Origin: Muribaculaceae bacterium
GTDB lineage: Bacteria; Bacteroidota; Bacteroidia; Bacteroidales; Muribaculaceae
Reading direction: 5' to 3'
Length of the DNA stretch: 39,160 bases
NCBI GenBank assembly: GCA_016290765.1
Contig: JAEEVE010000005.1
Coordinates: 1 to 39,160 of the forward strand
The notes below the pieces were generated by a model. It saw nothing but the letters and a program-made list of their open reading frames with translations, searched no databases and was not told the DNA's origin. Positions 1 through 39,160 of this stretch are shown piece by piece; the stretch's first letter is position 1, and every line of letters begins with the position of its first letter. Both the position numbers and the translations under genes were made by a program.

Positions 1-1328
1 TGAGCCAATCCCAACAGTCATCAGCACGGTCGAGTTTCAACAATGCGGGGGTAAACATGGATCGAGTCACCTTTGTGAATGCAAATTCAGATTCCTACTG
101 GGTGCGCGACTACGGTCCCTGGTATATCTTTGCCGGCAAGAATCCTGCCATCGTAGACAATGTGTATAATCGCCCGCGGCCGAACGACGACGCGATACCT
201 TCGACTTTTGCCACACTATGGGATATCCCCCTCTACGGCATGAACCTGACACACACTGGAGGCAACATGATGCAGGACGGACGCGGACACGCTGTTAGCG
301 ACAATCTGGTGGTTTCAGAGAACAACAATAACGAGGCAAATGTGCGCCAGAAAATGCTTGCCTACCTCGGCATCGACAACTACCACATCACCATCGACCC
401 GCAGCAAGACTACATTGCCCATGTCGACTGCTGGGGAAAATACTTGGCTCCAGATAAAATCTTGATTGCGAAACTGCCGAAGACCGACAGCAGATATGAG
501 AACTATGAGTCCGTGGCCAACTATTTCGCCACAACCAACTGCTGCTGGGGCTACCCCTACAAGGTGTATCGTGTCGAAGAACCTGGTGGCAGCACCCTTG
601 CTCCCTATACCAACAGCCTTATCCTCAACAAGCATGTCTATGTGCCGATGGGCAGCAACAGCACTTACAATGAACGCGCACTGCAGGTCTATAGGGATGC
701 TTTGCCTGGCTACGAGGTGACGGGCGTGAGCAACGCATCTGGTAGCATCGCGTGGCAGAACACCGATGCCTTGCACTGTCGCACGCGCGGAGTGATGGAC
801 TTCAACATGCTGTATGTTGACCACAGGAATGTGCTCTTCGGCACGCAGGAGTGCGGTGATTCCATTGCCATCACGAGCAAGTTTGTCGCCTATAGCGGAA
901 AGCCCCTGAAAGAGGACTCGCTATTGGTTTACTACAGCATTGACAACGGCCCCTACCAGACTGCGCACATGAGAGCTACCGGTGCACCCGATGAATATGT
1001 GGGCTACATTAAGGGCTATCACCAGGCATCAGAGGTTGACTACTATGTCTTCGGTGCCGACGAATCAGGACACCGCTATCAGCAACCGGTGTTCGGCGAA
1101 CTGGACCCCCACCACTTCACTGTCAATATGTCCATCCTGCGTGGTGATGTGAACAACGACGGAAAGGTGGATGTCACTGATGTAAACATCGTTGTAAACA
1201 TCATCCTGGGCAAGGACAGCGCCGCCAACTATGATGGCCGTGCTGATGTCAATGGTGTTGATGGCGTTGATGTTTCGGATGTCAATGCGATTGTGAACAT
1301 CATCCTAGGCAAAGGCACAGGAAAGTAA
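1..1328 (+). CDS. PPAD-like peptidylarginine deiminase, 5' partial, C-terminal dockerin-like module
   Basis: The frame is open from the window edge through ATG 57, so the gene starts upstream and 57 is probably internal. Numbered from M57, it shows the guanidino-group-modifying fold of the agmatine/peptidylarginine deiminase family (PF04371): RDYGPW with D18, H122-x-D124 in IAHVDCWG, N186 in YTNS, and nucleophile C241 in DALHCRTRGV. R39-x-R41 in YNRPRPNDD matches the spacing of the arginine pair that binds the substrate carboxylate in Porphyromonas PPAD, which favours a peptidyl-arginine deiminase over agmatine deiminase. Such enzymes turn C-terminal arginine of peptides into citrulline plus ammonia outside the cell. 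Residues about 363-420 hold two dockerin-like calcium loops (GDVNNDGKVDVTDVN and DGVDVSDVNAIVN). There is no obvious T9SS tail. Family call is firm; the peptidyl substrate is inferred. Confidence 0.85.
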   Translation, partial: SQSQQSSARSSFNNAGVNMDRVTFVNANSDSYWVRDYGPWYIFAGKNPAIVDNVYNRPRPNDDAIPSTFATLWDIPLYGMNLTHTGGNMMQDGRGHAVSDNLVVSENNNNEANVRQKMLAYLGIDNYHITIDPQQDYIAHVDCWGKYLAPDKILIAKLPKTDSRYENYESVANYFATTNCCWGYPYKVYRVEEPGGSTLAPYTNSLILNKHVYVPMGSNSTYNERALQVYRDALPGYEVTGVSNASGSIAWQNTDALHCRTRGVMDFNMLYVDHRNVLFGTQECGDSIAITSKFVAYSGKPLKEDSLLVYYSIDNGPYQTAHMRATGAPDEYVGYIKGYHQASEVDYYVFGADESGHRYQQPVFGELDPHHFTVNMSILRGDVNNDGKVDVTDVNIVVNIILGKDSAANYDGRADVNGVDGVDVSDVNAIVNIILGKGTGK

Positions 1329-1354
1329 TCTATACTTTTTGATTCATAACAAAC

Positions 1355-1390
1355 GCAGCCTGGCACAGTGTTGTCAGGCTGCTTTTTTTA
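1355..1390 (+). terminator. Rho-independent terminator after the deiminase gene
   Basis: GCAGCCTG (1355-1362) pairs perfectly with CAGGCTGC (1375-1382), extended by three inner pairs including one G-T, and is followed directly by seven T (1383-1389). It lies 27 bp after the deiminase stop. Confidence 0.85.
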
Positions 1391-1431
1391 TTCTTAGCGG
1401 CACACATCATGCGCATGTCGCAGAAAATGTG

Positions 1432-1439
1432 TACCTTTG
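1432..1439 (+). promoter_or_regulatory. Bacteroidetes-type -7 element before the WG-repeat lipoprotein
   Basis: TACCTTTG fits the TAnnTTTG consensus and lies 28 bp before the ATG at 1468. No clear TTTG -33 box is seen at the usual distance, so the site is probable rather than certain. It lies downstream of a longer-frame ATG at 1339, which argues against that earlier start. Confidence 0.5.
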
Positions 1440-1467
1440 CAATTCAAACTTAAAAACGAGAAACAAG

Positions 1468-3003
1468 ATGCATAAAACGAGAATCAAGCATTATGCATTG
1501 TGCATTGTGCATTGTGCATTGCTCTTGGCCCTGGTGGTGGGCTGCAAGAACGAGTCAGAGTACCCCTACGAGACTCAGTACCTGCCGGTGCAGCTTGTGG
1601 GCAGTGAGAAATGGAGTATCCTAGACGTCCGTTCGGGCGAACTGGTTGTGAAGGATGCCTACGACGTGGCGCCTAGCGCGGTGGTCAACGAGATGTACTA
1701 TGTGATGAACGATGAGGGCACCTTTGACTACTACAATGTCAAGGACCCGAAGAAGCCAGTCAACCGTGAACACTACGGTAGTGTCACCTCGTTCGGCGAG
1801 AACGGCCTGGCCATCGCAAGCCATCGCGGTGGGCCACTTGAGGTTATCGACAAGCAATGTGAGGTGGTCAAGACACTACCCAAGGAGGTGGCGCAGTGCA
1901 CCATGTTCAACCGCGGCATGGCAGCCTACCAGAACGACCAGGGCCTGTGGGGATTTATCAACGAGCAGGGCGACACCGCCATCGCGGCGCAGTATGCCCA
2001 GGTGCATGAGTTTCTGCACAATGACCGCGCCATCGTGGTCGACAATCATCAGGACAACGACAGTGCCGTGATATTCACCATCATCGACAAGACCGGCAAG
2101 CGACTCTTTGAGGGTTCGTCGGCCGAGTACCAGCTCATCCAGCCCTTCTTTGTGTCGGGTGTGCTGCCCGTAGTCAAGGGCGACACCATTGTGTGCCTCA
2201 ACGATCAGGGCAAGGAAGTGCCTAACCCCAACCAGGACCACGCTGCAGTCGACAGTGCGCGCTATGACGACTATACCCGCACGGCCGCTGGGCTCTACCT
2301 GGTGCTCAAGAACCGCAAGATGGGTCTGGTCGACCGTAACAACCAAGTGCTGTTCAAACCCCAGTTTGACCGTCTGGTTGACTTGACCGCCGACCGCTAC
2401 ATTGCCATCACCGATACGGTGTGCCACTTGGTCGACCAGCAAGGCAAGGCGGTGGGGAGCGTCAAGTTTGTCCACGTCAATGGCGGCCTCTCAACTGCTC
2501 CTGCGGCGCGCGGTTTTATTGACACCGACCTGGCCGTAGCATCGATGATGATGCTGTTCGGCCCAGACCAGTGCTGTGGCGCAGGTCCCAAGTCCACGCT
2601 GATGGACCTCAATAGCCTGCTCGAGAGCAATCCCACGCCCTACGTGGGGCTGAATCACCTGAACATCCAGCAAGGGCCGTTTATCATCCAGTATATGTTC
2701 AACAACGAGATTGCCTCAGTCCCTGGCGAGGGCGAAGCGCCTACCTTCAACCTTGACGCGCGTGTGATGGGTGTGCTCGTGGCGCTGAACCTGGCGCACA
2801 CGGGTGTCGATACCGAGCCCACCATTGTGCGTAAGGCGCAGGGTGTAATGGGTACTCGCGGCTTTGTGCTCGAGGGCAACGGAATCTTCACCAGCGAGGC
2901 CGGGCCAGCCATTTCGATGGGCTATGACCACGGTCTGTTCAACCTCTATTACTTTATGAATCGCTCCTTCGCCCAGCAACTTCCCCAAAACCCAAGGAAG
3001 TAG
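1468..3003 (+). CDS. WG-repeat lipoprotein
   Basis: A 511-residue exported lipoprotein. ATG 1468 was chosen over the in-frame ATG 1339 because it gives a standard SPII signal (MHKTR, hydrophobic stretch, lipobox LVVGC with C26) and follows the -7 box at 1432. The body has WG/KWG-type beta repeats (PF14903-like): units such as GLWGFINEQGDTAIAAQY (near residue 155) and KMGLVDRNNQVLFKPQFD (near 280), each a turn with aromatic-hydrophobic core and about 45-60 residue period. The last 170 residues lack clear repeats and are rich in Gly/Ala. WG-repeat proteins are thought to be binding scaffolds; the ligand is unknown. Oddity: the hydrophobic part of the signal peptide is coded by four tandem copies of TGCATTG, a unit not divisible by three, so slippage would switch the frame. 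Confidence 0.8.
   Translation: MHKTRIKHYALCIVHCALLLALVVGCKNESEYPYETQYLPVQLVGSEKWSILDVRSGELVVKDAYDVAPSAVVNEMYYVMNDEGTFDYYNVKDPKKPVNREHYGSVTSFGENGLAIASHRGGPLEVIDKQCEVVKTLPKEVAQCTMFNRGMAAYQNDQGLWGFINEQGDTAIAAQYAQVHEFLHNDRAIVVDNHQDNDSAVIFTIIDKTGKRLFEGSSAEYQLIQPFFVSGVLPVVKGDTIVCLNDQGKEVPNPNQDHAAVDSARYDDYTRTAAGLYLVLKNRKMGLVDRNNQVLFKPQFDRLVDLTADRYIAITDTVCHLVDQQGKAVGSVKFVHVNGGLSTAPAARGFIDTDLAVASMMMLFGPDQCCGAGPKSTLMDLNSLLESNPTPYVGLNHLNIQQGPFIIQYMFNNEIASVPGEGEAPTFNLDARVMGVLVALNLAHTGVDTEPTIVRKAQGVMGTRGFVLEGNGIFTSEAGPAISMGYDHGLFNLYYFMNRSFAQQLPQNPRK
1494..1521 (+). repeat. Heptanucleotide tandem repeat (TGCATTG)x4 inside a signal peptide
   Basis: Four perfect consecutive TGCATTG copies at 1494-1500, 1501-1507, 1508-1514 and 1515-1521. 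Three units (21 nt) code for C-I-V-H-C-A-L, and no reading frame through the array has a stop. Gain or loss of one unit shifts the frame of the lipoprotein. Confidence 0.95.
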
Positions 3004-3008
3004 TAGTC

Positions 3009-3037
3009 TCGTCCCCCCAAGTCCCCCTAAAGGGGGG
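3009..3037 (+). repeat. G/C-rich palindromic repeat, copy A
   Basis: TCGTCCCCCC-AAG-T followed by the hairpin CCCCCT-AA-AGGGGG(G). It starts 6 bp after the lipoprotein stop. The reverse complement of this layout is found at 3434-3459, and a longer version in the same orientation at 34458-34496. Confidence 0.8.
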
Positions 3038-3125
3038 TGTAGAAGTGACATAGATTGAAGATGAAATGTGGATTCAGATATAAACCAATGTCTGCGAATT
3101 ATCGGTTTTAGCCGAACACGCTAGA

Positions 3126-3431
3126 TTGATGAGACGACACCCTACTGAGGCTGAAAATTTAATGTGGCATGTATTAAGTGCCAATCAATTTGGCGTAAAT
3201 TTCCGCCGACAACACATTATAGGCGAGTATATTGTTGACTTTGTTTGTATTGCCAAGTCGCTTATCATTGAGATTGATGGAGATTATCACTTGAGTAGCG
3301 AACAGCAAAAGGAAGATGCCACTAGAACAGAATGGCTTGAAAAACAAGGTTTCAAAGTCATTCGCTTCGCAAACGATGAAGTTCTAAATAAAATAGACGA
3401 TGTCATCAAAACCATTGAAACAAATATTTAG
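3126..3431 (+). CDS. DUF559 domain protein (Vsr/MTES-like endonuclease fold), N-terminal frameshift
   Basis: About 100 residues matching DUF559 (PF04480), a restriction-endonuclease-like fold related to very-short-patch-repair nucleases. Family signatures seen: HPTEAENLMWHVL near the start, FRRQHIIGEYIVDFVC with the catalytic-type Asp, and IIEIDGDYH. The frame starts at TTG 3126 with an ATG at 3129, which is short for the family. Upstream, ATG 3061 opens another frame coding MKCGFRYKPMSANYRF, which fits a DUF559 N-terminus but ends at TAG 3109. One extra T in the TTTT run at 3106-3109 would join the two into one ORF (RYKPMSANYRFLAEHARLM). So this is either a recent pseudogene, a sequencing error, or a shortened gene. 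Biological role of the family in Bacteroidetes is not established. Confidence 0.75.
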   Translation: MMRRHPTEAENLMWHVLSANQFGVNFRRQHIIGEYIVDFVCIAKSLIIEIDGDYHLSSEQQKEDATRTEWLEKQGFKVIRFANDEVLNKIDDVIKTIETNI

Positions 3432-3433
3432 TT

Positions 3434-3459
3434 CCCCCTTTAGGGGGGGAGGGGGACGA
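3434..3459 (-). repeat. G/C-rich palindromic repeat, copy B (inverted to copy A)
   Basis: CCCCCTTTAGGGGG followed by GGAGGGGGACGA. Its reverse complement, TCGTCCCCC-TCC-CCCCCTAAAGGGGG, matches copy A at 3009-3037 apart from the short spacer. It begins 2 bp after the DUF559 stop and, in the menA frame, would code SSPFRGGGGR. Confidence 0.8.
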
Positions 3460-3480
3460 CTCCGTGTATGGCTTGAATGC

Positions 3481-4338
3481 ATGCGACTCAGGACCCTGCC
3501 CGTGTCGCTGTCGGGCGCAGTAATGGGCATCGCACTCGCCTGGTGGAACGGGCGTTTCCAGTGGATTCCTGCAGTGCTGTGCCTTGTGTTCGCCTTGCTG
3601 GCTCAGGTGGCGTCCAACTTTGCCAACGAATATTATGATTATCTTCGCGGGGCCGACAAGAAAGGCCGTGTAGGCCCTCGCCGTGGTGTCACCGAAGGCG
3701 ATATCCGCCCCCGCACCCTGCTCATCGTGACCTTTGCCACCCTGGCAGCGGCGGGTGTGGTGGGTTGCTGCCTGATTCCATACGGTGGCTGGTGGCTGTT
3801 GCCCGCGGGCATATTCATCGCCCTGGGTGCGCTGGCCTACAGCACAGGGCCTTACCCGCTGAGCTATCACGGTCTGGGCGAGCTGGCGGTGTTTCTGTTT
3901 TTTGGCGTCATTCCCGTCACGCTCACTTATTATGTGCAGGCGTTACGCTTTGAACCCCTGGTCATCTTGGCATCGATGTCCATTGGTCTGCTGGGGGTGA
4001 ATGTGCTGCTGGTCAACAACTACCGCGACATGGACGATGACCTCGAGGCTGGCAAGCGCACCTCGGTTGTCATCTTCGGGCGCAAACCCGCAGCCGCGGC
4101 CTACCTTATCAACGGCTATGTGGCGATGTGCTTGCTCACCCCGCTGTGGCTCATGTCGGCATTGCTGGGCAATCCCCCCGTGTGGGCACTGGCCGCGCCA
4201 GCCGTTTACCTTGTGCTACACACCATCACCTGGCACCGCCTCACCACGCGCGGTGGCGCCGCCCTCAACCCCCTGCTCGGCGCCACCGCCCGCAACATGC
4301 TCATCTTCACCATTCTCCTCGCCCTGGCACTGGTTTAA
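3481..4338 (+). CDS. menA: 1,4-dihydroxy-2-naphthoate polyprenyltransferase
   Basis: A 285-residue UbiA-superfamily integral membrane prenyltransferase that attaches the polyprenyl chain in menaquinone synthesis. Both Asp-rich prenyl-diphosphate/Mg2+ motifs are present: N49EYYDYLRGAD59 and Y181RDMDDD187, within about eight or nine hydrophobic helices. VGPRRGVTEGDI is typical of MenA. The start is uncertain: ATG 3481 gives MRLRTLPVSLSG, but the codons just before it (VWLEC) still look like the family N-terminus, and the only in-frame start further up is ATG 3400, inside the DUF559 gene, which would read through the palindrome. The native start seems lost where the palindrome unit joins. It ends only 4 bp from the convergent aminotransferase. 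Confidence 0.9.
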   Translation: MRLRTLPVSLSGAVMGIALAWWNGRFQWIPAVLCLVFALLAQVASNFANEYYDYLRGADKKGRVGPRRGVTEGDIRPRTLLIVTFATLAAAGVVGCCLIPYGGWWLLPAGIFIALGALAYSTGPYPLSYHGLGELAVFLFFGVIPVTLTYYVQALRFEPLVILASMSIGLLGVNVLLVNNYRDMDDDLEAGKRTSVVIFGRKPAAAAYLINGYVAMCLLTPLWLMSALLGNPPVWALAAPAVYLVLHTITWHRLTTRGGAALNPLLGATARNMLIFTILLALALV

Positions 4339-4342
4339 CGCA

Positions 4343-5533
4343 TCATTTTTTTAGCCTGTCAACTGCGGCACGCAGGCGCTCCATCGCCAAGACAAGGCGT
4401 GGACGAGGTGTGCCCACATTCAGTCGCATATGGCAGTAACCAGGCACGCCGTAGATTTCGCCATTGTTGAGCGCCAGATGAGCCTCCTGGGCAAAGAACC
4501 GCACCAGTTGGGCGTGATCGAGCCCCAAGCGGCGGCAGTCGAGCCACATCAGGAACGAGGCCTGTGGCTTAATGGCATAGATTTCGGGGATATGCTCCTG
4601 GCAATATTGCGACACATAAAGCACGTTCTGCTCAATGTACTTTTTGCATGCCTCGAGCCAGGGCTCACCATAGCGGTAGCCTACCTCGGTAGCAAGCAGG
4701 GCGGTGATGTTGGCATTGCACAACTCGTTGACCTCAACCCAACGATAAAACTCACGGCGCAGTTCGGGGTTCTTGATGACTAGCCAGGTACTCTTCAGGC
4801 CTGGGATGTTGAAAGTCTTGCCAGGCGAGCCGCAAGTTATAGTGACCGCAGCGGCATCTTCGCTGACAGTGGCCAGCGGAACGTGCTTGTGGCCAAACAG
4901 AGTGATGTCGCCAAACACCTCGTCGCTGAACAAGATAACGCCATACTTACGAGCCAGCGCCGCCACTTGCTGCAACTCCTCCTTACTCCACACGATGCCG
5001 ATGGGGTTCTGCGGATTGCACACCACCATGATGCGCGGTTTCTGCTCAATGAACACGCGCTCTAGGTCGTCCAGGTCCATGCGATAGAAGTGGTCGCCTG
5101 TGGGCACCAGATTGTTGCGCACCGGCAGTCGGCGATTGCCCTCAATCACATCCTTGAAGTCATAGTAGACGGGTTCTTGCAGCACCACACGGTCTCCTGG
5201 CTGGGTATAGAAGTTGAGCACCATGCCCAGCGCGGGCATTCCGCCAGGCATGAACGTCATCTCTTCACGGGTGATTTCAAAGCCGTTGCGCCGGCGCTGC
5301 CAGTCGATGATTGATTGCCAATACGAGTCGTAGGGAAGGGTGTAGCCATAGATGGGGTGCTCGCCGAATCGCTTCACCAGTGCCGAGCTAATCTCGGGAC
5401 TGACGGCAAAGTCCATGTCGGCAATCCACAGGGGCAACAGGTCGTCGCAGCCAAACATAGTGGTTAGCATATCGGTTTTCTTGCAGTGAGTGCCACGACG
5501 GTCAATGACCGTGTCAAAGTCATAATAAGGCAT
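4343..5533 (-). CDS. MalY/PatB-type PLP-dependent aminotransferase (putative C-S lyase)
   Basis: A 396-residue fold-type I PLP enzyme (aminotransferase class I/II). Features: N174PQNP, D204 in FSDEVFGD, and the Schiff-base lysine K239 in SPGKTFNIPGLK; the N-terminal YDFDTVIDRRGTHCKKTDM is typical of MalY/PatB cystathionine beta-lyases. Those cleave cystathionine or cysteine to ammonia, pyruvate and a thiol; transaminase activity is also possible. ATG 5533 was chosen because family homology starts at MPYYDF and the longer frame (to 5632) would cross the promoter at 5604-5633. It is transcribed divergently from dapF and its end is 4 bp from the menA stop, so the two mRNAs must overlap or end within each other. 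Confidence 0.88.
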   Translation of the reverse strand: MPYYDFDTVIDRRGTHCKKTDMLTTMFGCDDLLPLWIADMDFAVSPEISSALVKRFGEHPIYGYTLPYDSYWQSIIDWQRRRNGFEITREEMTFMPGGMPALGMVLNFYTQPGDRVVLQEPVYYDFKDVIEGNRRLPVRNNLVPTGDHFYRMDLDDLERVFIEQKPRIMVVCNPQNPIGIVWSKEELQQVAALARKYGVILFSDEVFGDITLFGHKHVPLATVSEDAAAVTITCGSPGKTFNIPGLKSTWLVIKNPELRREFYRWVEVNELCNANITALLATEVGYRYGEPWLEACKKYIEQNVLYVSQYCQEHIPEIYAIKPQASFLMWLDCRRLGLDHAQLVRFFAQEAHLALNNGEIYGVPGYCHMRLNVGTPRPRLVLAMERLRAAVDRLKK

Positions 5534-5603
5534 CTTATTTAGTATTAAGAGTTTATAATTTAAAAATTTGAATCTATATGTTAATGGTTGGAGCGATTGG
5601 GCA

Positions 5604-5633
5604 CAAAGGTAACACATTTTACACAATCGCAAA
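5604..5633 (-). promoter_or_regulatory. Promoter of the aminotransferase gene
   Basis: On the minus strand TTTG (5633-5630), 18 bp, TACCTTTG (5611-5604): close to the Bacteroidetes sigma consensus. It leaves a leader of about 65 nt before ATG 5533. Confidence 0.7.
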
Positions 5634-5660
5634 TCATTTTTCGCTTAAAAAGCAAATTTT

Positions 5661-5691
5661 TTTGCACAGTCAACAAAAATGTGTATCTTTG
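5661..5691 (+). promoter_or_regulatory. Promoter of dapF
   Basis: TTTG (5661-5664), 19 bp, TATCTTTG (5684-5691): a full match to the Bacteroidetes consensus, about 35 bp before ATG 5726. It forms a divergent pair with the promoter at 5604-5633. Confidence 0.8.
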
Positions 5692-5725
5692 TAAATTCTT
5701 TTCGCCCTACACCCTCCTGATTACA

Positions 5726-6538
5726 ATGAAAATACAATTCACTAAAATGCACGGGGCAGGTAACGACTATATCTATGTTGATGCCACCCGTTACCACATC
5801 CCCGACCCCGTTGCTGCGTCAATTGCTTGGAGCCACCGACATTATGGAATTGGCGGTGACGGGTTAGTGCTCATCGGGCGCCCCGACCCCGCGCTGGCCG
5901 ACTTCAGCATGCGCCTTTTCAATGCCGACGGCAGCGAGGCTGCGATGTGTGGCAACGCCAGCCGTTGCATCGGCAAGTTGGTCTATGAGATGGGTTTGAC
6001 ACGCGAGCGGCACTTGCGTCTGTCCACTCCCTCGGGTGTAAAACTGCTTGAACTGGAAGTAGATGAGCATGACTTGGTGACGAGTGTCACCGTCGACTTG
6101 TTTGCGCCAATTTTTGACGACAAGCGGCAGTTCCTGCCCACAGGCGAGCCATTACCCGACGGATGCTTCGTGTCGATGGGCAACCCGCTCTATGTCACCT
6201 TTGTGAACGACCTCAACACGGTGGATGTGGCTACCCTTGGGGCGCGACTCGAACATCACTCGCGCTTCCCACAGCGCTGCAACATCGTGTTTGCCCAGCC
6301 TGTCAGCGATGGCTTGCGAGTGCGCGTGTGGGAGCGCGGCAGCGGCATCACGCTCGCCTGCGGCACCGGTGCTTGTGCGGCCGTCGCTGCAGCCGCTCAA
6401 ACGGGTTTGGCATCTCGCCATTGCGATGTTATCATGGACGGCGGCACACTCCATGTCGACTGGCGCGAGAGCGACGACCATTTGCTCCTGGGCGGCCCCT
6501 CAACCATCGTCTACACGGGCGAAATTGACTTATTGTGA
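5726..6538 (+). CDS. dapF: Diaminopimelate epimerase
   Basis: A 270-residue cofactor-independent epimerase that converts LL- to meso-diaminopimelate for lysine and peptidoglycan synthesis in the cytoplasm. The two catalytic cysteines are visible: C75 in MCGNASRCIGK and C212 in ITLACGTGACAAV; the N-terminal FTKMHGAGNDYIYVD and the GGDGLV loop are diagnostic. ATG 5726 matches the family start; the frame is open back to 5588 but that part lies across the promoter. A GH84 gene follows 51 bp later on the same strand, probably on the same transcript. Confidence 0.97.
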   Translation: MKIQFTKMHGAGNDYIYVDATRYHIPDPVAASIAWSHRHYGIGGDGLVLIGRPDPALADFSMRLFNADGSEAAMCGNASRCIGKLVYEMGLTRERHLRLSTPSGVKLLELEVDEHDLVTSVTVDLFAPIFDDKRQFLPTGEPLPDGCFVSMGNPLYVTFVNDLNTVDVATLGARLEHHSRFPQRCNIVFAQPVSDGLRVRVWERGSGITLACGTGACAAVAAAAQTGLASRHCDVIMDGGTLHVDWRESDDHLLLGGPSTIVYTGEIDLL

Positions 6539-6589
6539 GACCACCCGCTTAAACTCCTTCAACTCCTTACCCCTCTTAACTGCTCAACA

Positions 6590-8479
6590 ATGAAACACCT
6601 AACTCTTGCTCTCGCGATGATGACGGCACTAGTGCTCAATGCCAACGGGCCTTACACCATCTATCCCACGCCGCATATGATGGCAATAAAACCATCAGCC
6701 TTTACTAATATTGCCGACACTGCCATATTCACACCACAAATATCCATCGTGGCACAAAGTGGCATCGACCAAGCAACCATCGAGCGCGCCCGCCTGGTGC
6801 TAGAAAAACACGGCTTCCAGACGGCGGTGGCCCACAAAACGCCCAAGGCCGGTTCGGTCGTTAAACTGTTGGTGATAGGCCCAGAAGAAGAGCCAAGGCA
6901 TTACGACCATTACCTTTTAACCCTTTCGGCTGGCATGAAAGGTGAGGCACAAGTGACCATCGGGGGCGAGAACACCGATGCCGTTTTTTGCGGGCTTGCC
7001 ACGCTCGACCAGATGCTAGCTCAGCGCAACAGCAGTGGCAAGATGCCATGTGTCCTCATTGATGACTATGCCGACGTGCAGAACCGCGGCATCATCGAGG
7101 GCTACTATGGTGTGCCTTACACTGCGATGGTCACCAAGGACTTGTTCCAATTCATGGCACGGTATAAGATGAACACCTACATGTATGGAGCCAAATCTGA
7201 CCCTTACCACTCGCATTTGTGGAGCGAGCCCTACCCTACTCATATCACACCAGAGCAGGAGCGGATAGGCTATCTCACCCAAGACATGATGCGCGACATC
7301 ACCGCTGCGGCCCACAAGAACAAGGTCAATTTCGTCTGGGCCATTCACCCAGGCAAGGCGTTTTCCGACCCGGCCGATGCCACTGTGCTCGACCGCATCA
7401 TGGGCAAGTTTGAGAGTATGTATCAACTGGGCGTGAGGCAGTTTGGCGTGTTTGTCGACGACGTGGGCGTGCCGTCAGACCCTGCCATCATGCGTCTGTG
7501 TGCCGACCGTCTTACCCAGCTGCAGCATCGCATTGACGCCAGGTGGAACACGCCCGGAGCAGCACCTACCGACACTGTCAAACCCCTGCACTATGTCCCC
7601 CAACTCTATGCGTACGGCTGGGTCGACCTCGACAAGGCACGCACGTTCTATGAATCGTTGCGCTCCACCCCGTCGAAGATTAACATCTACATCACGGGCA
7701 AGAATGTGTGGTCGGTGCCCAACAACCACGACCTGGAGCTTGTCAGCCAGTGGGTTGGGCGTGAGGTGAGCTGGTGGTGGAACTATCCCTGCAACGACCA
7801 GGACCCTACCAAGCTCTTTGTCATGGACACCTACACCAACTTCCGTGACGAGACCCACATCATCTCCACCGACCGCCTGGAGCGCCAGCTGCAGGGTACC
7901 CGCACTGTGATTATTAACCCCATGCAGCAAGGTGAGCTATCGAAAATCGCACTCTTCTCAGTTGCCGACTACACCTGGAACAACCAGGACTACAACAGCC
8001 AGCATAGTTGGGAAGATGCCCTAACTGCCGTTCTGCCGCCCAAGCAGGCTGCCACCTTCGGTCGCCTCGCGCCCTTCCTGCGCTACTATGACGGCGATGC
8101 CATGGACTATTATATCACCCGCTACAAGCAAAGTGTAAGCCGAGGTAAGCCCACTCCAGATTCCCTCATTGGCCTGCTTACCCAGGTCAACCAGGATTGT
8201 CACACTCTCATGCAGCTGCAGCTGAGCAGCAGTGACCAGAGTGCCGCCCTGTTCTACGAAGACCTGCGCCCCTGGGTACAACGGCTCGAGGCTATGAGCA
8301 ACGAAGCCATCGGGCTACTTAAGGGCGAGAATCCGCCTGCCATCGACTATGAGGGTGACCCGCGTTTCCAATTCAACATCCTGGGTGGCATGGGCAACCA
8401 AATCTCGCTCGCCGTGCGCACCGCCCAGCCAGCCGCCCAGTCGCTCGCCCCCTTCATCACCTGGCTCCGCCAGCAATAA
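6590..8479 (+). CDS. GH84 beta-N-acetylglucosaminidase, secreted
   Basis: A 629-residue protein close in layout to the Bacteroides thetaiotaomicron GH84 O-GlcNAcase-type hexosaminidase. A weak N-terminal signal (MKHLTLALAMMTALVLNA) is followed by the GH20b-like alpha/beta domain (to about 150), the GH84 barrel (about 160-440) and a helical C-terminal region. Barrel hallmarks: RGIIEGYYGVPY (166-177), MYGAKSDPYH (198-207), FVWAIHPGKAF and the catalytic Asp pair D290-D291 in GVFVDDVG, which acts by the substrate-assisted mechanism. Likely removes terminal beta-GlcNAc from host glycans or mucins in the periplasm. It follows dapF by 51 bp and ends before the hairpin at 8550-8584. Confidence 0.93.
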   Translation: MKHLTLALAMMTALVLNANGPYTIYPTPHMMAIKPSAFTNIADTAIFTPQISIVAQSGIDQATIERARLVLEKHGFQTAVAHKTPKAGSVVKLLVIGPEEEPRHYDHYLLTLSAGMKGEAQVTIGGENTDAVFCGLATLDQMLAQRNSSGKMPCVLIDDYADVQNRGIIEGYYGVPYTAMVTKDLFQFMARYKMNTYMYGAKSDPYHSHLWSEPYPTHITPEQERIGYLTQDMMRDITAAAHKNKVNFVWAIHPGKAFSDPADATVLDRIMGKFESMYQLGVRQFGVFVDDVGVPSDPAIMRLCADRLTQLQHRIDARWNTPGAAPTDTVKPLHYVPQLYAYGWVDLDKARTFYESLRSTPSKINIYITGKNVWSVPNNHDLELVSQWVGREVSWWWNYPCNDQDPTKLFVMDTYTNFRDETHIISTDRLERQLQGTRTVIINPMQQGELSKIALFSVADYTWNNQDYNSQHSWEDALTAVLPPKQAATFGRLAPFLRYYDGDAMDYYITRYKQSVSRGKPTPDSLIGLLTQVNQDCHTLMQLQLSSSDQSAALFYEDLRPWVQRLEAMSNEAIGLLKGENPPAIDYEGDPRFQFNILGGMGNQISLAVRTAQPAAQSLAPFITWLRQQ

Positions 8480-8549
8480 AAGGTCAGGGGTCCTTGATTT
8501 ACTGGAAGGCGTTCTCGCTGCCGTCCCCTGCCTTACCCCTATCACACAG

Positions 8550-8584
8550 TGCGGCTCACTTTGTAATGCACAAAGTGAGCCGCA
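8550..8584. terminator. Hairpin between convergent GH84 and lipoprotein genes
   Basis: TGCGGCTCACTTTGT pairs perfectly over 15 bp with ACAAAGTGAGCCGCA around a 5-nt loop AATGC. No strong T tract follows on either strand, but its strength and its place between converging genes suggest a two-way transcription stop. Confidence 0.65.
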
Positions 8585-8662
8585 GCTGTTCAGTTCTTGG
8601 GAATAATTGTAAGAGACAAATTTTCTTTGTTGTATCGAAAATAGTATCTATAGTCTAAACCA

Positions 8663-9157
8663 TTAATCCTCGTTCCCCTGATATTTCAGGGTCTTTTGGC
8701 CCGAAAGAATCACAATCTCGCCCACAGCCTTCACCTCAATGGTCATGCTAAAGTTGCACTTATAGGTGTTCTTGTCGGCTGCGTCGAGCTTCTTCTGCAC
8801 AGCGTCGAGGGCTTGCACCATTGCGGTATAGCGACTTTCGGCCAGAGCGTTTTGCTCCTTGATCTTCTGGTCCTTCTCGCTGGCCTTGAAGGTGACTTCC
8901 CACTCCTGAGCCTTGATGATCTCCACTACCTCGTCGTAGATGCCCTTGTAGAACCTGTACTCTTGGGTGTTGGAGCCATTGGGGCCTCCTTCGCCTTCAG
9001 TGTAGTTACCTTCTTGCCTGATGAAAGTACCCTTCACAGAGTATTTCTGCTTTTGGGTGGTGGAGGGCTCGTCATCATTTCCACAAGAAGTTAATGTCAG
9101 AGAGAACGTGCTCAAGCACAAAATCATGGACAATGCAATTAAAAGTTTGCTTTTCAT
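8663..9157 (-). CDS. Small lipoprotein downstream of the C10 peptidase
   Basis: A 164-residue lipoprotein of unknown function: hydrophobic signal ending in lipobox LTSC (C25), a Gly/Asn-rich stretch, a predicted helical charged segment (about residues 95-130, KASEKDQKIKEQNALAESR) and a beta-rich end. It lies 35 bp after the C10 peptidase gene on the same strand with no visible terminator or promoter between, so co-transcription is likely. C10 peptidases such as streptopain and Bacteroides fragilis Bfp enzymes often have a small inhibitor gene next door, so an inhibitor role is a reasonable guess, but I see no sequence match that shows it. Confidence 0.75.
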   Translation of the reverse strand: MKSKLLIALSMILCLSTFSLTLTSCGNDDEPSTTQKQKYSVKGTFIRQEGNYTEGEGGPNGSNTQEYRFYKGIYDEVVEIIKAQEWEVTFKASEKDQKIKEQNALAESRYTAMVQALDAVQKKLDAADKNTYKCNFSMTIEVKAVGEIVILSGQKTLKYQGNED

Positions 9158-9192
9158 TTCGTTTTGTTTTTAGAATTATTGAAAGTTAAAGA

Positions 9193-12100
9193 TTAGCGTT
9201 TGATGACCTTCTTGCCGTTGTGAATGTACAGCCCAGGTGCCGAAGGCTCGGTGGGCAGACGACGGCCGTCGATAGTGTACCAAGCGGGATCGACAGGACC
9301 TGTGGTGACAGTGACCTGGTCGATGGCCGAGAACGATCCGGGGTCGGGCTCGGTGGGCAAGGCCAGGATGTATTCGGCCTCGAGGTCGTAGATGGTATTT
9401 TCCGATTTCAGGAGGTCGGCCGAGGGTATCAAGTAGGAGCGGAAAGCAGGCACCGTGGCCTGTTGCTTGCGCACAAACTTGTTGCCTTCCATCACATAGA
9501 TGTCTTTCATCTCTTGTTCCCAACTGCGGCCTGTCATCAACAACCAACCGGTCATTTTGAATTCGGTCCACGGCATAAAATCGGTGATATATCCCTTGAG
9601 CTCGAACTTGAAGTCATGTCCTGCCATCGATGGGTAGATGAAGTAGAAGTAACCCAATTCCCAAGAATTAGGAATCGACTCGGGTTTTTTGGTTTCGCGC
9701 TGCAGTACGATCGTATTGGGGTGCTGCAAGCCAATCATGGTATAGGGGAAGAGAAGATAAGTCCAGTCTTTACCCGTCGTGAGGTCGGTGACCTTGACAT
9801 AATCGTCTAGTGGAATCCACAAGTTGGCCCAGGTGTTGGCTTCGTCCTGGGCAAAGGAGCGGTAATAATAGATGGAATGATTCTTCTCAACGACGAATTT
9901 TGTGTTGAGCAGCAAGAAGTTGTGGTCGTCATAGATGTTGACATCCTTGCTGCTGTAGCCATCCTTGTTGAGCACATTGTTGTTGTCCAGGCCCTGAATA
10001 CTCTCGGGGTTGTCGACATAGTAAATGGTGTTGGGGCTGCTGTTGGGCGTCACTTCGGTAACGTTAGAACCGATTGCATAGAGCGCGTCATAGCCTTCGG
10101 GCATCACCAGCTTGTCGCTCACCGGTAAAGTCTTGACTTTACCATCGGCGCTGATGGCCACCGCTCCATCGGCAACATCAAAGTCTCCAATGGTTTTATA
10201 GACAGCATTCTTCAAGCGGTCGTTGTAGGCCATCATGATGCGCACACGCTTGACGTTGGTGGGCAAGAAGGCTCTAACTTCCATGGTCACCTCGCTACCA
10301 ACAGGTGCGTATAACGCCTTGGGCGTGACAAATCTCTCATAGACTTCGGCTTCGTTGTCGGGGTTCACTGCTTTCAGAGCCATCATGTCGTTGAAAGTGG
10401 CGTTACCCACATTCACCGCCTTGATATTGCCTAAAATGGCATGAGCACCCACTTTCATGTTTTCCATGTCGATGTTGGTGAGCGACACGTCATAATCCTC
10501 AAATCGCCCTTCGTACACAGTGGGGTCGCCATATACTGCGTGAGTGAGCATGGGGTCGGTATAGACGGTGTAGGACTGATCGGGCATTAAGGGCCACTTC
10601 AGACGGAATTCCACTTGTTGCTCTTCTGCAGCCCGTATGGCGACACATTCCGTACCCTTGAGTTCGTTTTTAGCCACGACATACAGATTGCCGTTAAACT
10701 CGTCGGCAATGTTTTTGACATTAAAGGTGATGCGGGTAATCTTACCATCTTCATTGAGGGTGTTCTGCGGGTTGGTCAGTTGCAGATCCTTGACAGGAAC
10801 AGGCTGCATGGCGATGTTGCCATTGTTCACATCAAACTTGATGTAAATGTTCTCGTTGCTCATCGAGGGATAGATATAGCTGGGATCGTTGGGGGCTCCA
10901 TAGTAGGTTACCAGTCGGTAAGAGCCATCTGCAATGTTGTTGGGAACAACCAGTTTGGCATCGAAACAGTTGTAGTCCTCAGCAATGGTGTTGATTTGCG
11001 AACCGTCGCGTATACTGAATTGGTGAACAAATTCATTATTCTCGTCAACCAGTGCATAGGTCATTCCAGTGGATACGTAGACACCAAAATATATTGTCTG
11101 CACATGTATCAGGGGATAGTTCCCGTCGGCATCACGCGAGATGTTGGGTTCGCTGCAAAGAATCTGATGTGAAATCTGCACAAAGCCTGGGGTTTGATCG
11201 GTAGAACCCTCGACGGGCGGCTGAATGCCAATGATGGCATCTTGGTGCACCGACCAGCGGTTGTTTGCGCCTCCACCTCCAGTGCCAGTACCTTCTGAGT
11301 CGAGAATCGAAAGGACGAAATAACCGTCGCAATCGCCTTCCCAACCCCAGTTGATGTAATATTTTCCGTTGCCATCGTAGCCGTGGCACACAAAACTGTG
11401 TCCCGAGCCCCAAGAAGTCTGGGCATTAAAGATAATGGGGCGATTGTTGGCCAGTTCGTTATACATCATGTCGTCCCACTGGTCGATGGTAAAGTCGTCG
11501 CGGAACAAATAACGCATGCCCTTGTCGTACTTGAAACAGCCCAAAAGTGCAGGCCTGATGAGACGACTGTAAGAGCCCGACTGATCGGCATTGTATTTCA
11601 TGTCAACCGATGCACCAGCCACTTGCATCAATCGTGCGACCGAAGTCACCTGCGACTCGGGGTACTGACCGTTACTATCATAGGTAAGCTGCATGTTGTC
11701 CCAGTCAAAATGCGTCTTGGGAATGGTTTCGTTCTTGGGAGTGACGAAGACATTGGTGCTGTCTTGAGGCCACTTGTGGTAATACATCACCTGCGACATC
11801 GACGTGGCGATGCAGCCTGTGGGCCAATTATTTGGGGTATAGTAGGAGTATGGCCATTCCTGACCCCATTTGGTTTGCATCAGAGGCGGCACAGGGTCGT
11901 GAGTAAGCGCCTTGTGGGGCCTGCTGTCGTGTTGCTGCATATATTCGATTTGCTCGGCATAGCTGGCGAGCATGGTCTGCATGGCTGCAGGGATTGTGGC
12001 GGCGTCGACATTGCCGTTGAGCGAATAGGCGAGCACATCGTCCACGCGGTCATCGCCCGCGACAATGACATATCCTCCACCCTGGGCGTTGAAGGCATAG

Positions 12101-12309
12101 ACCAGGTCGTTGCCGGCATTGAGTGAGGTTGAGGAGGATCTCCACGAAGCGCGTTCCATGGTGCGGACAGCGGCATTTCCTTTTTTCTGTGTCATGAAAG
12201 CCACCGCTTTCTCTTTGGCCTGGCGTGGCGTAAGGGGGGCGGCTTGCGATGTGATTGTAAGAGCCAAGGCTCCTAAAACCAATAACGATGCAAATTTTAA
12301 TGTTCTCAT
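9193..12309 (-). CDS. Secreted C10 family cysteine peptidase (streptopain/interpain-like)
   Basis: A 1038-residue protease. Signal peptide (MRTLKFASLLVLGALALTITSQA), Spi-like propeptide (about 25-115, with GGGYVIVAGDDRVDDVLAYS), then the C10 catalytic domain (about 140-365) with nucleophile C166 in WPTGCIATSMSQVMYY and H304 in SGHSFVCHGYDG, followed by NWGWEGDCDGYF. The remaining 670 residues are beta-rich and look like Ig or surface modules. The end, YTIDGRRLP...GLYIHNGKKVIKR, resembles the short sorting tails of Bacteroidales T9SS cargo. Expected to degrade host or dietary proteins at the cell surface. It is followed 35 bp later by a small lipoprotein gene and preceded, on the same strand, by a secreted protein and an AraC-type regulator. 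Confidence 0.93.
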   Translation of the reverse strand: MRTLKFASLLVLGALALTITSQAAPLTPRQAKEKAVAFMTQKKGNAAVRTMERASWRSSSTSLNAGNDLVYAFNAQGGGYVIVAGDDRVDDVLAYSLNGNVDAATIPAAMQTMLASYAEQIEYMQQHDSRPHKALTHDPVPPLMQTKWGQEWPYSYYTPNNWPTGCIATSMSQVMYYHKWPQDSTNVFVTPKNETIPKTHFDWDNMQLTYDSNGQYPESQVTSVARLMQVAGASVDMKYNADQSGSYSRLIRPALLGCFKYDKGMRYLFRDDFTIDQWDDMMYNELANNRPIIFNAQTSWGSGHSFVCHGYDGNGKYYINWGWEGDCDGYFVLSILDSEGTGTGGGGANNRWSVHQDAIIGIQPPVEGSTDQTPGFVQISHQILCSEPNISRDADGNYPLIHVQTIYFGVYVSTGMTYALVDENNEFVHQFSIRDGSQINTIAEDYNCFDAKLVVPNNIADGSYRLVTYYGAPNDPSYIYPSMSNENIYIKFDVNNGNIAMQPVPVKDLQLTNPQNTLNEDGKITRITFNVKNIADEFNGNLYVVAKNELKGTECVAIRAAEEQQVEFRLKWPLMPDQSYTVYTDPMLTHAVYGDPTVYEGRFEDYDVSLTNIDMENMKVGAHAILGNIKAVNVGNATFNDMMALKAVNPDNEAEVYERFVTPKALYAPVGSEVTMEVRAFLPTNVKRVRIMMAYNDRLKNAVYKTIGDFDVADGAVAISADGKVKTLPVSDKLVMPEGYDALYAIGSNVTEVTPNSSPNTIYYVDNPESIQGLDNNNVLNKDGYSSKDVNIYDDHNFLLLNTKFVVEKNHSIYYYRSFAQDEANTWANLWIPLDDYVKVTDLTTGKDWTYLLFPYTMIGLQHPNTIVLQRETKKPESIPNSWELGYFYFIYPSMAGHDFKFELKGYITDFMPWTEFKMTGWLLMTGRSWEQEMKDIYVMEGNKFVRKQQATVPAFRSYLIPSADLLKSENTIYDLEAEYILALPTEPDPGSFSAIDQVTVTTGPVDPAWYTIDGRRLPTEPSAPGLYIHNGKKVIKR

Positions 12310-12431
12310 AATTTTTATAAATTAATTATTTATAGATAGAATATTTCAACGTGATGAATGCTGCTGGACTCATCGAGATGACGCCGTGAGCCTAAGGGGG
12401 GCTTGTCGGGGCATTTCATCTCGGGCTGATA

Positions 12432-13226
12432 TCACTTGCAGGGGATATTCTTAAAATTCCACACCTTGCCAGGCATCTTCAGTTCAAACTCGTTGTCCTG
12501 AAGCGACAGGGCTGGGAAGATGAGGGCAAAACGCAGTCGTTGATAGGGCTGCTCAATGAGGGTGCGAGCGGGCTTGACGGCGATATTCTCGACTTGCACG
12601 ATACGCAACTTGCCGCTTTTCTTGCCCTTGATGTAGGTATCGGGTGGGACACTGGCATAGATAGCCCTGTCCACATTCTCATACTCCAGCTCGACACGGG
12701 TCTCACTGTCGGAGCAGCACACGCGCACAATCTTGATATTCACGGCATCCTTGTCGGCCTTGCAGATCGGGTTCTCTCTGGTCACGCGGTAGCGCGAGTA
12801 GTCGGGCAGCGTCACCTTGTCGTTGTTGATGACACTCGGGCCGTCGTCGGTGCGGCCAGCCGGCACATACAGGCTAGTGATCTTGCGGGTAAGGTTGCGT
12901 TGGTCGCTGTATTCATATCTCCAGTTCAGCTCGGCTGCTTCCTCATACTTGGCAAGGGCATCGGCCATCTTGCCTTCGGCTTCCAGCTGGCGAGCCTCTT
13001 CCATCGCTGCGTTGAAAGCAGGCTGGAACTGAACTTTCTCGCGGGCATAGATCTCGGCATGTTGCTTGCGTTCCTGCGAATCAAGGATTAAGCCTATACC
13101 GCTAAGCACGCCACTGGCTATGCGGTCGGTTTCGGTGTACTGCGCACTCATCGCAAGTCCCGTGGCGACAAGCACCACCAAGGTGATGTAGCGTCTCGCT
13201 CTTGTCATGTTCTCTTTCATTGTCAT
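12432..13226 (-). CDS. Secreted protein of unknown function
   Basis: A 264-residue protein with an N-terminal signal peptide (RRYITLVVLVATGLAMSA, cleavage near residue 28). After it comes a helical, Glu/Ala-rich section (about 60-105, FNAAMEEARQLEAEGKMADALAKYEEA) that looks like one or two TPR-type helices, then a beta-rich C-terminal half. Starts at 13226, 13220 or 13208 are all possible; the signal peptide fits each. It lies 43 bp after the AraC-type regulator on the same strand, so the two are probably co-transcribed. No family recognised. Confidence 0.75.
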   Translation of the reverse strand: MTMKENMTRARRYITLVVLVATGLAMSAQYTETDRIASGVLSGIGLILDSQERKQHAEIYAREKVQFQPAFNAAMEEARQLEAEGKMADALAKYEEAAELNWRYEYSDQRNLTRKITSLYVPAGRTDDGPSVINNDKVTLPDYSRYRVTRENPICKADKDAVNIKIVRVCCSDSETRVELEYENVDRAIYASVPPDTYIKGKKSGKLRIVQVENIAVKPARTLIEQPYQRLRFALIFPALSLQDNEFELKMPGKVWNFKNIPCK

Positions 13227-13269
13227 TAATGGTTATTGTGGTTCATTTTCTACTCGTATAGCTAAATCA

Positions 13270-14001
13270 TCAGTTCGATTCAGCGACTATCTTGATCTCG
13301 CGATATCGGCTTGGAGAGATGCCAAATTTTTTCCGGAAGATAGTTCGGAAAGTGTTGACAGCACCAAACCCCGATTCGCTCGCCACGGCTTCGACTGTCC
13401 AATTAGGCTCCTCGACAAGTAGGCGACAGGCCGTGTTCAGTCGCTTGGTAGTGAGGTATTCGGCTAAAGTGTTGTCGTCGGTGCGGGACTTAAGGGCTTG
13501 CAGAATGCGTCGTTGGGTAAGCCCTAATGCCTTGGCAATGTCCTTGAGTCTGATTTTTGGATTGGTGTGCAGGCCAAGTTCCTCGATGCGCTTGTCGATA
13601 TGCGCCATGAGTTGCTCTGGAGTCATGGGTACCACCACGTCGGCCTGCTGTTCGGGTTCTTGAGCAGCACCTCCGTCACTCATGGCCCTCTCCATCTCCT
13701 GGATGCGCCGTTCGCCGTCCTTGATCCGCTGTTTGGCGGCACTCAGCTCACGTTCCAACTCGCCCAGCTGCTCATGCTCTTGTTCCAGCAAAGCGTTGGC
13801 ATCGGCTAGCTTGGCGCGTTCAATCTTGGCTTGCTCCTTCTCATCACGCATCGCCTGGGCAAAATCTGTGTTATGCCCAATGATTCGTCGCAAGATAACG
13901 AAAGAGAGCATGAGCGCAGCAACCAACGCCACTACAATAATCGTGATGGCTATCGTGATGTTTTGAAGTACCGTTCCGTCTATCGTCATAAGGTCAATCA
14001 T
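13270..14001 (-). CDS. Membrane-anchored AraC-family transcription regulator
   Basis: A 243-residue protein if started at ATG 14001 (ATG 13989 also fits). An N-terminal transmembrane helix (ITIAITIIVVALVAALMLSF) is followed by a long charged coiled coil (about residues 50-125, rich in E/K/Q heptads), a linker with PEQEQQ-like composition, and a C-terminal AraC-type double helix-turn-helix: LKDIAKALGLTQRRILQAL, then WTVEAVASESGFGAVNTF and FRKKFGISPSRYRE. The usual cytosolic ligand domain is missing. The frame is open to 14055, but the promoter at 14037-14067 places the transcript start inside that part, supporting 14001 or 13989. Probably controls its downstream neighbours; the signal it senses is unknown. 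Confidence 0.85.
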   Translation of the reverse strand: MIDLMTIDGTVLQNITIAITIIVVALVAALMLSFVILRRIIGHNTDFAQAMRDEKEQAKIERAKLADANALLEQEHEQLGELERELSAAKQRIKDGERRIQEMERAMSDGGAAQEPEQQADVVVPMTPEQLMAHIDKRIEELGLHTNPKIRLKDIAKALGLTQRRILQALKSRTDDNTLAEYLTTKRLNTACRLLVEEPNWTVEAVASESGFGAVNTFRTIFRKKFGISPSRYREIKIVAESN

Positions 14002-14036
14002 CGCGCGAAATCGAGCCCAAACAGCTCTTCGCCCTG

Positions 14037-14067
14037 CAAAAGTAGCGCATTTCAACCTATTTTCAAC
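14037..14067 (-). promoter_or_regulatory. Promoter of the AraC-type regulator
   Basis: On the minus strand GTTG (14067-14064), 19 bp, TACTTTTG (14044-14037). It fits the Bacteroidetes consensus with one mismatch in the -33 box. Transcription would start near 14030, just before ATG 14001. Confidence 0.6.
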
Positions 14068-14585
14068 AACGATACACCCAAATTTGTCGATTCATACCAC
14101 CCAAATCGAGCATAAAACACCCAAATCGTCGATTTTCTATTATTTCCCGTTGCGAAACGGCCAGATTCGTGTCACTTGGGTTGGGCTTGCAGCACAGCCA
14201 AGGAGTGCCGGGCTTGGTTCATTCTTATGGCATGACCAGGGCTCGTGGGAGAGAACGCCATATACATCTCACAAGCCATCAACACTTCTGCGCATGGCGA
14301 CAACCGGGGGTGTCGCTTGCGCTCCCCCCTCGGTTACTCAAATTGTCGCTTTCAGCGACTTTGATGAGGTGTCTGTTGGCTGGTTGCAGCTGTCGCAAAA
14401 GTGGGTCGGTCTTGGGTAATCGTCTCAATTTGTTTGCCCATGTCAAGAATTTTTCGGAACTTTGTGATGCAATTATGCATAGCAGCGACTTGCCAGTTAT
14501 TGCCTTTGACTGCTAAACGGTTGTCAATTAACGACTTGTCCAGCTTTGCTATCTGATAATTGCAAACCTAGCAATCATAACGAAT
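14068..14585. other. Intergenic region between divergent genes, no gene supported
   Basis: About 520 bp between the regulator promoter and the membrane-protein gene. Short overlapping plus-strand frames (14084-14419, 14169-14516) have no recognisable protein features. A small inverted repeat GTCGCT-ttc-AGCGAC lies at 14345-14359. No convincing promoter for the gene at 14586 was found by eye. Confidence 0.5.
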
Positions 14586-15206
14586 ATGGAATTGGAAGCT
14601 GACAAAAAAGAGAGGAATCAGAAGCACGACATCCCCACGGGTCAAGTGGTTAATGTTTTGCATAGCGGGGTTAAACGCGTGTGGATTGAAATGGGTTTTT
14701 TCATCATGCTGCTTGCAGCCGTCTGCACCATCACCGAAATAGACACAGTGTTGCACTCCTCGTTTGTGGGCACGTTGTGCAAGGCGACAATCAACACGCT
14801 GGGTATGGTCATCATCTACTATGCCATGCTCAAGGGTATGCTCCCGCTCCACCGTCCGCTCACGGCCATGTGGATTGTGCTGCTGGCACTGAATGCCCTT
14901 GGCTTTTGCTCCAGCGTGCTGGCCTACTTTGGGGCGCCCTTTGACTCGTTTGACTTCTGGGTCGCGGCATCGCTGTCGCTGGCCTATTTGCCCATGGGCG
15001 TTCTCTTGATCGTGTGGTATAGGGGCAAGTTGGGCCGCCTGGGTCTATGGATGATCTTGCGCATCCTCACGGTCACGTTGCTTCCCATCGCCTGGTTCCT
15101 GTTCGTGGGTGACAGGTTGCTTACCCTGCGCGACATCATTGTGCTTGCTGTGGAGGTCATTTATGCCTATTTGCTGCGTGACATCTTGGTGTCCAATAAG
15201 GATTGA
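14586..15206 (+). CDS. Hypothetical membrane protein with about six helices
   Basis: A 206-residue protein with a charged N-terminus (MELEADKKERNQKHDIPTG) and about six hydrophobic segments: near residues 36-50, 65-84, 93-115, 124-142, 151-172 and 178-197. Charged loops are short. No catalytic motif is visible and I do not recognise the family. It stands alone between a divergent regulator and, 318 bp downstream, the giant surface protein gene. Confidence 0.75.
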   Translation: MELEADKKERNQKHDIPTGQVVNVLHSGVKRVWIEMGFFIMLLAAVCTITEIDTVLHSSFVGTLCKATINTLGMVIIYYAMLKGMLPLHRPLTAMWIVLLALNALGFCSSVLAYFGAPFDSFDFWVAASLSLAYLPMGVLLIVWYRGKLGRLGLWMILRILTVTLLPIAWFLFVGDRLLTLRDIIVLAVEVIYAYLLRDILVSNKD

Positions 15207-15524
15207 TTGGGCGACGCGCCTCAGGCAATTGTTCTAGGAATTAGATGATAACACCTAAAAAATATAGATGCTGGCACATTCATCCTGTGAAGAGGGTGAT
15301 TGTGCAGTAAAAATGTTTATAAATTTGAAAAATAGTATTGAAAAAGGTGCTATTAATATTTTTTTGATATATAATTGCCATTGACTGAAATAAATAGTCT
15401 ATATTTGCAAAATTTTATAAAGCATTCTTATAATAACGAGATGTATTTGCATCATGGATGATGCCTCTTGTGACCCGCCCCTGGGTGAGTTGAAAGGAAT
15501 CACCTTATTGCTTTTATTTACAAA
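15207..15524 (+). promoter_or_regulatory. A/T-rich leader and promoter region of the giant surface protein
   Basis: The first half is strongly A/T-rich. A -7 box TATATTTG lies at 15400-15407; the -33 box is weak (ATTG at 15374-15377, 22 bp spacing). That gives a leader of roughly 110 nt, holding the inverted repeat GCATCAT-gg-ATGATGC (15449-15464) and a short GGTGA...TCACC pair (15485-15505). Confidence 0.5.
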
Positions 15525-18500
15525 ATGGTAGAAACACTCATGAAGATGAAAAGATTTATCACCCAAGTGCTAGTGTTGCTGGTGTCGTTTTTGGCTCCGG
15601 TGTCGATGTGTGCTATCAGTGGTTACTATAGCGACCCTGGAGGAGGCTCCTACTGGTGCAATGTGTATGTAGCCACGGTGAGCCACGGCAAGAGTTACAG
15701 TTGGTGCACAGGCATTGCCGAGGACACGGGAATGAACAACTTCCGTGGCTTCGAGAGTGAGCATGACGGCAGGCTCTCGGTTGAGTTTCCAACGATTAAA
15801 ATCAAGTTCAGATATCACTATGGGCAACCCAAGGGCTTTGACAAGAATGGTAGTTCGCAGTCGTTCTATGTGATGACGCGCGGCGGCTCGCTCTACAAGA
15901 TTGGCGAGTGGCCTAAGGGCGGTAACTTCACGCAGACCGACTATACCTATGGTGTGATTGGCGAGGGCAAGATGGAGAACGACTGGATGTCGTTCCGCTA
16001 CACCCCTAACCAGAAGGGTCTTGAACAGGTCACCGCCATACAGATTGAGAATGACACCTACTACAAGCAAGACCATTTTTGGCCTTGGGACACCGACTAT
16101 AGTTTCACCATCCATGCGCGCTATCTGCGAAGCTTGGAGATGGACTTCGCCAAATGTCGTGCCGCCAATGTGGAATGGAATTCTCCTGACCAGATAAAAG
16201 TGGCTGCCGACAATAGTTGGCTGCCCAGTTCGATGGGCAGCAATGTGAGCAACTTCAACTACAAGAGCCACTACAAGGTGACGGTGATGGCCGATGGCAA
16301 GAACTACAGCACCGGCAATTTCAGTGTTACAGGCCGTAGCAATAGTTCGATTGGGTTGAATGTGCCTGCCAACAAGGTCTTTCATGTTGACATCGTGCGA
16401 AACACCACGATTTCCTACAAATACAATGGCCGTGATGTGTCGCTGAATCTCAACGAGAACGAGACTGCGTCTAATGAGTACAACAATACCATCAGCGACC
16501 TCCAAGCGTCGCCCAACCAGGTTGAGGGGACGATGTACCTGTCATGGGGCGGCGGCGGCTCGAGCAGCGACGGCGAGTTCCAGATTTATCGCACCGAACT
16601 TGATGAGCACGGTAACTACCTGGGCAACCGCGTACTCGACGGGACAACGAAAAACAAAAACTTCACCGACAATGCCTCTCGCGGCATGGACATTGGCAAA
16701 TATTACCGCTACGAGGTGTTCAAGAAGTTGAACTCGTGGGGCAATGTGGACATCCCCAGCAACCCCGAACCGCTCACCGTGGTTCATGCCGCCGAGGTTC
16801 GCACCAACACGGTTCCTGTCATCCCCTTGCACCTTGTCCAAGATGCTTCGGTGACCGACAACATCAAGATGGACTGGGAGTTTGGCAACATCCCCAAAGC
16901 CGAGAACGACCTCACCTTCAAGGTTCACCGCATTGAGCCCAACGGCACTATCACCCGTAATTACCTGGATGTGGTTGTACCGCGCAACGCCGGCAAGGCC
17001 AGTTTTACCGACGAGAAACCCGAGTCGCCTTGCTCGACCTATGGCTACTTCCTGCAACTTGACCTCGCCGATAACAGAGTGCATTGCTACAGCGACACCG
17101 TCTATGGCCATGTGCTTGACGGAACGACAGTCACCGCGATGAGCGCCACCAAGGGCACAAGCGGCAATGATGTGATTGTAAAGTGGCGCGCTAAGCAAGT
17201 AGGCACGCAGCCTACTCTCTTTGAGGTGCAACGCCGCTTTGTGGGTGGCGGTGAATGGCTGGTAATCCACGAGCAAGAGGGTACCCTCGCCAACTATACC
17301 TACATCGACAACACCACCGAGCCAGGTCGCTACTACGAGTATCGTGTGGTGGCCTACGCTCCCGACTGCGACAGCGAGGCGCATGTCATCAGCAATGCGA
17401 TGAGCGACGTTGGCTTTGCGCAGGCATCGGGTGTCATCAGCGGCCGTGTACAGTTTGACACGGGCACTGCCGTGAGCGATGTGCGGGTGACCATTTCGCG
17501 CGAGAGCGACCCCATGAGCGGCCAGTCGGCCCACAGTCGCAGCGTGCTGGACAAGTGCGACGCCATCACCTTCAAGAATCTGGGTGAAATTATCGCGCCC
17601 AACAAACCATACACGCTGCAGTTCTACGTGCGTCCCGACCGCAGCAGCGCGACGATGACGCTCATGGAATTTCCCAAGCCGCTGAAGTTGAACTACAACA
17701 GCGACGGCGACATGTTTGATGTCGAGTTTGGCGACAATGTGATTGGTTCCATTCCGGCCAACGACTACACACAGTTGTCGGTGATGAGCGAAGTCAACAA
17801 CATCAAAGCCTACATTGCCGGCAACAAGAATGCCGTGTTTGACGAGGCATTAGCCATTCAGCCTGCGCCATTGATGGACAACGATGACGGCTCCAACTAC
17901 CTTCTCAACGAGAGTGGAACGTCGTTAGACGGATGGACGCTGAATGAAGCAGCCTCAAATCAGTGGATTATTCGTGACGATTCGTTCTGTTCGGGTTACA
18001 ACTATGGTACAGCCCATAAGGATGTCAGTGTGTCTGAATCTATCGTCGGCTCCACGGTCGTGGGCTCGGTCACCATACGTTCGCCCTGGGGGGCACGCGA
18101 AGCGCGTGTCACCGCAACCATGATGGATAGTGTTATGAACACCCTGGGCGCGGTAACCATTTGTGACGACCTGACAGCACATGACGAATGGAAAGAGTAT
18201 ACCACTCAGTTTGAGATAGTGCCCGGAACCAGGACCATCCGATATCTGATTGAGGGCCAAGACAAGCCCAACTGGTCGGGCAACTACGGACCGCAGTTCA
18301 AGAACATGAGTCTCGTTTTAAACAGGGTTGACGGCAACAATCTGGTATTGCTTCCCGATTTCCGCGGCAATGTTGACGAGATTCGCGTGTGGAACCGCGC
18401 CCTCACCGGTCAGGAAATCCTCACCGATGTAGACCGCGTTATCAGCAGCGAGGCCGAAGGGCTGAAGGCGTACATCAACTTTGACGAAGGCCTCAAGGAT

Positions 18501-21500
18501 TATGCGTTCGACATGTCATTGACCAATGGCGTGCCCAACGGTCATCATGTCACCTTGGGACCCAACACGCTGCCCAGCGACTTGATTCCCGCCGAGGCGC
18601 AGTTGTCGTCCTATGGCATCACCAACGACAAGGGCGAATACGAGATTCGCAGCATACCGTTCACAGGCAGCGGCACGCGCTACAGCGTGTATCCCTCCAA
18701 GGGCATCCACTCCTTCTCGCCCACCAGCCGTTCGGCATTCATTGGCGGCACATCGCTCACTATCAACAATGTCGACTTCACCGATGTGTCAAGTTTCAAG
18801 GTGAGTGGCACCATCCGCTACAGCGGCACTACCATTCCTGTCGATAGCGTCAGTTTCTATGTCGACGGCATGCCCTGCAACAAGAACGACAAACTCATCT
18901 ACAGCAACGCCAATGGTGAATATGAGATTTCAGTGCCCATCGGCAGCCACTATATCGAGGCTCGCCGCAGCGGACACACCTTTGAGGGTGCCGGCCGCTA
19001 TCCAGTTGCTGAGAACGAGACCTATGAGTTCCTGAACGACACCCATCTGGACTTCTATGACAACACTCTTGTCACCCTTGCCGGCCGCATTACCGGTGGA
19101 AACACCGAGGGTCAGAAGCCGCTGGGCTATGGCGTGAGCGAGAACACCATTGGCAAGGCCATCATCGCCTTGACGCCCCTCGACCACCCGCAGCGCATGC
19201 TCAATGCCGTGCAGCAGGTGCAAGGCACTACCATCGAATGGATTCCTAATGCCGAGGATGTGGCGGTCGAAAGTGCCTCGATCGACATCAACAGCACAGC
19301 CTACCGCGCCGGTGGCAATGTTGACGACGTGAAATATATCTACATCACCACCGATGAGAAGACGGGTGAGTTCAGCGCCAAGGTGCCACCCATCAGATAC
19401 ATGGTTCACAGCGTGACGTTCCCGAACAATGATGAGTTGAATAACGACGAGCGGTTCATGAACATCCCCGCCGTCAACCTCACCAACCCCAACGACACCA
19501 TTTTACCCGACACCGTTTACACGGCTAACCACGAGCCCTTGCCACTGTTCAAGTGCAACAAGAAGCTCATGCTCACCTATCGCAGCAACCCGGTGATTGA
19601 TATCACCCAGATGGGACTTCCTGCCGGTGCCTTCGGTACCGACACCATCACCGTGCGAGATGCCGGCGAGGACATCAAGCTGCCCATCTACTCCTACAAC
19701 GAGGATACCCATGAGGTGACCTACAACTTTGGCTATCCCATCTTCCAACTAGGTAGGAAGTACACCTTCAAGGTTCGAGCCTACGAGCCCTATCGCAATT
19801 ACGACAAGAGCGATGCAGGAGAGTTGTACACCGACATGCTGCGCGACTCGGTCGTCACCTTTGGCAACGAGTTGGGCGAGGCAGCGCTCATTGTCGCCGA
19901 GGCTACCACTGTCAACGGCGTTTCCGTACAACGCGGCGACATGGCGAAACTCGATCCCGAGCAAGTCAAACTTAACTCCGAGGGCGAAGGCTATTACAAT
20001 TGGACTGCCGGTGTCCCCAGCCTCTCGGCACCCTACACGCGCAACATGAATGCCTCGATGGTCATCGATGGTCAGACCAGGTTGTGGAGCAGCGAGGGCT
20101 TGACTGGCATCACCACCGGCGTGGTACCCACGGGCAACAACTTCATCACCGCTGGACCCAGCCGTGTGCAGATGGTGTTACGCGACCCGCCAGGCGATGG
20201 CTCGAGTGCAACTTGGGCTACCGACTCGGTGACCAGCGACTACACCTACACGGTGCGTGGCATCCACAACAATACCGAGATTGGCGTGGACATCCGCGCC
20301 TCGTTGGAACTTGACTTTATTGCTGGCACAGCTTTCTTTGGAAAGGTGACCTACAACAATATTATCCACGAGAACGCCGTCTCGTGGAAGTATGACGTCA
20401 ACAAGACGTGGGACAAGCACAAGTCGGTCACCTACACCAATGGCGAGTCAACGTCCACCAGTTCAACCATTGACTATGTGGGCCGCGACGGTGATGTGTT
20501 CATCGGATACTCGACCAACTACATTATCGGAGCTGCCGACAAGGTGGGCCTGTTCAAGCAGGATGACGGCTCTTGGGCAATCGACATGCAGGAGACCATG
20601 GCGATGGACGAGAAATTCAATACCCATTTTGAGTTCTCGCAGAGCTACATCGAGAACACGCTGTTCAACAACATCTTGCGTACCCGCAACACCTTGCTCA
20701 AGCACATCAACTCGATGAGCGAGATTGAGGAGAATCCCGCACAGGCCACCTACTACACTTTCCTCACCGAGGATGACCCACGCTATGGCACAAGCAACAG
20801 CGACAAGAAAGTGTGGCTCGAACAGGCCGTGACCGACGGCTTTGATGGTCCCAGTTACTATGCCCGCTTCCCCCAAGGCTATGCAGGCTGCGACAGCGTG
20901 CACTGGTGCAACCAGATTATTGAGCAGTGGAAGAAGACACTTGCCGACAACGAGGAGGACAAGATCAAGGCGTTCAATGACCCGAGCAAGAAAATTGGCA
21001 ACGAGTCGTTTGAGCGAGGTTCGTCCATCACCAAGAGCACAGGCGAGAGTACCAAAGATGTCGACAATTCGGTGGAAGTCTTCTCGACAGGACTGGCCTA
21101 CCGGGGCAAGAACGGCTACCTGCTCGACAAGATGGGTGCCATCATCATCTCGAACACCGACATTGGATACCACCAGACCAAGTACGACGTTGATGAGACA
21201 ACCACCAGCGAAAGGTTCTCTTATACACTCAACGACACGCAGCGTGGCAACGCTCACACGGTAGACATTTTTAAATCGCCCAAGGGCTGGTCACCCATCT
21301 TCCGCACCCGTGGCGGACAGACACGCTGCCCCTACGAAGGCGAGACACGCACCAAGTACTACGAGCCCTTAGGACAGTTGCTCGACTATGCTACGATGAA
21401 GAGCGACAATCCGCACATCTCATTGCCCGTGCGCAACTTTGTCGACATTCCAGCCGGACAAGAGGCGCAGGTGCAGGTAGTGTTCACCAACGAGAGCGAG

Positions 21501-24500
21501 ACCCACGAGGCACTCACCTCGGCCATCGTCTATGTCGATGCAGGTTCCAATCCCGATGGCTTGCAAGTCTACATGGACGGCATGCCGCTGACCAGCGGAG
21601 TCGAGATGTGGATTGAGTACGGTGTACCTATCACCAAGACGCTTAACATCAAGCAGAGCGACAACTCCATCCTTGACTACAACGACATCACCCTGTTCCT
21701 TGCCAACTCGTGCAAGCCCGAGAGGTGGATTTATGAGACCGCGTCGTTCTCGGCCCACTTTGTGCCCGCAGCACCCGATGTGATGCTCAAACTCGACAAG
21801 AACGTGCTCAACCTACGCGCCGTCAACAGTGGCGAGCAAGTCGTCGCCACCATCAGCGACATCAACCGCATGTTCACTGGTTTCAAGGGCGTACGCCTCA
21901 AGTACCGCTTTGCCGGCGACAGCCGTTGGATCACCGCACACGAGTGGCTGACCAAGGCCTCCTACCTCACCGACGGTGTGGAGAACGAGACACAGTCGCT
22001 CCTGCCCACCGACAAGCCCAACATCACCTACGACCTACAATTGCCCAACATCGACGGACTGTATGTTGTCGCTGCCGAGAGTATGTGCATCCTGGGAGGC
22101 AAGGAATATACCGCTATGACCCCAGAATATGAAGTGATTCGCGACACCCGCGGACCCAAGTTGCTGGGACAGGCCTATCCCAACACGGGATTGCTCACAC
22201 CCACCGACGACATCCGCATCAAGTTCAACGAGGACATCCGTGAGAGTTATCTCACAAAGGATGACAACTTCTTCATCACCGGCTCGCTCAACGATGCCCA
22301 GGTCAACCACGATGTGTCGCTGCAGTTCAACGGCACGCCTGTCGAGACCGATGCTTACTTGCCCATTGCCAACACCAGTTTCGCTTCCACGCTATGGCTC
22401 AAGCGCAAGGGCAGCGGCACCATCGTCGAGCATGGCACCGAGGGCAATCAACTCAAGGTCGCCATCAACCAGGCAGGTCATGTTGAAGCCACGATCAATG
22501 AAATTACCATCGAGTCAACGGATGTCGTGCCCATGGACAAGTGGGTGTTCCTCGCGATGAACTATGTCAAGGGTGCGGCCAACCAAAACACGCTCACGGT
22601 GCTCATGGCCGACGACGGCAACGAGACCATGCTCTTCGACGAGGCCATCATGCCCGACTACAACAGCAATGGCCGCTTGACGTTGGGACGCGATTTCACC
22701 GGCATGATGCATGAACTCGTCCTGTGGGCCAAGAACTGCCCCGTGCGCACCCTCTTGGCACAGAAGGATGAGGTGGTAGCGCCCTATCTGCCCGGACTGG
22801 TAGGATACTGGAAGATGAACGAGGGACATGGCACAACGGTGACCGACTATGCACGCTCGCGCAATATGCACTTGCCCGCCGAGTCGTGGAACATCGAGAA
22901 CACCAACCTCGCTGCCCACCTCGACGGCGAGCACACCATCAAGATTCCCATCGGGTCTATTGCTCCTCGCGAGACCGACAGTTATGTGGTCGAGACCTGG
23001 TTCCGTGGCGAGAAGGACATGAACGCCCGCAATACCCTGCTTTCGGTCACCGACCGCCTGTCCATCGGCTTTGACTATGACAACTCGATGATCTTGCACA
23101 TCTATAACGACACCTTGTCGTCGCTCGTGTCCAATGGCCTGCCCATTGTCTTGACCAACGTCAATTACAACGATGGCAACTGGCACCATCTGGCGCTCAA
23201 TGTGCATCGTGGTGTGAGTGCTGTGGTCTATATCGATGGTAAGGCGGTGAAGACCCTTGCCGAGCAGCAACTGCCGGCTCCCGCCGGTGACTATCTCTAT
23301 GTGGGCTCCATCCTCAAGCGCAATGCCGACACCGAGATATTGGAAGAGAAACACAAGTATGTCGGCGACATCGACGAAATTCGTGTGTGGAATGTGGCTT
23401 GCGACGGCACCTCGGTAATTGCCAACCGCTATAACCAGGTTGACACGGCCGACGTGGCGGGATTGATAGCCTACTACCCCATGGAGCGCCAAGTGCTCGA
23501 TGCCAATGGCAACATCATCACCGAGTTCAGCCTCAACAACAAGGCTCCTAAAGCGACACAATTTGGCATCGTTCAAGCTCTGGGCGATGGCGTGGTGAAG
23601 GCCAACACGGCTCCTGCCCTGCGCACCGCCCCGCTCAAGCAGAATCTGGACTTTGAGTACACCGCCTCGAGCAACGAGATTTACATCAACCTGCGCACAC
23701 TGCCGTCGCGCATGCAGGGCAACCTGCTCACTTTCATCGTCAAGAACGTACGCGACATGCAGGACAACCTCTCCGAGACCGTCACCTGGAGTGCCGTGGT
23801 CGACTACAACACCCTGGAATGGGACGAGGAAGGTATCGATGTCGTCAAAGACCGATTGAGCGATTACAACGTCACCGCCGTGCTGCGTAACAAGGGTCGC
23901 GAGAGCGGACACTTTACCATCACAGGACTGCCCAACTGGATTGTGCCGTCAACGGCCGAGGGCGTGCTTGCCCTTGGCGAGAGCCTGCCCATCCAGTTCA
24001 CCTTCGGTGCCGATGCGCCCGTGGGCACTCATCTGGTTTATGCCTATGCCGTCAACGACGACGACATCTGCTCGCCGCTGCTGTTCCGTGTCACCATCAC
24101 CGGCAACGAACCCTTGTGGAGCGTCAACCCTGCCGACTATGAGAGTTCGATGAACATCATCGGACAAATCTACTTCGAAGACAAGATTTGCAGCATCCCC
24201 AACACGCGCATTGCAGCCTTCGTCGATGGCGAGTGCCGCGGCGTAGCATCGCCCCGTCTGGTGACCAGCCGTGACGCTTACTTCGTCAACATGGTTATTT
24301 ATGGCTTACAAGACATCACCCAGTCACAACCCATCACCTTCCGCATCTATGATTCTGAGCAAGGTGTGGTATTGGGCAATGTGGTGACCAAGTACAAGGG
24401 CCAGACGCTGAACTTGACCTATCGTCCCAACGACCTCATTGGCGACTATGACAACCCTGTCATGTGGATTGCATCCGAACAAATTGAGCAAGTGTGCTAT

Positions 24501-25619
24501 CTGCAAAACGGCTGGAACTGGATTTCGCTTTATGCCGAGCCCGACCAGCCCGATCTGGAAAGTGTCTTTGGCCATGCCAAGGTGTTCAACACCATTAAAG
24601 GCAAGGAAGGATTCGCCATGAATAGTGGCACCAAGTGGGCCTCTACAGGTCTCGACACGCTGGCCGTTGGCAACATGTACAAGTTGAAGACTAAGTCCGA
24701 CGTCGTGGTCAACATCTCGGGTAACCGAATTGACACACGCACGGCAACCCAGACCATCTATCCCGGCTGGAACTGGATTGGACCGCTCTCGATCTACAAC
24801 CTGAGCCTAGCCGAGGCCTTTGCCGACCTGAACCCGACCCGCGGTGACATCATCAAGAGCAAGGATCAAGTCGCCTTCTACGACGGCTATAAGTGGGAAG
24901 GCGACCTGGGCGCAGTCGTGCCAGGAATGGGCTACTACTACAAGTCCAACGGAACCGAGGCTGTGACCTTCCGCTATCCCACCATCGATGCCACCTACAA
25001 CCAGGCTCCCGCCCGCGTGGTGCGTGTGCCCGCTCACTCGCCATTCACGCCTGTCGACCATCATCAGTTCAGCGACAACATGAACGTGGTGGCACATGTA
25101 ATGAAGGATGATGTCCTTGTCGATACGCTCACTGTTGCCGCCTTTGTCGACGGTCAGTGCCGCGGAGTCACCGCCGCCACCGACGATGGCTACTACCTGC
25201 TCACTGTTGCTGGCAATGCCGAGGAGACAGGCAAGAAGGTCTACTTTGCCACTGTCATTGACGGCGAGGTGGTGTGGATGAACGAGCACCTGCAATGGGG
25301 CAGCGATGTTGTCTATGGCGACCTTGATGTGCCCAGCATCTTCACCATCGCCAACAGCGGAGTGAATGACGTGAACGCACAGAACAACCAGATAGTTATC
25401 ACACCCACTCTGGTGCATGACATGATTTATGTGAAGTCGGGCAGTGAGTTGAAGTCGGTGCGAGTATTCGCTCCCAATGGTGCCCGCCTCGACGAGGTGA
25501 GCCGAATCAGCGACAACAACACCTCGCTCAACCTGAGCCACCTGCCCGCAGGTGTCTATCTGGTCGAAGCCATCACTGTCAATGGCATGCATGCCGTGAA
25601 ACGTATTGTGAAGCGATGA
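15525..25619 (+). CDS. Giant multi-domain T9SS-type cell-surface protein (3364 residues)
   Basis: The signal peptide is best read from M6 (15540) or M8 (15546): MKRFITQVLVLLVSFLAP. In order: unassigned beta-rich head (to about 320); three fibronectin-III-like modules (about 320-415, 430-535, 535-625, with YYRYEVFKK and YYEYRVVAYAP); a carboxypeptidase-regulatory-like domain from 634 interrupted by a LamG-like module (about 670-995, DEIRVWN at 951) and completed near 1025-1075; a second regulatory-like domain (1092-1170); a large unassigned middle (about 1400-2060); an SbsA-type Ig domain starting near 2207, interrupted by two LamG-like modules (about 2268-2410 and 2456-2640, second DEIRVWN at 2616) and closing near 2710-2770; paired AFVDG(E/Q)CRG modules (about 2902, 3208) around two GWNWI repeats (2996, 3081); and a T9SS type A sorting domain (3280-3364). 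Likely an adhesin or glycan-binding protein. Confidence 0.88.
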   Translation: MVETLMKMKRFITQVLVLLVSFLAPVSMCAISGYYSDPGGGSYWCNVYVATVSHGKSYSWCTGIAEDTGMNNFRGFESEHDGRLSVEFPTIKIKFRYHYGQPKGFDKNGSSQSFYVMTRGGSLYKIGEWPKGGNFTQTDYTYGVIGEGKMENDWMSFRYTPNQKGLEQVTAIQIENDTYYKQDHFWPWDTDYSFTIHARYLRSLEMDFAKCRAANVEWNSPDQIKVAADNSWLPSSMGSNVSNFNYKSHYKVTVMADGKNYSTGNFSVTGRSNSSIGLNVPANKVFHVDIVRNTTISYKYNGRDVSLNLNENETASNEYNNTISDLQASPNQVEGTMYLSWGGGGSSSDGEFQIYRTELDEHGNYLGNRVLDGTTKNKNFTDNASRGMDIGKYYRYEVFKKLNSWGNVDIPSNPEPLTVVHAAEVRTNTVPVIPLHLVQDASVTDNIKMDWEFGNIPKAENDLTFKVHRIEPNGTITRNYLDVVVPRNAGKASFTDEKPESPCSTYGYFLQLDLADNRVHCYSDTVYGHVLDGTTVTAMSATKGTSGNDVIVKWRAKQVGTQPTLFEVQRRFVGGGEWLVIHEQEGTLANYTYIDNTTEPGRYYEYRVVAYAPDCDSEAHVISNAMSDVGFAQASGVISGRVQFDTGTAVSDVRVTISRESDPMSGQSAHSRSVLDKCDAITFKNLGEIIAPNKPYTLQFYVRPDRSSATMTLMEFPKPLKLNYNSDGDMFDVEFGDNVIGSIPANDYTQLSVMSEVNNIKAYIAGNKNAVFDEALAIQPAPLMDNDDGSNYLLNESGTSLDGWTLNEAASNQWIIRDDSFCSGYNYGTAHKDVSVSESIVGSTVVGSVTIRSPWGAREARVTATMMDSVMNTLGAVTICDDLTAHDEWKEYTTQFEIVPGTRTIRYLIEGQDKPNWSGNYGPQFKNMSLVLNRVDGNNLVLLPDFRGNVDEIRVWNRALTGQEILTDVDRVISSEAEGLKAYINFDEGLKDYAFDMSLTNGVPNGHHVTLGPNTLPSDLIPAEAQLSSYGITNDKGEYEIRSIPFTGSGTRYSVYPSKGIHSFSPTSRSAFIGGTSLTINNVDFTDVSSFKVSGTIRYSGTTIPVDSVSFYVDGMPCNKNDKLIYSNANGEYEISVPIGSHYIEARRSGHTFEGAGRYPVAENETYEFLNDTHLDFYDNTLVTLAGRITGGNTEGQKPLGYGVSENTIGKAIIALTPLDHPQRMLNAVQQVQGTTIEWIPNAEDVAVESASIDINSTAYRAGGNVDDVKYIYITTDEKTGEFSAKVPPIRYMVHSVTFPNNDELNNDERFMNIPAVNLTNPNDTILPDTVYTANHEPLPLFKCNKKLMLTYRSNPVIDITQMGLPAGAFGTDTITVRDAGEDIKLPIYSYNEDTHEVTYNFGYPIFQLGRKYTFKVRAYEPYRNYDKSDAGELYTDMLRDSVVTFGNELGEAALIVAEATTVNGVSVQRGDMAKLDPEQVKLNSEGEGYYNWTAGVPSLSAPYTRNMNASMVIDGQTRLWSSEGLTGITTGVVPTGNNFITAGPSRVQMVLRDPPGDGSSATWATDSVTSDYTYTVRGIHNNTEIGVDIRASLELDFIAGTAFFGKVTYNNIIHENAVSWKYDVNKTWDKHKSVTYTNGESTSTSSTIDYVGRDGDVFIGYSTNYIIGAADKVGLFKQDDGSWAIDMQETMAMDEKFNTHFEFSQSYIENTLFNNILRTRNTLLKHINSMSEIEENPAQATYYTFLTEDDPRYGTSNSDKKVWLEQAVTDGFDGPSYYARFPQGYAGCDSVHWCNQIIEQWKKTLADNEEDKIKAFNDPSKKIGNESFERGSSITKSTGESTKDVDNSVEVFSTGLAYRGKNGYLLDKMGAIIISNTDIGYHQTKYDVDETTTSERFSYTLNDTQRGNAHTVDIFKSPKGWSPIFRTRGGQTRCPYEGETRTKYYEPLGQLLDYATMKSDNPHISLPVRNFVDIPAGQEAQVQVVFTNESETHEALTSAIVYVDAGSNPDGLQVYMDGMPLTSGVEMWIEYGVPITKTLNIKQSDNSILDYNDITLFLANSCKPERWIYETASFSAHFVPAAPDVMLKLDKNVLNLRAVNSGEQVVATISDINRMFTGFKGVRLKYRFAGDSRWITAHEWLTKASYLTDGVENETQSLLPTDKPNITYDLQLPNIDGLYVVAAESMCILGGKEYTAMTPEYEVIRDTRGPKLLGQAYPNTGLLTPTDDIRIKFNEDIRESYLTKDDNFFITGSLNDAQVNHDVSLQFNGTPVETDAYLPIANTSFASTLWLKRKGSGTIVEHGTEGNQLKVAINQAGHVEATINEITIESTDVVPMDKWVFLAMNYVKGAANQNTLTVLMADDGNETMLFDEAIMPDYNSNGRLTLGRDFTGMMHELVLWAKNCPVRTLLAQKDEVVAPYLPGLVGYWKMNEGHGTTVTDYARSRNMHLPAESWNIENTNLAAHLDGEHTIKIPIGSIAPRETDSYVVETWFRGEKDMNARNTLLSVTDRLSIGFDYDNSMILHIYNDTLSSLVSNGLPIVLTNVNYNDGNWHHLALNVHRGVSAVVYIDGKAVKTLAEQQLPAPAGDYLYVGSILKRNADTEILEEKHKYVGDIDEIRVWNVACDGTSVIANRYNQVDTADVAGLIAYYPMERQVLDANGNIITEFSLNNKAPKATQFGIVQALGDGVVKANTAPALRTAPLKQNLDFEYTASSNEIYINLRTLPSRMQGNLLTFIVKNVRDMQDNLSETVTWSAVVDYNTLEWDEEGIDVVKDRLSDYNVTAVLRNKGRESGHFTITGLPNWIVPSTAEGVLALGESLPIQFTFGADAPVGTHLVYAYAVNDDDICSPLLFRVTITGNEPLWSVNPADYESSMNIIGQIYFEDKICSIPNTRIAAFVDGECRGVASPRLVTSRDAYFVNMVIYGLQDITQSQPITFRIYDSEQGVVLGNVVTKYKGQTLNLTYRPNDLIGDYDNPVMWIASEQIEQVCYLQNGWNWISLYAEPDQPDLESVFGHAKVFNTIKGKEGFAMNSGTKWASTGLDTLAVGNMYKLKTKSDVVVNISGNRIDTRTATQTIYPGWNWIGPLSIYNLSLAEAFADLNPTRGDIIKSKDQVAFYDGYKWEGDLGAVVPGMGYYYKSNGTEAVTFRYPTIDATYNQAPARVVRVPAHSPFTPVDHHQFSDNMNVVAHVMKDDVLVDTLTVAAFVDGQCRGVTAATDDGYYLLTVAGNAEETGKKVYFATVIDGEVVWMNEHLQWGSDVVYGDLDVPSIFTIANSGVNDVNAQNNQIVITPTLVHDMIYVKSGSELKSVRVFAPNGARLDEVSRISDNNTSLNLSHLPAGVYLVEAITVNGMHAVKRIVKR

Positions 25620-27193
25620 GAAGATTCATCTTTAACCTACTGTTACTGACCGTTCTGCTAGGCCATGCCGCCGACGAGACCTTCGTCGTCGACGGCGTGG
25701 TCTATGAGCGCAACAACCTCACCTGCCTCGCTGTGGGCTGGGACAGAGTCACCCCCATCCAGTCGCTCCACATCCTGGGCGAGGTTATGGGTTTATGGCA
25801 AGTCAAGGGCATTCAGGCAGGCGCTTTCCAGGACATTACCAGTATCGAGTATGTCAAGATTGACGAGGGTGTCACCTATATTGGCCAGAACGCTTTCAAT
25901 CGTTGCACTGGCCTAAAGAGCGTCGTTCTGCCCGAAGGGCTTGACGTCATCGAGGAAGAGGCATTCTCGTTCTGTACAGGTCTGACGACGATGGTGATTC
26001 CATCGACGGTGACCGACATCCAGGCACATGCCTTCAGCGGCTGCACGGGTGTCACCAATGTCTACTTCCTGATGCAGACCATACCCGACGAGTTCGGCTG
26101 GTGGGACGGCATCTATCACGATGCCCCCAGCGAGGCAGGAGGCAAGGAGTTCGGCACCGTCACAGCGACCAAGATCCATGTGCCCGACGGCTGCCTGCAG
26201 GCCTACATCGACTCCCACAAGTTCGATGCCTGGCTCAAAGCCATGCAGCCCGATGACGGCAGCTATCCCCTGTGGTGGATTGTGAACTATGGTGTGGTGG
26301 GTAGGGAGTACACCGTCTCCGACCCCCTCACAGCGGTCTATGTCGACAAGAATGGCGACCTCTATGCCAAGGACGACAACCACTGGCTGCTGCCCGATAA
26401 GGTATATTCAGGTGAGTTCGACTATCTGGGTGGTTCTGGCTTAGCCAGCGCCCCACAATATGACCAAAGTAACTGGGTGATTTTGCATGACGCTGGACTT
26501 TCTGGCGGATGCTACCTCATCGAGGGCGGCACCATCACAGGCAAGTTGGTCGACAAACGCAACCCAGTGATTAATGTTACTTCCGAATTGACGAAAGGCG
26601 AGGATGCCACATACGTTCCGAATGTCTACATCGCGGCCTCACTCATGGGGCGCACACAGTTGGGCTCCAATGGTCGCACCTATGCCTTCGTGCGTCCCAA
26701 GCCTCAGGAATTCGCCAGGTATGAATGGTCGATTTACGGTGAGGACGGTAATTTTTATGTACCAGCCAACAATCCTGACTTGGGAATGAACATGGCCAAC
26801 CTCGCTGGAGGTTTCCACCCAAACTATAACTTGCTTCAGGAGGGCCATGAAGATGAATTGCTCGAGAACGCCTGTTATCCCATGACGGCCATCACACGCC
26901 ATGGGCAGCCTGTGGAGGACAAGAAAACTGTCAGACGGGAATATGACCCTGATGATTCTGATTTCCGCCCCAATGTGGAGGGTGGTGTCACAACGCAATA
27001 CGAGGTATTTCCCTTGGCATTGGCCACCGGCCCCGATGTTGATCCCATCATCACCGGCATTACAAGAACCGAGATGCAAGAGCCGAGCGGCGAGGACGCC
27101 TATTACAACCTATGCGGGTGTAACCTCGGCACCGCAAAGCCCACAACACCAGGCATCTACATTCATCGTCACCGCACCATAGTGGTCCAGTAG
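25616..27193 (+). CDS. Secreted BspA-like leucine-rich-repeat protein
   Basis: A 525-residue exported protein. Its ATG overlaps the stop of the giant gene by 4 nt (ATGA, 25616-25619), implying translational coupling. Signal peptide MRRFIFNLLLLTVLLGHAA; three to four LRR_5 (BspA/TpLRR-type) repeats at about residues 65-155, for example YIGQNAFNRCTGLKSVVLPE and TDIQAHAFSGCTGVTNVYF. The rest, to about 490, is beta-rich with Trp/Tyr patches and no family I recognise. The end, YYNLCGCNLG...PGIYIHRHRTIVVQ, matches the pattern of short Bacteroidales sorting tails. BspA-like LRR proteins bind host matrix proteins and promote adhesion; acting with the giant protein is inferred from the overlap. Confidence 0.88.
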   Translation: MRRFIFNLLLLTVLLGHAADETFVVDGVVYERNNLTCLAVGWDRVTPIQSLHILGEVMGLWQVKGIQAGAFQDITSIEYVKIDEGVTYIGQNAFNRCTGLKSVVLPEGLDVIEEEAFSFCTGLTTMVIPSTVTDIQAHAFSGCTGVTNVYFLMQTIPDEFGWWDGIYHDAPSEAGGKEFGTVTATKIHVPDGCLQAYIDSHKFDAWLKAMQPDDGSYPLWWIVNYGVVGREYTVSDPLTAVYVDKNGDLYAKDDNHWLLPDKVYSGEFDYLGGSGLASAPQYDQSNWVILHDAGLSGGCYLIEGGTITGKLVDKRNPVINVTSELTKGEDATYVPNVYIAASLMGRTQLGSNGRTYAFVRPKPQEFARYEWSIYGEDGNFYVPANNPDLGMNMANLAGGFHPNYNLLQEGHEDELLENACYPMTAITRHGQPVEDKKTVRREYDPDDSDFRPNVEGGVTTQYEVFPLALATGPDVDPIITGITRTEMQEPSGEDAYYNLCGCNLGTAKPTTPGIYIHRHRTIVVQ

Positions 27194-27203
27194 AATAACG
27201 CCA

Positions 27204-27233
27204 GTAGGGGCGACATTCCCATGTCGCCCCTAC
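27204..27233. terminator. Palindrome between convergent LRR and C69 genes
   Basis: GTAGGGGCGACAT pairs perfectly over 13 bp with ATGTCGCCCCTAC around a TCCC loop. No T tract follows. It lies between convergent stops, 10 bp after one and 15 bp before the other, and probably ends both transcripts. It may also be a dispersed palindrome family. Confidence 0.6.
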
Positions 27234-27247
27234 AATAAGGTTCATAG

Positions 27248-28921
27248 TCACATATAGGAACCGTCGAGGTGGCCCTCGGAGGGCACCTCGAGGCGGGTGC
27301 CGGTGGCTTGGTGGATGCGGTGGCGTGACTTGGGAGTCATGCCAGGACGGGTGAGTACGGGGCGGAAACCACTGCTGTTGCGCTTGTAGCGGCCATTCTC
27401 TTCCTGACGGATAACACCATCGTTATACTTGACAATCATGTGCCATGCCATCTCGCGCCAACGCTTGACCATCTGCTGCCCCAATTGGTCGCCATGGTCG
27501 GTGAGTAAGGTGATGGCACTATCGCGGTCACTGGATAGAAGTGCCAAGGCTCGCCTCTCGACATCGGCTTGGCTGGCAAAGTAGCTGGCCTGTAAAGAGT
27601 CGCGTACTTGCTTGAGCTCGGGATATAGCAGGCTCCACCGCGTATAAACCATGTTGCTGACCCAGTTGCATACCCAGTAGGCGCTCTCCTCGCTAAAGTG
27701 GAACGCATCGGCCTTGGGATCGTTGTAGCAGTGCGGTACACGGCTTGCGCTGCAATAGACTGGGGTGTAGGCCACCATACCACTGTCGTCGTTTCCCCAC
27801 CAGATAACACCTCCCACCTCACGCGGCAAGAAACCGCGCAACTGAGCCACAAACGTAAATGCGGTGTGAGTCGTTGCCACCGAGCGTTCGTTGAAAAGGG
27901 TCTTTCCGTCGTCCTCGTATCGCAAAGGTTGCGGACGGAACGGGCTGTCGTATAGTCCCGCTCCTGGGTCATCATCCATCGCAAACTGCGTATCCTCAAA
28001 CCGGTCGCGTAGGCATTCAATCACATCGTTGACAGTCAACTTCTTGTCGGGGATAATCCACATGGGTAACGGTTCCACATCTTTGAGTGGCTGCTTGCCC
28101 TCGACGTAGGGAATGTAGCGGTCCATGCCCGTGATGAGGTGGCGGTAGATAGCCCACACGCGCGAGTCACCCAGACGACGGCCTCCAAAGGTGGGAGGAT
28201 TGTAGGCGTCACAAAAGCTGAACTCGCTATCGCTGCCCTTGAAATAGCCCCGCTTGCGGGCAAAACTGATGCAATTGGGCGACATTTTCACGTTGGCGGT
28301 ATCGGTGAGGTCTACGCGACGGATGCGACTTTGGTTGGCATGCGCTAGCACTGCGTTGTCGGGCACACGCACCGCCATCCACACCACACTGTTGCTGCCT
28401 GGTCCGCAACCACACATCTCGAGTAGCCATGCTTCGTTAGGGTCGCAAACGGTGAATGACTCGCCTGAACTGCAGAAGCCGTACTTCTCGGCCAAAGATG
28501 TCATTACCTGAATGGCTTCCCTGGCCGTTCGGGCGCGCTGTAGCCCCAAGTCCATCAACGAGCCATAGTCGATGGTGCCCTTGCGGTCAACGAGTTCGTC
28601 ACGTCCCTCAAAGGTGGTCTCGCTTATTGCCACTTGCCACTCATTGATATTGCCGGTAACCAAGTAGGTCTCAGGTGCCTCGGGAATCTGACCATGATAA
28701 ACGCGCGTGTCACGGTCATAAATCTTGCGCATGGTTCCTGCAGGGTGCTTACCTGCCTCATAGCGGTACATCTTGTGGCAAGCGCCCCATGAGTCGATAT
28801 TGTAGGTACACATCACCGATCCATCGGCACTCGCCTTCTTGCCCACGAGGATGCTCGTGCATGCCTCGCCTTTTGGCATCCATAATGCCATGGCCGCCAA
28901 AATTAGGAAAAACTTCTTCAT
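27248..28921 (-). CDS. Secreted C69 family peptidase (dipeptidase)
   Basis: A 557-residue Ntn-hydrolase of peptidase family C69 (PepD-like). The signal peptide (MKKFFLILAAMALWMPKGEA) is followed by C21 in EACTSILVGKKASADGS, the nucleophile exposed as the new N-terminus after cleavage. Other family marks: TYNIDSWG, ETTFEGRDEL, YGSLMDLGLQRARTAREAI, SFTVCDPNEAWLLEMCG and AHANQSRIR. It probably hydrolyses dipeptides in the periplasm, feeding amino acids inward. ATG 28921 is preferred over ATG 28942 because the signal peptide then has the normal basic start. It lies 38 bp after the lipoprotein gene on the same strand, so likely shares its promoter. Confidence 0.92.
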   Translation of the reverse strand: MKKFFLILAAMALWMPKGEACTSILVGKKASADGSVMCTYNIDSWGACHKMYRYEAGKHPAGTMRKIYDRDTRVYHGQIPEAPETYLVTGNINEWQVAISETTFEGRDELVDRKGTIDYGSLMDLGLQRARTAREAIQVMTSLAEKYGFCSSGESFTVCDPNEAWLLEMCGCGPGSNSVVWMAVRVPDNAVLAHANQSRIRRVDLTDTANVKMSPNCISFARKRGYFKGSDSEFSFCDAYNPPTFGGRRLGDSRVWAIYRHLITGMDRYIPYVEGKQPLKDVEPLPMWIIPDKKLTVNDVIECLRDRFEDTQFAMDDDPGAGLYDSPFRPQPLRYEDDGKTLFNERSVATTHTAFTFVAQLRGFLPREVGGVIWWGNDDSGMVAYTPVYCSASRVPHCYNDPKADAFHFSEESAYWVCNWVSNMVYTRWSLLYPELKQVRDSLQASYFASQADVERRALALLSSDRDSAITLLTDHGDQLGQQMVKRWREMAWHMIVKYNDGVIRQEENGRYKRNSSGFRPVLTRPGMTPKSRHRIHQATGTRLEVPSEGHLDGSYM

Positions 28922-28959
28922 CTTTAAGGAGTTAATACACAAAATTGACCCTGCATTAC

Positions 28960-29610
28960 TTATGGTATCCAGTGACGGTTGATTTGTGTGATTTTCCCGC
29001 CTTGGATAAGCAACTCGGTATTCAGCTCATTGAAATTGTCCCTGTTGTCAAGCTTCTGGATGTACTCTTTCACATTGGTTCTGACGGTGTCAACAGGGTC
29101 GTTTGGCTCAATTCCACAGTCAATCATGACCAGGTTGTTTGCCAGTGGTAGTGTGGCTGTTCCCAACAGAGAGTACACTGCATGGTCATCGGGCTGGATG
29201 CCCCGGTAGGTGCCTCCCTCGAATGGGACGAGGTCGGCGCCATCATTCTCGATGCCACCGTTTACGATGATGAATCCATCATCCTGCTTCTCCACACTGT
29301 TGACCACAATTTTTCGACCTTGAAATACCAGTGTGTCTCCATTGGCCAGTTGCTGGATGTCAACCACATCATAGAGGTCTTTGTTGTAGACCTTGAACTG
29401 CAGTGTGCCAGCTGTCCAGTCAAAGTTATCGACCGTGAAAACTGCCGGGACAGTGCAGTCGGTGAGCGAATCAGGATTTGTACCTGCAGGCAGGGGGCTT
29501 ACGCACTTGTGAGAATCGGCATTGTTGTTAGGGTTGGTGTTATTACCCTTGTTGGTGTTGCATGCGCACATTAGCAATGCTGCAGCAGCGAGGATGAGGA
29601 TTTTTTTCAT
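28960..29610 (-). CDS. Lipoprotein of unknown function
   Basis: A 216-residue lipoprotein: signal MKKILILAAAALLM, lipobox MCAC (C17), an Asn-rich linker (NTNKGNNTNPNNNADS) and a beta-rich globular part (about 55-216) with no family I recognise. Two cysteines (C36, C52) outside the lipobox lie near the linker. Upstream gene of a likely two-gene operon with the C69 peptidase. Confidence 0.8.
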   Translation of the reverse strand: MKKILILAAAALLMCACNTNKGNNTNPNNNADSHKCVSPLPAGTNPDSLTDCTVPAVFTVDNFDWTAGTLQFKVYNKDLYDVVDIQQLANGDTLVFQGRKIVVNSVEKQDDGFIIVNGGIENDGADLVPFEGGTYRGIQPDDHAVYSLLGTATLPLANNLVMIDCGIEPNDPVDTVRTNVKEYIQKLDNRDNFNELNTELLIQGGKITQINRHWIP

Positions 29611-29644
29611 AGTTCAGTAGAGTTATTTGTTATTTGAAGTCCTG

Positions 29645-29652
29645 CAAAGGTA
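29645..29652 (-). promoter_or_regulatory. -7 element of the lipoprotein-C69 operon
   Basis: On the minus strand TACCTTTG, a full TAnnTTTG match 34 bp before ATG 29610. No clear -33 box. The rest of the 332-bp gap (29611-29942) is A/T-rich and carries the divergent atoD promoter. Confidence 0.55.
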
Positions 29653-29867
29653 GTGTTTTTTCTCGATAAAAGAGAATGCCATAAATCGGGTACAATTTTA
29701 TAAATGATTTCACTTCTCCCTAAACTACTGATTATATGATAGTTGGAGTTTTGTGAGATTTTTAGGCAAAAAATATCGAGGACAAAATGTGGTGAGAGTC
29801 ACAAATATTAAGTAAATTTGCCAATGGCGAAGGTGGGCGGCACCAAAACAAAAAAATGTGTTTTTGT

Positions 29868-29898
29868 TTTGTATTTCGCTCGGTTTACATTACCTTTG
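29868..29898 (+). promoter_or_regulatory. Promoter of the lysine fermentation cluster
   Basis: TTTG (29868-29871), 19 bp, TACCTTTG (29891-29898): full Bacteroidetes consensus, 44 bp before ATG 29943. It should drive atoD-kal-kce-kdd and possibly onward. Another -7-like TAAATTTG lies at 29813-29820 without a -33 box. Confidence 0.8.
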
Positions 29899-29942
29899 CA
29901 GTCTTAAACCGAAAACATCATACAAACCAAAACATAAACAAC

Positions 29943-30593
29943 ATGAATAAGCTGATTACATTGGAGCAGGCCGTCGAGAAAGTGCATGACGGCATGACAA
30001 TCATGTTCGGCGGCTTCCTGGGCGTGGGAAGCGCCACTCAAATCATCGACGCCATCGTAGAGAAGGGTGTGAAAGACCTCATCATCATCGCCAATGACAC
30101 CGCCTATGACGAGGTGGCTCACGGCAAGCTAGTGACCAACCATCAAGTAAAGAAGGCTATCGTTTCACACACGGGAACGAACAAGCAGACTGCCTTGCAG
30201 AAGAACGAGGGTACGCTCATCGTGGAGTATGTGCCCCAAGGCACCCTAGCCGAGCGCATCCGTGCCTACGGCGCTGGTCTGGGCGGTGTGCTGACCCCGA
30301 CCGGTCTGGGTACCATCATGGCCGACGGCAAGGACATCATCACAGTTGATGGCAAGGAATACTTGCTCGAGAAGCCGCTGAAGGCCGACATCGCTTTCTT
30401 GCGCGCCAATATCGTCGACGAGTTCGGTAACATGGTCTTCCTGGGCACCACCAACAACTTCAACCCGCTGATGGCTACCGCCGCCGATTATGTCGTTGTC
30501 GAGGCCGAGAAACTGGTCAAAGTTGGCGAGATCAAGCCTGAGTGCGTTCACGCATCGGGCATCTATGTCGATGGCATCTATGTCGAGAAATAA
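29943..30593 (+). CDS. atoD: CoA-transferase subunit A (butyryl-CoA:acetoacetate type)
   Basis: A 216-residue subunit A of a class I CoA-transferase. Visible marks: glycine loop MFGGFLGVGSATQII (near residues 20-34), VPQGTLAERIRAYGAGLGG and PTGLGT. It lacks the catalytic Glu-bearing ENG motif, which belongs to subunit B. Next to kal and kce, its job is most likely to move CoA from butyryl-CoA to the acetoacetate made by Kce. ATG 29943 fits the family start and the promoter; the frame is open to 29856 but that part lies across the promoter. Subunit B is absent from the window. In Porphyromonas gingivalis, as I recall, the two subunits flank the cluster, so subunit B may follow kamE. Confidence 0.9.
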   Translation: MNKLITLEQAVEKVHDGMTIMFGGFLGVGSATQIIDAIVEKGVKDLIIIANDTAYDEVAHGKLVTNHQVKKAIVSHTGTNKQTALQKNEGTLIVEYVPQGTLAERIRAYGAGLGGVLTPTGLGTIMADGKDIITVDGKEYLLEKPLKADIAFLRANIVDEFGNMVFLGTTNNFNPLMATAADYVVVEAEKLVKVGEIKPECVHASGIYVDGIYVEK

Positions 30594-30652
30594 AAACCTC
30601 ACCCCTCTCCTGAGTGAAGAGAGGAGCCATCTTAACCTTAACGACTAGTTAT

Positions 30653-31039
30653 ATGGAATACAGAACAAAGATTAGATTGCGCATGAGCGCAAAGGATGCC
30701 CACTATGGTGGCAACCTGGTGGACGGTGCCCACATGGTGCATCTGTTTGGTGACGTGGCAACCGAGTTATTGATTATGCGTGATGGTGACGAAGGTCTGT
30801 TCCGTGCCTACGACTCAATCGACTTCCTTGCACCGGTCTATGCTGGTGACTTCATCGAGGCCGAGGGTTGGATTGACCGCGAAGGCAACACCTCACGCCA
30901 CATGCAGTTTGAGGCCCGCAAGGTGGCGATTTCTCGTCCCGACATCTCGCCCTCGGCTGCCGACGAGCTTGACGAGCCCATCGTGGTATGCCGCGCTTCG
31001 GGCACTTGTGTAACCCCCAAAGAATGCCAAAGAAAATAA
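30653..31039 (+). CDS. kal: 3-aminobutyryl-CoA ammonia-lyase
   Basis: A 128-residue hotdog-fold enzyme that removes ammonia from L-3-aminobutyryl-CoA to give crotonyl-CoA in lysine fermentation. [21 protein letters not shown] at the N-terminus, the FGDVATEL helix and [16 protein letters not shown] are typical of Kal. ATG 30653 gives the family length; the frame extends to 30614 without homology. A small hairpin CCTCTC...GAGAGG (30604-30624) lies in the gap after atoD. The stop is 3 bp before the kce start, so the two are tightly coupled. Confidence 0.9.
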
Positions 31040-31042
31040 GAC

Positions 31043-31876
31043 ATGGATAAACTGATTATCACTGCTGCAATTTGCGGTGCCGAGGTCACTAAGGAGCAGA
31101 ACCCCAATGTGCCCTATACCGTCGAAGAGATTGTGCGCGAGGCCAAGAGTGCCGTCGATGCCGGTGCCGCCATCGTTCACCTGCATGTGCGCTGGGATGA
31201 CGGAACACCCACACAGGACCGTGGCCGTTTCCAGGAATGCGAGGAGGCCATTCTCAAGGTATGCCCCGATGTTATCCTCATTCCGTCGACCGGCGGTGCC
31301 GTTGGCATGACTCCTGACGAGCGACTGCAGTCGACCGACACTACTCCGCTGCCCGAGATGGCTACTCTGGACTGCGGTACATGTAACTTTGGGGACGAAA
31401 TCTTTGACAACACCATGCCCACGATGCGTGCCTTTGGCAAGCGCATGATGGAACGTGGCATCAAACCCGAGTATGAATGTTTCGAGATGGGTCATCTTGA
31501 CACCATCCTCAACATGGCACGCAAGGGCCAGGTGCCCGGCGACCCCATGCAGTTCAACTTTGTGCTGGGCGTTCCTGGATGTACTCCCGCCACCGTGGCC
31601 AACCTGTGCTGGCTTGTGAACGGCATCCCCGCTGGCTCGACCTGGACAGTGACCGGTGTGGGCCGCCACGCCTTCCCAATGGCCGCAGCTGCTATCGCCA
31701 TGGGTGGTAACGTGCGCGTAGGCTTTGAGGACAACCTGTACCTGTCGAAGGGTGTGCTGGCCAAGAGTAACGGCGAACTCGTCGAGAAGGTGGTGCGTCT
31801 GGCCAAGGAACTGGGACGTCCCATCGCCACCAGCGACGAGGCCCGCGAAATCCTGGGTTTGAAGCCCCGCAAATAA
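31043..31876 (+). CDS. kce: 3-keto-5-aminohexanoate cleavage enzyme
   Basis: A 277-residue BKACE-family (PF05853) TIM-barrel zinc enzyme. It condenses 5-amino-3-oxohexanoate with acetyl-CoA to give 3-aminobutyryl-CoA and acetoacetate. Zinc ligands are in place: H46 and H48 in IVHLHVRWDDG, and E229 in RVGFEDNLYL. Other family marks are PSTGGAVGMTPDER and YECFEMGHLD. It begins 3 bp after kal; kdd follows 53 bp later. The neighbouring pathway genes make the lysine-pathway substrate much more likely than other BKACE substrates. Confidence 0.95.
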   Translation: MDKLIITAAICGAEVTKEQNPNVPYTVEEIVREAKSAVDAGAAIVHLHVRWDDGTPTQDRGRFQECEEAILKVCPDVILIPSTGGAVGMTPDERLQSTDTTPLPEMATLDCGTCNFGDEIFDNTMPTMRAFGKRMMERGIKPEYECFEMGHLDTILNMARKGQVPGDPMQFNFVLGVPGCTPATVANLCWLVNGIPAGSTWTVTGVGRHAFPMAAAAIAMGGNVRVGFEDNLYLSKGVLAKSNGELVEKVVRLAKELGRPIATSDEAREILGLKPRK

Positions 31877-31929
31877 TTAACTGACACCCCTCAATGTAAA
31901 TAATTAACTCTAAAAAATACAACACTACA

Positions 31930-33003
31930 ATGCAAAAACATGGTAATCGTTTCGGCACGCACCGCGTGATCGAGCCCGTGGGCGTTCTGCCCCAGCCCGC
32001 CAACAAGTTGGACAACAACATGGATGAGATCTATGACAACGAGATTCTCATCGATGTACAAACCCTGAACATCGACTCGGCATCGTTCACCGACATCCAC
32101 AACTACGCCAAGAGCCAGGCCAAGAATCCTAACGACGAGGCCGAGGTGATGGAAGAGATCAAGAAGGAAATGCTGCTCAACGTCGAACTGCAAGGCAAGC
32201 ACCGCAACCGCCGCACTGGTTCGGGTGGCATGTTGCTGGGCACCGTTGAGAAGATTGGCGACGCGCTCAAGGGCAAGATTGACTTGCAGGAGGGCGACCG
32301 CATCGCTACGCTGGTGTCGCTGTCACTGACCCCGCTGCGCATCGACGAGATCCTGAACATCAAGGCCGATGTTGACCAGGTCGACATCAAGGGCAAAGCT
32401 ATCCTGTTTGAGAGCGGCATCTATGCCAAGATTCCCAATGACATGCCTGAGAAACTCGCTCTGAGCGCACTGGACGTTGCTGGTGCTCCTGCTCAGACCG
32501 CCAAATTGTGCCAGTATGGCCAGAATGTGGTTGTCCTGGGTGCTGGTGGCAAGAGCGGTATGCTGTGCTGCTACGAGGCAAAGAAGCGCGTTGGCGTGAC
32601 TGGCAAGGTCATTGGTCTTGCCAACAGCCCTCGCTCGACCCAGCGCATCAAGGACCTGGGCTTCTGCGACGTCGTGGAGAGCGTTGCCGGCATGACGCCC
32701 GTGCAGGTCTATGAGTTGGTCTACAAACTGACCGACGGCAAGATGGCCGACACCACTATCAACTGCGTCAACGTGCCCGACTGCGAGATGACAGCAGTGC
32801 TTTGCACCAAGGATGACGGTATCGTCTACTTCTTCTCGATGGCAACCAGCTTCACCAAGGCTGCTCTGGGTGCCGAGGGTATCGGTGCTGACGTGAACAT
32901 GATCATTGGCAACGGCTACACCAAGGGCCACGCCGAGTTCACTCTGCAAGAGTTGCGCGAGTGCCCCGAGCTGCGCAAGATCTTTGAGGAGCTCTACGCA
33001 TAA
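31930..33003 (+). CDS. kdd: L-erythro-3,5-diaminohexanoate dehydrogenase
   Basis: A 357-residue cytoplasmic dehydrogenase that oxidises 3,5-diaminohexanoate with NAD(P)+ to 5-amino-3-oxohexanoate, the Kce substrate. It has a medium-chain dehydrogenase-like layout with a Rossmann dinucleotide loop VVVLGAGGKSGML at about residues 200-212. The N-terminal GTHRVIEPVGVLPQPANKLDN and ELQGKHRNRRTGSGGMLLG are typical of Kdd. A repeat-rich 169-bp gap separates it from kamA. Confidence 0.93.
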   Translation: MQKHGNRFGTHRVIEPVGVLPQPANKLDNNMDEIYDNEILIDVQTLNIDSASFTDIHNYAKSQAKNPNDEAEVMEEIKKEMLLNVELQGKHRNRRTGSGGMLLGTVEKIGDALKGKIDLQEGDRIATLVSLSLTPLRIDEILNIKADVDQVDIKGKAILFESGIYAKIPNDMPEKLALSALDVAGAPAQTAKLCQYGQNVVVLGAGGKSGMLCCYEAKKRVGVTGKVIGLANSPRSTQRIKDLGFCDVVESVAGMTPVQVYELVYKLTDGKMADTTINCVNVPDCEMTAVLCTKDDGIVYFFSMATSFTKAALGAEGIGADVNMIIGNGYTKGHAEFTLQELRECPELRKIFEELYA

Positions 33004-33006
33004 ATG

Positions 33007-33162
33007 AGTAGTTGAAGGTAGTTAAGTAGTGGTTAAGTAGAGCACCGCGTAACCGCTGTATGAAGGTAATGGCAGTAAAATACTGCAAGTACCGAACTAC
33101 TGAACTACTTCTGAAACTTACTACTTAACTACCTTTGACTACCTTTAACTACTTAACTACTA
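33007..33162. repeat. Inverted and direct repeat array between kdd and kamA
   Basis: The left arm 33007-33030 (AGTAGTTGAAGGTAGTTAAG...) matches the reverse complement of 33120-33143 with 3 mismatches in 24. A third related unit, ACTACTTAACTACT, lies at 33149-33162, and shorter (G)AACTACT copies at 33094-33108. The whole gap is built from variants of AACTAC(C)TT. It could form a long hairpin in mRNA between the two genes. Confidence 0.85.
33130..33137 (+). promoter_or_regulatory. -7 promoter element inside the repeat array, before kamA
   Basis: TACCTTTG, a full TAnnTTTG match, lies 35 bp before the kamA ATG, inside the right arm of the repeat. No good TTTG -33 box is found 19-21 bp upstream, so activity is uncertain. 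Confidence 0.4.
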
Positions 33163-33172
33163 TTTCGAAGAA

Positions 33173-34444
33173 ATGGCTGAATCAAGAAGAAAACAATTGT
33201 TCCCCGATGTCACCGACGAGCAGTGGAATGACTGGAAATGGCAGGTGAAAAACCGCATCGAGACACTGGAACAACTCAAAAAATACGTTAGCCTGACGGC
33301 CGAGGAGGAAGAAGGCGTGAAGAAGACGCTGACCACCCTGCGCATGGCCATCACGCCCTACTATCTGAGCCTTATCAACCCCGATGACCCACACGACCCC
33401 GTGCGTCGTCAGTGCATCCCCACTGGCCTTGAGACCCATCAGGCCGCTGCCGACCTGCTCGACCCGCTGCACGAGGACGAGGATTCGCCCACACCGGGTC
33501 TGACGCATCGTTATCCCGACCGCGTACTGTTCCTCATCACCGATATGTGCTCGATGTACTGCCGTCACTGCACCCGTCGCCGCTTTGCTGGCCAGACCGA
33601 CAACGAGTGTGGCATGGACCGCATCGAAAAGGCACTGGAGTATATCGAGAAGACCGAGTGCGTGCGCGACGTGCTGCTCTCGGGCGGTGACGCCCTGATG
33701 GTAGCAGACTCGCGTCTGGACTACATCATGTCGCGTCTGCGCGCCATTCCCCATGTGGAGATTATCCGCTTGGGTACCCGCACACCCGTTGTGTGCCCGC
33801 AGCGCATCACGCCCGAACTGTGCGCTACGCTCAAGAAGTACCACCCCGTGTGGCTGAACACCCACTTCAACCATCCCAACGAGGTGACCGCCGAATCGCG
33901 TCGTGCTTGCGAGATGCTCGCCGATGCCGGTGTGCCCCTGGGCAATCAGAGTGTGTTGCTGCGTGGCGTCAACGACTGCGTGCATGTAATGAAGCACCTG
34001 GTGCATGAGTTGGTCAAGATGCGTGTGCGTCCCTACTACATCTACCAGTGCGACCTGTCGATGGGTCTGGAGCACTTCCGCACCCCTGTGTCGAAGGGCA
34101 TCGAGATCATTGAAGGACTGCGTGGTCACACCTCGGGCTACTGCATCCCGACGTTCGTCGTCGATGCACCTGGTGGCGGTGGCAAGACTCCCGTCATGCC
34201 GCAGTATGTCATCTCGCAAGCTCCTGGCAAGGTCGTGTTGCGCAACTTTGAGGGCGTTATCACAACCTACACCGAGCCTACCGAGTATCACAGCGAGTGC
34301 AACTGCCCCGACTGCCAAGCTGCACGCAAGCAGGAGCAGGTGGCTGCCGACAAGGCTGTGGACGGTGTCATCTCGTTGCTTGAAGGCGAGCGCATGAACA
34401 TCGAGCCCAAGGCTCTGAAGCGCCACGAGCGCAACGCGAAGTAG
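33173..34444 (+). CDS. kamA: L-lysine 2,3-aminomutase
   Basis: A 423-residue radical-SAM, PLP-dependent enzyme that converts L-lysine to L-beta-lysine, the first step of lysine fermentation. The [4Fe-4S] cluster motif is C126-x3-C130-x2-C133 (MCSMYCRHC); SAM-binding GGD is in LLSGGDALM; PLP lysine K338 is in DAPGGGGKTP. D294 (YQCDLSMG) and D331 (FVVDAPGG) correspond, with a one-residue offset, to the two Asp that hold the lysine side-chain amine in the clostridial enzyme, supporting lysine rather than glutamate or arginine as substrate. A Cys-rich tail (ECNCPDCQ, about residues 375-382) fits the C-terminal zinc site of the family. It follows the kdd-kamA repeat array and precedes a solo palindrome and kamB. 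Confidence 0.97.
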   Translation: MAESRRKQLFPDVTDEQWNDWKWQVKNRIETLEQLKKYVSLTAEEEEGVKKTLTTLRMAITPYYLSLINPDDPHDPVRRQCIPTGLETHQAAADLLDPLHEDEDSPTPGLTHRYPDRVLFLITDMCSMYCRHCTRRRFAGQTDNECGMDRIEKALEYIEKTECVRDVLLSGGDALMVADSRLDYIMSRLRAIPHVEIIRLGTRTPVVCPQRITPELCATLKKYHPVWLNTHFNHPNEVTAESRRACEMLADAGVPLGNQSVLLRGVNDCVHVMKHLVHELVKMRVRPYYIYQCDLSMGLEHFRTPVSKGIEIIEGLRGHTSGYCIPTFVVDAPGGGGKTPVMPQYVISQAPGKVVLRNFEGVITTYTEPTEYHSECNCPDCQAARKQEQVAADKAVDGVISLLEGERMNIEPKALKRHERNAK

Positions 34445-34457
34445 TCCTAACCATCCC

Positions 34458-34496
34458 TCGTCCCCGTCCCCCTACCCCCCTAAAGGGGGGTAGGGG
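34458..34496 (+). repeat. G/C-rich palindromic repeat, solo copy C
   Basis: TCGTCCCCGTC then a perfect 13-bp-arm palindrome at 34469-34496 (arm CCCCTACCCCCCT, AA loop). It shares the TCGTCCCC lead and the CCCCCTAAAGGGGG core with copies A and B at 3009 and 3434. It lies in the 66-bp gap between kamA and kamB, with no DUF559 gene nearby. Confidence 0.85.
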
Positions 34497-34510
34497 AGCT
34501 AACAACTATC

Positions 34511-35518
34511 ATGCCGTTTATTGACGACATATTGCGCTACGACAGTCTGTCGATAGTCGGATTGGAGAAAAATACCGGCAAGACCGAGTGTCTGAAGTAT
34601 GTGCTCGAGCGAATACCGCTCGAGCACACACTTATTGCGGTCACGTCAATCGGCATTGATGGGGAGACTACCGACCAAGTAACCCTCACGCAGAAACCAG
34701 AGATTACCTTGCGCGAGGGAATGTACTTTGGCACCAGCGAGGCACATTACAAGTTGAGAAGGTTGGTGAGCGAACTGGTTGACGTGAGTGATGAAAGCAC
34801 ATCGCTGGGCCGCGTGGTGACCGCACGTGCCCTCACACAAGGCAAAATCCTACTCTCGGGACCATCTTCCACCGCCGGACTGCAGCGCTGGATGCAGTCA
34901 ACCCGCAGGCACGGCATCGACCTGGCCATCATCGATGGTGCATTGTCGCGCATGAGCCTGGCGTCGCCCGCCGTGAGCCAGGCGATGATTCTGGCCACTG
35001 GGGCTGCTTACTCGGCCAATCTGACTACACTTGTCAACAAGACCGCGTTTGTGGTTGAACTCATCAACCTGCCACTTGCCAGCGAGGACAACCTGAAGCA
35101 GCTGATGCCACTTGAACGCGGCGTGTGGGCAGTGAACCGCGACGGCACGCTGCACGAACTTAATGGCCTGACCGCCTTGTCTCAAGAGATTCGCTTCGAT
35201 GGCATGGAGCAGTGCCAAACGCTTTATGTCGCTGGTGCACTGGTTGACGGGCTGCTCGAAAAAGTGCGGCGCAACAAGTGCCTGCGGCAAGTTGAACTTG
35301 TGGTGCGGGACTTCACCAAGGTTTTTGCTACGCCCCAGCAATTTCACCTATTTATTAAAAGTGGCGGCCGCATGAGCGTACTGCAGAAGAGCCACCTCAT
35401 TGCCGTGACAGTCAACCCCACTTCACCCAGCGGTTACAACCTCGACAGCGACCAGCTCTGCGCTCGCCTGTCCGAGGCCATCCACCTCCCCGTCTACGAC
35501 TTGCTGAAAAAGAAATAA
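34511..35518 (+). CDS. kamB: Lysine 5,6-aminomutase reactivase subunit KamB
   Basis: A 335-residue protein with an N-terminal P-loop, G17LEKNTGKT25. It stands directly before the MutS-like kamC (4 bp gap) and kamDE, the conserved setting of the KamB/KamC pair that reactivates lysine 5,6-aminomutase by exchanging damaged cobalamin with ATP. Further marks are IDGALSRMSLASP, which looks like the Walker-B/nucleotide region, and a C-terminal alpha/beta part. The name rests on context plus overall look; the pair is not a DNA repair system. Confidence 0.85.
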   Translation: MPFIDDILRYDSLSIVGLEKNTGKTECLKYVLERIPLEHTLIAVTSIGIDGETTDQVTLTQKPEITLREGMYFGTSEAHYKLRRLVSELVDVSDESTSLGRVVTARALTQGKILLSGPSSTAGLQRWMQSTRRHGIDLAIIDGALSRMSLASPAVSQAMILATGAAYSANLTTLVNKTAFVVELINLPLASEDNLKQLMPLERGVWAVNRDGTLHELNGLTALSQEIRFDGMEQCQTLYVAGALVDGLLEKVRRNKCLRQVELVVRDFTKVFATPQQFHLFIKSGGRMSVLQKSHLIAVTVNPTSPSGYNLDSDQLCARLSEAIHLPVYDLLKKK

Positions 35519-35522
35519 ACCT

Positions 35523-36866
35523 ATGCAACTGAAGAATGTGATTGACTCGCCCTGTGGAGTGCGATATATGCTCGACGAGCTGGAACTGCAGTCGGGCTAC
35601 GCCCGTCGTTGGCTTTTGGATCGACCGATGATGACCTCGGCCGCTGAGATTGCCGCTGCCTACTCACTGTTGCGGCAGTTTGATGACTTTATTGCACGGG
35701 TAGACGCTACCCACTTGAATACTTTGCGATTCCGCTTGCAAGGTCTGAAGGACATCCGCACGACCATCCAGAACTTGCGGCAGCGAGCCACGCTCGATGA
35801 TATCGAGCTGTTTGAGGTCAAGCATCTTGCCATTCTCTCAACCGACGTGGCACGCCTATTAAATGAACAAGGTATGGCTAATGCTGTCGAAATTCCAGCG
35901 CTCGACAAAGTCATCACCATCCTTGACCCCGACGGGATGAAGATCGCCACATTCTATGTCTACGATGCTTACTGTGCCGAACTGCGCGACTTGCGGGCGC
36001 AGATGCGCCAACACCCTGAGCAGCAAGAAGATTTATTGCTACAAGCCAACGAGTTGGAGCTGGGCGTACGACAAGACCTGAGCCACCAATTGCATCCCTT
36101 TGCCGATGCTATTGAGCAAGCACAGGTGGCGTTGGCACGCATTGATGTGCTGCTTGCACAGGCCAACCAGTGTCGAAAGATGGGTCTCTGCTACCCCACT
36201 ATCTCGACCGATGCCACAACCCACTATCACGCCATGTTCCACCCGCAGGTGCGCGCGGCACTCGCCAACGTCAAACGCACCTTCCAGCCTGTCGACATCG
36301 CCTTCGGCATGAACTCGACGCTTATCACTGGTGCTAACATGGGAGGCAAAACCGTGGTGCTCAAGACGTTGACACTATGTCAATATTTATTCCAATTTGG
36401 TTTTGGCATTCCCGCCCATGATGCCACGATTGCCGTGAAAGACGAGATTTACTTCTGCATTGGTGACGACCAATCGGTAGAGCGTGGCCTATCGTCGTTC
36501 GCCGCCGAGATGAAGAGCATCGACCGTGTGGTACAGGCCTCACGCAGCGACCTTCGCATCCTAGCACTCATCGATGAGCCCGCACGCACCACCAACCCCA
36601 CCGAAGGCACTGCCCTAGTCACCGCCCTGCTGCGACTGATGGAGGACCGTCCTGTGAGTCTGGTAATGACAACCCACTATGACATCGACCCCGGTGATGC
36701 CCGTTGCTTGCGCGTCAAGGGATTTGAGAACGGCACGATGGATTACACCCTGGTTGAGGTTGAGGACGGCGAGGCTCCGCACGAGGCACTGAATATCGCC
36801 CAAAGCCTAGGCATCGACCCTGAATGGCTAGCCTACGCCCGCAGCCTACTAAACCACCCCGACTAA
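35523..36866 (+). CDS. kamC: Lysine 5,6-aminomutase reactivase ATPase KamC (MutS-like)
   Basis: A 447-residue protein with a MutS-type ATPase domain: Walker A G270ANMGGKT277, a VERGLSSFAAEMK signature-like loop, Walker B LALIDEPARTTNP with D351-E352, and the switch His in VMTTHYD. The N-terminal half has the MutS core/lever-like helices but no mismatch-recognition or clamp domains, so a DNA mismatch repair role is unlikely. Together with KamB it should restore inactive KamDE. It begins 4 bp after kamB and is followed by a 248-bp gap with its own promoter before kamD. Confidence 0.9.
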   Translation: MQLKNVIDSPCGVRYMLDELELQSGYARRWLLDRPMMTSAAEIAAAYSLLRQFDDFIARVDATHLNTLRFRLQGLKDIRTTIQNLRQRATLDDIELFEVKHLAILSTDVARLLNEQGMANAVEIPALDKVITILDPDGMKIATFYVYDAYCAELRDLRAQMRQHPEQQEDLLLQANELELGVRQDLSHQLHPFADAIEQAQVALARIDVLLAQANQCRKMGLCYPTISTDATTHYHAMFHPQVRAALANVKRTFQPVDIAFGMNSTLITGANMGGKTVVLKTLTLCQYLFQFGFGIPAHDATIAVKDEIYFCIGDDQSVERGLSSFAAEMKSIDRVVQASRSDLRILALIDEPARTTNPTEGTALVTALLRLMEDRPVSLVMTTHYDIDPGDARCLRVKGFENGTMDYTLVEVEDGEAPHEALNIAQSLGIDPEWLAYARSLLNHPD

Positions 36867-36971
36867 ACCGTGAATTGCACAAACTTGTTCTGTTTTTAAA
36901 CGTGAATTCCGCCAAACATTTTGTATAATTCGTTGTCTCAAACGAAAATTCGGGACAATCGAGGTTAGATT

Positions 36972-37003
36972 GTTGCCTAATTAAGGAATTTTGGCTAAAT
37001 TTG
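36972..37003 (+). promoter_or_regulatory. Promoter of kamDE
   Basis: GTTG (36972-36975), 20 bp, TAAATTTG (36996-37003): fits the Bacteroidetes consensus with one mismatch in the -33 box. The leader before ATG 37115 would be about 105 nt. Confidence 0.65.
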
Positions 37004-37059
37004 CAGCGGCGTAGTAACGTCCGTTGTTCTCAAGCGTTATTCAGATGCCGACACCTTTC

Positions 37060-37079
37060 CCTTACTTGAAAAAGTGAGG
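37060..37079 (+). promoter_or_regulatory. GAAA-tetraloop hairpin in the kamD leader
   Basis: CCTTACTT (37060-37067), loop GAAA, AAGTGAGG (37072-37079): 8 pairs with one G-T. It lies in the 5' leader of the B12-dependent mutase genes, 35 nt before the start codon. I do not see a cobalamin riboswitch core, so any regulatory role is unproven. Confidence 0.4.
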
Positions 37080-37114
37080 CGATGTAACTCGTTAACCATC
37101 ATAAACATAAACAT

Positions 37115-38671
37115 ATGCAAAAGAGCAAGTTAGGATTAGATTTTGAAAAAGTTGAGTATGCCCGCGGGTTGGCTAAGGGTATTGCCCAGGATGTTCAGAC
37201 ATTCGTTGAGCAGTACACCACAGTGGCCGTTGAGCGCACGCTGTGCCGCCTGATGGGCATTGATGGCGTTGATGACAACGAGGTGCCCCTGCCCAATGTT
37301 GTTGTGGAGGCCCTGAAGGACAAAGGCGTCCTTGGCGAGGGCGCGCTGTTCTTCATCGCTAACGCGATGATTCGCACGGGTCTTAATCCCCAGCAGATTG
37401 CCGAACAGGTGGCTACAGGCCAGATTGACATCACGCAGGTGGTGACACGCGACCCCAAGCAGATTGCCGACGCACTGCAACCAGTCATCGACGAGAGCAT
37501 GGCCCGCATCCGTGCCCGCCGTGCCCGCCGTGAGCACTACCTCGAAACTATTGGCGAGGGTCCCAAGCCCTACTTGTACATCATCGTCGCCACGGGTAAC
37601 ATCTATGAAGACGTGGTGCAAGCCCAAGCCGGTGCCCGTCAGGGTGCTGACGTGATTGCCGTGATTCGCACCACGGGTCAGAGTCTGCTGGACTATGTGC
37701 CCTACGGCGCTACGACCGAAGGCTTCGGTGGCACATTTGCCACACAGGAGAACTTCCGCATCATGCGCAAGGCGCTGGACGAGGTGGGCGAGGAACAAGG
37801 CCGTTACATCCGCCTGTGCAACTATTGCTCAGGCTTGTGCATGCCCGAGATTGCCATCATGGGTGCCTTTGAGGGCCTTGACGTAATGCTGAACGACGCA
37901 CTCTACGGCATCTTGTTCCGTGACATCAACATGCAACGCACGCTCATCGACCAGTACATGAGCCGCATCATCAACGGTTTTGCTGGCGTGATTATCAACA
38001 CCGGCGAGGATAACTACCTCACCACCGCCGATGCCGTTGAGGCTGCCCACACCGTGCTTGCCTCGGACCTCATCAACGAGCAGTTGGCTCTGATGGCCGG
38101 TCTACCCGAAGAGCAGATGGGTCTGGGCCACGCCTTTGAGATGGACCCGATGCTGGAGAACGGCTTCTTGCTTGAATTGGCACAGGCTCAGATGACACGC
38201 GAGATTTTCCCGAAAGCCACATTGAAGTACATGCCTCCGACTAAGTTCATGACGGGCAACATCTTCCGCGGCCATATCCAGGACGCATTGTTCAACATCA
38301 TCGGCATCTGGACACACCAGGGCATCCAACTGTTGGGTATGCCCACCGAGGCCATCCACACTCCGTTCATGAGCGATCGTTACTTGTCGATCGAGAACGC
38401 CAAGTATATCTTCAACAACATGAAGAGCATAGGCGAGGAGATGGAATTTGCCGAGGGCGGCATCTGCCGCGCCCGCGTCAAGGAGGTTTTGGGCAACACC
38501 ATCAAGTTGCTGGAGGACATCACCAAGGAAGGCCTGTTCACTGCCCTTGAGAAGGGCATCTTCGGTGACGTCAAGCGTCCCAAGAACGGTGGCAAGGGCC
38601 TTGAGGGCGTGACCATGAAGGGTGAGAACTACCTCAACCCGTTTGTCGAGTTAATGAAAGGTAAACGATAA
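37115..38671 (+). CDS. kamD: D-lysine/beta-lysine 5,6-aminomutase alpha subunit
   Basis: A 518-residue catalytic TIM-barrel subunit of lysine 5,6-aminomutase, close in length to the clostridial protein. With the beta subunit, adenosylcobalamin and PLP it shifts the terminal amino group of beta-lysine to carbon 5, giving 3,5-diaminohexanoate. Recognised from VPYGATTEGFGGTFATQENF, RLCNYCSGLCMPEIA, INTGEDNYLTTADAVE and PPTKFMTGNIFRGH, all conserved in KamD. ATG 37115 follows its own promoter and leader. kamE starts 12 bp after its stop, fitting equal expression of the two subunits. Confidence 0.96.
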   Translation: MQKSKLGLDFEKVEYARGLAKGIAQDVQTFVEQYTTVAVERTLCRLMGIDGVDDNEVPLPNVVVEALKDKGVLGEGALFFIANAMIRTGLNPQQIAEQVATGQIDITQVVTRDPKQIADALQPVIDESMARIRARRARREHYLETIGEGPKPYLYIIVATGNIYEDVVQAQAGARQGADVIAVIRTTGQSLLDYVPYGATTEGFGGTFATQENFRIMRKALDEVGEEQGRYIRLCNYCSGLCMPEIAIMGAFEGLDVMLNDALYGILFRDINMQRTLIDQYMSRIINGFAGVIINTGEDNYLTTADAVEAAHTVLASDLINEQLALMAGLPEEQMGLGHAFEMDPMLENGFLLELAQAQMTREIFPKATLKYMPPTKFMTGNIFRGHIQDALFNIIGIWTHQGIQLLGMPTEAIHTPFMSDRYLSIENAKYIFNNMKSIGEEMEFAEGGICRARVKEVLGNTIKLLEDITKEGLFTALEKGIFGDVKRPKNGGKGLEGVTMKGENYLNPFVELMKGKR

Positions 38672-38683
38672 AGAGCAAGAACA

Positions 38684-39160
38684 ATGAGCGAAGGACTATA
38701 TAGCATGGAGGCTAAGGACTACGACAAAACCTTAGACCTCACCAAGATAAAGCCGTATGGCGACACGATGAATGACGGCAAGGTGCAGCTTAGCTTCACG
38801 CTGCCCGTACCGTGTGGTGCCGAGGCTGTAGAGGCAGCCAAGCAGATGCTGCGCAAGATGGGTCTGGAGAATCCCAGCGTGGTGTTCTACCAAGAATTGA
38901 CCCCAGGCTTCACCTTCTTCAACTGCTACGGCAGCTGCACCCACACGGTCGACTACTCGACCATCTATGTTCCCAAGGTGGAGTCGAACACGATGGACAT
39001 GTATGAGACCGACGAGTACATCAAGGAGAACATTGGACGCAAGATAGTCATTGTGGGCGCCTCGACGGGTACCGACGCGCACACCGTGGGCATCGACGCC
39101 ATCATGAACATGAAGGGCTATGCTGGGCACTACGGCCTGGAGCGCTACGAGATGATTGAG
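38684..39160 (+). CDS. kamE: Lysine 5,6-aminomutase beta subunit, 3' partial
   Basis: The first 159 residues, cut by the window edge (full length is about 260). It carries the cobalamin-binding D131-x-H133-x-x-G136 motif (GTDAHTVGIDAI); H133 is the base-off cobalt ligand and K144 (NMKGYAGHYG) is the PLP Schiff-base lysine, both at the same numbers as in the clostridial enzyme. The N-terminal dimerisation part covers about residues 1-100. It follows kamD by 12 bp. Confidence 0.96.
   Translation, partial: MSEGLYSMEAKDYDKTLDLTKIKPYGDTMNDGKVQLSFTLPVPCGAEAVEAAKQMLRKMGLENPSVVFYQELTPGFTFFNCYGSCTHTVDYSTIYVPKVESNTMDMYETDEYIKENIGRKIVIVGASTGTDAHTVGIDAIMNMKGYAGHYGLERYEMIE

What the first reader, a model, noticed from the sequence alone, without database searches (positions are those of the whole stretch)
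3009..3459. Palindrome - DUF559 nuclease - inverted palindrome: a candidate undescribed mobile unit
Two related G/C-rich palindromes in opposite orientation (TCGTCCCCC lead plus CCCCCTAAAGGGGG core) tightly bracket a single gene for a DUF559 endonuclease-fold protein. The unit is visibly more A/T-rich than its surroundings and abuts menA. A solo, longer palindrome of the same kind sits at 34458-34496. The layout recalls REP sequences with their RAYT transposases, but the enzyme here is of the Vsr-like nuclease fold. Inference: DUF559 proteins may act on, or spread with, this palindrome family.
Basis: partly seen in the sequence, partly recalled or inferred. Interest (0 to 1): 0.78.

Follow-up and report, generated by a model that had tools for sequence, protein, structure and literature searches.

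The report
Palindrome-bracketed mobile nuclease genes
A small nuclease gene sits between two matching DNA palindromes and appears to travel with them as one unit; relatives of this unit occur in many bacterial phyla, sometimes in frame inside essential enzymes, which makes this nuclease a candidate for the missing enzyme behind some long-unexplained bacterial repeats.

Summary
Palindromes at 3023-3036 and 3434-3447, in opposite orientation, bracket a DUF559 (Vsr-like) nuclease gene; 0.14 such matches are expected per window. The own genome has 44 copies, some in gene-less pairs with the same ends. Sequences differ but share a design, a lead mirroring a hairpin arm, as in E. coli BoxC triplex repeats. 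28 of 99 copies lie in frame in longer frames, 27 with a host domain (LeuS, ValS, MetH, HsdR, others). One ValS site is found empty, with a solo palindrome, or with DUF559 in one genus; an aminotransferase has an empty paralogue in the same genome. The nuclease is under purifying selection. Best reading: a homing-type mobile element without intron or intein. That DUF559 drives it is inferred. The window copy looks frameshifted, and genomes with this exact 14-mer do not significantly more often hold DUF559.

The parts
3011..3022 (+). left outer lead of the unit (GTCCCCCC + linker)
   Evidence: 28 of 30 own-genome copies examined have a run of four C or G on the outer side, 3 of 30 on the inner side
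3023..3036 (+). left hairpin core CCCCCTAAAGGGGG
   Evidence: 44 exact copies in the own genome, 0 of the reversed control
3061..3111 (+). remnant of the N-terminal part of the DUF559 reading frame, in another frame than the rest, ending in a stop
   Evidence: sequence compared by eye with L034/L035
3084..3431 (+). open frame with the DUF559 (Vsr-like) nuclease domain; listed ORF 3126-3431 (TTG)
3434..3447 (-). right hairpin core (CCCCCTTTAGGGGG on +)
3450..3457 (-). right outer lead (AGGGGGAC on +)
3400..4338 (+). menA; frame open from ATG 3400 through the right palindrome; the native start seen in relatives is not there
   Evidence: 0 of 23 genus relatives with a match have the unit
34458..34496 (+). 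solo, longer palindrome of the same family

Best explanation
The 447-bp unit at 3011-3457 is a damaged copy of a mobile element made of one nuclease gene between two inverted ends; each end is a C-rich lead next to a hairpin. SHOWN: the gene and such ends occur together at most DUF559 loci examined; orthologous sites are found empty, with a solo palindrome, or with the nuclease; the nuclease is under purifying selection and related copies sit in different host genes and phyla; the own genome has short pairs with the same ends and no gene between them (five read). INFERRED: the DUF559 nuclease, of Vsr / EDxHD homing endonuclease fold, cuts an empty target in a conserved gene or intergenic site and repair from the occupied copy writes the element in. 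The ends would be recognised as hairpins or triplexes or serve as short homology, and solo or paired palindromes would be derivatives that lost the gene. In coding sequence the element survives where it is a multiple of three without stops and falls in a tolerant loop, so it needs no intron or intein.
For: Inverted-repeat test: 54 of 96 loci above 13, the 99% point of 4251 shifted controls. Hairpins on both flanks: 69 of 97, against 16 of 2093 controls, 0 of 30 PF13366 and 0 of 29 PF05635 genes. 28 of 99 copies embedded in frame (at least 60 open codons on both sides), 27 of the 28 with a host Pfam domain. ValS in the 9 genomes of one genus: 7 empty, 1 solo, 1 DUF559. Aminotransferase: 480 bp in L036 against 54 bp in L308, a paralogue in the same genome with flanks 96 and 95% identical, and in 7 other relatives; 7 further relatives were not read by my motif. 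MetH sites 1 and 2 occupied in different combinations in six loci. dN/dS 0.05-0.19 in the 7 of 15 pairs with dS 0.2-2. Tree: LeuS occupancy needs at least 3 changes on supported branches; HsdR copies of a planctomycete and an archaeon are sisters; L036 (DegT) and L037 (epimerase) are sisters. Fold: 3hrl E 2.8e-7, I-Bth0305I 3r3p E 4.9e-5; sequence profile 3r3p E 3.1e-5.
Against: No cutting, binding or movement was observed. No target-site duplication at the sites compared; a few loop codons are lost or replaced. G118 (12 copies of the 14-mer) and G146 (7) have no DUF559 match; the genome-level link is not significant. In five Flavobacterium genomes the end sequence is rare (2, 2, 4, 1, 6 places, up to 3 mismatches), so spread of gene-less copies is not general. 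21 of 96 loci meet neither criterion. The mirror lead has no preference for the outer side (p 0.45). Two E. coli BoxC sites gave replacement of the intergenic region, not a clean insertion. Loci are not all independent (for example L034 and L061, L086 and L089), and no phylogenetic weighting was done.
Confidence: 0.68

Rival explanations
1. Passenger model: the palindromes are moved by another enzyme (a REP-type Y1 transposase or another transposase) or by replication and recombination, and DUF559 is one of several genes caught between two of them.
For: Genomes with several copies of the exact 14-mer but no DUF559 match; no significant genome-level link; pairs with other short contents in the own genome (C77, C152); no target duplication or proof of cutting.
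Against: The gene class follows the repeat class: C-hairpins on both flanks at 69 of 97 DUF559 but 0 of 30 GxxExxY and 0 of 29 IVP genes, which have other inverted repeats. Passengers would not be expected to be under purifying selection nor to be the same nuclease in many phyla.
Confidence: 0.22
2. Host-function model: DUF559 is a Vsr-like repair or structure-processing enzyme that acts on triplex- or hairpin-forming repeats and lies near them for that reason; the repeats are not its ends.
For: Vsr among the structural matches (1cw0, 1vsr, E about 0.02); a DUF559 Vsr-like protein in Caulobacter is responsible for an SOS response in cells without a methyltransferase (PMC12907096, passages); the E. 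coli DUF559 gene has BoxC-type repeats on one side only.
Against: In-frame embedding in unrelated enzymes and patchy presence (20 of 149 family genomes, 16 of them with a full-length match) fit a mobile gene better.
Confidence: 0.07
3. Chance or hitchhiking of GC-rich terminators on both sides of a small gene.
For: Downstream hairpins often are terminators (general knowledge); C-hairpins on at least one flank occur in 256 of 2093 controls.
Against: Both flanks in 69 of 97 against 16 of 2093; inverted similarity up to score 120 at +1 per match (L075); embedded in frame in 27 host genes.
Confidence: 0.02

Closest known systems
EDxHD / Vsr-like homing endonucleases (I-Bth0305I, PDB 3r3p)
   Same: Fold and sequence similarity; recurrent occupation of the same sites in conserved genes; DUF559 has been placed in this family before (PMC9403480, passages).
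   Different: No intron or intein seen around it; the gene is bracketed by palindromes and, in genes, lies in frame.
REP / REPIN sequences with RAYT transposases (REPtrons)
   Same: Palindromes in inverted pairs around one enzyme gene, gene-less copies in the genome.
   Different: The enzyme is a Vsr-like nuclease, not a HUH Y1 transposase; no GTAG tag.
BoxC / PIT / TMECO intrastrand triplex motif of E. coli and more than 260 genomes (PMC4666352; abstract, passages and section 19 read)
   Same: A lead that mirrors the hairpin arm; 18 matches at up to 3 mismatches (11 exact; reversed control 1) in one E. coli, 3 of them just downstream of a DUF559 gene.
   Different: That paper reports no mobility genes near the motif and names no enzyme in what I read; here a candidate enzyme is proposed.
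Rickettsia palindromic elements (RPE)
   Same: Palindromic elements in frame in protein genes (PMC10969869 and PMC3733652, passages).
   Different: About 150 bp, and no nuclease is mentioned in the passages read; their sequences were not compared here.
CGTC-tagged REPs (PMC3733652; abstract and passages)
   Same: Short inverted palindromes, also reported in Bacteroidetes; the two window ends happen to read CGTC.
   Different: The C of the tag is not constant in the own genome; stem design differs.

Membership tests
DUF559 (PF04480) | Pfam model above gathering score | tested here: met
   116.5 bits, cut-off 20.6
EDxHD homing endonuclease family | fold of I-Bth0305I | tested here: met
   AF2 model of the open frame 3084-3428, pLDDT 90.7; 3r3p E 4.9e-5, TMt 0.76; profile E 3.1e-5
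EDxHD homing endonuclease family | E, D, H, D active-site residues | tested here: inconclusive
   E24, D52, H69, D78 invariant in A1 (14 sequences) and A4 (39); that these are the named residues is recalled, and 3r3p has W where DUF559 has H
EDxHD homing endonuclease family | lies in a self-splicing intron or intein | tested here: inconclusive
   Pfam lists no intein or intron domain in the 28 embedded frames; splicing was not otherwise tested and Rfam was not searched
EDxHD homing endonuclease family | cuts the unoccupied allele | not testable with these tools
   needs protein
REPtron (RAYT + REP) | HUH Y1 transposase in the bracketed gene | tested here: not met
   the gene is DUF559; a Y1 transposase elsewhere in the genome was not searched for
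REPtron (RAYT + REP) | GTAG tag on the palindrome | tested here: not met
   leads are (G)TCCCC
CGTC REP | CGTC tag and 8-9 bp stem with A/T pairs at its first positions | tested here: not met
   base before GTCCCC varies and the stem is a C-run; definition from PMC3733652 passages
BoxC-type triplex motif | lead is a mirror of the hairpin arm | tested here: met
   128 asymmetric arms: mirror better 52, direct better 17, equal 59 (p 2.9e-5); no preference for outer over inner side (p 0.45)
Insertion sequence / MITE | terminal inverted repeats | tested here: met
   54 of 96 loci
Insertion sequence / MITE | target-site duplication | tested here: not met
   none seen at the DegT, ValS or MetH sites
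Rickettsia palindromic elements | in-frame insertion in protein genes | tested here: met
   28 of 99 loci, for the DUF559 family, not for the window copy's own gene

The most novel reading that the evidence does not exclude
Bacteria harbour a class of minimal selfish elements that need only one small protein and a pair of structure-forming ends: each of several families (DUF559, GIY-YIG and GxxExxY nucleases, and the four-helix 23S-IVP proteins) has its own class of inverted repeat, and such elements home into essential genes and stay there in frame, without splicing. DUF559 would be the dedicated mover of BoxC-type triplex repeats and GIY-YIG that of the CGTC REPs, two repeat classes for which the papers seen here name no enzyme.
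Probability: 0.4. Interest if true: 0.94.

Novelty: new variant of a known kind. Interest (0 to 1): 0.86.

Why it matters
[quoted passage not shown] abstracts and passages). A nuclease bracketed by such repeats in about 15 phyla makes that question testable. It also suggests that a nuclease domain of about 105 residues can be carried inside LeuS, ValS, IleS, MetH or AroA with the host enzyme presumably still working, which bears on protein evolution and on the annotation of 'fusion' enzymes.

Tried and rejected
Target-site duplication was sought at two E. coli BoxC sites (alternative BoxC and REP intergenic regions, not clean insertions; 1300 and 270 of 5375 genomes with a match cover at least 80% of the query), in Sinorhizobium (a difference of about 345 bp runs through the DUF559 gene, so it is no empty site) and Azospirillum (the 7 records that cover most of the query all span the place). 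A direct-copy test of the lead (59 of 185 hairpins) was weak; the mirror test was run afterwards because a triplex third strand should be a mirror, so it is a second look at the same loci. Genome-level association of the exact 14-mer with DUF559: not significant. Copies of the end in Flavobacterium: few.

Rows dropped: 2 of 99 loci (N or short flanks); 3 of 99 (L065, L078, L101, with N). The 57 of 99 include L101, whose score is a run of N, so 54 of 96 is the clean count. In one search, 5 of 24 places are short, Vsr-like or unrelated matches (L048-L051, L054) and were left out. In one search, 7 of 15 aminotransferase relatives and L069, L081, L082 of ValS were not read by my motif. For GIY-YIG, 6 of 30 loci with long UvrC-like frames (L247-L250, L258, L261) were left out. 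L097 stays 'free' in the tree. 19 of the 99 loci are from the window's family, among them the window's own two genes; 80 are the best of at least 583. The PF13366 and PF05635 sets are best-scoring loci of one phylum and were not matched for GC; phyla of the 99 were assigned by me from record titles, with Desulfuromonadales and the like under Proteobacteria.

Considered and rejected: assembly chimaeras (in-frame copies also in cultured strains, Flavobacterium cucumis L056 and Hyunsoonleella ulvae L077); plain terminators.

Papers: 14 held papers contain DUF559, none in title or abstract; passages were read in PMC9403480, PMC12907096 and PMC12308824, the other 11 not opened. Two of the 14 also contain 'palindrom' (PMC8861277, PMC9454445) and were not opened. 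No paper linking DUF559 to palindromes was seen in the listings; most subscription journals are not held. PMC6006769 passages were read. The I-Bth0305I paper was not held. Recalled, not from a call: the names menA, ycjD and RIME, BoxC for the E. coli repeat, and host names such as LeuS, IleS or MetH beyond their Pfam domains.

Full report
WHAT IS THERE. The window holds a DUF559 gene between two C/G palindromes in opposite orientation and a third, solo palindrome at 34476-34489. The pattern is not chance (0.14 matches expected). The unit runs from GTCCCCCC at 3011 to GGGGGAC at 3457, 447 bp. Its gene part is more A/T-rich than its surroundings (GC 0.373 against 0.540). The reading frame looks shifted near its start, so this copy may be inactive. 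The unit lies at the start of menA: in 23 genus relatives with a match the protein starts M-K-R-x-x-K-I-W or similar (read by eye) and none has a C/G hairpin in the 500 bp before it; in the window the frame runs open through the right palindrome from ATG 3400. The gene before menA is not visibly the same in the relatives, so the exact empty site of this unit was not seen.

OWN GENOME. The genome (2.87 Mb, 313 contigs) has 44 exact 14-mers and none of the reversed control. Of 30 examined, 28 have a run of four C or G on the outer side and 3 on the inner side. Five are read as pairs of 24-95 bp spacing without a gene (C10, C38, C77, C99, C152). The pair of C99 folds strongly as single-stranded DNA (z -4.9). 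Two DUF559 matches exist; both have the 14-mer within 120 bp, the second on one side only, beside an array of another palindrome.

GENERALITY. A family search found PF04480 matches in 20 of 149 genomes, 16 with a full-length match, and a scan of species genomes gave 80 named loci, the best of at least 583. With 19 from the family this makes 99 loci. A test of inverted similarity between 300 bp upstream and downstream gave 54 of 96 usable loci above 13, the 99% point of 4251 shifted controls. Hairpins with C-rich arms lie within 200 bp on both sides at 69 of 97 and on at least one side at 88 of 97, against 16 and 256 of 2093 controls. By group, either criterion: Bacteroidota 41 of 54, Proteobacteria in the wide sense 14 of 20, Patescibacteria 4 of 4, twelve other named groups together 13 of 15 (Auribacterota 0 of 1, Chloroflexota 1 of 2, one archaeon 1 of 1), unassigned 3 of 3; 75 of 96 in all. 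The palindromes differ in sequence from locus to locus; what is shared is the design, in which the lead mirrors the hairpin arm (mirror better in 52, direct better in 17, equal in 59 of 128 asymmetric arms). That is the design of the BoxC intrastrand triplex (PMC4666352).

SPECIFICITY. GxxExxY (PF13366) and 23S-IVP (PF05635) genes of the same phylum have C-hairpins on both sides in 0 of 30 and 0 of 29, but have inverted repeats of other classes: score above 13 in 12 of 30 and 11 of 30. Small GIY-YIG genes from 20 genomes of Proteobacteria in the wide sense have inverted repeats above 13 in 14 of 24 against 0 of 272 controls, 10 of the 14 with GTCAT or its complement.

INSIDE GENES. 28 of 99 DUF559 copies have at least 60 open codons on either side in the same frame; 27 of these 28 have a host Pfam domain (all but L110): class I tRNA synthetases 11, methionine synthase 6, HsdR 2, epimerase 2, and one each of DegT, EPSP synthase, MazG, AMP-binding, HsdM and a class II tRNA synthetase. 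In the class I synthetases the place is alike, just before a TTRP-type motif, as far as the printed junctions show. Alleles: ValS 7 empty, 1 solo, 1 DUF559 in the 9 genomes of one genus; an aminotransferase with the unit and an empty paralogue in the same genome, flanks 96 and 95% identical, with 7 more empty relatives and 7 not read; MetH site 1 occupied in L056, L058, L062, L066, L091 and empty in L063, site 2 occupied in L062, L063, L066 and without the DUF559 unit in L056, L058, L091. The net insertion in the aminotransferase is 426 bp, 142 codons. No target duplication is seen; the empty aminotransferase site has a G-rich stretch like the end of the unit.

THE PROTEIN. Purifying selection: dN/dS 0.09, 0.08 and 0.12 for three MetH-embedded pairs and 0.05-0.19 over the 7 of 15 pairs with dS between 0.2 and 2; one further pair gave 0.04 at dS 2.1, six were saturated and one nearly identical. 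A confident model of the open frame (pLDDT 90.7) matches 3hrl and the homing endonuclease I-Bth0305I best; Vsr follows at E about 0.02. The tree is only partly resolved (109 columns, bootstrap not settled), but LeuS occupancy needs at least three changes on supported branches, HsdR copies of a planctomycete and an archaeon are sisters, and copies in unrelated genes are sisters (DegT and epimerase; LeuS and acetyl-CoA synthetase). In L066 the copies at MetH sites 1 and 2 are more alike (0.85) than either is to the other copies compared (at most 0.82).

AGAINST. Genomes with the 14-mer do not significantly more often have DUF559 (3 of 11 against 17 of 138, p 0.17; 3 of 11 against 13 of 138, p 0.098, full-length matches only). 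G118 (12 copies) and G146 (7) have no match. In five Flavobacterium genomes the end sequence has 2, 2, 4, 1 and 6 places, the element's own ends included. 21 of 96 loci meet neither criterion. The mirror lead shows no preference for the outer side (p 0.45). The comparison sets were not matched for GC and loci are not all independent.

VERDICT. The finding is real and larger than the window. A mobile unit of a Vsr-like nuclease and structure-forming palindromes is well supported; that the nuclease drives it is the best inference, not shown.

Noticed in passing
L238, L242, L244, L246, L253, L255-L257, L260 and others: Small GIY-YIG nuclease genes are bracketed by inverted, mostly CGTC-type REPs: 14 of 24 above the cut-off, 0 of 272 controls. 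A candidate enzyme for CGTC REPs.
   Followed up: partly
L135, L139, L143, L147, L152, L153, L159: GxxExxY (PF13366) genes bracketed by inverted CACAGAG-like repeats; three matches of the family lie in 883-aa frames in G174, G202 and G186.
   Followed up: partly
L170, L173, L176, L178, L182, L184: 23S-IVP four-helix genes (PF05635) bracketed by a third kind of inverted, TAG-rich or similar repeats.
   Followed up: partly
L229 and L268, L269, L280: The DUF559 gene of E. coli KE47 has three BoxC-type repeats within 300 bp downstream and none in the 260 bp printed upstream; gabT-gabP and argE-ppc exist with BoxC or with REP sequence in the strains compared.
   Followed up: partly
L092: An HsdM frame holds a DUF559 insert and, further on, a RHSREGGNP peptide that looks like a translated CGTC REP.
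   Followed up: no
L042: An EPSP synthase frame carries a DUF559 insert among several translated copies of a repeat.
   Followed up: no
L056, L058 (MetH site 2): The sites without DUF559 contain other short repeat-like stretches (CTTCCAA repeats; TCGAGCGGAGTCGA), as if the loop takes up several repeat classes.
   Followed up: no
window 33173-38671: The solo palindrome lies in what looks like a lysine-degradation cluster (lysine 2,3-aminomutase, MutS-domain protein, D-lysine 5,6-aminomutase alpha).
   Followed up: no
window 15525-25619: A 3364-aa frame with only Laminin_G-type domains recognised at E 1e-5.
   Followed up: no
window 9193-12309 (-): C10 peptidase with a Spi inhibitor domain in one 1038-aa frame.
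   Followed up: no
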